Positions 1 to 64,000 of a stretch of DNA of 64,000 nucleotides are shown one piece after another. Origin of the DNA: Sphingopyxis sp. (lineage in GTDB: Bacteria > Pseudomonadota > Alphaproteobacteria > Sphingomonadales > Sphingomonadaceae); contig JAEMRT010000017.1 of the NCBI GenBank assembly GCA_016463225.1, positions 1-64,000 of the forward strand, written 5' to 3'. The stretch's first letter is position 1. The number at the start of each line of letters is the position of its first letter. A model generated the notes under the pieces. It did no database searches, had not been told where the DNA came from, and worked only from the letters and a program-made list of their open reading frames with translations. A program made the position numbers and the translations under genes.

Positions 1-528
1 CCCGGCACCGTCGGCGGCTTCGTCCGCATGAACGGCGGGGCCTATGGCGGGGAGGTCAAGGATATTCTGATCGATTGCGAGGTCGTGCTTCGTTCGGGTG
101 AACTCCGGAGGCTGGCGCTCGCCGATCTCGGCTACACCTATCGCCACAGCGAATTGCCCGAGGGCGCTGTCGTCATCGGCGCGACCTTTCGCGGCCGCCC
201 CGGCGAATCCGCTGCCATCCAGGCCGAAATGGACCGCATCTCGGCGAGCCGCGAAGCCTCGCAGCCGCTGCGCTCGAAGACGGGCGGCTCGACCTTCAAG
301 AACCCCGACGGTTACAAGGCGTGGCAGCTGGTCGACCAGGCCGGGTGCCGCGGTTTCGTGGTCGGCGGGGCGCAGGTCAGCGAGAAGCACACCAATTTCC
401 TGATCAACACCGGCGACGCGACAAGCGCCGACATTGAAGCGCTCGGCGAAGAAATCCGCCGCCGCGTGAAGGACAAGAGCGGCGTGGATTTGCAATGGGA
501 GATTCAACGCGTGGGTAAGCCCGAATGA
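1..528 (+). CDS. murB: UDP-N-acetylenolpyruvoylglucosamine reductase, C-terminal part (5' end outside window)
   Basis: Frame open from base 1 (PGTVGGFVRMNGGAYGGEVKD...GGSTFKNPDG); immediately followed by ddlB and ftsQAZ. Confidence 0.93.
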   Translation, partial: PGTVGGFVRMNGGAYGGEVKDILIDCEVVLRSGELRRLALADLGYTYRHSELPEGAVVIGATFRGRPGESAAIQAEMDRISASREASQPLRSKTGGSTFKNPDGYKAWQLVDQAGCRGFVVGGAQVSEKHTNFLINTGDATSADIEALGEEIRRRVKDKSGVDLQWEIQRVGKPE

Positions 529-1448
529 GCCGGGGTCCGTGGCATGTCGCCGTCCTGATGGGCGGCTGGTCGGCTGAACGCGAAGTGTCGCTGATGAGCG
601 GCAATGGCGTCGCCGACGCGCTCGAAAGCCGCGGCCACAAGGTTACGCGCATCGACATGGACCGCAATGTCGCGCAGCGGCTCGCCGACGCCAAACCCGA
701 CGTGGTGTTCAACGCGCTGCACGGCGTTCCCGGCGAGGATGGCACGGTGCAGGGCATGCTCGACCTGATGGGCCTGAAATATACCCACAGCGGCCTCGTT
801 ACGTCGGTAATTGCGATCGACAAGGAATTGACGAAGCAGGCGCTGGTCCCGCATGGTGTCCCGATGCCGACGGGGACGATGGTCGACAGTGAAAGCCTCT
901 ATTCCATCGACCCCTTGCCGCGCCCCTATGTGCTGAAGCCCGTCAACGAGGGCTCGTCGGTGGGCGTTGCGATCGTCAAGGATGACAGCAATTACGGCAA
1001 CCCGATCGCGCGCGAAGCCGTCGGTCCCTGGCAGGAGTTCGACCGCCTGCTCGCCGAACCCTTTATCAAGGGGCGCGAGCTGACCGTCGCGGTGCTCGGC
1101 GACCAGGCGCTCGCGGTGACCGAGCTTCGCGTCAAATCGGGTTTCTACGACTATGATGCCAAATATACCGACGGGCTGACCGAACATGTCTGCCCTGCCG
1201 ATGTCCCCGCCGATGTGGCGCAGCGGATGATGGACCTGGCGCTGCAATCGCACCGCCTGCTCGGCTGCAAGGGCGCTTCGCGCTCCGATTTTCGCTGGGA
1301 CGACGAACATGGGCTGGCGGGCATCTATCTGCTCGAAGTCAACACCCAGCCGGGGATGACGCCTTTAAGTCTGGTGCCCGAACAGGGGCGGGCGGTGGGC
1401 ATGGACTATGCCGAACTGGTCGAACGCATCGTGGGGGAAGCGTTATGA
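525..1448 (+). CDS. ddlB: D-alanine--D-alanine ligase
   Basis: ATP-grasp protein with GGWSAEREVSLMSG, ALHGVPGEDGTVQG, LEVNTQPGMTPLSLVPEQ; dcw cluster position. Confidence 0.96.
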   Translation: MSRGPWHVAVLMGGWSAEREVSLMSGNGVADALESRGHKVTRIDMDRNVAQRLADAKPDVVFNALHGVPGEDGTVQGMLDLMGLKYTHSGLVTSVIAIDKELTKQALVPHGVPMPTGTMVDSESLYSIDPLPRPYVLKPVNEGSSVGVAIVKDDSNYGNPIAREAVGPWQEFDRLLAEPFIKGRELTVAVLGDQALAVTELRVKSGFYDYDAKYTDGLTEHVCPADVPADVAQRMMDLALQSHRLLGCKGASRSDFRWDDEHGLAGIYLLEVNTQPGMTPLSLVPEQGRAVGMDYAELVERIVGEAL

Positions 1449-2383
1449 GTAACACGCGGATCAAACGCGGCAGCTCGCCGCCACGGCGACCGGCGCGCAC
1501 GCCGAAGAAGCGGCGCAAGGTGCAGACCTCGCGGCTTAACGCGATCATCAATGCGCTGCCGATCAGCCCACAGCGGCTGCAAAAGGTCGCCAACTGGACG
1601 ATCGGGCTCAGCCTGTTTGCGGTCGCCGGCCTCGCCGCGCACGCTACCGGAGTGACCGCCAAGATCCATGAGGAATATGCGCAGGCCGTCGGTCGCGCCG
1701 GGTTCCAGGTCAAGAAGGTCGAGGTCGTCGGCGCCGACCGCATCGACCGGCTGAAAGTTTATGACATTGCGCTCGCGCAAAAGGATCGCTCAATGGCGGC
1801 GGTCGACCTCGACGGGGTGCGCGGCGACCTGATGAAATATGGCTGGATCAAGGATGCGCGCGTGTCGCGGCGGCTGCCCGACACGCTGGTCGTCGACATC
1901 GTCGAGCGCACTCCGGCGGCGATCTGGCAGCATAATAATCGCCTGTCGCTGATCGACGACAAGGGCGTGGTGCTCGAACCGGTGACGGTTGCGACAATGC
2001 CCGACCTGCCGCTGGTGATCGGCCCCAAGGCGAACCAGCGCTCGCAGGATCTCGACCGCTTGCTAGCCGAGGCGAGCAGCCTCAAGGAATTGCTCGCAGG
2101 CGCCACCTGGGTGGGAAACCGCCGCTGGGATCTGCGTTTCCGCAGCGGAGAGACGCTGTCGCTGCCCGAAGGCGAGGTCGAGGCGAAGGCCGCGCTCGCC
2201 AAATTCGCGCATATGGATGGCGCCAACCGGCTGCTCGGGCGCGGCATCCTGCGTTTCGACATGCGCGATCCGGCGCGGTTCGTGCTACGCCTGCCGCATG
2301 AGGGGCAGGTGGCGCCCGCGAAGCTCGACGACGCACGCGCCGCGGTCGATGCGGTCGCGACTGCCGCGTCGAACGAAGGATAG
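1445..2383 (+). CDS. ftsQ: cell division protein FtsQ
   Basis: Basic N-terminus, single TM, POTRA-like region (VKKVEVVGADRIDRLKVYDIAL), between ddlB and ftsA. Confidence 0.92.
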   Translation: MSNTRIKRGSSPPRRPARTPKKRRKVQTSRLNAIINALPISPQRLQKVANWTIGLSLFAVAGLAAHATGVTAKIHEEYAQAVGRAGFQVKKVEVVGADRIDRLKVYDIALAQKDRSMAAVDLDGVRGDLMKYGWIKDARVSRRLPDTLVVDIVERTPAAIWQHNNRLSLIDDKGVVLEPVTVATMPDLPLVIGPKANQRSQDLDRLLAEASSLKELLAGATWVGNRRWDLRFRSGETLSLPEGEVEAKAALAKFAHMDGANRLLGRGILRFDMRDPARFVLRLPHEGQVAPAKLDDARAAVDAVATAASNEG

Positions 2384-2386
2384 AGC

Positions 2387-3643
2387 ATGGCCCCGCCGCG
2401 CATCGAAAAGATCATCACCGCGCTCGATGTCGGGTCGTGGAAGGTCTGTGCGCTGATCGCGGGGCAGACTGCCGATGGCCAGTTGCATGTACTCGGCACC
2501 GGCCAGCGCGAAAGCCGCGGTGTCCAGCGCGGCTATGTCGCCGACATGGAGCAGACCGAGCATATCGTGCGCGAGGCGATCGAACAGGCCGAGCGGATCG
2601 CGGGGCTCAATATTGATGACGTCTGGGTCAGCTTTTCAGCGGGCGGCTTGCTCAGCGACGTGGCACCGATCGAAAGCGAGCTCGGTGGCCACCGTATCGA
2701 AAAGGAGGACATCGACGACTTGCTCGCCGCGGGGCGCGCCGGGATCGATCCCGAAGGGCGGATGATCCTGCACGCGCAGCCCGCGCTCTACACGCTCGAC
2801 GGGCTGACCGGGGTCAAAAACCCGATCGGACTCCACGCCGACCGGCTGGGCGTCGACATTCACATCATCATGGCCGACGGGGCGCCGGTGCGCAACCTGG
2901 AGGCGGCGGTGCGTCAGGCGCATCTCGACGTCAACGCCGTCGTTGCTTCGCCGATTGCGGCGGGGTTGGCGTGTTTGTCGGACGAGGAACGCGACCTTGG
3001 TGTTGCGCTGGTCGAACTCGGTGCCGCCGTAACGACGGTGTCGCTCTATGCCGGCGGGATGCTCGTGGAAATGGCGTCGCTGCCGTTTGGCGCCAGCGAC
3101 ATCACCGACGACATCGCCTCGGCGTTCGGGATCCGGCGCAGTCAGGCGCAGCGCTTGCAGAGCTTTTACGGTTCGGCGTCGGCGTCTCCGCGCGACAATA
3201 ACGAGATCATCGAGCTGGAGCCGGGCGCGCCAACGACCGGCGATTCCCCGCGCATCACCCGCGCGCAACTGGTATCGGTGATCCGTCAGCGTCTCGACGC
3301 GATGATGGGAGAGATTGGCAGAACGTTGAAAGACCTGCATTTCGTCGGCCCGATCGGGCGCCAGGTGGTGCTTGTGGGCGGCGGTGCCGACCTGAAAGGC
3401 ATCGCCGACTATACCCAGAGCGCGCTCGGCCGCGCCGCGCGCGTCGGACGGCCGCGTGGCCTGCACGGCCTGCCCGATGCGCATAGCGGTCCCGCTTTCG
3501 CGACGCTGGCGGGTCTGGTTCTTTACGCGGCGTCAGACCCCGTTGATCTGCGCGATCTGCCGATGATGTCGCAGGATGTCTATCGCCCGGCGGGCACTTC
3601 GATCCTCCACCGGTTGATGGCTGCGCTAAAAAGCAGTTTTTAG
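2387..3643 (+). CDS. ftsA: cell division protein FtsA
   Basis: Actin-like ATPase (ITALDVGSWKVCALI, VVLVGGGADLKGI) with C-terminal amphipathic helix; directly upstream of ftsZ. Confidence 0.95.
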   Translation: MAPPRIEKIITALDVGSWKVCALIAGQTADGQLHVLGTGQRESRGVQRGYVADMEQTEHIVREAIEQAERIAGLNIDDVWVSFSAGGLLSDVAPIESELGGHRIEKEDIDDLLAAGRAGIDPEGRMILHAQPALYTLDGLTGVKNPIGLHADRLGVDIHIIMADGAPVRNLEAAVRQAHLDVNAVVASPIAAGLACLSDEERDLGVALVELGAAVTTVSLYAGGMLVEMASLPFGASDITDDIASAFGIRRSQAQRLQSFYGSASASPRDNNEIIELEPGAPTTGDSPRITRAQLVSVIRQRLDAMMGEIGRTLKDLHFVGPIGRQVVLVGGGADLKGIADYTQSALGRAARVGRPRGLHGLPDAHSGPAFATLAGLVLYAASDPVDLRDLPMMSQDVYRPAGTSILHRLMAALKSSF

Positions 3644-3793
3644 CGGTGAAACGCGAAAAAAGGTTAATTTTTTGGGTGATTCCCGCGTCACAATAGTGCA
3701 ATGCGGTGACAGGAAACCGGGCGGCGGGACACCCGCTCGTTTGGGTCACAAGGTTGGGGAAGCGGCACCTGTCCGCCGCTGCAGGGAGACTTT

Positions 3794-5272
3794 TTGATGA
3801 GCATCAATATTGGCCCGCCGCAGGTCGATGAGCTGAAGCCGCGCATCGCGGTAATCGGCGTCGGCGGTGCTGGCGGTAATGCCATCGCGAACATGATTGC
3901 AGCGCGGGTCGAGGGGGTCGACTTCATCGTTGCCAACACCGATGCGCAGGCACTGAACGCGTCGCCCGCCGAACGGCGCATCCAGCTGGGGACGCAGATC
4001 ACCCAGGGGCTGGGCGCCGGTTCACGGCCCGAGGTCGGCCGTGCGGCGGCCGAGGAAAGCATCGCGCAGGTCGAAGAGGCGCTGAACGGCGCGCATATGT
4101 GCTTCATCGCCGCCGGCATGGGCGGCGGTACTGGTACCGGCGCGGCGCCGGTCATCGCCAAGGCGGCGCGCGACCGCGGCATCCTGACCGTTGGCGTTGT
4201 GACCAAGCCCTTCACCTTTGAAGGCGCGCGCCGCATGCGTTCGGCAGACTCGGGGATCGCCGAGCTGCAGGACCATGTCGACACGCTGATCGTCATTCCC
4301 AACCAGAATCTGTTCCTGGTTGCCAATCCGAACACGACCTTCAAAGAAGCCTTCACCATGGCGGATGAAGTGCTGCAACAGGGCGTGCGCGGCATCACCG
4401 ACCTGATGGTCATGCCCGGCCTGATCAACCTCGATTTTGCCGACGTGCGCAGCGTGATGCGCGAAATGGGCAAGGCGATGATGGGAACCGGCGAGGCTGA
4501 AGGCGATGGCCGCGCCCTCGAAGCGGCGCAAAAGGCGATTGCCAACCCGTTGCTAGACGGTGTTTCGATGGCGGGCGCGAAGGGCGTCATCATCTCGATC
4601 ACTGGCGGCGAGGACATGCGCCTGATGGAAGTCGACGAGGCCGCGAACCATATCCGCGAGCTGGTCGATCCCGACGCCAACATCATCTGGGGCAGCGCCT
4701 TCAATGACAGCCTCGACGGCAAGATCCGCGTATCGGTGGTCGCCACCGGCATCGACAACAACGGCGAAATGGCCGCGCAGGCTTCGCCCGCGACGCGCAG
4801 TTTCTCCTTTGCCCCTGCGCGCGCGGCAGCACCTGTGCCCGTGGCCGAAGAGGCCTTTGAGCCGGTCGTTGAAGAAGAGCCCGTTGCCGAGGTGTTGGCG
4901 GACCAGGCCAATGACCCCGCCCCCGGCTTCTCGCTGGGGGATGCCAACGAAATCGAGGCGCCCGCGATCGCCGCTGAAGAGGAACCGATGATATTGTCGC
5001 AGGTCGCCGCGACCTATGATGACACCTCCGACGAACTCGTCCTTGATGCCCCCGCAGCGTCGGCGACCGACTATCGCGCGGCGCCGGTATCGGGCGCCGA
5101 CGCGGGTGCCGGAGCCGCTGAGGACTCGCCTGCTCGCTCGATCGGCGGTGGTACCTTGTTCGAACGCATGTCGCGCCTGTCGCGCGGCGCTGCCCCGCCA
5201 GAGGGCGAGGATGGCGACAAGGAAGACGGGATCGATATTCCGCGCTTCCTGGGGCGTCAGAACAACCAGTAA
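3794..5272 (+). CDS. ftsZ: cell division protein FtsZ
   Basis: Tubulin signature [19 protein letters not shown]-terminal [14 protein letters not shown]-terminal DIPRFLGRQ peptide. Confidence 0.98.
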
Positions 5273-5332
5273 CGGGGCAAGCGAGCGGCCGCCCACCGGG
5301 CACGGCAGGCCGGAAATCGGGATGATTTGCCC

Positions 5333-7255
5333 ATGCGGCAAGCGAAAATGACGGCGAAGCCGACACGCACGCGGCTCTGTGCCGGTGCGTTCGGTGCGCT
5401 GCTTCTGGGGCTTGTGTCGGCGCCTGCGTACGCGCAGGCAACGCCGCCTGACGCGGCGACCAGGGCGGCGATGGAAAAGCGCACCGCGGCGCGAACCCTG
5501 CTGTCGTCGGCGCTCGCCCGCATCGCCGCCAACAACAGCGACCCGCGCGCGCTGCTCGACGCGGGGCGGGCGTCAATCGAGCTCGACGACCATCGCGCTG
5601 CGATTGGGTTTCTGGTCCGTGCCGAACAGGCGAGCCCGCGCGACGGCGCGGTCAAGGCCGCGCTCGGTTCGGCGATGGTCCATATGGAAAACCCGACCCG
5701 CGCGCTCGACTATTTCGGCGAAGCGCAGTTGCTCGGTGCGCCCGAGCGTGTGTTTCTGTCCGACCGCGGCTTGGCGCGCGATTTGCTCGGCCAGCAGGAT
5801 GCGGCGCAGCGTGACTACCAGCTCGCGCTGGCGATCGCACCCAATGACGAACTGACCCGACGCTACGCGCTGTCGCTTGGCATCAGTGGCGAGACCGATC
5901 GCGCGATCGCGATGTTGACCCCGCAACTGCGTGCGCAGGATCGCGGTGCATGGCGGTTGCGCGCGATGATCCTGGCGATGAACGGCCGCGACGGCGAGGC
6001 GAGCGAAATCGTCAATGCCACGATGCCGCCCGCGATGGCGCAGAATATCCTGCCCTATCTGACGCAGATGGACCGCCTTAATCCCGCGCAACAAGCCGCG
6101 GCGGCGCATTTCGGGCGCTTTCCGAACGGCCAGCTCGCGGCGAAGCGCAAACCCGTGCAGGTCGCGGCTGCTACGCAGCCCGTGCCGTCAGCCGCCGCAG
6201 CGGGCAAGCGCCCGTCGGCAAACACCAAACCCCCGCCCGCTGCATCGATTGCGGCAGCGCCGGCCCCGACGCCCAGTGCCCGGCAACTGGGGCCGGCCTA
6301 TTCCCAGCCGCGCCAGCCCGCGACACTGGCGACAGCGGCACCGGCCCCGCGGCGCCCGGAGACTGCCGCATCGTCGACACCGGCGTCCGCGCCTCAGCCT
6401 GCCGCACCGCGCCCGACTGCGGACAATCCGTTTCCCGCCGCAGGCAGTCCGGCGCCGACGATCGTGCGGGTCGGACCGACGGCGGAAAATCCCTTCCCCG
6501 CAGCGTCGGGGCCAGCGCCGACCATTGTTGAGCTTCCATCAAGGACAGCGACTGCGTCGATCGCAGCAGCTTCTGGGGCGGCGCCGGTCGGGACGAATCC
6601 GGCCCAATCGGCGGACCCCGTCGGACCTGGCTTTTCGATTGCCGACATCGGGCGTGGTGCTGTGAGCGCGCCTGCGGCTACGCCGCCACAGGCCTCCGTA
6701 GCGGCTGCGCCAGCAGCGGCGTCATCCGCCACTTCCGCACCGCTCGCCACGCTTGCCGACATCGTCGGGTCGATCGAAATTCCGCCTGAGGAGCTAAGCC
6801 AGCCCGACAACGCAATCGGTGCCGACACGCTCGCCAAATTGCTCGAAGACAAGCGCCGCGCCGACGCCGCTGAAGACGCCAAGCGCGAAAAGGATGCTGT
6901 CGCGGCGAAAGCCAAGGCCGAGGCCGACACCAAGGCCAAGGCCGAGGCGGCCAAGGCCAAGGCCGAGGCGGCAGAGAAAAAGGCCAGCCCGGCCCGCATC
7001 TGGGTGCAAGTGGCGACCGGCGCCAACGCGCGCGCGCTGGCGACCGACTTCGGCAAATTTGCCAAGAAGAACCCCGAGCTGTTCAAGGGCAAGTCTGGCG
7101 CGACCGCCGAATGGGGCAAGACCCGCCGGTTGCTGGTCGGGCCGTTCAAGGATCGCAAGGCGGCGCAGGACTGGCTGACCGGTTATAAAAAGGCAGGTGG
7201 CGACGGCTTCCTGTTCAACAGCGAGGCGGGCGAGGCCGTCGACCCGTTCAAGTGA
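5333..7255 (+). CDS. TPR-repeat and SPOR-domain secreted protein
   Basis: Signal peptide, TPR-like N-terminus, Pro/Ala-rich linker, Lys/Ala/Glu coiled coil, C-terminal SPOR-like region (IWVQVATGANARALATDFGKFAKK...LLVGPFKDRKAAQDWL). Confidence 0.8.
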   Translation: MRQAKMTAKPTRTRLCAGAFGALLLGLVSAPAYAQATPPDAATRAAMEKRTAARTLLSSALARIAANNSDPRALLDAGRASIELDDHRAAIGFLVRAEQASPRDGAVKAALGSAMVHMENPTRALDYFGEAQLLGAPERVFLSDRGLARDLLGQQDAAQRDYQLALAIAPNDELTRRYALSLGISGETDRAIAMLTPQLRAQDRGAWRLRAMILAMNGRDGEASEIVNATMPPAMAQNILPYLTQMDRLNPAQQAAAAHFGRFPNGQLAAKRKPVQVAAATQPVPSAAAAGKRPSANTKPPPAASIAAAPAPTPSARQLGPAYSQPRQPATLATAAPAPRRPETAASSTPASAPQPAAPRPTADNPFPAAGSPAPTIVRVGPTAENPFPAASGPAPTIVELPSRTATASIAAASGAAPVGTNPAQSADPVGPGFSIADIGRGAVSAPAATPPQASVAAAPAAASSATSAPLATLADIVGSIEIPPEELSQPDNAIGADTLAKLLEDKRRADAAEDAKREKDAVAAKAKAEADTKAKAEAAKAKAEAAEKKASPARIWVQVATGANARALATDFGKFAKKNPELFKGKSGATAEWGKTRRLLVGPFKDRKAAQDWLTGYKKAGGDGFLFNSEAGEAVDPFK

Positions 7256-8424
7256 GCGTTGCCGATTGCGCCAGCGATCCGGCGCAAAGTCGCGGGCGTC
7301 GCTACGCCGAGCTGGGCCGTGTCGTCCGCGGCCCGCGCGACGATTTCCAGCGTGATCGCGACCGCATCATCCATTCGATCGCCTTTCGCCGCCTCCGCCA
7401 CAAGACGCAGGTGTTCGTCGCCCCCGACGGCGACCATTACCGCGTCCGCCTGACCCACAGTATCGAGGTCGCGCAGATCGGGCGCGGCATCGCCCGGGCG
7501 CTAGGGCTGAACGAGGATCTGACCGAGGCTTTGTGCCTTGCGCACGACATCGGCCATCCGCCCTTCGGCCATGCCGGAGAGGATGCGCTCAAGGCGGCAA
7601 TGGCGGACCATGGCGGTTTCGACCACAATGGCCACACGCTGCGCACGCTGGCGCAGCTCGAATGCCCCTATCCGCTGTTCGACGGGCTCAACCTGACATG
7701 GGAAACGCTCGAGGGGCTCGCCAAGCATAATGGCCCGGTGACGAGCCCCGGCTGGGCGCTCGCCGGGATCGATGATCATTTTCGCCTCGACCTTGGCAGT
7801 CATGCGAGCCTTGAGGCGCAGATTGCGGCGGTTGCCGACGACATCGCCTATGACAATCACGACATCGACGACGGGCTGCGCGCCGGGCTGCTCTGCCTCG
7901 ATCAGTTGATGGAACAGCCTTTCGTTGCCGCCAATTTTCGCGCCGTCGAAGACCGCTTCTCCGGCGCGCCGCGCGACCGCTTGCTGCGCGAACTGGTCCG
8001 CGACCAGATCGGGGTGATGGTCAACGACGTCATTGCCGCGACTACGGCCAATGTTGCGGTGGCTGGCGTCGCCAGTGCCGCCGAGGTCCGCGCCGCGGGC
8101 CGGTCGCTGGGTGGCTTTTCGCCCGACCTTGCGGCCGAGGAACGCGAACTCAAGCGCTTCATGTACGACAATCTCTATCATCATCCCGAACAGGTCGCCG
8201 CCGCCGAGGCTGCAAACGAGGTGGTCGGGCGCCTGTTCGCCGCTTATGCCGATGATCCGCGCCTGATGGGTGCCGATTGGTCATCGCGGCTGCCCGGCGA
8301 AGAATGCGCGACAGTGCGCCATATCGGCGACTATATTGCCGGGATGACCGATCGTTTTGCCATTGACCGTTATGCCGAAATCTTTGGGCGAGACGCCGTA
8401 CCCGAGGCGCTGGCGCATGTCTGA
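7252..8424 (+). CDS. deoxyguanosinetriphosphate triphosphohydrolase-like protein
   Basis: HD-domain motifs (RLTHSIEVAQIGRGIARALGL, LAHDIGHPPFGHAGEDAL); GTG start overlapping previous stop. Confidence 0.9.
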   Translation: MSVADCASDPAQSRGRRYAELGRVVRGPRDDFQRDRDRIIHSIAFRRLRHKTQVFVAPDGDHYRVRLTHSIEVAQIGRGIARALGLNEDLTEALCLAHDIGHPPFGHAGEDALKAAMADHGGFDHNGHTLRTLAQLECPYPLFDGLNLTWETLEGLAKHNGPVTSPGWALAGIDDHFRLDLGSHASLEAQIAAVADDIAYDNHDIDDGLRAGLLCLDQLMEQPFVAANFRAVEDRFSGAPRDRLLRELVRDQIGVMVNDVIAATTANVAVAGVASAAEVRAAGRSLGGFSPDLAAEERELKRFMYDNLYHHPEQVAAAEAANEVVGRLFAAYADDPRLMGADWSSRLPGEECATVRHIGDYIAGMTDRFAIDRYAEIFGRDAVPEALAHV

Positions 8425-9064
8425 CGCACTCATCGTCGGCGCGACCGGGCTGGTCGGGCGGGCGGTGATCGATGCGTTCGGGGACCGCAGTGTCACGATC
8501 GTCGCCCGCCGCCCGGTGGAGGGACTGGCGCCGCACCACGCCGAACGGATCGCGCCGCCCGAAAGTTGGCCGGATATCATTGCCACCGAAAAACCGGCGA
8601 CGCTGATCTGCTGCCTTGGCACCACGATCCGGCAGGCGGGATCGCAGGCGGCGTTTCGCGCCGTCGACCATGACCTGATCCTCGCCGCGGCGCGGGGTGC
8701 CCGGCAGGGCGGCACCCCGCATATGATCGTGGTCAGCTCGGTCGGAGCGTCGGCGAAAGCGGGTAATTTCTATCTGCGGACCAAGGGCGAGACCGAGGAT
8801 GGGCTGCGCGCGCTGGGCTTCGAGCGGCTCGATCTGATCCGTCCCGGTCTGCTGCTCGGCGAGCGGCCCGGGCCGCCGCGGCTGGGTGAAGGGCTGGCAA
8901 CGATCGCGGCGCCGCTGGCCGACGCCTTGCTGCACGGTTCTTTCCGCCGCTACCGCTCGATTCAGGGCGCCACGGTTGCTGCGGCAATCGCCCGGCTGGC
9001 GGGACAGGGCGGTTCCGGCGTGCATATCCACGAAAACGACGCGATCCGCACGCTCGCCGATTGA
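8417..9064 (+). CDS. NAD(P)-binding (Rossmann fold) short-chain oxidoreductase-like protein
   Basis: MSDALIVGATGLVGRAVIDAF dinucleotide-binding motif; ATG at 8417 overlaps preceding stop. Confidence 0.75.
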   Translation: MSDALIVGATGLVGRAVIDAFGDRSVTIVARRPVEGLAPHHAERIAPPESWPDIIATEKPATLICCLGTTIRQAGSQAAFRAVDHDLILAAARGARQGGTPHMIVVSSVGASAKAGNFYLRTKGETEDGLRALGFERLDLIRPGLLLGERPGPPRLGEGLATIAAPLADALLHGSFRRYRSIQGATVAAAIARLAGQGGSGVHIHENDAIRTLAD

Positions 9065-9124
9065 CTCCGCTCGGGGGCAGCGCCAAGGCTCGCAGCGTCT
9101 GTCGGGTTCCGCCAAGGGATTCGA

Positions 9125-9328
9125 CCGGCCGCGCGGGAGAGCGTGAGGGCAGGGCAACCGGCGCCTCACCACCGAAGGAGCAACCGCCCCGGAAACTCTC
9201 AGGTCAGCAGGACCGCGCAGGCTGGAACGGACACTCTGGAAAGCGTTCCGGCTGGTTGCTGGAACCACCGAAGGGGTAACTCCGTCGTGTGATGGAGGAA
9301 AACTCTCAGGTTCCCGTGACAGAGGGGG
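9125..9328 (+). promoter_or_regulatory. tandem glycine riboswitch (two aptamers) upstream of gcvT
   Basis: Two aptamer-like blocks: GCGGGAGAGCG...CCACCGAAGGAGCAACCGCCCCGGAAACTCTCAGGT...GGACACTCTGGAAAGC and CCACCGAAGGGGTAACTCC...AAACTCTCAGGT...GTGACAGAGGGG, immediately before gcvT. Confidence 0.93.
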
Positions 9329-9386
9329 CATGGCGAAAGGCGCGGCACCCTGCCGCGCATCCGCCGTGCAACCGCGGGAGACTGAC

Positions 9387-10529
9387 ATGACTGAAACCGA
9401 ACAGCTGGACGAAGACGTCGCGATCGCGGCTGCGACCGAAGCGCTGCCGCTCGACGCGTGGCATCGCGAAAAGGGCGGCCGTATGGTCGAATTCGCCGGT
9501 TACTGGATGCCGATCCAGTATGAAGGCATCATGGCCGAGCATCTGTGGGTGCGTGAAAACGCAGGTCTGTTCGACGTCAGCCACATGGGGCAGCTGGCGC
9601 TTTCGGGCGACAATGTCGCCGAAGCGCTCGAAACCCTCGTCCCCGGCGATATCTCGGCGCTGAAGCCCGGACGGATGCGTTATTCGCTGCTGCTCGATGA
9701 GGATGGCGGCATCCTCGACGATTTGATGATCACCAACGAGGGTGACCAGTATGGCATCGTCGTCAACGGCGCGGTCAAGTGGGACGACATCGGCTATCTG
9801 CGCGAAAACCTGCCCGACGACATCACGCTCAACCACAACGAAGATTACGGCCTGCTCGCGTTGCAGGGGCCGAAAGCCGTGGATGCGCTGGCGCGGCTGG
9901 TGCCCGAGGCCGCGGGCCTTGTGTTCATGCAGGCGACGCGTGCGACGTGGAACGGCCATGCCATTGCGATCAGCCGCTCGGGCTATACCGGCGAGGACGG
10001 CTTCGAGATTTCGCTGCCCAATGAAGCGCTGACCGATTTTGCCGACGCGCTGTGCGCGATGGACGAGGTCAAGCCGATCGGCCTCGGCGCGCGCGATTCG
10101 CTGCGGCTCGAGGCAGGGTTGCCGCTCTATGGTCATGATCTCGATCCGGCGATCGATCCGGTCGAAGGCGACCTGGCGTTCGCGATCAGCAAGCGCCGCC
10201 GCGAGGAAGGCGGTTTTCCGGGCGCGGCGCGCATCCTGGGCCATCTCGCCGACGGGAGTTCGCGCAAGCGCGTCGGGCTGCTGGTCGACGGCAAAATGCC
10301 GGTGCGCGAAGGCGCCAAGCTGTTCGACGGCAACACCGAAATCGGTGTCGTGACGTCGGGCGGTTTCGCGCCCAGCGTCGGCGCGCCGATTGCGATGGGC
10401 TATGTGCCGACCGGGCTGTCGGCGCCGGGCACCGCGGTCGCCGCTGAGGTGCGCGGCAAGCGGGTGCATTGCACCGTCGCGGCCATGCCCTTTGTGCCAC
10501 ATAATTATGTTCGTAAAACAGGAGCTTGA
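9387..10529 (+). CDS. gcvT: glycine cleavage system aminomethyltransferase (T protein)
   Basis: FAGYWMPIQYEGIMAEHLWVRENAGLFDVSHMGQ, SRSGYTGEDGFEISLP; downstream of glycine riboswitch. Confidence 0.95.
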   Translation: MTETEQLDEDVAIAAATEALPLDAWHREKGGRMVEFAGYWMPIQYEGIMAEHLWVRENAGLFDVSHMGQLALSGDNVAEALETLVPGDISALKPGRMRYSLLLDEDGGILDDLMITNEGDQYGIVVNGAVKWDDIGYLRENLPDDITLNHNEDYGLLALQGPKAVDALARLVPEAAGLVFMQATRATWNGHAIAISRSGYTGEDGFEISLPNEALTDFADALCAMDEVKPIGLGARDSLRLEAGLPLYGHDLDPAIDPVEGDLAFAISKRRREEGGFPGAARILGHLADGSSRKRVGLLVDGKMPVREGAKLFDGNTEIGVVTSGGFAPSVGAPIAMGYVPTGLSAPGTAVAAEVRGKRVHCTVAAMPFVPHNYVRKTGA

Positions 10530-10532
10530 GCG

Positions 10533-10904
10533 ATGCCGCGTTATTATACCGAAGAACATGAGTGGATCGATGTCGACGGTGACGTCGCGACGGTCGGCAT
10601 CACCGATTTCGCGCAGGGCCAGCTTGGCGACATCGTGTTCGTCGAGGTTCCCGATACCGGCGCCGAGCTGAGCCAGGGCGGCGACGCCGCGGTGGTCGAA
10701 TCGGTAAAGGCGGCGAGCGACGTCTATGCCCCCGTCGACGGCATCGTGACCGAAGGCAACGGCCAGCTCGAGGAAGATCCCGCGCTCGTCAATTCGGACC
10801 CCGAGGGCGAAGGCTGGTTCTTCCGCCTCGCGCTCAGCGACAAGGGCCAGCTCGACGGGTTGATGGACGCGACCGCGTACAAAGCCTTCTGCGACGCGCT
10901 TTAA
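10533..10904 (+). CDS. gcvH: glycine cleavage system H protein
   Basis: Lipoyl lysine motif [17 protein letters not shown]; adjacent to gcvT. Confidence 0.97.
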
Positions 10905-10913
10905 GTTCAGTCC

Positions 10914-11010
10914 CCCTCCCGCGTACGGGAGGGGTTAGGGGAGGGCCTGTCGGGGGACAGGTCTCTCTTTCGGACAAGCCCTCCCCCGACCCCTCCCGCA
11001 CGCGGGAGGG
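10914..11010. repeat. imperfect inverted repeat (33-nt arms, 3 differences), REP/PIE-like palindromic element
   Basis: CCCTCCCGCGTACGGGAGGGGTTAGGGGAGGGC pairs with GCCCTCCCCCGACCCCTCCCGCACGCGGGAGGG. Confidence 0.85.
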
Positions 11011-11059
11011 GGGAGATCATGCCATCGCCGCCACCGCCGCCCTTGCCAATTGCCGCCTG

Positions 11060-11842
11060 ATGGTGGCGACGCCCATCTATGAAGGGGCGCAGGGCACCTA
11101 TGTCCGCGCCGCGCTGGCGCTGGCGCTGCGCGCGCAGGCGATGGGCATTTCGGTGCGGTTCGAATTCATCCTCTACCAGCCGTCGATCACCCGTGCGCGC
11201 AACATGCTGGCGGCGATGTTCCTCGCCAGCGACTGTACCCACATGCTGTTCGTCGATTCCGACATCGACTTTTCGGCTGACGATGTGTTTTCGATGATCG
11301 AAGCAATGGCGGCGCACCCCGAATGCGGCGTCCTGGGGGGCGCCTATCCGCGGCGGATGATCAACTGGGCCAATGTCGCGCGCGCGGTCGAGCAGGGGCT
11401 GGCGAAGGATAATCCCGCTGATCTGGCGCGCTACGCCGGTGACTTCGCGCTGCATTTCCTGCACCCCAACCAGAATTTCCAGATGACCGATCTGGTCGAG
11501 CTGGCGCGGCTCGGCACCGCCATGATGCTCATCCGCCGCGACGTGCTCGAGGGTATGTCGGCGGCGATGCCCGACCTCGTGTTCCGGCCCGACCCCGCCG
11601 AACGGCAGGCACATGGCGTTGGCGAAGTCGTACCCGCCTTTTTCTGTCCCTATATCGAGCCCGAAAGTCAGGCTCTGCTGTCGGACGACTACGCCTTTTG
11701 CCGCCGCGTTCGCGACGCCGGGTTTCGCATCTGGCTTGCACCATGGATTCGCACGACCCACGCCGGTCCGGCGATCTTTTCGGGCGCGCTTGCCGATACT
11801 GCCCAGCTTTTTTCCCAAAAACCAGCTTCTTCTGCGGAGTAG
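11060..11842 (+). CDS. glycosyltransferase-like protein of unknown function
   Basis: MVATPIYEGAQGTYVRAALALALRAQAMGISVRFEFILYQPSITRARNMLAAMFLAS...MLFVDSDIDFSADDV resembles GT-A nucleotide-sugar-binding/DxD proteins; start uncertain, frame open slightly upstream. Confidence 0.6.
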   Translation: MVATPIYEGAQGTYVRAALALALRAQAMGISVRFEFILYQPSITRARNMLAAMFLASDCTHMLFVDSDIDFSADDVFSMIEAMAAHPECGVLGGAYPRRMINWANVARAVEQGLAKDNPADLARYAGDFALHFLHPNQNFQMTDLVELARLGTAMMLIRRDVLEGMSAAMPDLVFRPDPAERQAHGVGEVVPAFFCPYIEPESQALLSDDYAFCRRVRDAGFRIWLAPWIRTTHAGPAIFSGALADTAQLFSQKPASSAE

Positions 11843-11845
11843 TTC

Positions 11846-13204
11846 ATGCGTTACCTCCCCCTTACCGCCGACGACCGGAGTGCGATGCTCGCGACCATCG
11901 GTGCGGCATCGATCGATGATCTATTCGCCGATGTTCCCACCGCAGCGCGGCTCGATGGTCCGATCGCGGGCCTGCCGATGCAGGCGAGCGAGCTTGCGGT
12001 CGAGCGGCATATGGCGGCGTTGTCACGCCAGAACCGCGCCGCGGGCGACGGTCCGTTCTTCCTTGGCGCGGGTGCGTATCGCCACCATGTTCCCGCCAGC
12101 GTCGATCATCTGATCCAGCGCGGCGAATTCCTGACCGCCTACACACCCTATCAGCCCGAAATCGCGCAGGGCACGCTCCAGATGCTGTTCGAGTTCCAGT
12201 CGCAGGTCGCGCGCCTGCTCGGCACCGATGTCGCCAATGCGTCGATGTACGACGGCTCGACCGCGTGCTGGGAAGCGATCGTCATGGCGCGGCGGATCAC
12301 CAAGCGCGGCAAGGCGCTGCTGTCGACCGGGCTCCACCCGCATTATCGCAGCGTCGCGCGCACAATGGCGAAATATACCGGCGATGTGCTGGTCGATGGC
12401 GACCCCAGCCTCGACGCCAGCACCGACTGGGCAGCGCTTGCCGCCTCGATCGACAAGGAAACGAGCTGCGTCGTCGTTCAATATCCCGACATTCTCGGCC
12501 GCATCGACGATATGACCGCGCTGGCCGCGGCGTGTCAGGCGGCGGGGGCGCTGCTGATCGCGGTGGTCACCGAACCCGTCGCGCTCGGCCTGATCAAGGC
12601 GCCGGGTGAAATGGGCGCCGACATCGTGGTCGGTGAAGGGCAGTCGATCGGCGTCGGATTGCAGTTCGGCGGCCCCTATGTCGGCCTGTTCGCGTGCAAG
12701 ACCAAATATGTTCGGCAGATGCCCGGTCGTCTGTGCGGCGAGACGGTCGATGCCAATGGCAAGCGCGGCTTTGTGCTGACGCTGTCGACGCGCGAGCAGC
12801 ATATTCGCCGTGAGAAAGCGACGAGCAATATCTGCACCAATTCAGGGCTTTGCGCGTTAGCTTTCAGTATCCATATGACGCTTCTTGGCGAAGCGGGTCT
12901 GCGCCAGCTGGCGGCGATCAATCATGCGCGGGCAAAGGCGGCGGCGACCGAACTGGTCAGGATTCCCGGCGTGTCGCTACTCAATACCAGCTATTTCAAC
13001 GAATTCACCCTGCTGCTGCCGACCGAGGCGCGGCCGGTGATCCACAAATTGGCTGAACGCGATATCCTCGGCGGCGTGTCGCTCGGGCGGCTCTATCCCG
13101 ACAACGCCGGCCTTGCGAACGGCCTCGTCGTCGCGGTCACCGAAACCGTCACCGAGGCGGATATTTCCGCCTTTGCTGCCGCTCTGAAGGAGGTGCTGGC
13201 ATGA
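11846..13204 (+). CDS. gcvPA: glycine dehydrogenase (decarboxylating) subunit 1
   Basis: [41 protein letters not shown] signature; followed by gcvPB. Confidence 0.96.
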
Positions 13205-14757
13205 GCGCGCTCAACCCCGCCGGCTGGCGCCCCGAAATGACCGCCGCGGGCGGCGTCGATGACACCACCACTTTCACCGGCAACCGCGCGCTGATGCTCG
13301 AGGAGGCGCTGATCTTCGAGATTGGCTCGACCGAAACCACCGGCGTCGATTTCGACGAAGCCGCACCCGCCGCCGACCTTGGCGCGCTGGCGCGCACCGC
13401 GCCGATCGGCCTGCCGGGGCTGAGCGAAGCCGAAACGGTGCGCCACTATACGCGCCTGTCGCGGCAGAATTACGCGATCGACCTCGGCCTGTTCCCCCTC
13501 GGCAGCTGCACGATGAAGCACAACCCGCGCCTCAACGAAAAGGTCGCACGGATGCCGGGCTTTGCCGACGCGCATCCGTTGCAGCCGCAGGAGACCGTGC
13601 AGGGCGCCTATGCGGTGATCCACGAGCTCGCCGAATGGCTGATCACGCTGACCGGCATGCACAGCGTCGCAATGTCGCCCAAGGCGGGCGCGCATGGTGA
13701 GCTTTGCGGCATCCTGTGCATCAAGGCGGCGCTGGAAGCGCGCGGCGAAGACCGCCGCGTGATCCTCGTCCCCGAAAGCGCGCACGGCACCAACCCGGCG
13801 ACTGCGGCGTTCGCAGGCTTCACGGTCGAGGATATTCCGGCGACCGAAGCAGGGCGCGTCAATCTCGAAGCCCTAAAGGCGCGGCTTGGCCCCGACGTCG
13901 CCGGGGTGATGATCACCAACCCGAACACCTGCGGGCTGTTTGAGCGCGACATGAAGGCGATCTCGGACGCGGTGCATGCGGTGGGCGGTTATGTCTATTG
14001 CGACGGTGCCAATTTCAACGCGATCGTCGGCCGGGTGCGTCCCGGCGACCTCGGCGTCGATGCGATGCACATCAACCTCCACAAGACCTTCTCGACCCCG
14101 CACGGTGGCGGCGGGCCGGGTTCGGGGCCGGTGGTGCTGTCCGAGGCGCTCGCACCTTTCGCGCCTTTGCCCTTCGTCACGAAACACGCTGAGGGCTTCC
14201 GCCTGATCGAAGAGGAAAGCGCGGGCGAGGATCATCCGCAGACTTTCGGCCGCATGACCGCGTTCCACGGCCAGATGGGCATGTTCACCCGCGCGCTGAC
14301 CTATATCCTCAGCCATGGTGCTGACGGGCTCAAGCAGGTCGCCGAGGATGCGGTGCTCAACGCGAACTATGTCCTGCGCAGTCTGGACGATGTGCTCGAC
14401 GCGCCGTTCGCGGCGTCGGGACCGTGCATGCACGAGGCATTGTTCAGCGACAAAGGCCTCGCCGAAGGCTTCTCGACGCTCGACATCGCCAAGGGGCTGA
14501 TCGACGAGGGTTTTCACCCGATGACGGTCTATTTCCCGCTCGTCGTCCATGGCGCGATGCTCGTCGAGCCGACCGAGACCGAGAGCAAGGCGGCGCTCGA
14601 CCAGTTCATCGGCGCGCTGCGCAGCATCGCGATGCGCGCGCGCAATGGCGACCCGGCGCTGAAAACCGCCCCGCATTTCGCGCCGCGCGCACGGCTCGAC
14701 GAGACGGCGGCGGCGCGCAAGCCGATCCTGGCGTGGAGCGAGACCGGGGGCAGTTGA
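13201..14757 (+). CDS. gcvPB: glycine dehydrogenase (decarboxylating) subunit 2
   Basis: PLP site [41 protein letters not shown]. Confidence 0.97.
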
Positions 14758-15092
14758 GCGCGGACGGCCAAAGCGGCGCGCCGCACGGCGACGTTGGCTG
14801 CTTCGCCGCCAGCGCGCTGTTCGCGGTCGTCTTCGCCATCGTCTGGCTCGCCGCGATCACGCTCTACGGCCTGATCGTGGAGCAGTGGGAGCTGGTCCGC
14901 GTTCGCCGCGAGTTCAGCTATGACTGGGTGTTTCTCTATGCCCCGCTGATCGCGATCGGGTGCGGCACGGCACTGGTGCTCGTCGCGGCGCGGCGCTTCC
15001 CGGCGGCGCGCGTTACCATGCTGATCGTCGTCACCGGGCTGATCGCCTTGTTCGGCGGCCTGTCGCTGTTCGGGCTTGGCGGGCTGGTCTAG
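14754..15092 (+). CDS. small hypothetical membrane protein
   Basis: Possible TTG start overlapping gcvPB stop; three hydrophobic segments (FAVVFAIVWLAAITLYGLIV, FLYAPLIAIGCGTALVLVA, MLIVVTGLIALFGGLSLFGLGG). Confidence 0.55.
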   Translation: MSADGQSGAPHGDVGCFAASALFAVVFAIVWLAAITLYGLIVEQWELVRVRREFSYDWVFLYAPLIAIGCGTALVLVAARRFPAARVTMLIVVTGLIALFGGLSLFGLGGLV

Positions 15093-15125
15093 CGCTGGCA
15101 AGAAGCAGCTGGGGGGGAAGCGGCC

Positions 15126-15779
15126 ATGACTAGCGGACAGGAACGGCTCGACGCGTTCACCGACGCGGCCTTTGCCTTTGCGGTTACACTGATGGTTGCC
15201 GGCACCGGCGGCATGGCGCCCGACTATCGCCAGCTCGAAGCCGCGATCGCCGGAGCGCCCAGCTTTGCAATCGCCTTTGCGATCATCGCCATGTTCTGGC
15301 TCGCGCATGTTCGCGCGCGGCGAATGGTCGGCAACGGCGACTGGCGCTTTATGCTGCTCACCCTCGCGCTCGTTTTCACCGTTCTCCTTTATGTTCATCC
15401 GCTGCGCGCGATGGCATCGAGTTTTGCCGCCTTCGTCACCGGCAACGCCAATGATTATGGTGGCCGGCTGGGACAGATGTTCGCGCTTTACGGCGCCGGC
15501 TTTATCCTGATGTCATTGCTGACCGCAGGTCTTTTCGCTACGGCCCGCCGCAACCCGGACCTGGACGCTGCCGGGCACCGTGTGGCGCATGGCCAGACGA
15601 TCATCTGGCTCCTTCTTGTAGTAACGGGCTTGCTTTCAACGATAATGACCTTTTTTCGCGCGACGGTGCCTTTCGCGCCGATGATCTATGCCACGCTGCC
15701 GCTTACAATCGGCATTTTCGCCTCACGCTATCGCTGGTACGAACCCGCCGCAGCGGCGACAGAACAGGAGCAAACATGA
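15126..15779 (+). CDS. TMEM175-family (DUF1211-like) membrane protein
   Basis: RLDAFTDAAFAFAVTLMVAG near N-terminus resembles the RLxAFSDGxFAxAxTLL motif; multiple TM segments. Confidence 0.6.
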   Translation: MTSGQERLDAFTDAAFAFAVTLMVAGTGGMAPDYRQLEAAIAGAPSFAIAFAIIAMFWLAHVRARRMVGNGDWRFMLLTLALVFTVLLYVHPLRAMASSFAAFVTGNANDYGGRLGQMFALYGAGFILMSLLTAGLFATARRNPDLDAAGHRVAHGQTIIWLLLVVTGLLSTIMTFFRATVPFAPMIYATLPLTIGIFASRYRWYEPAAAATEQEQT

Positions 15780-16222
15780 GCTGGGATACGATCTTTCTGC
15801 TCGTCAATTACTGGGCCTTTGCCGGCTGGATCGCGCTGGCGTTCCTGCCGCGTGGTCCCAAGATCCTCTCCGCGATTCTCTATGCCGGGGTGTTTCTGCT
15901 GTGCCTTGCCTACACCGTGATGATCGTCGGGTTCCTTAGCGGCGGCATCGATCCCGGCGGCCCCGGCGGCGGCGATTTCACGACGCTGGCGGGGGTGATG
16001 AAGCTGTTCGACAGCCCCGGCGGCGCAACACTGGGGTGGACGCATTATCTGGCGTTCGACCTGTTTACGGGGATGTGGATTGCGCGCGATGCGGACAACA
16101 AGGGGTTCAGCCGCATCGTGCAATTTCCCTTCCTGTTCCTGACCCTGATGGTCGGCCCGGTCGGACTGCTGGCGTGGCTGATCGTGCGCGAACGCCGCGC
16201 GCGGGCGCAGGCCAAAGCCTGA
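15776..16222 (+). CDS. ABA4-like family membrane protein
   Basis: Four hydrophobic segments with GGDFTTLAGVMKLF...GWTHYLAFDLFTGMWIARDA...QFPFLFLTLMVGPVGLLAWLIVR. Confidence 0.75.
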   Translation: MSWDTIFLLVNYWAFAGWIALAFLPRGPKILSAILYAGVFLLCLAYTVMIVGFLSGGIDPGGPGGGDFTTLAGVMKLFDSPGGATLGWTHYLAFDLFTGMWIARDADNKGFSRIVQFPFLFLTLMVGPVGLLAWLIVRERRARAQAKA

Positions 16223-16860
16223 TGGCATCGTCACCGCCGTGGATGCCCAGCGACGGCGGCAGCGACGACAAGCGTCACGCTCCCGCGACGTTGCGCAACC
16301 GCGATGCGATCGCGGCGGTACTCGCCGAGTGGCTGCCCGCGACGGGCACCGTGCTGGAGGTCGCGAGCGGTTCGGGCGAGCATATCGTCCATTTCGCGGC
16401 GACCTTCCCGGCGCTTGACTGGCAACCGAGCGACCCCGATCCGGCCGGACTGGTGTCGATCGCCGCGTGGTGCGTCGAAGCGGGGCTGGCGAATATCGCG
16501 CCGCCGCTCCCGCTCGATGCGTCGGCTGGCGACTGGCCGATCGAGCACGCCGACGCGATCCTGTGCATCAATATGGTGCATATCAGCCCGTGGGCCGCGA
16601 CGCTGGGATTGTTGTCGGGCACGGCGCGGCTGCTGGCAGGGGACGCGCCGCTGATCCTCTACGGTCCCTATATCGAACCCGACGTCCCCACCGCGGACAG
16701 CAACCTTGCCTTCGATGCCAGCCTCCGCGCACGTGATCCTGCGTGGGGGCTGCGCGAAGTCGATGACGTCAAGGCGGTCGCTGCGGCGGCCGGCCTGACC
16801 TTCGCCGAACGCCGCGCGATGCCCGCGAACAATCTGATGCTGCTCTTCCGCCGCACCTGA
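16222..16860 (+). CDS. DUF938-family SAM-dependent methyltransferase-like protein
   Basis: RHAPATLRNRDAIAAVLAEWLPATGTVLEVASGSGEHIVHFA...DWQPSDPDP. Confidence 0.8.
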   Translation: MASSPPWMPSDGGSDDKRHAPATLRNRDAIAAVLAEWLPATGTVLEVASGSGEHIVHFAATFPALDWQPSDPDPAGLVSIAAWCVEAGLANIAPPLPLDASAGDWPIEHADAILCINMVHISPWAATLGLLSGTARLLAGDAPLILYGPYIEPDVPTADSNLAFDASLRARDPAWGLREVDDVKAVAAAAGLTFAERRAMPANNLMLLFRRT

Positions 16861-16961
16861 CGTTGCTGACAGGGTTGTCGATACGCGCTTTACCTGCCGC
16901 GCACAGCCGCTAGCCTTTCCGCAATTGCACGCAAAAGATGCGATTCGAGGAGAGAGAGTCC

Positions 16962-18521
16962 ATGCCCCGCGACGTTTCGGAGCTTTTCACATTCGACGAA
17001 TTCCTGACCCATTGGGCCAGCGAGCGCGCCGACCGCGTTGCGCTGCGCGAAGAAGACCGTGTTTACACCTACGCCGAACTCGACGAAGCGACCGCGAAAG
17101 TCGCGTCGGCGCTGTTCGCGGCGGGGCTGCAAAAGGGCGACCGGATCGCGTGGATCGGCAAGAACAGCGACCTCTATTTCATCCTCTTCTTCGGCGCCGC
17201 GCGCGCTGGCATCGTGATGGCGCCCATCGGCTGGCGACTGTCGCCGACCGAATGGGCATTCATCGTCAACGATACGCAGGCCAAGATGGTGTTCGCGGGA
17301 CCGGGGTTCGAAACGCTCGCCGACCAGCTCGCTGGCAAGCTCGACCACGCCCCCACCATTGTCGAAGCCGCAGAGGCGCGGGCCATGGTCGCGGGGGCAG
17401 AGCGGACCGCCTTCGCGCCGTCGGGCACCGATGACGCGGTGCTTCAGCTCTACACCTCGGGCACCACCGGCAACCCCAAGGGCGCGGTGCTGTCGAACCG
17501 CAACCTCTTCGCGCTGCGCAAACATTCGAACGACCTCGACCTGCCATACACCAAATGGGAGGATGACGAGGCGGTGCTGGTCGCGATGCCGTGCGCGCAT
17601 ATCGGCGGCACCGGGCTGGGCATCATGGCACTGGCCGCGGGACTTCCCGGCATCATTCTCGCCGAATTCAATCCCGACGGGGTGTTCGACGCGGTCGAGC
17701 AGCATGGCGTGACGCGCTTTTTCATGGTCCCCGCGGCGCTGCAATTCCTGCTGATGCACCCGCGCTGCGCGACGGTCGATTACAGCCGCCTCAAATATAT
17801 CCTCTATGGCGCCGCGCCGATCCCGCTCGAATTGCTGCGCCAGTGCATCCAGATGTTCGGCGCGCAGTTTATCCAGGCTTATGGGATGACCGAAACCACC
17901 GGGACCATCTCGATGCTGCCGCCCGAAGATCATGACCCGGCGGGCAATGCGCGGATGCGCTCGGCGGGCAAGCCGCTGCCGGGGGTCGAGATCAAGATCC
18001 TTGGCCCCGATGGCGAGGAAGTCCCGGTCGGCGACGTCGGCGAGGTCGTCACCCGCTCGTCGAACAACATGCTCGGTTACTGGAACCTGCCCGACGCGAC
18101 CGCAAAAACGGTCAGCGCCGACGGCTGGATCCGCACCGGCGACGCGGGCTATCTCGACGATGACGGCTATTTGTTCATCCACGACCGGATGAAGGACATG
18201 ATCATCTCGGGCGGCGAGAATATCTATCCCGCCGAGGTCGAAAGCGCGATTTTCGGTCACCCTGCGGTGCAGGAGGTCGCGGTGTTCGGCATCCCCGACG
18301 ACAAATGGGGCGAGACAGTGAAGGCGGTGTGCGTGGCGAAACCCGGCATGACGATCGACGAAGCCGACATCATCGCCTGGACGCGCGAGCGCATTGCGCC
18401 GTTCAAATGCCCGCGCAGCGTCGATGTGATCGATGCGCTACCGCGGAATGCGAGCGGCAAGATTTTGCGCAAGGATTTGCGGGCGCCGTATTGGGCGGGA
18501 TATGCGCGGATGGTGAATTAA
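16962..18521 (+). CDS. AMP-dependent acyl-CoA synthetase/ligase
   Basis: AMP-binding motif LYTSGTTGNPKGAVLSNRN, GMTETTG, KDMIISGGENIYPAEVE; GAGAGAGAG RBS before ATG 16962. Confidence 0.9.
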   Translation: MPRDVSELFTFDEFLTHWASERADRVALREEDRVYTYAELDEATAKVASALFAAGLQKGDRIAWIGKNSDLYFILFFGAARAGIVMAPIGWRLSPTEWAFIVNDTQAKMVFAGPGFETLADQLAGKLDHAPTIVEAAEARAMVAGAERTAFAPSGTDDAVLQLYTSGTTGNPKGAVLSNRNLFALRKHSNDLDLPYTKWEDDEAVLVAMPCAHIGGTGLGIMALAAGLPGIILAEFNPDGVFDAVEQHGVTRFFMVPAALQFLLMHPRCATVDYSRLKYILYGAAPIPLELLRQCIQMFGAQFIQAYGMTETTGTISMLPPEDHDPAGNARMRSAGKPLPGVEIKILGPDGEEVPVGDVGEVVTRSSNNMLGYWNLPDATAKTVSADGWIRTGDAGYLDDDGYLFIHDRMKDMIISGGENIYPAEVESAIFGHPAVQEVAVFGIPDDKWGETVKAVCVAKPGMTIDEADIIAWTRERIAPFKCPRSVDVIDALPRNASGKILRKDLRAPYWAGYARMVN

Positions 18522-18547
18522 GCGGCGGGTAGCGACCACAACCAGTC

Positions 18548-18635
18548 GTCGCCCCCGCGAAGGCGGGGGCCGCCTTCGGTTTACGCAGCATTGCAGGAAC
18601 AGGCGGCTAGCGGCCCCCGCCTTCGCGGGGGCGAC
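18548..18635. repeat. perfect 26-bp inverted repeat, each arm itself palindromic
   Basis: GTCGCCCCCGCGAAGGCGGGGGCCGC (18548-18573) vs GCGGCCCCCGCCTTCGCGGGGGCGAC (18610-18635). Confidence 0.9.
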
Positions 18636-18892
18636 GGTGTCGTTACGTCCGCTACCCACCCCAAAGTCGACATCCCCGACAATTAGGCCTTTCCTACATT
18701 ATCCGGCTGTGCCAGCCTTCATTTGGCGCCTTGATCCAGCACAGAAAGAGGTACCAATAGCGGCGCGCACAAGGCTGAACTTTCCTGAACTTTGGACCTT
18801 CCTGTGGCCCGCGTCGGCCTAGTCCCCGATCCGGCCCGTCTCAGTGCCAGTCGAGGGCACCGCGATCAAGAATGCCGCGCTAGCCTCAGCCG

Positions 18893-19510
18893 CTAACCCT
18901 TCTGCCGCTCCCGTGCCTGCACAAACCCATCACGCGCCACGCACCTAGCCAGCCACGCCTTCGTTGCCTCGCCCAGCACGTCGTCCGCCCCCAGCGTCGT
19001 TGCCAGAAACGCGGCATAGCCGATCGCAATATCAGCGATCGTGAACCGCCCCGCGACCAGCCATTCGCGCCCGTCGCTCAGCGCCGCTTCGATGCTTTTC
19101 GCGCGCCCGCCGAAGAAGGCTTTGTAATCGTCCACCGCCTGCGCCAGTCGCCGTGCGGGCGCTTCGACCCGCGTGTAGCGGATCATGATCGCGAGCGGGA
19201 AGGTCAGCGTCGCGTCGCTGCGGTGCAGCCAGTTGCGATAGTCCCAATAATCACTCTCGTCGCGGCGCACATCGAGCGGGGTGCCTTCGGCAATGCGTTC
19301 GCAGATCGCGGCGGATTCGGTCATCAGCCGCCCGTCCTCGACCCAGCCGGGGATCGTCATCAGCGGGTTTACGCTGCGATAATCGGGTTCGAACGCGCGC
19401 GGCGGGAATTTCAGGACGCGCAGGTCGACGTCGATCCCGGCCTCCCCGACCGCCCACAGGCAGCGCAGTGAGCGGGCGTCGGGGCAGTGGTACAATATGG
19501 GGCGCGTCAT
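18893..19510 (-). CDS. glutathione S-transferase family protein
   Basis: MTRPILYHCPDARSLRCLWAVGEAGID...NPLMTIPGWVEDGRLMTESAAICERIAE...FTIADIAIGYA. Confidence 0.85.
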   Translation of the reverse strand: MTRPILYHCPDARSLRCLWAVGEAGIDVDLRVLKFPPRAFEPDYRSVNPLMTIPGWVEDGRLMTESAAICERIAEGTPLDVRRDESDYWDYRNWLHRSDATLTFPLAIMIRYTRVEAPARRLAQAVDDYKAFFGGRAKSIEAALSDGREWLVAGRFTIADIAIGYAAFLATTLGADDVLGEATKAWLARCVARDGFVQARERQKG

Positions 19511-20445
19511 GCGGCAACCTCCTTCGGCCGGTTGATATGGCGGCGATGCTCGCGCCAGGCGATGAACAGGCCCGACGCGACGATCAGCGGCGCGCCAACC
19601 CATGTCGTGTCGGCGGGCAGGGTGCCAAAGAACCACCAGCCCGCCGCGATCGCCCACAGCAGGCTGGAATAATCCATCGGGATCACGACCTACACCGGCG
19701 CGAGGCGCAGCGCGCCGGTCAGCGACATTTGCGCGACTGCACCGAGGAAGCCGAGCGCGACGAGCAACAGCCACTCGTGGCCGTCGTGCGAGGTAAAAAC
19801 AAAGGGCAGGGCAATGCCCAGCGGCACCATCGACAGCAGGCTGAACCAGAAGACGATCGTCGCGGCATGTTCGGTGCGGCCGAGATCGCGGACGGCAATC
19901 GTGATCAGCGCGGTCATGATCGCGCCCGCCAGCGCGACGAGGGTACCGACGCCATGCGCGCCGTCGAAGCCGCCGGCAAAACTCGCGAACGGATCGAGCA
20001 CAACGAGTACGCCGACAAAACCGATGATGACCGCGCTCCACCGCTGCCATCCCGTCGCTTCGCCGAGCAGCAGCGCGGCAAAGATCACCGCAAAGATCGG
20101 CACCGACAGGCTGATTGTCGTCGCCTCGGCCATCGGCAGCAGGATCATTGCATCGAAATTGCAGGCCATGCCGGTCAACCCCATCAGCATCCGCCGCGAG
20201 TGCGCGCCGATGCGGTTGGTGCGGAGCGAGGCGAAGCCGCCGGTCGCCTTCACCCACATGAGCAGGAAGGGCAGGACGAGCGCTTGCCGCCAGAACAGGC
20301 TTTCGGCGATATGGATACCCGCGCGATCGACATATTTAACCACCACAAACATCAGCGACAGGCTGGCCATCGCCAGCAGCCGCAGTGCGATACCGCCGAG
20401 GATGTTCTGCGGCGCGGCGGTGGAAGGGGCGACGGCGGATGTCAT
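19507..20445 (-). pseudogene. EamA/DMT-family transporter interrupted by an in-frame TAG
   Basis: 251 codons read LTGALRLAPV then TAG (19690-19692); same frame continues VVIPMDYSSLLWAIAAGWWFFGTLPADTTWVGAPLIVASGLFIAWREHRRHINRPKEVAA and stops overlapping the GST ATG. Confidence 0.85.
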
Positions 20446-20537
20446 GCGAAATTGCGCATATCAGGCCGCCCCGCGCGCGCAAGCCGTGATCCCTCTTGCT
20501 CCCGTCGGGCAATCGGGCTAGTGGCGCACTCCGGCCT

Positions 20538-20613
20538 AGGGGTATAGCTCAGTTGGTAGAGCATCGGTCTCCAAAACCGAGGGTCGTAGGTTCGAGTCCT
20601 ACTGCCCCTGCCA
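20538..20613 (+). tRNA. tRNA-Trp (anticodon CCA)
   Basis: AGGGGTATAGCTCAGTTGGTAGAGCATCGGTCTCCAAAACCGAGGGTCGTAGGTTCGAGTCCTACTGCCCCTGCCA folds as a cloverleaf with encoded CCA. Confidence 0.97.
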
Positions 20614-20747
20614 GGCCCGTCCCATAGCGTCTCAAGGCGTCCCGGCGCTTCCCGGAATGCATCAAGCACCACGCTTGGGAATCCCCCCTCAACAGCTAGG
20701 CTCAGTGCGTCTCATGGTGATCCCATGGATCATGCAGCTTCAGCCAT

Positions 20748-20800
20748 TTGTGGGCAGGATTGCCGGTAGATTGGCAAGATCATCACACACCTGCCCACAA
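20748..20800. repeat. nested inverted repeat downstream of tRNA-Trp
   Basis: TTGTGGGCAGG (20748-20758) / CCTGCCCACAA (20790-20800), with inner TTGCC/GGCAA. Confidence 0.6.
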
Positions 20801-21191
20801 TTTTCGGGCGCTCTGATTTAGAATTTTGAATGTTTTGGAGAGGTTCAGATGGAACCGCGGTCAGCTGCCGTCGAAATCTTGGTTACGGGTTCGAACCCTG
20901 GCTGTCGGGGATTTCCTTTGCAAGACGGCTTTACGTCTGAAGTCTGACATTACGGCGGTAGTCGGTTTGTGCACTCAATGGGTACGGGGGCGGCGACCGC
21001 TTTGTGCACGATTTTGACCGCAAAGACTGACCGCCTGCGATCCCAAAGCGTCTGCGTAATTCAGACCGAAAAACCCGCACCCCCAAGATTGGACTGCGAA
21101 GCCGCTTGTGAAAGCCACTGGTCGGGCGTTAGGGGTGCTCCATGGTTCTGCGCACCGATCCCTCGCCGTCAATCGCCATGCGGGGCCGCGG

Positions 21192-22190
21192 GTGAGTAAG
21201 GACAAGCTTGGCGACGGCGCGCGGCCGACCATGGCCGACGTCGCTCGTGAACTGGGCGTTGCTAAAATCACGGTTTCGCGCGCGCTGTCGAACCATTCGA
21301 CGGTTAAAGAAAGCACACGCGCGCTGATCCGCGAGACCGCCGAGCGCATGGGCTACCGGCTCAATGTTTCGGCGCGCAACCTGCGGCAGCAGCGCACGCG
21401 GACGATCGCGGTGGTCATCGAAATGACGCCGTCGCACGAACGCCTGATGAGCGAGCCTTATCCCTTGCTGTTGCTCGGCGGCATCCTGCAGGAACTGACC
21501 GCAGCGGGGCAGAATATGGTGCTGACCACCATAGACCTGTTTTCCGAAGCCCCCCCCTCGGCAGACGGCGTGATCCTGCTGGGGCAAGGGGTGCACGACG
21601 ATGCCGCGGCGGTGATCGAGGCGACGGGGCTGCCTTATGTGGTCTGGGGCGCCGAGCACGGGCCGCCCGAACGTATCGTCGTCGGCAGCGACAATCGCGC
21701 AGGGGGCCGGCTCGCGGCCGAATATCTGCTCGGGCGTGGACGGCGGCGGCTTCTGTTCCTGGGCGATGCGGGGCACGGCGAGGCCGAGGATCGGCTGACC
21801 GGCTTTCGCGCCGGGCTCGCCGGGTCGGACGCCGCCATTGTCGCCAATATTCCCTGCGCCTTCACCGTCGCCGCGGGGCGCGAGGCGGTGGCGCCGTTGA
21901 TCGACGGCAAGGCGCCGGGCTTTGATGGCATTTTTGCGAGCAGCGACGCGATCGCGATGGGGGCGATCGAGGCGCTGCGCGCGCAGGGGCATGATGTCCC
22001 CGGAGCGGTATCGGTCGTCGGTTTCGACGATTCGCCGGGGGCGGGGCTGTTTTCGCCGCCGCTGACCAGCATCCGCCAGGATTGGGGGATCGGCGGTGAG
22101 TTGCTGGCGCAGAAAGTGCTCGACCTCGTTGCTGGAAAAGCCGTGGATTCGTGGGCGATGCCGGTGGAATTGATCATCCGCGAGAGTTAG
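21192..22190 (+). CDS. LacI-family transcriptional regulator
   Basis: HTH MADVARELGVAKITVSRALSNHSTVKESTRALIRETAERMGY; periplasmic-binding-like effector domain; GTG start inferred. Confidence 0.92.
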   Translation: MSKDKLGDGARPTMADVARELGVAKITVSRALSNHSTVKESTRALIRETAERMGYRLNVSARNLRQQRTRTIAVVIEMTPSHERLMSEPYPLLLLGGILQELTAAGQNMVLTTIDLFSEAPPSADGVILLGQGVHDDAAAVIEATGLPYVVWGAEHGPPERIVVGSDNRAGGRLAAEYLLGRGRRRLLFLGDAGHGEAEDRLTGFRAGLAGSDAAIVANIPCAFTVAAGREAVAPLIDGKAPGFDGIFASSDAIAMGAIEALRAQGHDVPGAVSVVGFDDSPGAGLFSPPLTSIRQDWGIGGELLAQKVLDLVAGKAVDSWAMPVELIIRES

Positions 22191-22232
22191 CCGGAAGTTG
22201 GCGAAGGTGCCGCGTGGCGCGCCGCGAAATGC

Positions 22233-22268
22233 AAAATGGTATCGATACCTTGACATCGATACCATTTT
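22233..22268. promoter_or_regulatory. candidate LacI-type operator upstream of GH65 gene
   Basis: Perfect 14-bp inverted repeat AAAATGGTATCGAT / ATCGATACCATTTT with 8-nt spacer, containing palindrome GGTATCGATACC and a TTGACA hexamer. Confidence 0.75.
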
Positions 22269-22325
22269 ACGGGAAACCACATTTCAGAGCAGGGGCCGAG
22301 CAGCCCGTGCCGGGATGAGGATGCG

Positions 22326-25300
22326 GTGGCGATTTTCGAACAGACCCCAGACGTACGACCGTCGGTGCAGCCTGGCGCCGGAGCGCCGCCGTCGGCGACG
22401 GGCGACGCCGGGACGATGCAACTGGTCCGGCGCGGTGCCGATGCGACCGGGGCGCAGGCGGCGGCGCTGTTCGCACTGGCGAACGGGCTGGTCGGCGTCG
22501 AAGGGGTGGTCGACGAACTGGCGTCGGCACCGGCCGCCTATCTGCCCGAGGCCTATGTCCGCCGCCCGATCGATTATCACGAGAGTTTCCCGGGCTATGC
22601 GACCGCGACCGATACGCGGATTGCATGCCCCAGCCCGGTGCTGCTGCGCCTGTCGATCGACGGCGCGCCGGTCGATTTTGCCGCCGCCGAAGTTGTCGAC
22701 ACTGAAACGACGCTCGATCTTGCCAGTGGCGCGCTGCGCCGCGTGACGCGCTGGCGGCTGGCCGGGGGACGCAGCCTGGAGATTGCCGTCGAACGCATCG
22801 TACCACTGGCGGGTGCGGCCTGCGTCGCGTCGCGCATCCGCATCCGGCCGCTCGATTTCGGCGGTGCCGTCGCGGCGACGCTGACCTATGGCGCCGACAG
22901 CGCCGCCCCGGCCGGCGCCGAAGCCGATGACCCGCGCATTTCGGCGCGGCTGCGGCCGGCGTGGACGATCCTTTCCCCCCTGCCGGGCGACCCGCCGTCG
23001 GTCAGCCGGTTCGCGCAGGACGCCGTCGAGCTCGCCTATGCCCAGCATGTAACCTGCCCCGCCGCGCCGGTCGTCGCGGTCCACGCAGGGCATGTCGTGC
23101 AAAGCGAGCTGGTCGCCGGCGGCGTCCTGACGATCGACCGGGTGGTCGCGCTGGCCGCAGCCCGGGACCGCCCGGTCGATCTGACCGCGCTGGAAGGTGC
23201 GGCGACGAGCTTCGATGCCATCGCCGACGTCCAGCGCGCGGCAGTGGAGCAGCTTTGGGACAATGCCGCACTGGCGATCGCCGGCGACGACGCTCTCGCC
23301 GCGGCGCTGCGGTTCAACCTGTTCCAGCTCCACCAGTCGGCGAGCCGCGATCCGAACCACAGCATCGGCGCCAAGGGGCTGACCGGCGAAGGGTATGAAG
23401 GCCATTATTTCTGGGACGCCGAAACCTTCATGCTGCCGGTGCTGGCGTTGCAGGCGCCCGCCAGGGCGCGCACCCTGCTGGCTTATCGCATCGGCAAGCT
23501 CGATCGCGCGCGGGCGCACGCCAGGGCGCTCGGCCATGTGCGCGGCGCGCTCTATCCGTGGCGGACGATCGGCGGCGACGAATGTTCGTCGCACTATCCG
23601 ACGGGGTCGGCGCAATATCATATCAATGGCGACATCGCCTATGCGCTGGCGCTGTATGTCGGGGCGTCGGGCGACGATGATTTTCGTGGCCAAGCGGCGC
23701 CGATGCTGTTTGACACCGCGCGCATCTGGATGGAGATCGGCGCTTTTGATCCGCGGCGCGGCGGTGCCTTTTGTATCCATGGGGTAACCGGACCCGACGA
23801 ATATTCGGCGCTGGTCGACAATGATTTTTATACCAACGCGATCGCCCGCCGCCATCTGGCCTATGCCGCCGACACCGCGGACTGGCTGCGCAGCGGCGGG
23901 GATGGCCGGTCGGCCGCAGCCGATGTCGACGACGCCGAAGTCGCCGGATGGCGCCGCGCGGCGGCCGCGATGTGGCTGCCGGTCGATGCCGAGCTGGGCG
24001 TCAATCCGCAGGATGATGTCTTTCTTGGCCGCCCCAAACTGCCGGCGCTGGCGCCCGGCGATCGCCATGGGCCCCTGCTGATGCGCTATCACCCGATGAT
24101 CCTGTTCCGCCATCAGGTCGCGAAACAGGGCAATGTCGTTCAGGCGATGGCGATGGACCTGACCGCGATGCCGCTGGCGCGGCAGCGGCGCAATTTCGAC
24201 TATTATTCCCGGGTCACCACGCATGATTCGACGCTGTCGTCGGTGTCGTTCGCGATTGCGGCGGCGCGGCTGGGCGATGAGGCGGCGGCGCTCGCTTTCC
24301 TGCGCGAATGCGCCTTTGTCGATCTGGAGGATCGCCACGGCAACACTTCGCACGGGCTGCACATGGCGGCGCTCGCGGGGAGCTGGCTGGTGCTGGCGCA
24401 GGGCTGGGGCGGACTGCGGCTCGATGGCGCCGCGCCGTCATTCCGGCCGCAGCTTCCCGCCGCATGGACCGGCTATCATTTTCGCCTGCAATGGCGTGGC
24501 AGCGTGATCGAACTCGCCGTCGATGGCGCCGGCTGCACCTATCGCCTGCTGGCGGGCGCCCCGATCGACATCCTCGACCATGGCCGCCCGCTTTGCGTCG
24601 GGAGCGATCCGGTCACCATGACGCGCCCGGCGCTGAAGGGTGTGATCTTCGACCTCGACGGGGTGCTGACCGACACCGCCGAGGATCATTATCAGGCGTG
24701 GCAGGCGCTCGCCGACCGCCACGGCTTTGCGTTCGATCGCGCGGCGAACGATGCCCTGAAAGGCGTCGACCGGGCCGGGTCGCTGCGGCTGATCCTGGGG
24801 CAGGCCGCGACCGATGTCGCGCCCGCTGCGTTCGACGCGATGCTGGCCGAAAAGAACGCGGCGTATCGCGCGCGACTGGCCGATTATTCGCCCACCAATC
24901 TGTTTGCCGGGGTGACCGGGCTGTTCGATGCGCTGCGCGCCGCCGGACTGAAGATCGGGCTGGCATCGGCGAGCCGCAACGCGGGCGATGTCGTGCGCCT
25001 GCTCGGCATTGCCGACCAGTTCGATTTCATCGCGGACGCGGGGGCGGTGCCCAACGCCAAGCCGGCGCCCGACATTTTCCTGGCCTGTGCCGCCGGCATG
25101 GGCCTGTCGCCGGGCGATTGTATTGGCGTCGAAGACGCGCGCGCCGGAATTGCGGCCATCCATGCGGCGGGCATGGTGGCCATTGGCATCGGGTCAGAAG
25201 AGGCGCTGCCCGATGCCGACCTGAACGTTCCCGCCATCGGCGATCTTTCGCTCGGCCAGATCCTGTCGACAGAACGGGCAGCGGCAGGGCGGGGAAGCCG

Positions 25301-25340
25301 GTCAACCAGAACAGGTAAAGTGGAGGATATGCCATGTTGA
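22326..25340 (+). CDS. GH65 family disaccharide phosphorylase fused to beta-phosphoglucomutase
   Basis: N-terminal ~750 aa GH65 (GVTGPDEYSALVDNDFYTN, THDSTLSSVSFAIAAARLG); C-terminal HAD (KGVIFDLDGVLTDTAEDHYQAW...NAKPAPDIFLACAAGMG...CIGVEDARAGI); no stop between. Confidence 0.9.
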   Translation: MAIFEQTPDVRPSVQPGAGAPPSATGDAGTMQLVRRGADATGAQAAALFALANGLVGVEGVVDELASAPAAYLPEAYVRRPIDYHESFPGYATATDTRIACPSPVLLRLSIDGAPVDFAAAEVVDTETTLDLASGALRRVTRWRLAGGRSLEIAVERIVPLAGAACVASRIRIRPLDFGGAVAATLTYGADSAAPAGAEADDPRISARLRPAWTILSPLPGDPPSVSRFAQDAVELAYAQHVTCPAAPVVAVHAGHVVQSELVAGGVLTIDRVVALAAARDRPVDLTALEGAATSFDAIADVQRAAVEQLWDNAALAIAGDDALAAALRFNLFQLHQSASRDPNHSIGAKGLTGEGYEGHYFWDAETFMLPVLALQAPARARTLLAYRIGKLDRARAHARALGHVRGALYPWRTIGGDECSSHYPTGSAQYHINGDIAYALALYVGASGDDDFRGQAAPMLFDTARIWMEIGAFDPRRGGAFCIHGVTGPDEYSALVDNDFYTNAIARRHLAYAADTADWLRSGGDGRSAAADVDDAEVAGWRRAAAAMWLPVDAELGVNPQDDVFLGRPKLPALAPGDRHGPLLMRYHPMILFRHQVAKQGNVVQAMAMDLTAMPLARQRRNFDYYSRVTTHDSTLSSVSFAIAAARLGDEAAALAFLRECAFVDLEDRHGNTSHGLHMAALAGSWLVLAQGWGGLRLDGAAPSFRPQLPAAWTGYHFRLQWRGSVIELAVDGAGCTYRLLAGAPIDILDHGRPLCVGSDPVTMTRPALKGVIFDLDGVLTDTAEDHYQAWQALADRHGFAFDRAANDALKGVDRAGSLRLILGQAATDVAPAAFDAMLAEKNAAYRARLADYSPTNLFAGVTGLFDALRAAGLKIGLASASRNAGDVVRLLGIADQFDFIADAGAVPNAKPAPDIFLACAAGMGLSPGDCIGVEDARAGIAAIHAAGMVAIGIGSEEALPDADLNVPAIGDLSLGQILSTERAAAGRGSRSTRTGKVEDMPC

Positions 25341-27700
25341 AGAGGACTTATCTGCTGTCGTCGATCGCGCTGCTGGCGCTGCCGACCGCGGCTTTCGCCC
25401 AGGAAACGCCTCAGCCCGACGACACGGCGGCGGCCAATGAGGAAATCATCGTCACCGGCACCGCCGGCGGCGGTATCAACCGCCAGGACGCGGCGTTCGC
25501 GATTACCAGCATCAATGCCGACGCGATCGATCGCGCGGCGCCGAACAGCACCGCCGACCTGTTCAAGGTCATCCCGGGTGTGTCGGCCGAAAGTTCGGGC
25601 GGCCAGAATGGCGCCAATATCTTCGTGCGCGGCTATCCGTCGGGCGGCGACGCCGAATTTGTCACCCTGACCGTACAGGGGGTGCCCTTTTTCTCGCCGC
25701 CGACGCTGTCGTTCCTCGAGAATACCCAGCTGATCCGCATCGACGAGACGATCGAGCGGGTCGAGGCGGTCCGCGGCGGCACCGGCGCGCTGTTCGGCAA
25801 CGGCCAGCCGGGCCTGACCGTCAACTTTGTCCAGAAGGAAGGCGGTCGCGATTTCGAGGGAGTGGTGAAGGCCAGCGTCACCGATTATGGCGACCTGCGC
25901 GGCGACATGCTGCTGTCGGGGCCGCTCGGCGAGAATACCAGCTTCATGGTCGGCGGCTATTATGCCAGCGGCAATGGCATCCGCGACCCGCGCTTCACGG
26001 CCGAAAAGGGCGGTCAGATCACCGGCAACATCCGCCACGACCTGGGCAAGGGTTCGATCCTCGTCTTTGCGCGCTACCTCAACGATCGCGGCCAGTGGTT
26101 GCTGCCGATCCCGGTGATCCGCGACGGCGACAAGGTCCGCCAGTTCGGCAACATCGACCTTGGCTCGGGCGTGCTCGCCGGCCCCGAAACGCGGCTGAGC
26201 ACCCTGCCCGACGGGACGCGCGCCAATCTGGCCGACGGCCGCGGCGCCAAGCTGATCAACCTTGGCACCAATTTCGACTATGAGGTCGGCGACGGGCTGC
26301 AGCTGCGCTACCGCGCGAGCTATCTGAAGGGCGACGCCGACACGACCGGGCTGGTGCCCGCGAGCACCGCGACGACCGCCAATGCCTATGCCACCTCGCT
26401 GGGCAGCACGATCGGTAGCCTGACCTATGTCAATGGCGGGCAGGCGGTCGCAGGAACGCAGCAGGTCATCCGCGCCGGCACGTGGATCGTTCGCAAGCAG
26501 ATCGAGAATTTCACCAACGATCTGGCGGTCGAATGGGAAAGCGGCAGCAACAAGCTGACCGTCGGCGCCTATTTTGCCGATTTTTCATCGAACGATCAGT
26601 GGAATCTGGGCAATGTCCATCTGCTGACCGCCGAGAATAACGGGCGATTGTTGAATCTGACGCTGGCGAACGGCCAGATCGCGACCGACCGCGGTTTCAC
26701 CCAGGGGTCATTCTTCAACGTCAACGCCGCCTATGACGGCCGCGAATATGCCTTTTATGCGACCGACGAGTATCAGATCACGCCGGAATTGCGGTTCGAC
26801 GCCGGGGTGCGCTACCAGAATTACAAGGCGACCGGGACGCTCGAGAACAACAATTTCGGGGTCGATACCGACAGCAATCCGAACACGCTGTACAATAATG
26901 GCACCGCGGTGCTGAACGGCACCTTCCGCAACATCGCGTATAAAAAGGGTGCCTGGTCGTGGACGGCGGGATTGAACTACGACATCTCGTCGTCGGTCGG
27001 CGCCTATGTCCGCTATAACCGCGGCAACACCAACCCCTTCTTCGACAATCTGCGCGACGGGATTTTCGTGTCGCCGCGGGTCGACAATTTCGAGGGCGGG
27101 TTGAAAGTCCGCACCGATCCGGTGTCGCTCTATGCCACCTTGTTCCACACCCGGTTCACCGGGCTGGTGACGACGGTGATCCAGAATGGCGCGCCGGTCG
27201 CCGACATTGGCGGCGCGCGCAGCACCGGGGTCGAGCTGGAAGGCCAGATCCGCCCGGTCGACAACTTCACCATCGCCTTTTCGGGAACCTGGCTGAACGC
27301 CAAATACCGCGATTTCTTTGCCGGCGGCGGCACGATCGATCTCAGCGGCAATCGCGTCCAGCGCCAGCCCAAGTGGCAATGGCGGGTGACGCCGTCCTAT
27401 GACATCGAATTTGGCGGCGGCAGCAAGGTCTCGCTCTATTCGACCTTCAGCTATGTCGGGGACCGGTTCTCCGACACTGCGAACACCCAGTCGCTGCCGC
27501 ATTATTTCAAGCTCGACGCCGGGGTCAGTTTCGACGTCAACGACGCGCTGCAATTCGCGGTGACCGCCGACAATCTGACCGACAAGGCCGGACTGACCGA
27601 GGGCGATCCGCGCACGCTGGGGCAGGCCGGCGGGCAGGTGGTCAATGCGCGGCCGATCCTGGGCCGGTCGTTCCGGTTCAGCGCCGCCTATAAATTCTAG
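25334..27700 (+). CDS. TonB-dependent receptor
   Basis: Signal peptide, plug (EEIIVTGTAGGGINRQDAAFAITSINADAIDRAAPNSTADLFKVIPGVSAES), C-terminal beta-strand ending in F. Confidence 0.92.
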   Translation: MLKRTYLLSSIALLALPTAAFAQETPQPDDTAAANEEIIVTGTAGGGINRQDAAFAITSINADAIDRAAPNSTADLFKVIPGVSAESSGGQNGANIFVRGYPSGGDAEFVTLTVQGVPFFSPPTLSFLENTQLIRIDETIERVEAVRGGTGALFGNGQPGLTVNFVQKEGGRDFEGVVKASVTDYGDLRGDMLLSGPLGENTSFMVGGYYASGNGIRDPRFTAEKGGQITGNIRHDLGKGSILVFARYLNDRGQWLLPIPVIRDGDKVRQFGNIDLGSGVLAGPETRLSTLPDGTRANLADGRGAKLINLGTNFDYEVGDGLQLRYRASYLKGDADTTGLVPASTATTANAYATSLGSTIGSLTYVNGGQAVAGTQQVIRAGTWIVRKQIENFTNDLAVEWESGSNKLTVGAYFADFSSNDQWNLGNVHLLTAENNGRLLNLTLANGQIATDRGFTQGSFFNVNAAYDGREYAFYATDEYQITPELRFDAGVRYQNYKATGTLENNNFGVDTDSNPNTLYNNGTAVLNGTFRNIAYKKGAWSWTAGLNYDISSSVGAYVRYNRGNTNPFFDNLRDGIFVSPRVDNFEGGLKVRTDPVSLYATLFHTRFTGLVTTVIQNGAPVADIGGARSTGVELEGQIRPVDNFTIAFSGTWLNAKYRDFFAGGGTIDLSGNRVQRQPKWQWRVTPSYDIEFGGGSKVSLYSTFSYVGDRFSDTANTQSLPHYFKLDAGVSFDVNDALQFAVTADNLTDKAGLTEGDPRTLGQAGGQVVNARPILGRSFRFSAAYKF

Positions 27701-27774
27701 AGGATCCATCCCCCCCTTGGGTGGTCGCGGCCTCTTCGCGGCCACCCCTTCTTTTTTCTGCTAAGGACAAGGTC

Positions 27775-29004
27775 ATGGCCCGCACCCGACTGATCGCCGC
27801 GCTGATCCTGACCTATGTCGCTTTTGCGATGCTGCTCAACAGCGTCGGGACGGTGATCCTTCAGTCGATTTCCAGTTTCGATGTCACCAAGCCCGAGGCG
27901 AGCACACTCGAGGGATTCAAGGACATCACAATCGCGGTCGTGTCGTTCGCGACCGCCAGTTACCTGCCGCGGTTCGGGCTGCGCAACGCGCTGATCGCGG
28001 CGCTCGTCCTTGCCATATTGGCCTGCCTCGTCATGCCGGTGATCGGCAGCTTCGGGGCTGCGCAGCTGCATTTCGCGATGGTTGGCGCGGCCTTTGCGGT
28101 CGCCAAGGTCGTCGTCTATTCGATGATCGGCCTCGTTACCGCCGACGCGCGGCAGCATGCCAGCCTGACCAGCCTGATCGAGGGCATGTTCATGGTCGGG
28201 GTGCTGTCGTCATACTGGGTGTTCAGCGCCTTTATCGACCCTGCCGGGTTGCGTTGGCTGAACGCCTATTGGGTGCTTGCGGGCGTGACCGCGCTGGCGC
28301 TCGCGATGTTGCTCTCGGCACCGGTCGAGGAGCGGCACGTGCCGGATCACGAAGACGCGGTCGAGGTCGAGCACGCGCCGATCCTCGCGATGCTGCGCCT
28401 TGCCGCGCTGCCGCTTGTCCTGATCTTCATCGTCTGCGCCTTCGTCTTTGTCCTGATCGAGCAGGGCATCGGTACCTGGCTGCCGACCTTCAACAACGAG
28501 GTTTTGCATCTGCCGGCGCAGATGAGCGTGCAGGCGGCCAGTTTGTTCGCTGCGTGCATCGCGCTCGGGCGCTTCGGTGCCGGCGCGGTGATGGCGCGTT
28601 TTGACTGGTATCCGGTGCTCAACATCTGCCTTGCACTGCTCGCGGCGCTGATCATCCTTGTCCTGCCGCTTGCCGACGGATTGCGGCCGGGACCGATTGC
28701 CAGCTGGGGCGACGCGCCCGCCGCGGCTTTCCTGTTCCCGCTGATCGGTTTCGCGCTCGCGCCCATCTATCCGACGATCATCTCGGTGATGCTGAGCGCG
28801 ATGCCGGGACGGAATCATCCGTCGCTGATGGGGCTGGTTGTCGTCTTTTCCGCGCTGGGCGGGACGACGGGATCGATCATCACCGGCGCCATCTTCGCAC
28901 ATCTCGACGGGCGCACCGCCTTTACCCTGATGCTCGTCCCGACTGCGGTGCTGGCGGGCGGGCTGTTCTTGCTTCGCCGCCGGATCCGGGCGATTGATGC
29001 CTGA
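27775..29004 (+). CDS. major facilitator superfamily (sugar) transporter
   Basis: About 12 hydrophobic segments; located in the GH65/TonB receptor locus. Confidence 0.85.
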   Translation: MARTRLIAALILTYVAFAMLLNSVGTVILQSISSFDVTKPEASTLEGFKDITIAVVSFATASYLPRFGLRNALIAALVLAILACLVMPVIGSFGAAQLHFAMVGAAFAVAKVVVYSMIGLVTADARQHASLTSLIEGMFMVGVLSSYWVFSAFIDPAGLRWLNAYWVLAGVTALALAMLLSAPVEERHVPDHEDAVEVEHAPILAMLRLAALPLVLIFIVCAFVFVLIEQGIGTWLPTFNNEVLHLPAQMSVQAASLFAACIALGRFGAGAVMARFDWYPVLNICLALLAALIILVLPLADGLRPGPIASWGDAPAAAFLFPLIGFALAPIYPTIISVMLSAMPGRNHPSLMGLVVVFSALGGTTGSIITGAIFAHLDGRTAFTLMLVPTAVLAGGLFLLRRRIRAIDA

Positions 29005-29030
29005 TCGCGGAAGCGCGCGGCGGCTGGAGG

Positions 29031-30671
29031 TGCGAGCGCTATCACGTCAGCCCGATGGTCGCCTTTGCCCCCGACGACCAGACGAGCATCACGCTCATCG
29101 CATCCTATCAGCATGCGCCGTCGGGGAGCGGCTACTCGGGCGTTCCCGCCTATGGCAGCGTGCTGCCGAACCCCAAGGGCCCGATCGCCTACCATATCAA
29201 CACCGGCGATCCGGCCTATGAGGTCTATGATCACAAGCAGAAGTCGGTTGCATTGCTGTTCCGGCGCGAGCTCAGCGAACATCTGGCGTTCCGTTCGAAC
29301 GTCCGGTTCCAGAACAACAAGCTGAGCTACCGCCAGATCTATGTGGGCGGCTTTGCGACCACCGGGACCGGGCTCAATATCAACACCGATTATGGCACGA
29401 TCTTCCGCGGCGGCGGCGGCGCCGACGAGGATTTCGACACGCTGACGATGGACAACAGCCTGAATGCGAAGTTCGAAACCGCGGGCATCGAGCACGACAT
29501 ATTGGTCGGGCTCGATTATCTGCGCATCACCGGCGAGAATTTTCAGCAGTTCAACACGGGGCAGGCCGCCAATCCGCTGACGAGCATCCCGAACCTCAAC
29601 CTCTACGCGCCTGTTTATGGTGTGGGGATACCAAGCCTCGATCTGACCCTGCTCTCGCCCGCTTACACGAACCGCTATGCCACCGGCGACCCGACCGGCC
29701 TCTATGTCCAGGACCCGGTGACGATCGGCCAGCTCCACCTGATCGCGAGCGGTCGGTGGGACTGGTACGAACAGCGTACGCTCAACAAGAAGAACCGGGT
29801 GCTGACGCCGCTCTCGCAGAGCGCCTTCACCATGCGCTTCGGCGCGCTCTACGAGTTCGACTTCGGCCTTTCGCCTTATGTGAGCTACACCGAATCCTTC
29901 GAGCCACAGGCCGGCGCCGACTATCTCGGCAATCCCTTCTCGCCGACGACAGGCAATATGGTTGAGGCGGGCCTCAAGTTTCAGCCGAAGGGCTTGAACG
30001 CGCTCATCACCCTGTCGGCCTATGAGCTGAAGCGGCAGAATGTCCCCGTCGGCGATCCGCTCGCCGGTACCGGCGGGCGCCCCGCGAATTCGCAGATCCA
30101 GATCGGCGAGACGCGGGTTCGCGGCGTCGAGCTCGAGTCGCGCGGCGAGCTCCGCCCGGGCCTCGATGTCATCTTTGCCGGCACCTACACCGACCCGCTG
30201 ATCACACAGGGCGCGCCTGCGGTTCCGGCTTCGGCTCCCACGCTGACGAGGCTGGGCAGCACCGGGACGCCGTCGACGACGGGCACCGTTCCGCTCGGTG
30301 TTCCCGAATGGCAGGCGTCGGCGTTCCTCTCATACGACTTCGGCCGCGGCGGCGGCGGCGACGGCCCGCTCGGTGGCCTCAGTCTCGGCGGCGGTTTCCG
30401 CTATGTCGGCGGTTCGTTCGGCTCGACGAGCTACAAGATTGTGAACAGTGTGACGACGTTCGAACTGTTCAGGACGAAGAGCTTCACCCTGTTCGATGCG
30501 ATGCTTGCCTATGACCTCGGCCACGCGAGCCCGGCGCTCGACGGCCTCAGCATCGCGGTGAACGCGCAGAACCTGCTCGACAAGCAGCATGTCTCCTCCT
30601 GCTTCTTCTCCAACAGCTGCTATTTTGGTGCTTCACGCACCGTCGTGGGGTCTTTGTGTTACAAATGGTAG
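29031..30671 (+). pseudogene. 5'-truncated TonB-dependent siderophore receptor (barrel portion only)
   Basis: Frame reads CERYHVSPMVAFAPDDQTSITLIASYQHAPSGSGYSGVPAYGSVLPN... to a normal barrel end (ASRTVVGSLCYKW) but has no signal peptide or plug; begins ~27 nt after the MFS stop. Confidence 0.8.
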
Positions 30672-30865
30672 TGCGTGGCCAGCGCGTCCGGGTTGCCAAA
30701 GCGGAATGTCAGACCTCTGCGTATTGTCGCTGAACGCCGCCATTCTGCTTCCGGCCAAAGACCGCGCTTTTAATTCGACGGGGCATCACTCGCCGAAGGC
30801 AAGCCAGGCGAGGCCCAAGTTGAATCCGATTGGCTCGCGAACGGCCTCAAGGAGAGATGGTCGCC

Positions 30866-31039
30866 CTAACGGGCGACCTCCACAAGATTGGCGCCTTCCT
30901 CCCGCTCATCAATCCTGAAACCGGTTCCGAAAAATCGTTCGATCAGGCTGGCCGCGGTTCGCGTGTGCTCGCTGATCTTGACCGTCGTGAACGCGCCGCC
31001 CAGCGCCATCACCATCGCCACCTCGACGATTGTTTTCGA
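30866..31039 (-). pseudogene. C-terminal remnant resembling RNA 3'-terminal phosphate cyclase (RtcA)
   Basis: Minus-frame VAMVMALGGAFTTVKISEHTRTAASLIERFFGTGFRIDEREEGANLVEVAR* resembles RtcA C-termini; no upstream portion, abuts ridA-like stop. Confidence 0.5.
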
Positions 31040-31041
31040 GG

Positions 31042-31455
31042 CTATTTCTTCGCCTCGTCTCCCTGACTTATCGCTACGATGGCTTCTATCTCCACCAGAG
31101 CTTGATGGTGCAGCGGACCGCAGGGAACAATCGATCGTGCGGGGCGGTGCATACCAAAGAAGGCTGCATAGGCCCGGTTGACTTCGCCCCAATGCGCGAC
31201 GTCGGTGACATAGATGGTGCAGCGGACGATGTCTTCGCGCGATGCACCAACCACGCGGATGATGGCCTCGATATTGGCGAGCGCGAAATTGACCTGTTCG
31301 CTGACGGAAAGATCCGCGGCATCGGCCGTCTCGCCGGTCACGCCAAGTTGCCCCGACACGTAAAGAGTGTCGCGGTGCAGTACCGCCTGGGCATAGTGAC
31401 CGCCGGGTGGCGGCGCCGCGTCGCAGCGTATCTCTGACGTTTTCTGAATCATCAT
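31042..31455 (-). CDS. RidA (YjgF/YER057c/UK114) family protein
   Basis: HYAQAVLHRDTLYVSGQLG...EQVNFALANIEAIIRVVGASREDIVRCTIYVTDVAHWGEVNRAYAAFFG...LVEIEAIVAI. Confidence 0.9.
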   Translation of the reverse strand: MMIQKTSEIRCDAAPPPGGHYAQAVLHRDTLYVSGQLGVTGETADAADLSVSEQVNFALANIEAIIRVVGASREDIVRCTIYVTDVAHWGEVNRAYAAFFGMHRPARSIVPCGPLHHQALVEIEAIVAISQGDEAKK

Positions 31456-31472
31456 CTGCTCTCCCAAACCAT

Positions 31473-32624
31473 CTACCAACCGCCAATTCGCGGCCATTCT
31501 TCGACCAGCTTTCCTCCGCGCAGCACCGCATAGGAGGTGTAGGCGGCGCAGGTCAGGCAGGCGTGACCGGGAAGAATACGGACGAAGCTGCCGATCGGCA
31601 GGCGTTCGAACCAGCTCTCGTCCGGTACCGGGACACCGCCATGTTCCTGATGGACGGTCGCGACGGCCAGCGCATCCAGCGGCGCGAGCGTGACTGCATC
31701 GCACACCAGGCCATAGCCCGCGTTCGGCATGAAGCGGTTGGCTCCGTCGTCCTTGGACAAGGCGAGCGCGCCGGCGTCGAGGATCAGGCTGGGGGTGGGG
31801 CCGCGTCGCTGGTGGCCGATCACTGCGGCCAGCACCGAGACCGCAATATCGTCTTGCGTGCAAACGGCTCGCGACAATTGGGAAAGATCACCGAAGAGGT
31901 AAATGCCTGCACGAACTTCGGTGACGCCGACCAAATGTTCGGCGAACATAAGCGTTGGAGTCGAACCGACGCTGACAATGGGGCAAGCATAGCCGTGCTT
32001 GCGCAGAAATTCCGCCGATGCAACGGCCGCATACCGCTCAACTTCGGCAAGCGCCCGAACGGGTGCGGGGTCGTCAAAGCGGTAGGAATGCCCGGCGTGG
32101 GTCATCACGCCCATCAGATCGAGTTGCGGAGACCGGGCCTCTATCGCGCGCGCGATCGCGACCAGCTCTTGCGACGCCGGTTCGGTGCCGCTGCGATGTT
32201 CGCCGCAATCAACCTCTATAAGGATGCCGAAGCGCGCTCCGAGCGCTGCTGCGGCTTCCCCCATGACGGCGACCGCCTCCGGGCTATCGAGCACAAGCAG
32301 CAGCCTTGCGCCATGTTCGTGTTGGATATGGTGGGCGCGGGACAGTTTCGCGGGCGCGATGGCGGTCGTGTAGAGGATATCGCGCCAGCCCGCCGCGGCG
32401 AAATATTCGGCTTCGGCCAGCGTCGAAACGCTGATCGGCCCTCTTTTGCCGTTTGCAGCGACACGCGCGACGTCGGTCGACTTGGCCGTCTTCAGGTGCG
32501 GGCGCAAGGTGACCCCCAGCGCGTCGCAGCGACTGCGCATGCGCGCCGCGTTGCGCTCCAGCCGGTCCGCATCAAGGATCAGGTGCGGGGTATGCAACCC
32601 CGCGAACATCGTGGTCGCGCTCAT
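31473..32624 (-). CDS. DSD1-family PLP-dependent enzyme (D-serine dehydratase/D-threonine aldolase-like)
   Basis: TPHLILDADRLERNAARM...LRPHLKTAKS...IEVDCGEHRSG... and C-terminal metal-site-like PGHACLTC. Confidence 0.85.
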   Translation of the reverse strand: MSATTMFAGLHTPHLILDADRLERNAARMRSRCDALGVTLRPHLKTAKSTDVARVAANGKRGPISVSTLAEAEYFAAAGWRDILYTTAIAPAKLSRAHHIQHEHGARLLLVLDSPEAVAVMGEAAAALGARFGILIEVDCGEHRSGTEPASQELVAIARAIEARSPQLDLMGVMTHAGHSYRFDDPAPVRALAEVERYAAVASAEFLRKHGYACPIVSVGSTPTLMFAEHLVGVTEVRAGIYLFGDLSQLSRAVCTQDDIAVSVLAAVIGHQRRGPTPSLILDAGALALSKDDGANRFMPNAGYGLVCDAVTLAPLDALAVATVHQEHGGVPVPDESWFERLPIGSFVRILPGHACLTCAAYTSYAVLRGGKLVEEWPRIGGW

Positions 32625-33253
32625 CGTGCCAGCTCGCGCAACGGATCGAGCGTGTCGGCAATCAGGAACGGCCGCGCTGCGTCAGCGATAAATGGCAGTC
32701 CGGCCCGGTTGTGCCAGAAAACCGGCATGCCGACGCCGGCCGCGCCTCGAATATCCGCGGGCGAGCCGGCCACGAAGAGCGTCCTTGCGGGATCGGTGCC
32801 GAGCCGGTCGAGGACCGCACGGTATGATTCGGGGCGTGGCTTGTAATATCCGGTTTCTTCGGAGGTCAGCACAACAGAAAAGGCCACCCCGACCCGCTCG
32901 GCAGCCTGCCGCCCCAGAGCCGCCGAACAATTGGTTATGACGCCAAGCGGGATATCACGCGCCGCGACCTCGGCAAGCACCCGCGGTGCCTCTGGCCAGG
33001 GCTGGAGCGTGTGCCAGTCCGCAACCAATGCGGCGGCGGCGGATGCCGCCACACCAGCCTTGACGGCCGCCTCCCGGACAAGGTCTTCATAGGGGCGATA
33101 GACGCCGCAGCCATAAGTCAGCTGGAGATAAGCGCGGCGCCAGCGCAGGCCGTCGGTTTCGGACCCCGCCGCACGGTTCCAGACCGACCATGAATCGAGA
33201 AGGGCCGTCAGAAGATCGAAGACCACGGCTTCGACGGGAGCTGGTTGTTTCAT
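32621..33253 (-). CDS. HAD-family hydrolase (haloacid dehalogenase type II-like)
   Basis: VEAVVFDLLTALLDSWSVWNRAAG...LGVITNCS...YYKPRPESYRAVLDRLG...LFVAGSPADIRGAAGVGM. Confidence 0.8.
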   Translation of the reverse strand: MKQPAPVEAVVFDLLTALLDSWSVWNRAAGSETDGLRWRRAYLQLTYGCGVYRPYEDLVREAAVKAGVAASAAAALVADWHTLQPWPEAPRVLAEVAARDIPLGVITNCSAALGRQAAERVGVAFSVVLTSEETGYYKPRPESYRAVLDRLGTDPARTLFVAGSPADIRGAAGVGMPVFWHNRAGLPFIADAARPFLIADTLDPLRELAR

Positions 33254-33468
33254 CGATCGAGATCCCAATTTAGCAACGATGGCCAAGAACTGCCGCCAAG
33301 CGGCTCCCCGGACGGCAGGGATGCTGCTGTCCGGCGAGAAGCGATTAGCAATCGCACGGCTCGGCCGGCAAATGCCCGTTGCTGATGGTTTCATGCCGTC
33401 CCGTATGAACATGGCGTTCAAAAATCCGCTCGGGCGATCGCGGTGTCCCATGCACCCGCCATGCTTCC

Positions 33469-34368
33469 CTACGCCTTCGCCAGCCTCCAGAATATTTCGG
33501 CGGATGGAGATTGTCGGCCGCGCGGCCGATACAGCCTGACATCGACCGGAATGTCCCAGTGTGCATCGCCCGCCCGCACCAGCGCACCCTGTTGCAGATC
33601 ATCGGCGACGATGCTCAGCGGCAGCCAGGCCAGTCCTTTTGCGTCCTTTGCCATGCGTGCAAGGATCAGCGTGTGCGACGTGAACACCGGCGTAAAACGC
33701 CCTCGCGTCGCTGTTGCATCAAACATCGCCGACACGATGCGATCCATCCCCGATTCGGCGCCATAGGCCAGCAAATTGACCGGATAAGCGGCGTCATCGG
33801 TCAGCGCGTGCAGGGGAGCCCTGTCGGTTCCTCGTGGAGCGCTGACCGGTACCAACGCATCGGACTTGAGCGAAATCGACTGGAAACCTGCGCCGTCGAG
33901 AACCGACGGAGCGTCTGGGTGGAAATAGCACAGACAAAAATGCGCCTTTCCGCTCAGCATCATCTGCTCGGACGTACCCATATTGTCGGCGGTGAGCTGG
34001 ATCGGAATCTCGGTGTCGGTTTTTGCCTGAAGTGCTGCGAGCCACTGCGGAAAGAAGCTCAGCGCCAACGCGTGCGTAACGAGAATTTTGACCATCGACG
34101 CCGAAGTGCCGGCAATTTCCTGCACCTCGCGCCGACCATGTTCGATGTCGCGCAGAACGGTTTCTGCGATGCTGGCGAAGCGTTTTCCGGCCGGCGTCAG
34201 CACCATCTGGTGCGTGCTGCGGTCGACAAGTTCCGCGCCGAGCCATTCTTCGAGCGCGCGAATGCGGCGGCTGAAGGCCGGCTGGGTAACGCAGCGTGCC
34301 GCGGCTGCGCGCGAGAAATTCCCCGCGAGTATCAGGGCGCCGAAATCCTCAAGCCATGCCAGTTCCAT
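33469..34368 (-). CDS. LysR-family transcriptional regulator
   Basis: WLEDFGALILAGNFSRAAAARCVTQPAFSRRIRALEEWLGAELVDRSTHQMVLTPAG. Confidence 0.92.
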   Translation of the reverse strand: MELAWLEDFGALILAGNFSRAAAARCVTQPAFSRRIRALEEWLGAELVDRSTHQMVLTPAGKRFASIAETVLRDIEHGRREVQEIAGTSASMVKILVTHALALSFFPQWLAALQAKTDTEIPIQLTADNMGTSEQMMLSGKAHFCLCYFHPDAPSVLDGAGFQSISLKSDALVPVSAPRGTDRAPLHALTDDAAYPVNLLAYGAESGMDRIVSAMFDATATRGRFTPVFTSHTLILARMAKDAKGLAWLPLSIVADDLQQGALVRAGDAHWDIPVDVRLYRPRGRQSPSAEIFWRLAKA

Positions 34369-34554
34369 TGCTCATGTTCCTTTGGCCGCCTGGAACTTGT
34401 AATGCCCGAACAAGCTGTGCCTACCCCTCCTGATCAGCATGGATTGATCCATATTGTGCATTGGAGCTGCGTTCGCCCGATTGGCAGGTTGTGTCCAACG
34501 CTGCGACCATCGGCGACGATGGTTGCGAAGACAGGCTGATTGAGGGAGTAAGTG

Positions 34555-36633
34555 ATGGGTTTCATTCTGCGGCAGGAACGACGACATCGGGCCAGTCGAG
34601 CGACGGTCCTGACGGCCGCGATGCTTGGCGCAGCGATCCTCCTCAGCGCTCTGCCGGTGATCGGCGCCGAACCGGGGTCGACGCAGACGGCCGCGCTCGT
34701 CCCGCGCGATGCGCTTTTTGCTTCGCTTACCTATTCCGAACTGCAAATCAGCCCTGACGGCAGGCAGCTCGCTTTTCTCCACCCACTGAATGGCGTCCTG
34801 AACGTCTGGGTCGCGCCGCTCGACGATCCCAAGTCGGCAACCCCCGTAACCCGTTTCGATACAAGGCCGCCCGACAGTTTCCAGTGGAGCCCCGACGGGC
34901 GGTACATAGTGGTGCTCAAGGATGTCGGCGGCGAGGAGCATAGCCAGCTCTGGGTCGCGAACCTTGAAAAACGAACGGTCACCAATATGACCGCCGATCC
35001 GGCCGTGCAGACGAAGATCGTGAAGCTTTCAAAGCGCCGCCCGGGCGAAATCCTGGTTGGCATGAACATTCGCGATCGCCGCTATCGCGACATCTACCGG
35101 ATCGACCTCGCGACGGGGCAGCGGACCGAGGTGTTCCGCAACGAGAAAAACTATATCGACGTCGTTGCCGATCCCGATTTCAACATCCGGCTGCTCGTTC
35201 GTGGCAATGTCGACGGCTCGTCGACCTATCTCCGGGTCGACCCCGCTGGGCCAAGCGAGCTCATGACGATCCCGCTCGCCTCGCTACGCAATTCCAGAAT
35301 TTTGAGTCTCGACGGCAATGGCAAGTTGTTGATGTTCGACAGCCGGACCAGCGACAAAGCGAACCTCGTCTCGGTCGATCTCGCCACAGGCCAGCAGGTC
35401 TTGCTCGCTGCATCGGAACGTGCCGATATCGTCGATCCGCTGTTCGACGAAGCCAGCGGCACGCTGCTCGCAACGCGCGAGGACCCGCTGGTCAGCGAAT
35501 GGACGGTGCGATCGGAGGGCGTGCGTGCCGAGTTTGCGGCGCTCGAAGCAGCCGTCACGGGGCCGTTCAAGATCGTCGATCAGACCGCGGACAATGTGCG
35601 CTGGCTGCTCCTCGAAACGGTTGCGAACCGCCCCGACCGCTATAGCTGGTGGGATCGCAAGAGCAGGACGCTGGCGCCGCTCGTGTCGACGCGGCCCGAC
35701 CTCGACAAACAAGCGCTGGCCCGCCGTATCCCGGTCACGATCGCGTCGCGCGATGGCCTGACGCTGCCCAGCTATCTGACGCTTCCGATCGATGCGAAAC
35801 TCGGGGCCGACGGGATGCCGGTGACGCCCGTCCCGATGGTGCTGCTCGTTCACGGCGGCCCCTGGCTTCGCGACGATCTGGCTTTCGACCCGCAGCACGC
35901 ATGGCTGGCCGATCGCGGCTATGCGGTGCTGTCGGTGAATTTTCGCGCGTCGGGGGGCTTCGGCAGCGATTTCATGGCGAAGGGCGACCGGAAATGGTCG
36001 GAAACGATGCACGACGACCTGCTCGACGGGGTGCAATGGGCCATCGACAAGGGGGTCGCGGCAAAGGACCGCGTCGCGGTGATGGGGCTCTCCTATGGTG
36101 GCTATTCGACGCTCGTAGGGCTAAGTTTTACGCCTGATACCTTTCAGTGCGGCGTCGACCTGGCCGGCCCCAGCAATCTGGTGCGGCAAGTCGCCGCCAT
36201 GCCCGACTGGTGGACGTGGCAGCGTCCGCAGTTCGTCAACCGCGTCGGCGATCCGACGACGCCAGAAGGTGCGGCAGACCTGATGCGTCGCTCGCCGATC
36301 GCGCGCGTCGATGCGATTTCCAGGCCGTTGCTGGTCACCAATGGCGCCAACGATCCGCGCATCTTCCCCAGCCAGTCGGAAGAGATCGTTGATGCGTTGA
36401 AGGCGCGCGGAAAGCCGGTGACCTATGCCTTTTATCCCGACGAAGGGCATGTCTATGCGAAGGACGGCACCAACATTTCGTTCGCCGCAATCGCCGAACA
36501 TTTTCTGTCGCAATGCCTGGGCGGGCCAGCCGAACCCTATGGCGACGATCTTGCCGGATCGCGGGTCGAATTGAAGACCGGTGCCGGATTGATCCCGGGG
36601 CTTGAACAGGCGCTTGCGGATATGGGGAAGTGA
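34555..36633 (+). CDS. S9-family (prolyl oligopeptidase-like) serine peptidase
   Basis: Beta-propeller N-terminus; VMGLSYGGYSTLVGLSFTPD nucleophile elbow; YPDEGHVYAKDGT. Confidence 0.9.
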   Translation: MGFILRQERRHRASRATVLTAAMLGAAILLSALPVIGAEPGSTQTAALVPRDALFASLTYSELQISPDGRQLAFLHPLNGVLNVWVAPLDDPKSATPVTRFDTRPPDSFQWSPDGRYIVVLKDVGGEEHSQLWVANLEKRTVTNMTADPAVQTKIVKLSKRRPGEILVGMNIRDRRYRDIYRIDLATGQRTEVFRNEKNYIDVVADPDFNIRLLVRGNVDGSSTYLRVDPAGPSELMTIPLASLRNSRILSLDGNGKLLMFDSRTSDKANLVSVDLATGQQVLLAASERADIVDPLFDEASGTLLATREDPLVSEWTVRSEGVRAEFAALEAAVTGPFKIVDQTADNVRWLLLETVANRPDRYSWWDRKSRTLAPLVSTRPDLDKQALARRIPVTIASRDGLTLPSYLTLPIDAKLGADGMPVTPVPMVLLVHGGPWLRDDLAFDPQHAWLADRGYAVLSVNFRASGGFGSDFMAKGDRKWSETMHDDLLDGVQWAIDKGVAAKDRVAVMGLSYGGYSTLVGLSFTPDTFQCGVDLAGPSNLVRQVAAMPDWWTWQRPQFVNRVGDPTTPEGAADLMRRSPIARVDAISRPLLVTNGANDPRIFPSQSEEIVDALKARGKPVTYAFYPDEGHVYAKDGTNISFAAIAEHFLSQCLGGPAEPYGDDLAGSRVELKTGAGLIPGLEQALADMGK

Positions 36634-36737
36634 GCGTCGGCTAAGGCTCGCCCAGATATTTCGCAAAGGCAGCATCGCCCATCGCTGGGTCGGCATCGCC
36701 GCCGGCCGGGCGTGCCGGATCATCGCCGGCGGCCGCG

Positions 36738-39167
36738 CTAACGGCTCTGCGACCCATATTCGAGCGTGGTGGTCGAGCGGGCCGTCTTGCGGATCCGGTC
36801 GGGCGAAAGCTCGATCTTCTTGAGCTCGTTGGTCTCGTGCATCATCGTCTGGTCGGCGAGATGCGGGTTGCCCCTGCTGTCGGGGCCGATGAACAGGTTT
36901 TGACCGCCCGCATCGACGACCGAATAGAGCGCGCGCCGGTCGGCGCCGATTTCCATCAGCCCGACCCAGCTTTCGCCGCCATTATGCGGCGCCATGGTTG
37001 GCCCGAGCCGCAGTACGGCGGACAGGCGCTTTTCGGGCGCGTCCTCGGCCATCTGCGGACGCTCGGGCGTCTCCAGCGATGCGTCGAAATATTTCCAGAA
37101 GATCGGCTGCTTCCATTCGGCCATATCCTTGCCGGGGAAGCGCGGTTTGACCTCGGCGAGCGTCGCCTTGATCGTGTCGATCAGGACCGCGGTGCGGTCG
37201 CGCCCGTTGAAATAATCGACGCCCAGCGGCGCCCCCGCCGTATCGCCCTGGAAGGCGCGCAGCAGCAGGCTCGACTGATAGGTCAGGTAACGGCCGTCAT
37301 CGATCGCCTTCCACCAGTCGTCCATATCGTCGCCGAAAACGACGCGCGGCGCGACCTGCAGCCAGGCGCGATAGAGCGTCAGACCTGGATCGTCGTATTT
37401 ATGGTCGCCGTCGCGGTCCTGATAGAGCCCGTTGAAGCCGAGCATATATTCAACCGCGCGCTTCACCTCGGGATCGTCGCTCGCCTCGATCGCCTTGCGC
37501 AGATGGGGCGCGAAAAAGTCCGGTGCCGCCTGGTTGCGATCGACCGCGCCGAGCGCGTTGAAAATCTTGCCGTTGAACTCGCGCATATCGAGCAAGGTCA
37601 GCGACTGGCCCGCCTTGGCGAGCCGGTCACCGAGCCGGGTGCGAAAGGTTGCGCCGATCCGCGCATTGTCGCCTTCCTGCGACCAGCCCGTCGCCTTGCT
37701 GTTCCACGAGAAGAGATAGCCTTGCCGCGGGTTGATCATGTGCGGCTTTTCATCGCGCGTCAGAAAGCCCGTCCATTCATATTCGCCGGTGCCCGGCGTC
37801 GGCAGCCGCGGATCGACCCCCGCCGCCTTCTTCGGCAGCGCGCCGGCCTCGAAATAGGCGATCGTACCATCCTCGCCGCCGTAACAGGCGCCAAGGTTCC
37901 AGCCGAGCCGGTCGACCCCCTTTTCGCGGAACTCGGCGAGGCTTTTGGCGCGGCCCATTTCGGCAAAGGCGACCCATGTGTCGAGCTCGCGCCCATGCAC
38001 GCCCATCTGCTGCGCGTAGGCGGTGCCGTTTTCGGCGTCCCAGGCGATCACCGGCCCGTGGATCGTCCACGCGACCTCGCTCGTCACGGTCGCGCCGTCC
38101 TTGACCTTGAAGGTCTCAGTGCGATGTTCCATCCGCTTCCACGCGCCTTTGTGCCAATATTCATACCGGTTCGCCGGGTTGAGCTTTTCGGCGAACATGG
38201 TGCCGGCTTCGCTGCTGCCCGATACGAGCAGCCAGCCATGCTGCGCCCCGCGCCCCATCGTCGGCACACCCCAGCCGGTCGAGCCGAACCCGGCATTGTC
38301 GAAGCCGCCGCCGTGCAGGTGGATTTCGGGGCCGTCGGCGGTCGCCTCGAGCATCAACACCTTGCCGCTTGCGGACTTTTCGGGGCCGACGACCATGCAG
38401 CGGCTCGCGCCCTTCACCGGCTGGAGCGGCGCCACCTGCGCGGCGGCCGCCGCGACGCCGCCGGACGGCAGCTGGACCGGCGAGAGCACCGGCGTGGGTA
38501 TGGGCCGGGCAGGGGCGAGATCGTCGCCCGCCGGGATCGTTGTCGGGGAATCGGGATCGGAAATCGGCACGACGTCGTTGAAAATCTGCCACGCCCTCTC
38601 CTGCCCGTAGCGCGCGATCATCGCTTTCAGGAATTTGAGGTTCTGGATCTCGTAGCTTTCGCGGCCGAGCGGCGCGGCGCTGATCAGCGCGAGATATTCG
38701 GTGAGGCTCCAACGCGTCGGCTTGATTCCCCAGCGGATGAATTCGAGCGGGGTCAGCCGTGCGGGGTCGGCATTCACTTCGTCGATGCGCTTGTTGATAC
38801 CGTCGACCATCGCCTGGATCATCTGGCGATGCTCGGGCGCGAGCGCCTTGTAGCGCTGCATCAGCACCGGGTCGGAAAGCCGCCGCCCGCGCATCATCTT
38901 GTCGCCTTCGATCGCGGAAGCGCCCAGAAGCTCGGCGCGGCGGCCCTGCGTGTTGTGCCGCGCTAGCTCCATCGCGGCGAGGCGATCGGACGCGATCGCA
39001 TAGCCCGCGCCGAACATAACGGCGTCCGATGTCTCCGCCTGCACGTGCGGCACCCCGAAATCGTCGCGGTAGATGCTGACCTTTTCGGCGGCGTTCGCCT
39101 GCGCGGCCACCGCGAGTAGCAGAATGGTCGAAGCATGGAGCAAGGCGGCAGTCGAACGGCGCATCAA
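36738..39167 (-). CDS. penicillin acylase family protein (Ntn hydrolase)
   Basis: Signal peptide; VSIYRDDFGVPHVQAETSDAVMFGAGYAIASDRLAAMELARHNTQGRRAEL; probable beta-chain start GA/SRCMVVGPEKSASGKVLMLEA. Confidence 0.85.
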   Translation of the reverse strand: MMRRSTAALLHASTILLLAVAAQANAAEKVSIYRDDFGVPHVQAETSDAVMFGAGYAIASDRLAAMELARHNTQGRRAELLGASAIEGDKMMRGRRLSDPVLMQRYKALAPEHRQMIQAMVDGINKRIDEVNADPARLTPLEFIRWGIKPTRWSLTEYLALISAAPLGRESYEIQNLKFLKAMIARYGQERAWQIFNDVVPISDPDSPTTIPAGDDLAPARPIPTPVLSPVQLPSGGVAAAAAQVAPLQPVKGASRCMVVGPEKSASGKVLMLEATADGPEIHLHGGGFDNAGFGSTGWGVPTMGRGAQHGWLLVSGSSEAGTMFAEKLNPANRYEYWHKGAWKRMEHRTETFKVKDGATVTSEVAWTIHGPVIAWDAENGTAYAQQMGVHGRELDTWVAFAEMGRAKSLAEFREKGVDRLGWNLGACYGGEDGTIAYFEAGALPKKAAGVDPRLPTPGTGEYEWTGFLTRDEKPHMINPRQGYLFSWNSKATGWSQEGDNARIGATFRTRLGDRLAKAGQSLTLLDMREFNGKIFNALGAVDRNQAAPDFFAPHLRKAIEASDDPEVKRAVEYMLGFNGLYQDRDGDHKYDDPGLTLYRAWLQVAPRVVFGDDMDDWWKAIDDGRYLTYQSSLLLRAFQGDTAGAPLGVDYFNGRDRTAVLIDTIKATLAEVKPRFPGKDMAEWKQPIFWKYFDASLETPERPQMAEDAPEKRLSAVLRLGPTMAPHNGGESWVGLMEIGADRRALYSVVDAGGQNLFIGPDSRGNPHLADQTMMHETNELKKIELSPDRIRKTARSTTTLEYGSQSR

Positions 39168-39185
39168 AGCGTCTCCCCGGATTGG

Positions 39186-40382
39186 TTATTTGGGCAGGAA
39201 TGTCTCGGTCAAGGCGACCCACAGCGCTGCGCCCGTCGGCGAAATGCTGTCGTCGTAGGCGTAGTGCGAATTATGGAGCATCACCGACCCCGGCCCCTCG
39301 TCGCCGTTGCCGAGCAGGAGGAAGCAGCCGGGCACGACGTCGAGGTAGCGCGCAAAATCCTCGCCCCCCATGCCCGGCGCGTCGAGGTCGACGAAGCGGT
39401 CGGGACCGACAACGCCGATCGCGATGTCGCGGACCCTGGCATAAAGATCGGCCGGATTGTGGAGGGCAGGGTAGCCGCGTTCGTAATGAAGCTCGGCAGT
39501 CGCGCCGAAGGATGCCGCGACGCCGGTGACGATCTCGCGCAGCCGCTGCTCGGTCGCATCCTGGCTTGCACGCGACAAGGTGCGTACCGTTCCGCCCATG
39601 CGCGCTTCGTCGGCGATGATGTTGAATGCGGTGCCTGCCTCGACCTTGCAGATCGACACGACCGCGGCGTCCATCGGGTCAGTGCTGCGCGCGACGATGC
39701 TCTGCACGGCGACGATGATCTGCGCGGCGACGAGCACCGGATCGACGGTCAGGTGCGGGCGCGCCGCATGGCCACCCTTGCCCGTGACGACGATCTCGAA
39801 CTTGTCGGCGGCGGCATAAAGCGCGCCCGCGCGCCCCGCGAGCTTGCCTGCCGCGAGGCCGGGGCGGTTGTGAACGCCGAAGATGGCGTCCATCGGAAAG
39901 CGATCGAACAATCCGTCGCGGATCATCGCGCTGGCGCCGCCATCGGGGTCGCCGCCCGGCCCCTGATAGCCGAGCGATTCCTCGGCGGGTTGAAAGATCA
40001 GGTGCACCGCACCGTCGAAGTTGCGCGTCGCGGCGAGATGCTTTGCGGCGCCCAGCAGCATCGTCGTATGCCCGTCATGGCCGCAGGCGTGCATCACGCC
40101 GGGTGTGCAGGATTTATGGTCGGACTCGGTCAGTTCGGTCATCGGCAGCGCGTCGATGTCGGCGCGGATGCCAATTGCGCGATCCGACCCGCCGGCGCGG
40201 ATCGTCGCGACGATGCCGGTGCCACCGATGCCGGTCGCGACCTCGTCGACGCCAAAGCTTTCGAGCAGGTCGAGGATGAAACGGACCGTGCCGTCTTCGT
40301 GAAAGCCGAGTTCGGGGTGCTGGTGGATATGCCGGCGCCAGGCGGTCATGTCGGCTTCGAGTGATAAGACGTCAACGGACAT
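39186..40382 (-). CDS. M20-family amidohydrolase (aminoacylase/hippurate hydrolase-like)
   Basis: RRHIHQHPELGFHE, GIRADIDALPM, HACGHDGHTTMLLGAAK, VHLIFQPAEE. Confidence 0.92.
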   Translation of the reverse strand: MSVDVLSLEADMTAWRRHIHQHPELGFHEDGTVRFILDLLESFGVDEVATGIGGTGIVATIRAGGSDRAIGIRADIDALPMTELTESDHKSCTPGVMHACGHDGHTTMLLGAAKHLAATRNFDGAVHLIFQPAEESLGYQGPGGDPDGGASAMIRDGLFDRFPMDAIFGVHNRPGLAAGKLAGRAGALYAAADKFEIVVTGKGGHAARPHLTVDPVLVAAQIIVAVQSIVARSTDPMDAAVVSICKVEAGTAFNIIADEARMGGTVRTLSRASQDATEQRLREIVTGVAASFGATAELHYERGYPALHNPADLYARVRDIAIGVVGPDRFVDLDAPGMGGEDFARYLDVVPGCFLLLGNGDEGPGSVMLHNSHYAYDDSISPTGAALWVALTETFLPK

Positions 40383-40496
40383 GGGGACGCACCTCCTGGC
40401 GCAGCGGCAAGGTCAGGCTAGGGGCGGTGGGCCGCCCGCCCCAATGCTTATTGGACATGGTTGCATGTTCCACGGCAAATTTCATCACGGGTTCCC

Positions 40497-42128
40497 TCAA
40501 GGCGCGGCGTGCGCCGCAACCTGATAGAAGACCTGCGCGTGCGGGCCGAGCGGGAGGTCGAACATGACCCAAGCGACGACCATCGTGATTCCCGTGGCCA
40601 TGAAGCAAAGCGCATAGGGCAGCATCAGTGCGAGCAGCGATCCGACCCCCATCGACTTGTCCCACCGCTGGCAAAAGACGAGGACGAGCGGGAAATAGCT
40701 CATCAGCGGCGTCATGATGTTGGTATAGCTGTCGCCCATGCGATAGGCGGCGGTCGTCATTTCGGGGCTGATGCCGAGCAGCATGAACATCGGCACGACG
40801 ACCGATGACAGGACGCTCCATTTCGCCGTCGCCGACCCGATGAACAGGTCCATCACCGACGACAGGAGCAGGACGCAGACGAGCAGCAGCGGCGCGGGCA
40901 GGTTCATGCCCTGCAGTTTTTCGGCGCCACTGATCGCGATGATCGGTCCGATCCCTGACCAGTTGAACATCGCCACGAAATGCGCGGCGAAAAAGACGAA
41001 GACGAGGTAGGGCGCGATCGTCTTTACCCCCTCGCGCATCATCGCGATCACGTCGTTCGAATTTTTGACCGTGCCGACGGCGCGACCGAAGACGACACCG
41101 GTGAGCAGAAACAACAGGAACAGCGCGGCGATCATCGATCCGTAGAGCGGCTGGAGCCGGATCGGGCCGGTGGCGTCCTGGTCGATAAACGGCGTGTATC
41201 CGGGCCAGAGACAAAGCGCGGCGAACAGTGCAACCACCACCAAGGCAGCAACGCCCGCACGACGTAGTCCCCGCCGCTCGTCGTCGCTGAGGTCGCCCTT
41301 TTCGAGGTCGGCGCGCAGCTCGTCGTCGATCACCTCATTCCATGCGCCGAGGCGCGGTTCGACGATCCGGTCGGTGACGAACCAGATGATCGGCGTAAAA
41401 AGGACGACGATGCCGAGAATGAAATACCAGTTGCCGAGCGGGTTCATCGTCCAGCCCGGATCGACGATACGCGCAGCCTCTTGCGTGAAGCCGAAGAGCA
41501 GGACGTCGAGCTGGCCGGGCATGATATTGCCGGCATAGCCGCCCGAAACGGCGGCGAGCGCGGCAGCGATTCCCGCGAGCGGGTGGCGACCGACCGAAGC
41601 GAAAAGCACCGCAGCCATGGGGATCAGCACGACATAGGCGGCGTCGGCGGCGTGGTGCGAAACCATGCCCACCACCGCGATGATCGGGGTCATGTAGCGG
41701 CGTGGGGTGTTACGCAGCGAGCCGCGGATCAGCGCGAAGAACAGCCCCGACCGCTCGGCAACCGCGGCGCCCATCATGATCGTCAGGATGATGCCGAGCG
41801 GGGTGAAGCTGGCATAGGTGCGCGGCATCTCGGTAAACAGGCGCGCGATATTCTCGGCCGAAAACAGGCTCTCGGCGCGATAGGTGAGGATCCCGCCCGC
41901 GAGTTCGGCGCCGGCGGGCGCCTCCTTGCCCGAATAGGGCAGTGATGCATTCCATCCGCTGGCTGCGCCGATTGCCGATATGATCATCAGCACGACGATC
42001 AGGTACAGGAAGATGATGGTGGGGTCGGGCAACAGATTGCCGACCCGCTCGACGAAGCCAAGAAATCCCCTTTGGCGCGCGGGGCGGATGGCTTCGGCGC
42101 GCGCGATCGCGCCTTCCTGACCGGGCAA
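40497..42128 (-). CDS. AbgT-family transporter
   Basis: FVERVGNLLPDPTIIFLYLIVVLM, FTPLGIILTIMMGAAVAERSGLF, VVGMVSHHAADAAYVVLIPMAA. Confidence 0.92.
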   Translation of the reverse strand: MPGQEGAIARAEAIRPARQRGFLGFVERVGNLLPDPTIIFLYLIVVLMIISAIGAASGWNASLPYSGKEAPAGAELAGGILTYRAESLFSAENIARLFTEMPRTYASFTPLGIILTIMMGAAVAERSGLFFALIRGSLRNTPRRYMTPIIAVVGMVSHHAADAAYVVLIPMAAVLFASVGRHPLAGIAAALAAVSGGYAGNIMPGQLDVLLFGFTQEAARIVDPGWTMNPLGNWYFILGIVVLFTPIIWFVTDRIVEPRLGAWNEVIDDELRADLEKGDLSDDERRGLRRAGVAALVVVALFAALCLWPGYTPFIDQDATGPIRLQPLYGSMIAALFLLFLLTGVVFGRAVGTVKNSNDVIAMMREGVKTIAPYLVFVFFAAHFVAMFNWSGIGPIIAISGAEKLQGMNLPAPLLLVCVLLLSSVMDLFIGSATAKWSVLSSVVVPMFMLLGISPEMTTAAYRMGDSYTNIMTPLMSYFPLVLVFCQRWDKSMGVGSLLALMLPYALCFMATGITMVVAWVMFDLPLGPHAQVFYQVAAHAAP

Positions 42129-42202
42129 AACGGGTTCTCCTTTGAAAAACGGGATGAGGCCCGCGCGCGAAAGTCACGCGGGCCGCATCCGTCTGGGTCG
42201 GG

Positions 42203-45200
42203 TCAGAAATTCACTTCGAGACCGGCCCGGATGACCGGACCGAATTGTTCGAAACCGCCGCCCGACGGATCGATGACCTGAACCGATTCCATCACTGGCA
42301 GCTTCTCGTTGAAAAGGTTGGTGACCCCGAACGAGAATTTGGCTTCCTGTTTGCCGTTCAGCGACAACGTGTAGGAGGCGGAGATGTCGTTGTAGAAACG
42401 CGATCCCGTACGGTCGGGCGACAGCAGTTCGCTGCTGATCCCCGGCGAGATGTCGGTCAACGCCTGGCTGGACTGATAGCGCCCCTGCCAGCCGAGCGTC
42501 AGCGGCCCGTTCGAATAGGTCAGCCCGACGACGCCCTTATATTTGGGATAGCCGTAGTAGCCTTCGAGCACCGTGAACAGGTCGGGCCGCGACTGGAAAG
42601 TATAGGTCCGCAGGCGGTGCAGATAGGTGAAAGCGAGGTTGGTCGAAATGCGGCCGCCGCTCAGCGGGAGAGCGTAGAACAGCTGGGTGTCGAGCCCCGA
42701 TGTTTCCAGCTTCGACGTGTTCACATAGGTGCTGTTGCCCGTCGTGATGCCAAAGAAGTTCGGGCTTGCGGTGTTCGACTCGCGCGTGATCAGCGAGCAG
42801 AGGTCGAGATCGGGGCCACCGGCGCGGTCGACGCAGTTTTCGGCGATCTGCTGGGGGCTGAGGAAACTGATCGCATCGTCGATCTCGATATTGAACCAGT
42901 CGGCCGAGATCTGAAGGCCGGGCAGGAAATTGGGCGTCAGGACGATGCCCGCCGTCCAGCTGTCCGACACTTCGGGGCTGAGATCCTGGTTGCCCGACAC
43001 GATGAAGGGTACCCCGACCCCGCCGTTAAGTGGCGTGAAGCCCGCAGGGCGCCCGAGCGCGGCGCAGTTGGCCGCGCGGTTCGGGTTGAGCCCGAGGTTG
43101 GTCTGTGCGCACGGGTCATTGACATTGGTCGTCTGCCCCTCGCTCGGCCGGAAGGCCTCGAAGATGTTCGGGGCGCGGATCGCGCGGCTGATCGTTGCGC
43201 GAAGCCGCAGGCCGTCGGTCGGCTCCCAGATCGCTCCTGCTTTCCACGAGGTCGCCTGTCCGGCGTGGCTGTAATCGGCGTGGCGCACCGCGCCCTCGAT
43301 CGACAGCAATTCAAAGAATGGCATGTCGGTCAGGATCGGGATGCTGAGCTCGCCGAAAAATTCTGTGACATCGTAGCCGCCTTCATAATCCTGCGTTGCA
43401 GCCTGGTTGGTTAGGCCCGCCTTGATCAGCGGGTCGGTCGTGCGGCCGTTGCGTTCCTTGCGATATTCGGCGCCGAGAGCGAAGCCGACCGCACCGCCGC
43501 CCGGCATGGTCAGGAATTTTTCGGTGTCGCCCGCCAGCGAAAAACCGGCGGTTGTCTGCCGGATGAAGGCGTTCGAAACCGTCGTCGTCTTGACGAAGTT
43601 GCGAGCTTCCTGCGAGCTGGCGGTCGACCCGAAGGGATTGAAGGGGGCGCAGGGCGTGCTGCCCTGGATATTCGGGCGCACATAGCCGACCGGCTGCCGC
43701 GCGGGAACGTCGGCCCGGCACCGGATCTGCCCGGTCGCGGGATCGACCACCGCGTCGAGCGCGGCGAGCAAATTGGGAACGATCAGGCGGTTATAGCCGA
43801 TGAACTTCGCCTTGGTGCGGCCATAGGTGCCGTAAACATCAAAGCGAAGATCGGCGAAACCGGTCTCGAACTCGCCCTTGAACCCGCCGACGAACGACAG
43901 GCTGTTGCGGTCGACCTGGCTGAAACGAAGGCCGACGTCGGTATAGAGCCGGTCGAGGCGCAAGGTCGTTGCACCCGCGGCGAGAAGGCGCTGGCGGAAA
44001 TCCTGGTTGAGGAAGGCATTCTGCGCGATGTTGATCGCGACGCCTGAACGGATGACCGGCTGACCGCGGCCGTAGCTGGACGTGTTGTTGTAATCGACGC
44101 CGAAATAGCCGCGCACGCTGTCGCTGAAGTCATAATGGGCGCTGAGGTTGAGATTGTAGCGCTCGATGTCGGGAACGATCGAGATTGAATCGTCGAAGCG
44201 GAAGCAGGCGACGCCACAATTGTCGAAAATACCGAACAGGCTGCCGTCGGTCAGGCTGGGCGTCGGGAAGGGGCGGACGGTACCGTCGTCGTTGAAGACA
44301 AAGCGCCCGAGGCCGCCGGTGTCGTTGCCGAAGCCCACAACGCCATAGCCCGAGAAGCGCAGCGCCTCGCCGCCGGGGGCGACGATCATGTCGGGTATGC
44401 CATCGTCGGGACCCGTGTCGGCGGGATTGAGCATCGCGACATAATTTTTCATGTCGGCCTGGCGCGGCGTCAGTTCCTTGACCTTCGTATAATCGCCGGC
44501 CACAGTGATGTTACCGCGGCCGTCGCTGAAGTTCATCCCGGCGACAAGGCTGGCGCCATAGGTCAGGCCTTCCGAACCGCGCGCGGGCTGCGAACCGTTG
44601 AACGACAGGCGAAATCCGTCGAAATCATCCTTGGTGATGATGTTGACCACGCCCGATACGGCATCGGAGCCATAGATCGCCGATGCACCGCCGGTGATTA
44701 CCTCGATGCGCTCGATCAGATTGGGATTGATCGAATTGAGGTCGATCGCGGTGCTGTCGGTCGCGCCGGCGACGCGGCGCTTGCCGTTGACGAGCACAAG
44801 CGTGCGGTTCGACCCGAGACTGCGCAGGTCGACGAGAGCGAGGCCGCCGCTGTTTTCGCCGCGCGACCCCGATGCGCCGGTCTGCTGGCTTTGCTGCATG
44901 CTGCCCGAAAAGCCGATCGACGGCTGCTGTGCGAGCGCGCGGCCGATGTCGAATTGCGCGTTGTTGTTGTCGAGCGCTTCCGAGGTCACGACGCCGACGG
45001 GGGTCGGCAGGTCGAGGACGGGGCGACCGATGCGCGACCCCGTCACGACGATGTCACTACCACCCTCTATAGCCTGCTCATCGGCCGGTGCGATGGCGTC
45101 CTGAGCCTGTGCGGTGCCTGCCAAGCTCGCGCACAGCGCGATGGCGAAAAGCGACGTGGATATATTGAGCTGGCCGCTCTTGGCTGCCGTTGCCGGTCCC

Positions 45201-45208
45201 TGGATCAT
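42203..45208 (-). CDS. TonB-dependent receptor
   Basis: Plug SDIVVTGSRIGRPVLDLPTPVGVVTSEAL...LVDLRSLGSNRTLVLVNGKRRVAG; ~1000 aa barrel ending AGLEVNF. Confidence 0.94.
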   Translation of the reverse strand: MIQGPATAAKSGQLNISTSLFAIALCASLAGTAQAQDAIAPADEQAIEGGSDIVVTGSRIGRPVLDLPTPVGVVTSEALDNNNAQFDIGRALAQQPSIGFSGSMQQSQQTGASGSRGENSGGLALVDLRSLGSNRTLVLVNGKRRVAGATDSTAIDLNSINPNLIERIEVITGGASAIYGSDAVSGVVNIITKDDFDGFRLSFNGSQPARGSEGLTYGASLVAGMNFSDGRGNITVAGDYTKVKELTPRQADMKNYVAMLNPADTGPDDGIPDMIVAPGGEALRFSGYGVVGFGNDTGGLGRFVFNDDGTVRPFPTPSLTDGSLFGIFDNCGVACFRFDDSISIVPDIERYNLNLSAHYDFSDSVRGYFGVDYNNTSSYGRGQPVIRSGVAINIAQNAFLNQDFRQRLLAAGATTLRLDRLYTDVGLRFSQVDRNSLSFVGGFKGEFETGFADLRFDVYGTYGRTKAKFIGYNRLIVPNLLAALDAVVDPATGQIRCRADVPARQPVGYVRPNIQGSTPCAPFNPFGSTASSQEARNFVKTTTVSNAFIRQTTAGFSLAGDTEKFLTMPGGGAVGFALGAEYRKERNGRTTDPLIKAGLTNQAATQDYEGGYDVTEFFGELSIPILTDMPFFELLSIEGAVRHADYSHAGQATSWKAGAIWEPTDGLRLRATISRAIRAPNIFEAFRPSEGQTTNVNDPCAQTNLGLNPNRAANCAALGRPAGFTPLNGGVGVPFIVSGNQDLSPEVSDSWTAGIVLTPNFLPGLQISADWFNIEIDDAISFLSPQQIAENCVDRAGGPDLDLCSLITRESNTASPNFFGITTGNSTYVNTSKLETSGLDTQLFYALPLSGGRISTNLAFTYLHRLRTYTFQSRPDLFTVLEGYYGYPKYKGVVGLTYSNGPLTLGWQGRYQSSQALTDISPGISSELLSPDRTGSRFYNDISASYTLSLNGKQEAKFSFGVTNLFNEKLPVMESVQVIDPSGGGFEQFGPVIRAGLEVNF

Positions 45209-45386
45209 GTTTTTTCTCCGCCCTTAACCCTGCCAGAACCGTCCGTTCGTCGGTTAGTGCTAGGGTCCAGCCTGTCTATGGACATGCGGACATCGATCCC
45301 AATGCCGGTTCGACATAGAATCATTCGTGCGGCGTGAGCGGCATCTGCGTAGCATTGTTGCGCGGCGCGCCTCGCATCCTCGCGTG

Positions 45387-46307
45387 TTACTGGGCGGCCT
45401 CGGCCTTCAAGCGATTTTTCAGCATCGTCCAGAAGGCCTCGACGCTCGGGCTCCGCCGCGCGATTGGTTTGTAGATGCGGATTTCGATCGGGACGTGCCA
45501 GCGGGCATCGCCCGCCGAGACGAGACGGCCGCTTTCGACGTCTGCGGCGGCGACGCTGAGCGGCGCCCAGCAGACCCCGCGCCCGTCGCGCGCCATCGAC
45601 AGCAGCGCGGTTGCCATATGCGATCGGAACACGGTGCGAAGTGACGCCGAACCCGCCGAAATCACCTGTGCCGCCTGCAAGATGCGGCCCATGCCTGATT
45701 TTTCCTCGAACTCCAGATAGGGGAGTTGCTGGTCGCCACTGCCCGGCAGGACGTGCGTGGGGCTCCCGTCGCCGAGCGGGGCGGTCACGGGCAGCAGCAC
45801 ATCCTCGCCAAGCCGAAGCGAGGCAAAGCCCGCTGGATCGAGCCTGTGCTGCGCGGCCGTATGATGATGGCAGAGCAGGAAATCGGCCTTGCCTTCGAGC
45901 ATGAAGCGTTCGCAAGCGACCATATGGTCGGCGATCAGCGTGATCGTGCCCGCCTCCTGCCCGTCGTGCAGGCTGCGGAGCCAGGCTGGAAAAAAGGTCG
46001 TCGACAGCGCGTGCGTCGATGCGAAACGGATTTCGTTGCTCAGCGTGCCGCCGATTTCGCGGACATGATCGCGACCCAGCGTGAGGCGCCGCATGATTTC
46101 CTCGGCGAGAACCCGGAACGCCTGCCCGGCCTCGGTCAACGCGATGCGGTGGGTATCGCGATCGACGAGCGTCGCGCCGACCCAGTCCTCGAGCGCGCGG
46201 ATACGACGGCTGAACGCCGGCTGGGTCAGGTTGCGCGCTTCGGCTGCGCGAGAAAAATTGCCTTCATCCGCGAGCTTGATGAAGTCCTCGAGCCACATGA
46301 TATCCAT
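45387..46307 (-). CDS. LysR-family transcriptional regulator
   Basis: MWLEDFIKLADEGNFSRAAEARNLTQPAFSRRIRALEDWVGATLVDRDTHRIALTEAG. Confidence 0.92.
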   Translation of the reverse strand: MDIMWLEDFIKLADEGNFSRAAEARNLTQPAFSRRIRALEDWVGATLVDRDTHRIALTEAGQAFRVLAEEIMRRLTLGRDHVREIGGTLSNEIRFASTHALSTTFFPAWLRSLHDGQEAGTITLIADHMVACERFMLEGKADFLLCHHHTAAQHRLDPAGFASLRLGEDVLLPVTAPLGDGSPTHVLPGSGDQQLPYLEFEEKSGMGRILQAAQVISAGSASLRTVFRSHMATALLSMARDGRGVCWAPLSVAAADVESGRLVSAGDARWHVPIEIRIYKPIARRSPSVEAFWTMLKNRLKAEAAQ

Positions 46308-46409
46308 TTGATTCCACTCGTCGCATCAATTGATACTGTCCCGGCATTGGCTTCGTCCGAACCGCTGACGGTAATCCCAGCCCGCGAAACCGCAGGAAGG
46401 GTATGAAGA

Positions 46410-47846
46410 ATGTCGGCGCCAAAAACGCTCTATGACAAGATCGTCGACGAACACCGTATATTGTCTTTCGACGAATCCGGCGGCGCCGGCGAACGATTGT
46501 TGCTCTATATCGATAGGACGGTGCTGAACGAATATACAAGCCCCCAAGCGTTCAGCAGCCTCCGCGCCGCTGGACGAGCCGTCTGGCGCCCTGCCGCGGC
46601 GCTGGGGGTCGTCGATCATGTCAATTCGACCAACCCCGACCGCGCGGCGGGCGAGCTTGACGACGGCGCGCGGCGGCAGATCGAATATCTGGGCGAGAAT
46701 GGGCGCGATTTCGGCATCGAAATTTTCGATCTCTTCGACCCGCGGCAAGGGATCGAGCATGTCGTAATGCCCGAACTCGGCCTTGTGCTGCCGGGCATGG
46801 TGATCGCCGCGGGTGACAGCCATTCGACCACCTATGGCGCGTTCGGCGTCGTCGGTTTCGGTATCGGCACGTCAGACATCGAACATCTGCTCGCGACGCA
46901 GACGCTCGTCTATCGCCGCCTCAAAACGATGCGCATCACGATCGACGGGACGCTGGCGCCCGGCGTCACCGCAAAGGACCTGATCATGGATGTGATCCGC
47001 CGGATCGGCGCCGACGGCGCGACCGGCCATGCCGTCGAATTCGCCGGTCAGGCGATCGACGCGCTTGGGGTCGAGGCGCGCATGACGATTTGCAACATGG
47101 CGGTCGAATGCGGCGCGCGGGTCGCGCTGATGGCGCCCGACGACAAGGTTGTCGACTATATCGCCGGCTGTCCCCGCGCGCCGTCGGCGGAACGGCGCGC
47201 GCGCGCGCGCGCCGATTGGCGGACGCTGCGTAGCGATCCAGACGCGCGCTTCGACAAGGAAATCATGCTTGAAGCCGACGATATCCCGCCGATGGTGAGC
47301 TGGGGAACCAGTCCGGATCAGTCGCTTGCAATCACCGGCGCCGTCCCCGATCCAGCGGAACTGCCCGTTGAGCGCCGCGCCGACGCGATCCGCGCAATGG
47401 CCTATATGGACCTTGCGCCGCGCACGCTGCTGCAGGACATCGCAATCGATCGCGCCTTCATCGGATCATGCACCAACGCGCGCCTGACCGACCTGCGCGA
47501 TGCCGCGCAGATTTTGAAGGGGCGCAAGGTCGCGCCGGGGGTTCGCGCGATGATTTCGCCGGGCAGCAGCGGCGTCCGCCGGGCCGCCGAGGCGGAAGGG
47601 ATTGATCGCATCTTCATCGACGCGGGGTTTGAGTGGCGCCGCTCGGGCTGTTCGCTCTGTCTCGCGATGAACGACGACAGCCTTGCGCCGGGTGAGCGCT
47701 GCGCATCGAGCACCAACCGCAATTTCGAGGGTCGGCAGGGCATCGGCGGCCGCACGCATCTGATGAGCCCTGCGATGGTCGCGGCAGCAGCGGTCACCGG
47801 AAGGCTCGCCGATGTACGGGTGCTCGCCGCAGAGGATATTTTCTGA
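46410..47846 (+). CDS. LeuC-like aconitase-family large subunit (3-isopropylmalate dehydratase large subunit homologue)
   Basis: VIAAGDSHSTTYGAFGVVGFGIGTSDIEH, FIGSCTNARLTDLRDAA, GCSLCLAMNDDSLAPGERCASSTNRNFEGRQG Fe-S motifs. Confidence 0.88.
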   Translation: MSAPKTLYDKIVDEHRILSFDESGGAGERLLLYIDRTVLNEYTSPQAFSSLRAAGRAVWRPAAALGVVDHVNSTNPDRAAGELDDGARRQIEYLGENGRDFGIEIFDLFDPRQGIEHVVMPELGLVLPGMVIAAGDSHSTTYGAFGVVGFGIGTSDIEHLLATQTLVYRRLKTMRITIDGTLAPGVTAKDLIMDVIRRIGADGATGHAVEFAGQAIDALGVEARMTICNMAVECGARVALMAPDDKVVDYIAGCPRAPSAERRARARADWRTLRSDPDARFDKEIMLEADDIPPMVSWGTSPDQSLAITGAVPDPAELPVERRADAIRAMAYMDLAPRTLLQDIAIDRAFIGSCTNARLTDLRDAAQILKGRKVAPGVRAMISPGSSGVRRAAEAEGIDRIFIDAGFEWRRSGCSLCLAMNDDSLAPGERCASSTNRNFEGRQGIGGRTHLMSPAMVAAAAVTGRLADVRVLAAEDIF

Positions 47847-48469
47847 TGGAACGCTTCATCCGACTGTCGGGCCGCGCCGCCGCGATGCCCGCCGCCAACA
47901 TCGATACCGACGTCATCATGCCCAAGGCTTTCCTGAAAGGGATCGACCGTTCCGGGCTGGCGATCGGTCTCTTCCACGATCTTCGTTTCGATGAAAACGG
48001 CGCGGTGCGCGACGATTTCATTCTCAACCGGGCCGATATGGCGGAGACGCGCTTCCTGATCGTCGGACCCAATTTCGGCTGTGGCTCGTCGCGCGAACAT
48101 GCGGTGTGGGGGATGCTGCAATATGGAATCCGCGGCATCATCGGTTCCTCCTATGGCGCGATTTTCGCCGACAATGCCGCGAACAACGGCTTGCTCCTGT
48201 TGTCGCTGCCGACCACAGAAATCTCAGCGCTCGTAGCGGCACTCGACGAGGGGGCCGGGGACATGACCGTCGACCTTGAGACGCAGCGCATCGAGATGGG
48301 CACTTACGCGGCTGGTTTCGATATCGATCCGGCGACGCGGCAGGCGCTGATGCTTGGGCTTGACCGAATCGGCGAGACGCTGACGCATGCCGATCGCATC
48401 CGCGCGTTCGAGCAGACCTATCTCGGCCGCAAGCCCTGGCTTATCGGTGCGGGTGGCGATGCGCATTAG
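47846..48469 (+). CDS. LeuD-like aconitase-family small subunit
   Basis: AANIDTDVIMPKAFLKGI, VGPNFGCGSSREHAVWGM; overlaps leuC-like stop. Confidence 0.88.
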   Translation: MERFIRLSGRAAAMPAANIDTDVIMPKAFLKGIDRSGLAIGLFHDLRFDENGAVRDDFILNRADMAETRFLIVGPNFGCGSSREHAVWGMLQYGIRGIIGSSYGAIFADNAANNGLLLLSLPTTEISALVAALDEGAGDMTVDLETQRIEMGTYAAGFDIDPATRQALMLGLDRIGETLTHADRIRAFEQTYLGRKPWLIGAGGDAH

Positions 48470-49355
48470 GCCCGAATATCCTGAGCTCATGCCGGGTTTC
48501 CGATGGCAGGACGTCGACGCAGGCGGCGTCCGCATCCGCACGGCGATCGGCGGGGCGGGGCCGCCCTTGCTGCTGCTCCACGGCCACCCGCAGACGCATC
48601 TGACCTGGCACAAGGTCGTGCCAGAGCTGGCGAAGCGCTTCACCGTCGTGGCAACCGACTTGCGCGGCTATGGCGACAGCGAAAAGCTGCCCGGCGATGC
48701 AGCGCATGAAAATTACTCGAAACGCGCGATGGCGGCCGATCAGGTCGCGGTGATGGCGGCCCTTGGTTTCGACCGCTTCGACGTCGTTGCGCACGATCGC
48801 GGCGCGCGCGTCGCGCACCGCATGGCACTTGACCATCCCGACCGCGCCGGGCGGCTCGTCCTGCTCGACATCGCGCCCACCGCGACAATGTACGCCAATA
48901 CGAACCGCGAGTTTGCAACGCGCTATTTCTGGTGGTTCTTCCTGATCCAGCCGTTCGACCTGCCCGAACGAATGATCGCCGCGGATCCCGACCATTTTCT
49001 CGACCGTCATCTCGCCGGCCAGATCAAGGTCGAAGGCTCGCTCGATCCACGGGTGGTGGCAGAATATCGGCGTTGTTACCGTGATCCTGCAACGCGCCAC
49101 GCGATCTGCGAGGATTATCGCGCCGCCGCGAGCATCGACCTTGACCATGACGCTGCCGACGCCGATTGCCGTGTCGAAGCGCCGCTGCTTTTGTTGTGGG
49201 GCGAATATGGCACGGTGGGGACACTCTTCGACGTCATGGCAAGCTGGCAATCGAAGGCCGTCGACACGCGCGGCCGAGCGCTGCCCTGCGGCCACAGCCC
49301 CCAGGAAGAAGTGGCGGACCTGTTGCTGGCGGAACTGGACGCGTTTCTCGCTTGA
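48462..49355 (+). CDS. alpha/beta hydrolase, haloacetate (fluoroacetate) dehalogenase-like
   Basis: LLLHGHPQTHLTWHKVVPELAKRFTVVATDLRGYGDSEKL..NYSKRAMAADQV..VVAHDRGARVAHRMALDHPDRAGRLVLLDIAPT..WWFFLIQPFDLPE (Asp nucleophile context). Confidence 0.8.
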   Translation, partial: RIRPEYPELMPGFRWQDVDAGGVRIRTAIGGAGPPLLLLHGHPQTHLTWHKVVPELAKRFTVVATDLRGYGDSEKLPGDAAHENYSKRAMAADQVAVMAALGFDRFDVVAHDRGARVAHRMALDHPDRAGRLVLLDIAPTATMYANTNREFATRYFWWFFLIQPFDLPERMIAADPDHFLDRHLAGQIKVEGSLDPRVVAEYRRCYRDPATRHAICEDYRAAASIDLDHDAADADCRVEAPLLLLWGEYGTVGTLFDVMASWQSKAVDTRGRALPCGHSPQEEVADLLLAELDAFLA

Positions 49356-49387
49356 CCTTAGGAGGAGCGGGGAGGCTTGCAGGTTCG

Positions 49388-50167
49388 ATGACAAACAAGC
49401 GGGCAATAATTATCTCGGCGGAATTCACGAGTTACGTCGGGCGCGGCGCCCTCGAAACAGCCTACCTACCGCCCGAACCGATCGTCATAGGCTTCGGCGA
49501 CATCGGCGAACCTGCGGTCAGTATCCTGGCGGTCGACGAGATCGGCGCGGGGGCAAACTGCCATATTCTCCTGTTTGCGATCAGCCGTCTCGCGTGCCTC
49601 CGCATGTTCGGCCTGTTACCGGGCGTGAAGGGGAGCTGGTATCTCGCCGCCGATCTGCGCGAGCTTGGCCGGGCGCTGGTCGCAGTCGAGGGGGAAAGCG
49701 AGGTGGCGGGAATGTTGCGCGTCGCGCGCAGCCTGGAATTGCTCTGCCGCTTGTTCAGCGCGCTCGAACAGCATCAGATGGTCGAATATCATGGTCGGAC
49801 CACGCTCAGCGAAACCGACGTCCTGCGCGTCGCCGCGGCGCACCAGCTGGTCAGCGAAAACTGGCAGAAGCCGCTGACGGTAGCCGATGTCGCCCGGCGA
49901 TCGGGCCTGGGGAAGGCAAAGCTGACCCAGGGTTTTCGTGAAATGTACAAATGCTCTGTCGCCGAGGCGGTGAGCGAGCGGCGGCTGTCGAATGCGCGGT
50001 CGCTGCTGGCGCTGAGCGACCTGCCGATTTCCAGCATCGGCTATCGCTGTGGATATCTGAACAATGCCAGCTTCACGCGCGCCTTCACGCGGCGATTCGG
50101 CATGGCCCCGACCGAGATGCGGCGGCGTGAAAGGAATGACGGGCTGACGAACGGGCTTCAATTGTGA
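49388..50167 (+). CDS. AraC-family transcriptional regulator
   Basis: C-terminal double HTH LTVADVARRSGLGKAKLTQGFREMYKCSVAEAVSERRLSNARSLLALSDLPISSIGYRCGYLNNASFTRAFTRRFGMAPTEMR. Confidence 0.9.
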   Translation: MTNKRAIIISAEFTSYVGRGALETAYLPPEPIVIGFGDIGEPAVSILAVDEIGAGANCHILLFAISRLACLRMFGLLPGVKGSWYLAADLRELGRALVAVEGESEVAGMLRVARSLELLCRLFSALEQHQMVEYHGRTTLSETDVLRVAAAHQLVSENWQKPLTVADVARRSGLGKAKLTQGFREMYKCSVAEAVSERRLSNARSLLALSDLPISSIGYRCGYLNNASFTRAFTRRFGMAPTEMRRRERNDGLTNGLQL

Positions 50168-50372
50168 GACTGAAACCGGCCAGTAGCCGAAGGCTGGGCG
50201 TCTCGTCGAGGATATTGAGTGGTGTAAGCGTTGGTCGCAAATTAGCCGATGATCGGGCCGGCTGCCAGCGAGGCGAAGTCGGCGGTGGTTTCCCGGTCGC
50301 GCGCTGGCGAAGGCGAGCCGCCGTCGAGCCCCCCGGCCTGCTCGACGCAAGCCGGAGGCCCGGACGTAACCC

Positions 50373-52376
50373 CTAGAAGCCGAAGGCGACCCCGACGCGG
50401 CCACCGGTGGTGCCCTTCACCGTCGATCCGGCGACCCCGCCGCTGACATAGACGCGGGGGGTCAGCCGGACGACCGCGGCACCCGAAAAACCCTGTTCGC
50501 CCTGATAGGTCGCAAGGTTGAACGAGACCGAGACCGTGCTGTCGGGAACGACCATCGTGCCGCCCAGCGCCATCGCGGTCGCGATCCCGCCGGTGGCTTC
50601 GCGGAAGCGCTTTTCGTTGCCGATGCTTAGCAGGTCGACGCGGTTGTTGAGCGAGGTCAGGCTGTTGTCGACCGCGGCAAAGGCCGATCCGACGTCGCCG
50701 TAGGACGTCCCGCCGATGTTGTAACTTGGCGCCGAAATGGCGCCGGTCGCACCATTGTAGGCCGCGCCGCCGCCCAGCCGCGATGCGATGCTGGCACCCT
50801 GGGCGTCGCCGCGCACGATCGCGGTGTTCGCAGTTGTCTGGGCGCCGGCGGCACTGGCGAGCGCCGTGTTCGCGGTCCCTTGCGCCGCGCCGGCTTCGGT
50901 TCGGGCGAGGTTGGCGGTGGTCTGCGCGGTTGCGGCATTGGCCAGCGCGCTGTTGGCGGTGCCTTGTGCCGCGCTGGCTTCGGTGCGGGCGACATCGGCG
51001 GTGGTCTGCGCCGTCGCGGCATTGGTGAGGGCGGCATTTGCGGTCGCCTGCGCCGTAGTTGCGCTGCCGGTTGCCGCGTTGGCCACCGTCAGCGCCGCGT
51101 TGGCGGACGATTGCGCCGCGTCGGCCTTGGCCTCGACGACGTCAAGCTGCGCCTTGTTGACCGCATCATTCGCCTGGGTGCCTGCGGCGACATTGGTAAT
51201 GGCGCGCATGTTCACCGCGGTGCCCACCGATACGGTGTTGTCGCGATCGGCGATGCTGCCCGACCCCAGCGCGACCGAACCGGCATTGCGCGCATCGGCG
51301 CCGAGCCCCAGCGCGACGGCGCCCTGCTGCGATGCCGCGGCGTTGGTGCCGATGCTGACCGAGAAATTGCCGGTCGCGTCGGAATTGCCCACCGCGATGC
51401 TGAAGATGCCCGACGCCGTCGATCCGGCACCCAGCGCCTGGCCGCCATTGGTGGCGGTGGCATTGTGGCCATAGGCCGTGGAGCCAAACAGGCCGCCGTT
51501 CTCGGCGCGCGCGTTCAGGCCGACGGCCGTCGTACCGCCGCCCATTGCCATCGCGTTACTCCCCAGCGCGATCGCCGAGACGCCGTTCGCGTTGTTGGCA
51601 TTGCCGATCGCGAGCGCACCATTGCCATTGGCCATATTGTCGGCGCCGATCGCTACCGCCCCGTCGCCCACTGCAAAGTTCGGATCGCCGATCGCGACCG
51701 CACCGTTGCCCGATGCGATCTGGCCGGAGCCGAGCGCGACGGCGCCGGTGCCGCTCGCCGTGCTGCCGGCGGTTTGCAGGCTGTCGGTGCCGTTCCCGGC
51801 GGTGACAACGCCGCTGCCCACCGACGCGATCGCCGCGTCGAGCTGTGCCTTGTTCACCGCGTCAAAGGCTTCGGTGCCCGCCGCCACATTGGTGATCTGG
51901 CGTTGGAAAATGCCGGCCGCGCCGGCCGCAAATGCCGAACCGACCGACACGGTGTTGGCCCGCGGTATCGGCGCGCCGGAACCGTATAATGTCGTCGAGC
52001 CAGAACCCAGGGCGACGCTATTGTCGAAAGCGACCGCATCGGCACCGATTGCCGTGCTGGTGTCCTGCGCAGCCGTTGCGTTAGCACCGATCGCGGTCGC
52101 TTTGGCGCCCTGCGCAAAGGCGTCGAAACCAACCGCGGTGCTGGCGTCGCCATAGGCTTTGCTGTTGGCGCCAACGGCTGTGGCGTCGACAGCCACGCGA
52201 CTGAGCACCGGGTCGATCACGCTGCTATCAACGCCGCATTCGGTCGACGTCGGGGCGAGCGGGTCGGGGATATTACATTCGGCGGTCGGGTCGGCCAAGG
52301 CGGCAGTCGGAAAAGCGGCCAGCGCGAGCAGCGCGGCGGGCGCGGCTGTCACAAGAAATTTGGCTGGAATACGCAT
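50373..52376 (-). CDS. trimeric autotransporter adhesin (YadA-like)
   Basis: Signal peptide, YadA head repeats (AVGANSKAYGDASTAVGFDAFAQGAKATAIGANA), Ala-rich stalk, C-terminal YadA anchor (GIATAMALGGTMVVPDSTVSVSFNLATYQGEQGFSGAAVVRL). Confidence 0.92.
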   Translation of the reverse strand: MRIPAKFLVTAAPAALLALAAFPTAALADPTAECNIPDPLAPTSTECGVDSSVIDPVLSRVAVDATAVGANSKAYGDASTAVGFDAFAQGAKATAIGANATAAQDTSTAIGADAVAFDNSVALGSGSTTLYGSGAPIPRANTVSVGSAFAAGAAGIFQRQITNVAAGTEAFDAVNKAQLDAAIASVGSGVVTAGNGTDSLQTAGSTASGTGAVALGSGQIASGNGAVAIGDPNFAVGDGAVAIGADNMANGNGALAIGNANNANGVSAIALGSNAMAMGGGTTAVGLNARAENGGLFGSTAYGHNATATNGGQALGAGSTASGIFSIAVGNSDATGNFSVSIGTNAAASQQGAVALGLGADARNAGSVALGSGSIADRDNTVSVGTAVNMRAITNVAAGTQANDAVNKAQLDVVEAKADAAQSSANAALTVANAATGSATTAQATANAALTNAATAQTTADVARTEASAAQGTANSALANAATAQTTANLARTEAGAAQGTANTALASAAGAQTTANTAIVRGDAQGASIASRLGGGAAYNGATGAISAPSYNIGGTSYGDVGSAFAAVDNSLTSLNNRVDLLSIGNEKRFREATGGIATAMALGGTMVVPDSTVSVSFNLATYQGEQGFSGAAVVRLTPRVYVSGGVAGSTVKGTTGGRVGVAFGF
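50824..51060 (-). repeat. ~84-bp tandem repeats (28-aa) in autotransporter stalk
   Basis: TANAALTNAATAQTTADVARTEASAAQG / TANSALANAATAQTTANLARTEAGAAQG / TANTALASAAGAQTTANTAIVRGDAQG. Confidence 0.8.
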
Positions 52377-52878
52377 GTCATTCTCCTGGTTCGCGGGCCC
52401 ATGGCCCCGGATTTGATTGTCCGACCCGGGAGGATCACATCGTGGCGCGCGATTTCCCCCGCCGCGCGGGATGGGCTTTTCGGGAAAGCGCCCATTGTGC
52501 GGCATCAGGATAAACGCGGCGGAGGCTTGAAACCGGACAAGCGGGGTAATTTAATTTCGCGCGACCTCGACCGGCGCGGCGGGCGAGCCGCGAAGCGTCC
52601 ACACGAAGCCCGGGCTTTGCAATCAACGCCATCATGGTCCGTGCCAGCCCGGGCGACGTCGATAGCGCGTTCGATATTGCCGCGGGCTCTTTCCTGCGCC
52701 GCGGACGATCTCTCCATCCCTCTCGAACGCCCGCACCGCCATTCGCCCGCCGGCGAAGTGGCCACGCAGGCAGCGGTTGCTGGAGCAGGTCGCGCGGGGC
52801 TGCGGCCGACGGTGTTCGGCGAAACAGGCGGGCCCCGAAATCCTGGCTGGTCAAAGCTGTGTGATTTGCGCTTTTACC

Positions 52879-53046
52879 TTACCGGATTTCACGTTTGCCC
52901 TTTGTGCGGCTCGTCAAGTGGAACAGCCGGCAGCGATCACAGCGGTATGTCCGGAGTTCCAATTCGGAGCGTCGCGCGGCAAGGCGTGCCTCCTCCTCCG
53001 ATCGCCAGGATTGCTTTTTCAAGCAAATGCTCAGCCTTGTGCGCAC
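52879..53046 (-). CDS. small zinc-ribbon-like hypothetical protein (55 aa)
   Basis: VRTRLSICLKKQSWRSEEEARLAARRSELELRTYRCDRCRLFHLTSRTKGKREIR: CxxC plus xxHLTS tail resembles small phage/alphaproteobacterial YxCxxCxxWHLTSR proteins. Confidence 0.45.
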   Translation of the reverse strand: MRTRLSICLKKQSWRSEEEARLAARRSELELRTYRCDRCRLFHLTSRTKGKREIR

Positions 53047-53194
53047 ACTGCTTACCCCCCAAACTCGCTGCTTCTGAAGAACCGCTGCCCTACAAAACCG
53101 GGTTGCTTTAACCTCTTCGCCCTGTCGCGCTCCGCTTCCTTCCCGGTGCCCCTTGCCCGAATGCTTCAATCCCGCTAGTGGCGCACTCCGGCCT

Positions 53195-53272
53195 GGGAGT
53201 ATAGGTCAGCTGGTAGAGCATCGGTCGCCAAAAATCGGGGATCGCAGGTTCGCGTCCTGACTGCCCCTGACA
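53195..53272 (+). pseudogene. decayed tRNA-Trp copy
   Basis: About 90% identical to tRNA-Trp at 20538 including 21 bp of upstream flank (GCTAGTGGCGCACTCCGGCCT), but with substitutions, two 1-nt insertions, a D-stem mismatch and ACA instead of CCA. Confidence 0.85.
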
Positions 53273-53284
53273 GGTCGGCAAAAA

Positions 53285-53339
53285 GAGGCCACGTCCTCGC
53301 CTGCGCGCTGCGCGGGCCTTCAAGTCCGGGACGGCCCGG
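53285..53339 (+). promoter_or_regulatory. candidate guanidine-II (mini-ykkC)-like leader of SMR gene
   Basis: Hairpin CCGGG-ACGG-CCCGG (53326-53339) with flush ACGR tetraloop, preceded 27 nt upstream by GAGG-CCACGT-CCTC (53285-53298); sits just before a SugE/Gdx-like gene. Confidence 0.4.
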
Positions 53340-53361
53340 CAGCCTTGAAGAGGAGGCTGTC

Positions 53362-53682
53362 ATGGCCTGGATTTATCTTGCAATTGCCGGTGCGCTCGAA
53401 ATCGTCTGGGCGTTTTCGATGAAGCAGTCGGATGGTTTCACCCGGCTTGGGCCGTCGCTGGTCACGCTCGTCGCGGCGTTTGCCAGTTTCGCGCTGCTGG
53501 CGCTGTCGATGAAATCGCTGCCGCTGGGTACCGCCTACACGATCTGGACCGGGATCGGCGCGGTCGGCGCGTTTGTCGTCGGCATCGCCGTGCTGGGCGA
53601 ACAGGCGAGCGCGATGCGGATCGTCGCCGCGGTGCTGATCGTCAGCGGCCTCGTATTGATGAAACTGTCGTCGCCCGCCTGA
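53362..53682 (+). CDS. SMR-family transporter, SugE/Gdx-like
   Basis: MAWIYLAIAGALEIVWAFSMKQSDGFTRL...MKSLPLGTAYTIWTGIGAVGAFVVGIAVLGE. Confidence 0.88.
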   Translation: MAWIYLAIAGALEIVWAFSMKQSDGFTRLGPSLVTLVAAFASFALLALSMKSLPLGTAYTIWTGIGAVGAFVVGIAVLGEQASAMRIVAAVLIVSGLVLMKLSSPA

Positions 53683-53688
53683 CCCCGG

Positions 53689-55374
53689 TCAGATCAGGAT
53701 ATGACAGATGTCGGGGTGCGGCCGGACGACGCCGCGCGTCAGTTGCACCAGCGCGCCCTCATCGATCCGCCCTGCGTCGGTGAGCTCGACGCGGTAGCGC
53801 CCATGGAGCGCGCGGACGGTGCGCACATTGTCGTTGCCGCCCAGCGCGCGGGCGATGTCGTCCGGCAGGGCGTCCCGCTCGTCGGCGCCGTCAGTTCGGG
53901 GCGGCGACGCTACGGAAGGTGGAACAGCCCCGCCGCCCGCCAGCGCCCCCCGAATTTCCTCGGCAACCAGGTCAGCGATTGGGCCGAGCACGACCTGCGC
54001 CGTCCTTTCCGATGGGCGGATGATGCCCCGCGCGCCGAGCGCGGTGAGCGCGGCATCATCGATCGCCTGATTGTCGGCGACGATCAGCCGAAGCCGGGTG
54101 GTGCAGGCGTCGACGCTGACCAGATTGGCCGCGCCCCCTAGCGCGGTGAGAAAAGCATCGCCGCGGGTGCTCCCAGCAGACGTGGAAGTCGTTTCGGTTA
54201 CCTGGCCTCTCTCGCGGCCCGGCGTTGTCAGATCAAACCGGCGGATGAAGAAGCGGAACAGCCCGTAGTAGAGTAGCGCGTAAACCGTACCGATCGGCAG
54301 CAGCAGCCACGGCCGGGTCGCGAGGCTGAAGTTCAGCACATAGTCGAACAGCCCCGCCGAAAAGCCAAAGCCAAGCTTGATATCGAGCGCGTTCATCAGT
54401 GCCATCGACGCGCCGGTGAGCAGCGCGTGGATCGCATAGAGCAGCGGCGCGACGAACATGAAGGTGAACTCGATCGGTTCGGTCACCCCGGTCAGGAAGC
54501 TGGTGAAGGCAAGACTGAAGAGCATGCCGCCCACTGCCTTGCGCCGCTCGGGCCGCGCCTCGTGATACATGGCGAGGCACGCAGCGGGCAGGCCGAACAT
54601 CATCACCGGAAAGAAGCCGGACATGAAGGCGCCGGCGTCGGGATCGCCCGCGAAGAAACGGCGCAGGTCGCCGGTCGCACCGGCGAAATCGCCGACGACG
54701 AACCATGCGGCATTGTTGATGATATGGTGCAGTCCAGTGACGATCAGCAGCCGGTTGAGCGTGCCATAGACGAACAGGCCGATCTCTCCGCTGTCGACGA
54801 CGGCGCGGCTGGCGGTATCGATCGCGCCGCTGATATGCGCATAGCCATAGCCAAGCACGGCGGCGAGCAGCAACCCCGCGACGCCGCTGGCGATCGGCAC
54901 GAAACGGCGGCCGCCGAAAAAGGCGAGATATTCGGGCAGCGCGATGGTCGCAAAACGGTTGTAGAAATTGCCGCCGATCAGGCCGGACAGGATGCCGATC
55001 GGTACCTCGAGCTTGTCGATCTGGCTTATGGCCCAGTTTTTCGCCGCCAGCGCCGCAGCGGCCTCGGGCAGCCCCGCGCTGACATCGGGCCGCGCGATCA
55101 GAAAGGTCTGCGCCCCGGTCGTCGTGATCAGATAGCAGACGACCCCCGCCAGCGCCGCAGCGCCATTGCCGTCGCGCGCAAAGCCCACCGCGACCCCGAT
55201 CGCGAACAGGATGCCGAGATTGTCAAAGATCGCGGCGCCCGCGGCCGAGATGAAGGCGATATCGAGCAGATCGGGCTGGCCGATGCGCAGGAGCAGGCCG
55301 GCGATGGGCAGCACCGCGATCGGCAGCATCAGCGCGCGGCCGAGCGGCTGGAGCGCTTCGAGCATCTTTCTCAT
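53689..55374 (-). CDS. nagE: PTS N-acetylglucosamine-type transporter, EIICB
   Basis: EIIC (LMLPIAVLPIAGLLLRIG..GLHHIINNAAWFVVGDF) with C-terminal EIIB site DACTTRLRL; next to nagA and EI. Confidence 0.88.
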   Translation of the reverse strand: MRKMLEALQPLGRALMLPIAVLPIAGLLLRIGQPDLLDIAFISAAGAAIFDNLGILFAIGVAVGFARDGNGAAALAGVVCYLITTTGAQTFLIARPDVSAGLPEAAAALAAKNWAISQIDKLEVPIGILSGLIGGNFYNRFATIALPEYLAFFGGRRFVPIASGVAGLLLAAVLGYGYAHISGAIDTASRAVVDSGEIGLFVYGTLNRLLIVTGLHHIINNAAWFVVGDFAGATGDLRRFFAGDPDAGAFMSGFFPVMMFGLPAACLAMYHEARPERRKAVGGMLFSLAFTSFLTGVTEPIEFTFMFVAPLLYAIHALLTGASMALMNALDIKLGFGFSAGLFDYVLNFSLATRPWLLLPIGTVYALLYYGLFRFFIRRFDLTTPGRERGQVTETTSTSAGSTRGDAFLTALGGAANLVSVDACTTRLRLIVADNQAIDDAALTALGARGIIRPSERTAQVVLGPIADLVAEEIRGALAGGGAVPPSVASPPRTDGADERDALPDDIARALGGNDNVRTVRALHGRYRVELTDAGRIDEGALVQLTRGVVRPHPDICHILI

Positions 55375-57860
55375 CGCCGTGTCTCCTCAAACGCGCGGGA
55401 GAGTGCGCGGACTTCGGCTGCCGATTTGCATTGCAGCGCAAGTTCGGCGTGGGCGCGTGCTTCGACCAGCGTCAGGCCGCGGACAATTTGCTTCGCCTCG
55501 GCGACGAAGCCGGGGACCGCGGACAATTCGGTGGCGCCCAGACCGATCAGGATCGGCAGCGCGGCGGAATCGGAGGCGAGGCCGCCGCAAACCCCGACCC
55601 AGCGCCCGCGCGCGGTCGCGAGGCGGCAGGTTTCGCCGATCATGCGCAGCACCGCAGGGTGCATCGCATCGACCCCGGCGGCGACCGCGGGATTGCCGCG
55701 ATCCATCGCCAGCACATATTGGGTGAGGTCATTGGTCCCGATCGACAGGAAATCGGCCTCGGCCGCGAGCAGGTCGGCGGTCATCGCCGCGGCAGGGGTT
55801 TCAACCATCACCCCGACTTCGACCGGGGTCGCGATCCCCATTTCACCGCGCAGCCGGTCGACCAGCGCGCGCACCTGGCGCAATTCGTCGATGCTGGCGA
55901 CCATCGGGATCATGATCTTGCACTGGCCGACGGGCTCGACGCGCAGGATCGCGCGGATCTGCGTTTCGAGCAGGTCGGGCTGCGCGAGCGCGACGCGGAT
56001 ACCGCGTTGGCCGAGCGCCGGGTTTTCCTCGTGGGCGATCGGAATATAGGCGGCGGGCTTGTCGCCGCCGATGTCGAGCAGGCGGATGATCACCGGTTTG
56101 CCGGATAAGGCGTCGGCGATCGCCTGATAGGCGGCGTGCTGTTCGTCTTCGGATGGTGCCGTGTTGCGGTCGAGGAAGAGGAATTCGCTGCGGACGAGCC
56201 CCGATCCCTCCGCGCCTTTCGCGGCGGCCAGCGTCGCATCCGCCTCGCTGCCCAGATTGGCGAAGATTTCGATGCGCGCGCCGTCGGCGGTATGACACGC
56301 GTCCTTGGCCGCCGCCTGCGCCGCGTCGCGCCGTGCGGCGCGTTTCGCGAGCCGCGCCGTGAAGGCGTCGGTATCGGCGGGGAAGGGGGCGACCGTGAGA
56401 TGGCCCATCTCGGCATCGAGCAGCAGCGGGGCGCCGTCCTCGACGGCATCGAGCGCTTCGCCCATCGCGACGAGTGCGGGAAGGCCCATCCCGGCGCAGA
56501 GGATCGCGACGTGCGAGGTCGGCCCGCCGCGCGTCAGGCAGATACCGGCGGGTTTCATCGCCGCCAGCGATACCAGTTGCGACGGCAACAGGTCGTCGGC
56601 GACCACGATGGCGCCGGCCGGTACTGCAGCGCCGTCGAGCGGAGTGCCGGTCAACTTCGACAGCAACTGGCGTTCAATATCGACCAGATCGTCGATGCGT
56701 TCGATCAGATGGGCATTGCCCGTCGCGCGGATCGCGTCGATCTGGTCATGGATCGCCCCGCGCCAGGCAAAGCCGGCGCTGCGCCCTGCTGCGATGCGCT
56801 GTTCGGCGCCCGCGAGCAGTTCGGGGTCGTCGATCAGCGCGAGATGTGCGTGCATCACCGCGGCGACGCTGCCATCCGCGCTGTCGGCGTGTGCAGCGAT
56901 GCGAGCGCGTACGTCGTGTCGAGCCGCGACCAGCGCGGCGCGTTCGTCGGCGGCGTCAGCACCATCGCGGGCAACCGCGATCTCGGCCTGTCGCAGCCGC
57001 GCCGCCGGACCCATCGCGAGTCCGGGCGATGCGATCACCCCGCCGACCTGTCCGGTACGCAGCGGCTGTGAGGTGACAAGCGGCGCGGGCGCCGCGGTCG
57101 GCGCACTTTCGCCCATGTCGGTCGCCAGCAGCGCGATGATCGCCGCCAGCGCGGCTTCGGCATCGTCGCCGCGCGCTTGCACAACGACATCATCGCCAAA
57201 GCGCGTCCCCAGCGCGAGCAGCGCCACGGTGCTCCGCGCATCGCCGCGCTTGTCGCCGTTCAGGAGATGCAATTCGGCCTGAAACCCGCGGGCAGCTTCG
57301 CCAATCCGCGCTGCGGGGCGCGCGTGGATGCCGTGCGGCAGCGACAGCGTCACACTCTGTTCGATCACTGTTCCGTCGTCGGAGCGGCGGCGCACTTCGG
57401 CCTGCACCGGCACGAGTGTCATAAGCGCCTCGCAAGCGCCGATCGCACAGTCGGTCGAGCGGCGGCTGATCGCAAAGGCTTCGGCGTTGGTAACAATTAC
57501 TGGCGTAATCAGGCTGGCTGCGGACAGCGCGACGGCGTCGAGGTCAAAATGGATCAGCGGGTCGCCGCGGAGCACCGTCTGGCCGATCGCCACCAGCGGA
57601 GTGAAGCCTTCGCCCTTCAGCATGACGGTGTCGAGGCCGATGTGGATCAGCACCTCGGCGCCCTCGACGCTGCGCAGCGAAATCGCATGGCCTGCGTCGT
57701 GCAGCGTCACCACTTCGCCGTCGAACGGCGCAACGACGGTATCCCCGAGCGGCTGGATCGCTACCCCGTCGCCCATCATCCGCTGCGCGAAGACGGGATC
57801 GGGAACGCTGTCCAGCGTCGTCGCCCACCCTCTGAGTGGCGAGGTGATGATCAAGCTCAT
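55371..57860 (-). CDS. phosphoenolpyruvate--protein phosphotransferase, fused EIIA(Glc)-HPr-EI
   Basis: EIIA site VLIHIGLDTVMLKG, HPr site PHGIHARPAARI, EI site TRGGPTSHVAILC and SIGTNDLTQYVLAMDRGN in one ORF. Confidence 0.93.
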   Translation of the reverse strand: MSLIITSPLRGWATTLDSVPDPVFAQRMMGDGVAIQPLGDTVVAPFDGEVVTLHDAGHAISLRSVEGAEVLIHIGLDTVMLKGEGFTPLVAIGQTVLRGDPLIHFDLDAVALSAASLITPVIVTNAEAFAISRRSTDCAIGACEALMTLVPVQAEVRRRSDDGTVIEQSVTLSLPHGIHARPAARIGEAARGFQAELHLLNGDKRGDARSTVALLALGTRFGDDVVVQARGDDAEAALAAIIALLATDMGESAPTAAPAPLVTSQPLRTGQVGGVIASPGLAMGPAARLRQAEIAVARDGADAADERAALVAARHDVRARIAAHADSADGSVAAVMHAHLALIDDPELLAGAEQRIAAGRSAGFAWRGAIHDQIDAIRATGNAHLIERIDDLVDIERQLLSKLTGTPLDGAAVPAGAIVVADDLLPSQLVSLAAMKPAGICLTRGGPTSHVAILCAGMGLPALVAMGEALDAVEDGAPLLLDAEMGHLTVAPFPADTDAFTARLAKRAARRDAAQAAAKDACHTADGARIEIFANLGSEADATLAAAKGAEGSGLVRSEFLFLDRNTAPSEDEQHAAYQAIADALSGKPVIIRLLDIGGDKPAAYIPIAHEENPALGQRGIRVALAQPDLLETQIRAILRVEPVGQCKIMIPMVASIDELRQVRALVDRLRGEMGIATPVEVGVMVETPAAAMTADLLAAEADFLSIGTNDLTQYVLAMDRGNPAVAAGVDAMHPAVLRMIGETCRLATARGRWVGVCGGLASDSAALPILIGLGATELSAVPGFVAEAKQIVRGLTLVEARAHAELALQCKSAAEVRALSRAFEETRR

Positions 57861-57908
57861 CGGCTTACCCCCAAAATTTCCGCCGCTTATCGATATGCGG
57901 CTTGAATA

Positions 57909-59075
57909 TCATTGTGCGGCTTGGACGGAATCCAGCGCAGTGTTTGAAACAATCTTTCCGCTGATCCATGTCGAACGCGGTTGCAACGCGGCGTCGAGCC
58001 ATGCCCAGTCGGCACGCTGCCCCGGCGCAATCGCGCCGATGCTGTCGTGCAGCGACAGGAAAGCGGCAGGCGTCGCGCTGGCCATCGTCGACACGTCGGG
58101 TACCGACATTCCGGTAACTTCGACCGTCTTGCGCAGCGCCGCCGCCATATCGAGATGGGTGCCAGCGAGCGTGCCGTCCTCGAAAATGCACACCCCGTCC
58201 TTCACCGCAATGCGTTTGCCTTGCAGGGTGAATTCGCTGTCGTGGGTGCCGACGCTGGGCATCGCGTCGGTGACCAGCATGATGCGGTCGATACCCTTGG
58301 CCTTGACCGCGAGGCGGACCACCGCCGGGTGGAGGTGGACGTCGTCGACGATCAGTCCGCAATAGCTGTCCGAATCGAACGCCGCGCCGACCGCGCCGGG
58401 TTCGCGGTGATGCAGCGGCGACATCGCGTTGAACAAATGGGTGAAGCCGGTGAGCCCCGCGCCGATCGCGCGCTGCGCCTCGTCATAGGTGGCGTCGCTG
58501 TGCCCCGCGCTGACGACCACACCGTGGCGAACCAGCGTGCGGATATCCTCTTCGTCGCACAGCTCAGGCGCCAGCGTCAGCATCACGCGCCCGCGATGCG
58601 GCGCGGTGAGCGTGGCGAGCATGTCGTCATCAAGGCGGCGGATCTGGTGCGCCTCGTGAATGCCGCGCTTCACCTCGTTGATGAACGGGCCTTCGATATG
58701 GATGCCGATTACCCCGGGCACGCCCTGTTCAATCGCCGTATCGACCGCCGCCATGGCGGCGGCGATCTGCGCCGGCGTATCGCTGATCAGTGTCGGCAGA
58801 AAGGCGGTGGTGCCGAACCGCGCATGCGCGGCGCCGATCGCCGCAATCGCCGCGACATCGACCTGATCGTTGAACAGCACACCGCCGCCGCCATTGACCT
58901 GGGTGTCGATAAAACCGGGGAGCAGCCAGCCGCCCTCCAGGTCGATCACTCGGTCGGCGGGCGTCTCGCCCATTTTGGTGACGGCAGTAACGACGCCGTC
59001 GGTCACGGCAATATCTGCCGCGCCGACGGCGCCGTCCGGCAGTGCGACCCAGCCGTTGTGAAAGCGATAGATCAT
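57909..59075 (-). CDS. nagA: N-acetylglucosamine-6-phosphate deacetylase
   Basis: LPGFIDTQVNGGGGVLFND, GIHIEGPFINEVKRGIHE, VSAGHSDATYDEA, FTHLFNAMSPLHHREPG. Confidence 0.95.
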   Translation of the reverse strand: MIYRFHNGWVALPDGAVGAADIAVTDGVVTAVTKMGETPADRVIDLEGGWLLPGFIDTQVNGGGGVLFNDQVDVAAIAAIGAAHARFGTTAFLPTLISDTPAQIAAAMAAVDTAIEQGVPGVIGIHIEGPFINEVKRGIHEAHQIRRLDDDMLATLTAPHRGRVMLTLAPELCDEEDIRTLVRHGVVVSAGHSDATYDEAQRAIGAGLTGFTHLFNAMSPLHHREPGAVGAAFDSDSYCGLIVDDVHLHPAVVRLAVKAKGIDRIMLVTDAMPSVGTHDSEFTLQGKRIAVKDGVCIFEDGTLAGTHLDMAAALRKTVEVTGMSVPDVSTMASATPAAFLSLHDSIGAIAPGQRADWAWLDAALQPRSTWISGKIVSNTALDSVQAAQ

Positions 59076-60109
59076 AAAGTCTCGGTAACCTTGTTCAGAT
59101 GCGGAGGCGAGTCGGGGTTGCACCCCCGCGCCAGCGCCAGCGCGCTCGCCATGCGATAAAAGCTCTGGATCATCAGGATCGGTTCGATTGCCGGATGCGC
59201 GGCGATCGCGGGCAGGTCGCCGACCTCGGGATCAGCGAGCAGGACGGTCGCCCCGCGGCTACGAAATTCGGCGACCGCATCGCGGACGCTGATCGCCGCA
59301 CGGTCGGTCCCGCCCAGCGCCAGAACGTGAAAGCCTTTGCCGACGATCGCCATCGGGCCGTGGCGAACCTCGGCGGCGCTGAAACATTCGGCGTGGAGCG
59401 CCGCGGTTTCCTTGAACTTGAGCGCGGCTTCCTGCGCGGCGCCGAGGCCGTAGCCGCGACCGAGGACGAACAAATTGGTGGCATCGTGATACGCGGTGAC
59501 GGCGGGTGACCAGTCGAGGGCGAAGGCGTCGTCGAGGCGGGCCGGCAGGGTGCCGAGCGCAGTTTCGAGCGCTGCGTTTCTCGACCAGGCTGCGACGAGC
59601 GCCGCGATGGCCGCGAGCGAGCAGATGTAGGATTTGGTCGCGGCAACCGAGCGTTCGACCCCGGCGGACAGCGGGATCACGATGTCGGCGAGATCGGCGA
59701 GCGGCGTATCCGGCGCGTTGACGAGCGCGACGACAAAGGCCCCGGCGCCGCGCTGCTGCGCTACCGCCGCCAGCAGATCAGGGCTTTGGCCCGATTGCGA
59801 AATTGCGAGGCACAACCGGTTGCCGACGACCAACGGCGCATCATAGAGTGAGGCGATCGATAGCGCCGCGGACGCGGTCGGCGTCCCGGTCATCGTTTCG
59901 ATCAGATATTTGGCATAGGTCGCGGCATGATCCGACGAACCGCGGGCGCAGGTGACGACCGTCGCTGGTGGCGAAGCGTGAAGACGGCGCGCGATTGCGA
60001 TGAACGCGTCGCGATTCGCCTCCAACATGCGGGCGACCGCCGCCGCCGCTTCGCCCGCTTCCTGCTCCATCACCGTTTGTCGTCCGTCTAGCGCGGCGCT
60101 CAGCGTCAT
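59072..60109 (-). CDS. SIS-domain glucosamine-6-phosphate deaminase (NagB-II type)
   Basis: Two SIS domains, CARGSSDHAATYAKYLIE, AISQSGQSPDLLAA; no glutamine amidotransferase domain; overlaps nagA start. Confidence 0.85.
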   Translation of the reverse strand: MTLSAALDGRQTVMEQEAGEAAAAVARMLEANRDAFIAIARRLHASPPATVVTCARGSSDHAATYAKYLIETMTGTPTASAALSIASLYDAPLVVGNRLCLAISQSGQSPDLLAAVAQQRGAGAFVVALVNAPDTPLADLADIVIPLSAGVERSVAATKSYICSLAAIAALVAAWSRNAALETALGTLPARLDDAFALDWSPAVTAYHDATNLFVLGRGYGLGAAQEAALKFKETAALHAECFSAAEVRHGPMAIVGKGFHVLALGGTDRAAISVRDAVAEFRSRGATVLLADPEVGDLPAIAAHPAIEPILMIQSFYRMASALALARGCNPDSPPHLNKVTETL

Positions 60110-60148
60110 CGATCTTGCCTCCGGATCGGGCGGCTCTGTGGCGCTCGA

Positions 60149-60158
60149 TGCATTGGTA
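60149..60158. promoter_or_regulatory. candidate GntR operator box upstream of the nag deaminase gene
   Basis: TGCATTGGTA identical to 61126-61135 upstream of gntR, next to AT-rich promoter-like TATATAACCTATATAGT (minus strand). Confidence 0.4.
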
Positions 60159-60322
60159 CTATATAGGTTATATAAAGCTCATCAAGAGGTATGTTCAAAA
60201 ATTCGGATTTTGATGATGGCGGGCTTGCAGGGGAGCCTTCCCGCCCTGCCTCGCGACCCTGCGCGCGCGCCGTCGGTCAGCGCGCCGCGCTGCCCCTCAT
60301 TGTGCGGTTGGCAAGGGCTGAG

Positions 60323-61060
60323 TTAGCCGTTCAACTCCGCCACGACGTCATAGGCGTCGCCGCGATAATAGCTTTGGGTGAATTCGGCGGTGCGCCCGTC
60401 GGCCAAAAAGCCGCGGCGTTCGATAAACAGGCCCGGCATGCCGGGTTCGATACCCAAAACCTCGGCTTGTTCGGGCGTGAACGCGATCGCGCGCAGACGT
60501 TGCAGCGCGCGTGCGGGCAAATGGCCGGCGGCCTCCAGCGCTTCGTAAAGCGACGCGCCGACGGCTTCGACCGACGGCAGGCAATAGGCGGGGATCGTCG
60601 CATATTCGAGCGCCATCGACGTGTCGTCGGCGTAGCGGATGCGGTGGAAACGATAGACAAGCGATCCCGGCGACAGGCCCAGCGACAGCGCCTCTTCGGG
60701 GGTCACCGCGCCGGCGGTCTTGCTCATCCATTTGCTGGTCGGCTTGCGGCCGCGCGACACCATATCCTCTGAAAAGGAGGTGAGTTTCGAAAAGCTCTTT
60801 TCGACCCGCGGCCGGGTGACGAAGGTGCCGGCGCCGCGGCGCCGCGCGACGATGCCGTCGGCGACAAGTCCGTCGATCGCCTTGCGCACGGTGATCCGCG
60901 ACACTTCGAATTCCTCGGCCAGGTCACGCTCGGTCGGGATTGCCTCTTCGGGCTTGACCATCTGCCCCTCGATCGCGTCGCGGAGAATTTTCTGCAATTG
61001 CAGGTATAATGGTGTCGGGTCGTCCTTGTGGAGCGGACCCACGCGTTCGATCAGTGACAA
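60323..61060 (-). CDS. GntR-family transcriptional regulator (HutC/NagR-like)
   Basis: PTPLYLQLQKILRDAIEGQMVKPEEAIPTERDLAEEFEVSRITVRKAIDGLVADGIVARRRGAGTFV plus UTRA-like domain; start uncertain (TTG 61060 or upstream to 61147). Confidence 0.88.
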   Translation of the reverse strand: MSLIERVGPLHKDDPTPLYLQLQKILRDAIEGQMVKPEEAIPTERDLAEEFEVSRITVRKAIDGLVADGIVARRRGAGTFVTRPRVEKSFSKLTSFSEDMVSRGRKPTSKWMSKTAGAVTPEEALSLGLSPGSLVYRFHRIRYADDTSMALEYATIPAYCLPSVEAVGASLYEALEAAGHLPARALQRLRAIAFTPEQAEVLGIEPGMPGLFIERRGFLADGRTAEFTQSYYRGDAYDVVAELNG

Positions 61061-61659
61061 GGACGTTGCTCCACCTGATTGCCCCGGCGCGATGGCGATA
61101 AGACCAGTGCCGCCATCACATGTGTTGCATTGGTATCGTCGCGTCAATCATTGTTGCGGTCATGCATGCCAAGATCGCTGGCCTGTCGCGTGGATCGGCG
61201 CTTGATCTGTTCATAGAGACGATATGCCGACACGCAGCCAAGGGGCGTGCACGATCGGCTTTGGTATCGTCGGTGCCTTGCACGGTCGCCAGATCTCGAC
61301 AGGACCAATTTGGCTTTTGCTGCCGAATTCAGACAGGCAGATCGACCCGCTGCCTGTCCGCGGATGCTGCCCGGCGCCGCGCGTCGGGCGCAGATCAGGG
61401 TCGCAACCCTTGCCACGACCATGAAAGCCTCTTGAGCGCCGCAAGATTGCCGACCGCAATCGGGGGCTCTGGTCGCGCTGTCACCAACGTCAGAGACAAT
61501 ACTAATATAAAACCAATCTGACCGAGCTCGGCGAGGGGCAAGGCATGGATTGATATGGGTTTGCGAATATTTCTCTCAATTCGGTCGAATCCAAAAGCCG
61601 TTGACCGGTTCGCTACAGCATGACAAATCAGATACAAATTATCAAACGGGAGTGGATCT

Positions 61660-64000
61660 ATGCAAGCTGTGGGTTGGGCGGCGCTCGCGGTTGCGGTGCT
61701 CGCCGTGCCGCAAGCACGGGCGACCGAGGCGTCGCCGCAAGCTTCGCTCGACCGCTTTGCCGAAACCCTGGGCTATCGGCTGGAAACCGTCGACAACCGG
61801 CCAAGCTGCCCGGCCGGCATCGACGGCTGTTTCCTGACCACGATTACGCTGACGATCCCTGATGCGTTGCCCGATGCGCTGCCGACCAACGGCCTCGCGC
61901 TCTATTTCAGCTTCGTCAATCAGCTGCCGCTTGTCGAAAGCGACATCTTTGCGCATCGGCACATCAATGGCGACGTTCAGCAACTGACGCTGAAACCGGG
62001 GGTGACGCTGCGCGCCGGCGCGAAACATGAAATCAGGCTATGGGGGGTCGGCGCCAATTTCTCCAGGGCATTTGCGATGCCCAACGCCTATCTGATTGCC
62101 GAAGGGCTGAAGCCGCGGACGATCGCGGCGACGCGCGCGGTGATCGACCCTGATACCGGCCTCGAAGCCCTGCCGTTCGTCGCGCCGATGACCGACGAGG
62201 CGCGGCTGGCGACCAAGAGCGATGCCGACCAGACCCGCTGGCTGACCGCCGAACGCGCCTTTGTCGCGCAAGCCGGGCGACAGGCGCGCGCTGCTTCCGG
62301 GGTGGCGATCCTGCCGAAGCCCATTGAGGCGGTGCAGGGAAAACAGTCATCGGTCGATTTGGGCCGGGGCGTTTCGGTGACGCTGCATGGCGTTGAGCGG
62401 GCCGCCGTCGCGCCGGCACTGGCGGCGCTGGGTGTGGCCGAGAGCGGCGCGCTACCGCTGACGATCCGCGTCGATGCCGCGGCCGTCACAAAGCCCGAAG
62501 GCTATGTGCTCGACGTCAAGGCGTCGGGCATCGCGATCACCGCGCGCGATGCGGCGGGCGCAAGCCACGCGCTGCGCTCGCTTGCGCAGCAAGCGGCGTT
62601 TGAACCGAGCCGGATGAAGCCGCTGTGGGTGGTGGACGCCCCCGAATATGGTTTTCGCGGGCTGCACATCGACCTGGGTCGCAATTTCCACGACCGCGAC
62701 CAGATATTGAAACTGGTCGAGGCGATGGCGGCGTATAAGCTGAACAAGCTGCACCTTCACCTCGCCGACGACGAAGGATGGCGAATTGCGATTCCGGCGC
62801 TGCCCGAACTGGCCGAGATCGGCTCGAAACGGTGCCACGATTTGCCAGAAGCAACGTGCCTGCTGCCGCAGCTCGGTGCCGGTCCTGACGGGACGGGCGG
62901 CGTCAACGGCTATCTGACCACCAGCGACTATGTTGCGATCGTGCAGGCCGCAGCGGCGCGGCAGATCGAAGTGATTCCGTCGATCGACATGCCGGGCCAC
63001 AGCCGCGCGGCGATCAGGGCGATGGAGGTTCGCCACGCGCGCCTGCTGACCGCGGGCAAGACGGCGGAGGCGGACGCCTATCGCCTGATCGATCCGGCGG
63101 ACACGACCGAATATCGCAGCATCCAGCATTATAACGACAATACGCTCAACGTCTGCCTGCCCGCGACCTATCGCTTCGTCGATACGGTTGTCGATGCGCT
63201 CGCCGCGATGCACCAACAGGCGGGCACGCCGCTCCAGACCTTCCATCTCGGCGCCGACGAAACCGCGGGGGCGTGGGTGAAATCGCCCGCGTGCCAGGCG
63301 ATGATCGCCGAAAATGGCGGCGACGCGGGCAAGCTCGCCCCGCGCTTCATCGAGCGGGTGGCGAACCGCCTTGCCGCCAAAGGGCTGCGCACCGGCGGCT
63401 GGAGCGACGGCATGGGGCATACCGACGCCACGAAGATGCCCAAAAATGTCCAGACGAACATCTGGGGCGTGCTCCACACCGGCGCGATCCGCGAGGCGCA
63501 TGACCAGTTGAACCGCGGCTGGGATGTGGTGCTGTCGATCCCCGACCTTGGCTATTTCGACATGCCCTATGCGCCGCATCCGGACGAGAGCGGTTACCAT
63601 TGGGCCTCGCGCGGGGTCGATGAATATCAGGTTTTCGGCTTCATGCCCGGCAATTTGCCGGCCAATGCCGCGACGATCCGCAACACCCGGGCCGAGGGCA
63701 AGGCGATCGCGGACGAGCCGGCGCTGCAACCGGGACGCCGGATCGCGGGTGTGCAGGGACAATTGTGGAGCGAGACAACCCGCACCGATGCGCAGGTCGA
63801 TTACATGCTGTTTCCGCGCCTGCTCGCGCTGGCCGAACGGGCATGGAGTCCGGCGACATGGACCCCTGCCTATCAGTCCGGCGCGCGCTATGAATGGGGC
63901 GACAAACGCGTCGATGCCGCCAAGCTCCGGTCGGGCTGGCAGGATTTTGCCGGGCGCGCCGCTGCGCAGCTGCCGATGCTCGACAAAATGGGCGTCGCGT
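61660..64000 (+). CDS. GH20 beta-N-acetylhexosaminidase (3' end outside window)
   Basis: Signal peptide; open to window end; YGFRGLHIDLGRNFHDRDQILKLVEAMAAYKLNKLHLHLADDEGWRI, FHLGADETAGAW catalytic D-E pair. Confidence 0.92.
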   Translation, partial: MQAVGWAALAVAVLAVPQARATEASPQASLDRFAETLGYRLETVDNRPSCPAGIDGCFLTTITLTIPDALPDALPTNGLALYFSFVNQLPLVESDIFAHRHINGDVQQLTLKPGVTLRAGAKHEIRLWGVGANFSRAFAMPNAYLIAEGLKPRTIAATRAVIDPDTGLEALPFVAPMTDEARLATKSDADQTRWLTAERAFVAQAGRQARAASGVAILPKPIEAVQGKQSSVDLGRGVSVTLHGVERAAVAPALAALGVAESGALPLTIRVDAAAVTKPEGYVLDVKASGIAITARDAAGASHALRSLAQQAAFEPSRMKPLWVVDAPEYGFRGLHIDLGRNFHDRDQILKLVEAMAAYKLNKLHLHLADDEGWRIAIPALPELAEIGSKRCHDLPEATCLLPQLGAGPDGTGGVNGYLTTSDYVAIVQAAAARQIEVIPSIDMPGHSRAAIRAMEVRHARLLTAGKTAEADAYRLIDPADTTEYRSIQHYNDNTLNVCLPATYRFVDTVVDALAAMHQQAGTPLQTFHLGADETAGAWVKSPACQAMIAENGGDAGKLAPRFIERVANRLAAKGLRTGGWSDGMGHTDATKMPKNVQTNIWGVLHTGAIREAHDQLNRGWDVVLSIPDLGYFDMPYAPHPDESGYHWASRGVDEYQVFGFMPGNLPANAATIRNTRAEGKAIADEPALQPGRRIAGVQGQLWSETTRTDAQVDYMLFPRLLALAERAWSPATWTPAYQSGARYEWGDKRVDAAKLRSGWQDFAGRAAAQLPMLDKMGVA

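What the first reader, a model, noticed from the sequence alone, without database searches (positions are those of the whole stretch)
36738..45208. Candidate N-acyl-amino-acid/peptide utilisation operon: TonB receptor-AbgT-M20 amidohydrolase-penicillin acylase
Four minus-strand genes form a complete route: outer-membrane import, secreted Ntn acylase, inner-membrane AbgT carrier, cytoplasmic M20 deacylase, with an S9 peptidase and a LysR alongside. Plausible substrates are N-acyl amino acids, p-aminobenzoyl-glutamate or folate fragments, acyl-homoserine lactones, or beta-lactam breakdown products. I cannot say which, and this arrangement may be an undescribed scavenging system.
Basis: inference. 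Interest (0 to 1): 0.65.

Follow-up and report, generated by a model that had tools for sequence, protein, structure and literature searches.

The report
LysR-controlled acyl-peptide utilisation gene island
The four neighbouring genes are real, but they are the middle of a conserved, horizontally shared 13-gene island, marked by one shared operator-like DNA motif, that probably lets some Sphingopyxis and Sphingosinicella bacteria import acylated small peptides, strip the acyl group and eat unusual (D- or beta-hydroxy-) amino acids; the natural substrate is still unknown.

Summary
Observation confirmed: on the minus strand 36738-45208 lie a penicillin-G-acylase-type Ntn hydrolase, an M20D deacylase, an AbgT carrier and a TonB receptor, with an S9 peptidase and LysR genes beside them. 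These genes sit inside an ~18 kb, 13-gene block (31042-49355) that adds RidA, a beta-hydroxy-D-amino-acid dehydratase-like PLP enzyme, HAD, a second LeuC/LeuD pair and an alpha/beta hydrolase. The block is collinear in other Sphingopyxis (16 of 80 genus genomes carry the acylase) and in Sphingosinicella, is under purifying selection, and looks horizontally transferred. Most relatives have one more gene, an FAD oxidoreductase, of which only the last codons remain here. A 27-bp operator-like motif, CCAATGC-N9-AT-N6-ATG, lies at all five leader regions, and a narrower form recurs at three promoters of a divergent version elsewhere, so this looks like one LysR regulon. p-Aminobenzoyl-glutamate, AHL, penicillin G and microcystin readings are weakened or rejected. 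Most likely mechanism: TonB import of acylated peptides, periplasmic deacylation and peptide cleavage, AbgT uptake, cytoplasmic M20 deacylation, then dehydration/deamination of D- or beta-hydroxy-amino acids. The substrate was not identified.

The parts
31042..31437 (-). RidA-family imine/enamine deaminase
   Evidence: Pfam PF01042, TIGR00004 106.6 bits over its cut-off of 106.25; syntenic in block loci that reach this far, except L029, which lacks the whole LysR33-RidA arm
31473..32624 (-). PLP enzyme of the D-serine/D-threo-3-hydroxyaspartate dehydratase family (DSD1)
   Evidence: Best PDB match D-threo-3-hydroxyaspartate dehydratase 3wqc, 280 bits; His/Cys metal-ligand motif HAC kept as in dehydratases, where D-threonine aldolase has His/Asp (PMC4401734)
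32621..33250 (-). HAD type II-like hydrolase (true start near 33250; the ORF to 33451 is over-long)
   Evidence: PF00702; best PDB match 9c9e 'Fluoroacetate dehalogenase 4A', 203 bits; many homologues begin near residue 61 of the long ORF
33369..33395 (+). Operator-like motif, 1 mismatch, upstream of HAD-DSD1-RidA
33469..34368 (-). LysR regulator 1 (HypT-like superfamily)
   Evidence: PF00126 + PF03466; HypT model 114.7 bits, below cut-off 301
34438..34464 (-). Operator-like motif, exact, between divergent LysR 1 and S9
34552..36633 (+). S9 prolyl-oligopeptidase/acylaminoacyl-peptidase-like enzyme with N-terminal signal/anchor
   Evidence: PF00326; nearest solved relatives are acyl-peptide hydrolases
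36642..36668 (-). Remnant (AKYLGEP-stop) of a DAO-type FAD oxidoreductase that is intact at this place in most relatives
   Evidence: no close copy elsewhere in the genome
36738..39164 (-). Penicillin-acylase (S45/Ntn) family enzyme with signal peptide; nucleophile Ser255 and oxyanion Asn489 kept
39186..40382 (-). M20D N-acyl-amino-acid amidohydrolase, cytoplasmic
   Evidence: TIGR01891 360 bits over cut-off 153.75; nearest solved relative IAA-amino-acid hydrolase 1xmb
40441..40467 (+). Operator-like motif, exact, in the AbgT-M20 gap
40497..42128 (-). AbgT-family inner-membrane transporter
   Evidence: PF03806; nearest solved MtrF 4r1i, 385 bits, and YdaH 4r0c, 326 bits
42203..45208 (-). TonB-dependent outer-membrane receptor, 1001 aa
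   Evidence: PF07715 + PF00593; below every siderophore/heme model cut-off
45299..45325 (+). Operator-like motif, 1 mismatch, upstream of the TonB receptor
45387..46307 (-). LysR regulator 2 (paralogue of LysR 1)
46324..46350 (-). Operator-like motif, exact, between divergent LysR 2 and LeuC
   Evidence: stretch invariant in 9 aligned loci
46410..47846 (+). Second LeuC-type aconitase-family large subunit
   Evidence: TIGR00170 612 bits; a separate copy with 758 bits lies at G000:C231
47846..48469 (+). LeuD-type small subunit
   Evidence: TIGR00171 172 bits over cut-off 116
48453..49355 (+). Alpha/beta hydrolase of the fluoroacetate-dehalogenase/epoxide-hydrolase clan, Asp nucleophile (HDRGAR)
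   Evidence: 4nvr 397 bits; fluoroacetate dehalogenases 240-319 bits

Best explanation
The 18 kb block is one LysR-controlled catabolic island for acylated small peptides or amides. Mechanism proposed: the TonB receptor takes the acyl-peptide across the outer membrane; in the periplasm the Ntn acylase removes the acyl group and the S9 peptidase cuts the peptide; AbgT carries a remaining N-acyl amino acid or dipeptide across the inner membrane; the cytoplasmic M20 enzyme removes the last acyl or amino-acyl group; the released D- or beta-hydroxy-amino acid is dehydrated by the PLP enzyme to an enamine/imine that RidA hydrolyses; the FAD oxidoreductase (lost here) would oxidise an amine/amino acid; LeuC2D2 and the alpha/beta hydrolase process a dicarboxylic hydroxy-acid fragment. 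Shown: gene content, conserved order, selection, shared motif, catalytic residues. Inferred: compartments, transport direction, order of steps, substrate class.
For: Block collinear in Sphingopyxis and Sphingosinicella genomes; all genes tested dN/dS 0.05-0.19. One 27-bp motif at all five leader regions; 5 matches in 64 kb against 0.28 expected, 0 of 100 shuffles reaching 5. The narrower pattern CCAATGC-N9-ATCAR occurs exactly 3 times in 5.6 Mb, 2 of them here, and recurs exactly at three promoters of the divergent G227 locus (acylase 54-55% identical) and in front of dctA in G875. In G227 the same modules LysR-LeuC-LeuD-hydrolase and transporter-M20-S9-acylase are joined. Acylase Ser/Asn kept; PLP enzyme His/Cys kept. 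RidA next to a PLP dehydratase is chemically coherent (established knowledge of RidA).
Against: No substrate demonstrated. AbgT relatives YdaH/MtrF are proposed exporters, so AbgT might export. LeuC2D2-hydrolase occurs alone in other genera (G630, G875), so its tie to peptides may be recent. The motif pattern was refined on the block's own leader regions, so the window count is partly circular. LysR binding is inferred. The AlphaFold model of the acylase was poor (pLDDT 58), so the pocket could not be modelled. L029 lacks the LysR-HAD-DSD1-RidA arm, so the arm is not indispensable.
Confidence: 0.55

Rival explanations
1. Two separate systems lie side by side: a dicarboxylate module (LysR-LeuC2-LeuD2-hydrolase) and an N-acyl-amino-acid scavenging operon (TBDT-AbgT-M20-acylase), brought together by chance and sharing only a regulator.
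For: LysR-LeuC-LeuD-hydrolase occurs without peptide genes in G630 and with dctA in G875; acylase occurs without the block in G108, G216, G169.
Against: The joined form is kept in two genera and, rearranged, in G227, where both modules carry the same motif.
Confidence: 0.25
2. The acylase degrades N-acyl-homoserine lactones (quorum quenching) and the block feeds on them.
For: PF01804 family includes AHL acylases; weak match to PvdQ.
Against: PvdQ model 46.6 bits against cut-off 950; best solved relatives are penicillin G acylases; AHL breakdown would not require S9, AbgT, DSD1, RidA or LeuCD (established knowledge).
Confidence: 0.04
3. p-Aminobenzoyl-glutamate/folate fragment utilisation as in E. 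coli abgABT.
For: AbgT family carrier next to an M20 enzyme.
Against: AbgT equivalog 335 bits against 864; single M20D enzyme close to IAA-amino-acid hydrolases, not the AbgA/AbgB pair; unexplained acylase, PLP and LeuCD genes.
Confidence: 0.04
4. Beta-lactam (penicillin G) catabolism: acylase removes phenylacetate.
For: Closest solved relatives are penicillin G acylases.
Against: Residues aligned with the phenylacetyl pocket changed (F24 to D278 with a 7-residue loop deletion, F57 to M309, S67 to L314); no beta-lactamase or phenylacetate genes in the block.
Confidence: 0.03
5. A late stage of microcystin/nodularin breakdown (D-amino acids, dehydroamino acid), since both genera include known microcystin degraders.
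For: Taxonomic overlap with mlr-carrying genera (literature); D-amino-acid type enzymes.
Against: The MlrC-type family PF07364 is absent from the window's genome and found in only 5 of the 18 block or block-variant genomes tested and 3 of 18 without the block.
Confidence: 0.05

Closest known systems
Penicillin G acylase (peptidase family S45, PF01804)
   Same: Fold family, N-terminal Ser nucleophile and oxyanion Asn aligned, signal peptide
   Different: 7-residue deletion at the substrate-pocket loop, three pocket residues changed, Ser-Arg-Cys instead of Ser-Asn after the cleavage site; sits in a peptide-utilisation block
E. coli abgABT p-aminobenzoyl-glutamate system
   Same: AbgT carrier beside an M20 amidohydrolase
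   Different: One M20D enzyme of the IAA-amino-acid hydrolase type, plus outer-membrane receptor, periplasmic acylase and 9 more genes
D-threo-3-hydroxyaspartate dehydratase (Delftia sp. HT23) / D-serine dehydratase (DSD1 family)
   Same: Whole-length match (280 bits), His/Cys metal ligands of the dehydratase type
   Different: Activity untested; embedded with RidA, HAD and a LysR in an acyl-peptide block
TonB receptor plus S9 peptidase loci such as lasso-peptide isopeptidase (AtxE2)
   Same: TonB receptor near an S9-like enzyme in sphingomonads
   Different: AtxE2 model 72 bits against cut-off 400; no lasso genes seen

Membership tests
Penicillin G acylase / S45 Ntn hydrolase | N-terminal Ser nucleophile (position 1 of the beta chain) | tested here: met
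   Ser255 aligns with beta-Ser1 and is invariant in 15 homologues
Penicillin G acylase / S45 Ntn hydrolase | Oxyanion-hole Asn (beta-N241) | tested here: met
   Asn489 aligns with N241, invariant
Penicillin G acylase (phenylacetyl-specific) | Phenylacetyl pocket residues F24, F57, S67 (residue roles from own knowledge) | tested here: not met
   Aligned to D278, M309, L314, with a 7-residue loop deletion
AHL acylase PvdQ | NCBIfam NF051460 cut-off 950 | tested here: not met
   46.6 bits
AbgT p-aminobenzoyl-glutamate transporter | NCBIfam NF008459 cut-off 864 | tested here: not met
   335.5 bits; Pfam family membership met at 666 bits
AbgT transporter family (PF03806) | Asp/Trp/Pro/Arg residues named for transport in YdaH (D180, W400, P418, R426; own knowledge) | tested here: met
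   All four aligned residues identical (alignment)
AbgT transporter family | Import rather than export | not testable with these tools
   Needs transport assay
DSD1 dehydratase subfamily | His/Cys metal ligands (His/Asp in D-threonine aldolase) | tested here: met
   HAC motif aligned to the two ligand positions that are altered in 3wqg and 4pb3 (PMC4401734)
3-hydroxy-D-aspartate aldolase BhcC | NCBIfam NF045642 cut-off 690 | tested here: not met
   141 bits
Fluoroacetate dehalogenase (alpha/beta hydrolase) | Halide pocket His-Trp-Tyr (H155, W156, Y219; own knowledge) | tested here: inconclusive
   Trp and Tyr kept, the His position is Trp (FWWFF against YHWFF in 3qyj)
HypT (hypochlorite regulator) | NCBIfam NF007488 cut-off 301 | tested here: not met
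   125.5 and 114.7 bits for the two LysR proteins
TonB siderophore receptor TIGR01783 | Cut-off 223.5 | tested here: not met
   67.8 bits
Housekeeping LeuCD (leucine biosynthesis) | Being the genome's only or best LeuC | tested here: not met
   Another LeuC with 758 bits exists at G000:C231; this one has 612

The most novel reading that the evidence does not exclude
A so far undescribed LysR regulon that eats acylated peptides containing beta-hydroxy-dicarboxylic amino acids (for example beta-hydroxyaspartate, as in lipopeptide siderophores): receptor uptake, periplasmic deacylation, M20 cleavage, dehydration of the D-beta-hydroxy-amino acid to a keto acid with RidA, and LeuC2D2/hydrolase processing of a dicarboxylic fragment; that is, competitors' lipopeptides used as nitrogen and carbon source.
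Probability: 0.15. Interest if true: 0.75.

Novelty: new variant of a known kind. Interest (0 to 1): 0.5.

Why it matters
It defines a transferable 13-gene catabolic unit with a precise candidate operator, so the question of what such TonB receptor/acylase clusters feed on becomes directly testable. If the substrate is a lipopeptide, siderophore or other acylated natural product, it would show how freshwater and soil sphingomonads consume their neighbours' secondary metabolites. It would also give functions to LeuCD paralogues, AbgT carriers and penicillin-acylase homologues whose annotation rests on family names alone.

Tried and rejected
Microcystin link: MlrC-type PF07364 absent in the own genome and not exclusive to block genomes. 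AHL, p-aminobenzoyl-glutamate and penicillin G readings: failed family cut-offs or pocket residues. Lasso-peptide isopeptidase reading of S9: 72 bits against 400. Siderophore receptor reading of the TBDT: below cut-off. Contexts of acylase homologues in G108/G216/G169 (unrelated neighbours) and of LeuC2 in other classes gave no substrate. DAO homologue search in the class at E <= 1e-90: none. AlphaFold of the acylase was poor (pLDDT 58), so no fold search was made. Literature: no paper combining Sphingopyxis with penicillin acylase and TonB receptor, nothing relevant for AbgT with receptor and acylase, nothing for beta-hydroxyaspartate siderophore degradation in Sphingopyxis.

Full report
Observation. 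S9 is convergent with the acylase, 104 bp apart, so it is not in that transcript.

The unit is larger than four genes. Comparing relatives from genome contigs and further whole genomes shows one collinear block: alpha/beta hydrolase, LeuD, LeuC, then divergent LysR, TonB receptor, AbgT, M20, acylase, FAD oxidoreductase, then convergent S9, LysR, HAD, PLP enzyme, RidA. In most loci that extend far enough, all these genes are present at 66-97% identity. Exceptions are the FAD oxidoreductase, missing in the window, in L031 and in L103, and the LysR-HAD-PLP-RidA arm, missing in L029. In the window only the last codons of the FAD enzyme remain next to the acylase (AFAKYLGEP-stop), and no close copy exists elsewhere in the genome. 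Two relatives (L032, L037) carry amino-acid ABC-transporter genes between acylase and FAD enzyme. A Sphingosinicella MAG carries an amidase and a diaminopropionate ammonia-lyase-like gene at the edge (identified by eye, not by a family search).

Distribution and history. The acylase is found in 9 of 301 genomes of the family (three of these, in one genus, lack the block, and two are distant, 30% identical) and in 16 of 80 genomes of the window's genus. Sphingosinicella copies of the block are about as similar to the window (mean 84%) as same-genus copies (85-88%). A 60-residue probe of the chromosomal D-Ala-D-Ala ligase gives 58-63% for Sphingosinicella and 92-97% within the genus. This points to horizontal transfer of the block; one short probe is thin, so a tree would be a better test. 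All genes tested are under purifying selection (dN/dS 0.05-0.19).

Regulation. Alignment of the leader regions revealed a stretch invariant in 9 loci at LeuC|LysR and related stretches before the TonB receptor and at S9|LysR. The consensus CCAATGC-N9-AT-N6-ATG has 5 matches (up to 1 mismatch) in the 64 kb window, expected 0.28, none of 100 shuffles reaching 5, and all five lie in the five leader regions of this block. In the whole genome it has 22 such matches, five of them here. The pattern was refined on these regions, so this count is partly circular. Independent support: the earlier pattern CCAATGC-N9-ATCAR occurs without mismatch at three promoters of the divergent G227 locus and in front of dctA in G875. 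LysR binding is inferred from the two LysR genes and the promoter positions.

Enzymes. Acylase: closest solved relatives are penicillin G acylases; Ser255 and Asn489 match the nucleophile and oxyanion residue, while the phenylacetyl pocket loop is deleted and altered. M20: nearest to IAA-amino-acid hydrolase, YxeP and N-alpha-acyl-glutamine aminoacylase, thus an N-acyl-amino-acid deacylase type. AbgT: four transport residues kept, subfamily cut-offs not reached. PLP enzyme: 280 bits to D-threo-3-hydroxyaspartate dehydratase with the His/Cys ligand pair that distinguishes the dehydratase from D-threonine aldolase (PMC4401734). RidA passes TIGR00004; hydrolysis of the enamine/imine product of such a dehydratase is its established role. 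LeuC is a second copy (612 bits, against 758 for the other copy). HAD and alpha/beta hydrolase resemble dehalogenases or epoxide hydrolases, but the halide pocket of the latter is incomplete.

A divergent version. In G227 the order LysR-LeuC-LeuD-hydrolase, MFS carrier, M20, S9, acylase has an MFS carrier in place of AbgT. G630 and G875 have only LysR-(DctA)-LeuC-LeuD-hydrolase. The core chemistry of that module therefore concerns a small acid, probably a dicarboxylate (inference from DctA, which was identified by eye, and from aconitase-family specificity).

Mechanism. Shown: gene content, order, conservation, selection, motif, catalytic residues. Inferred: TonB import, periplasmic deacylation and peptide cleavage (signal peptides seen by eye in the sequence), AbgT uptake, cytoplasmic M20 cleavage, dehydration plus RidA, and LeuCD handling of a dicarboxylic fragment. 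The substrate remains unidentified; acylated peptides with D- or beta-hydroxy-amino acids fit the enzyme set best.

Alternatives tested and weakened: p-aminobenzoyl-glutamate, AHL, penicillin G, lasso peptide, siderophore receptor, microcystin. The remaining serious rival is two neighbouring systems under one regulator.

Novelty. Every enzyme family is known; the regulon, its composition and its transfer were not found described in the papers searched. Rated as a new variant of a known kind, interest 0.5.

Noticed in passing
window 36642-36668: Last codons of a deleted FAD oxidoreductase gene that is intact in most relatives: gene loss inside the conserved block.
   Followed up: yes
L074, L118, L119, L120, L121, L122, L123: LysR-LeuC2-LeuD2-alpha/beta hydrolase cassette (or parts) in other families and classes, next to DctA-like, CitMHS-type carrier, MmgE/PrpD-like and AtuA-like genes (named by eye); its substrate is unknown.
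   Followed up: partly
L032:12450-13223, L037:13082-13846: Amino-acid ABC transporter genes inserted between acylase and FAD oxidoreductase in two relatives.
   Followed up: partly
G000:C158:75055-75075 (L124, L154): Only other exact CCAATGC-N9-ATCAR match in the genome; no clear gene next to it in the 3 kb read.
   Followed up: partly
window 29055-30671: TonB receptor ORF of 538 aa that seems to lack the usual N-terminal plug part, next to another receptor (25334-27700) and a carrier (27721-29004).
   Followed up: no
window 50373-52505: Trimeric autotransporter (YadA-like) protein with head repeats, directly beside the block.
   Followed up: no
G000 assembly: The window's assembly is 5.6 Mb in 239 contigs with 7% contamination; genome-wide counts of motif or paralogues may include foreign contigs.
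   Followed up: no
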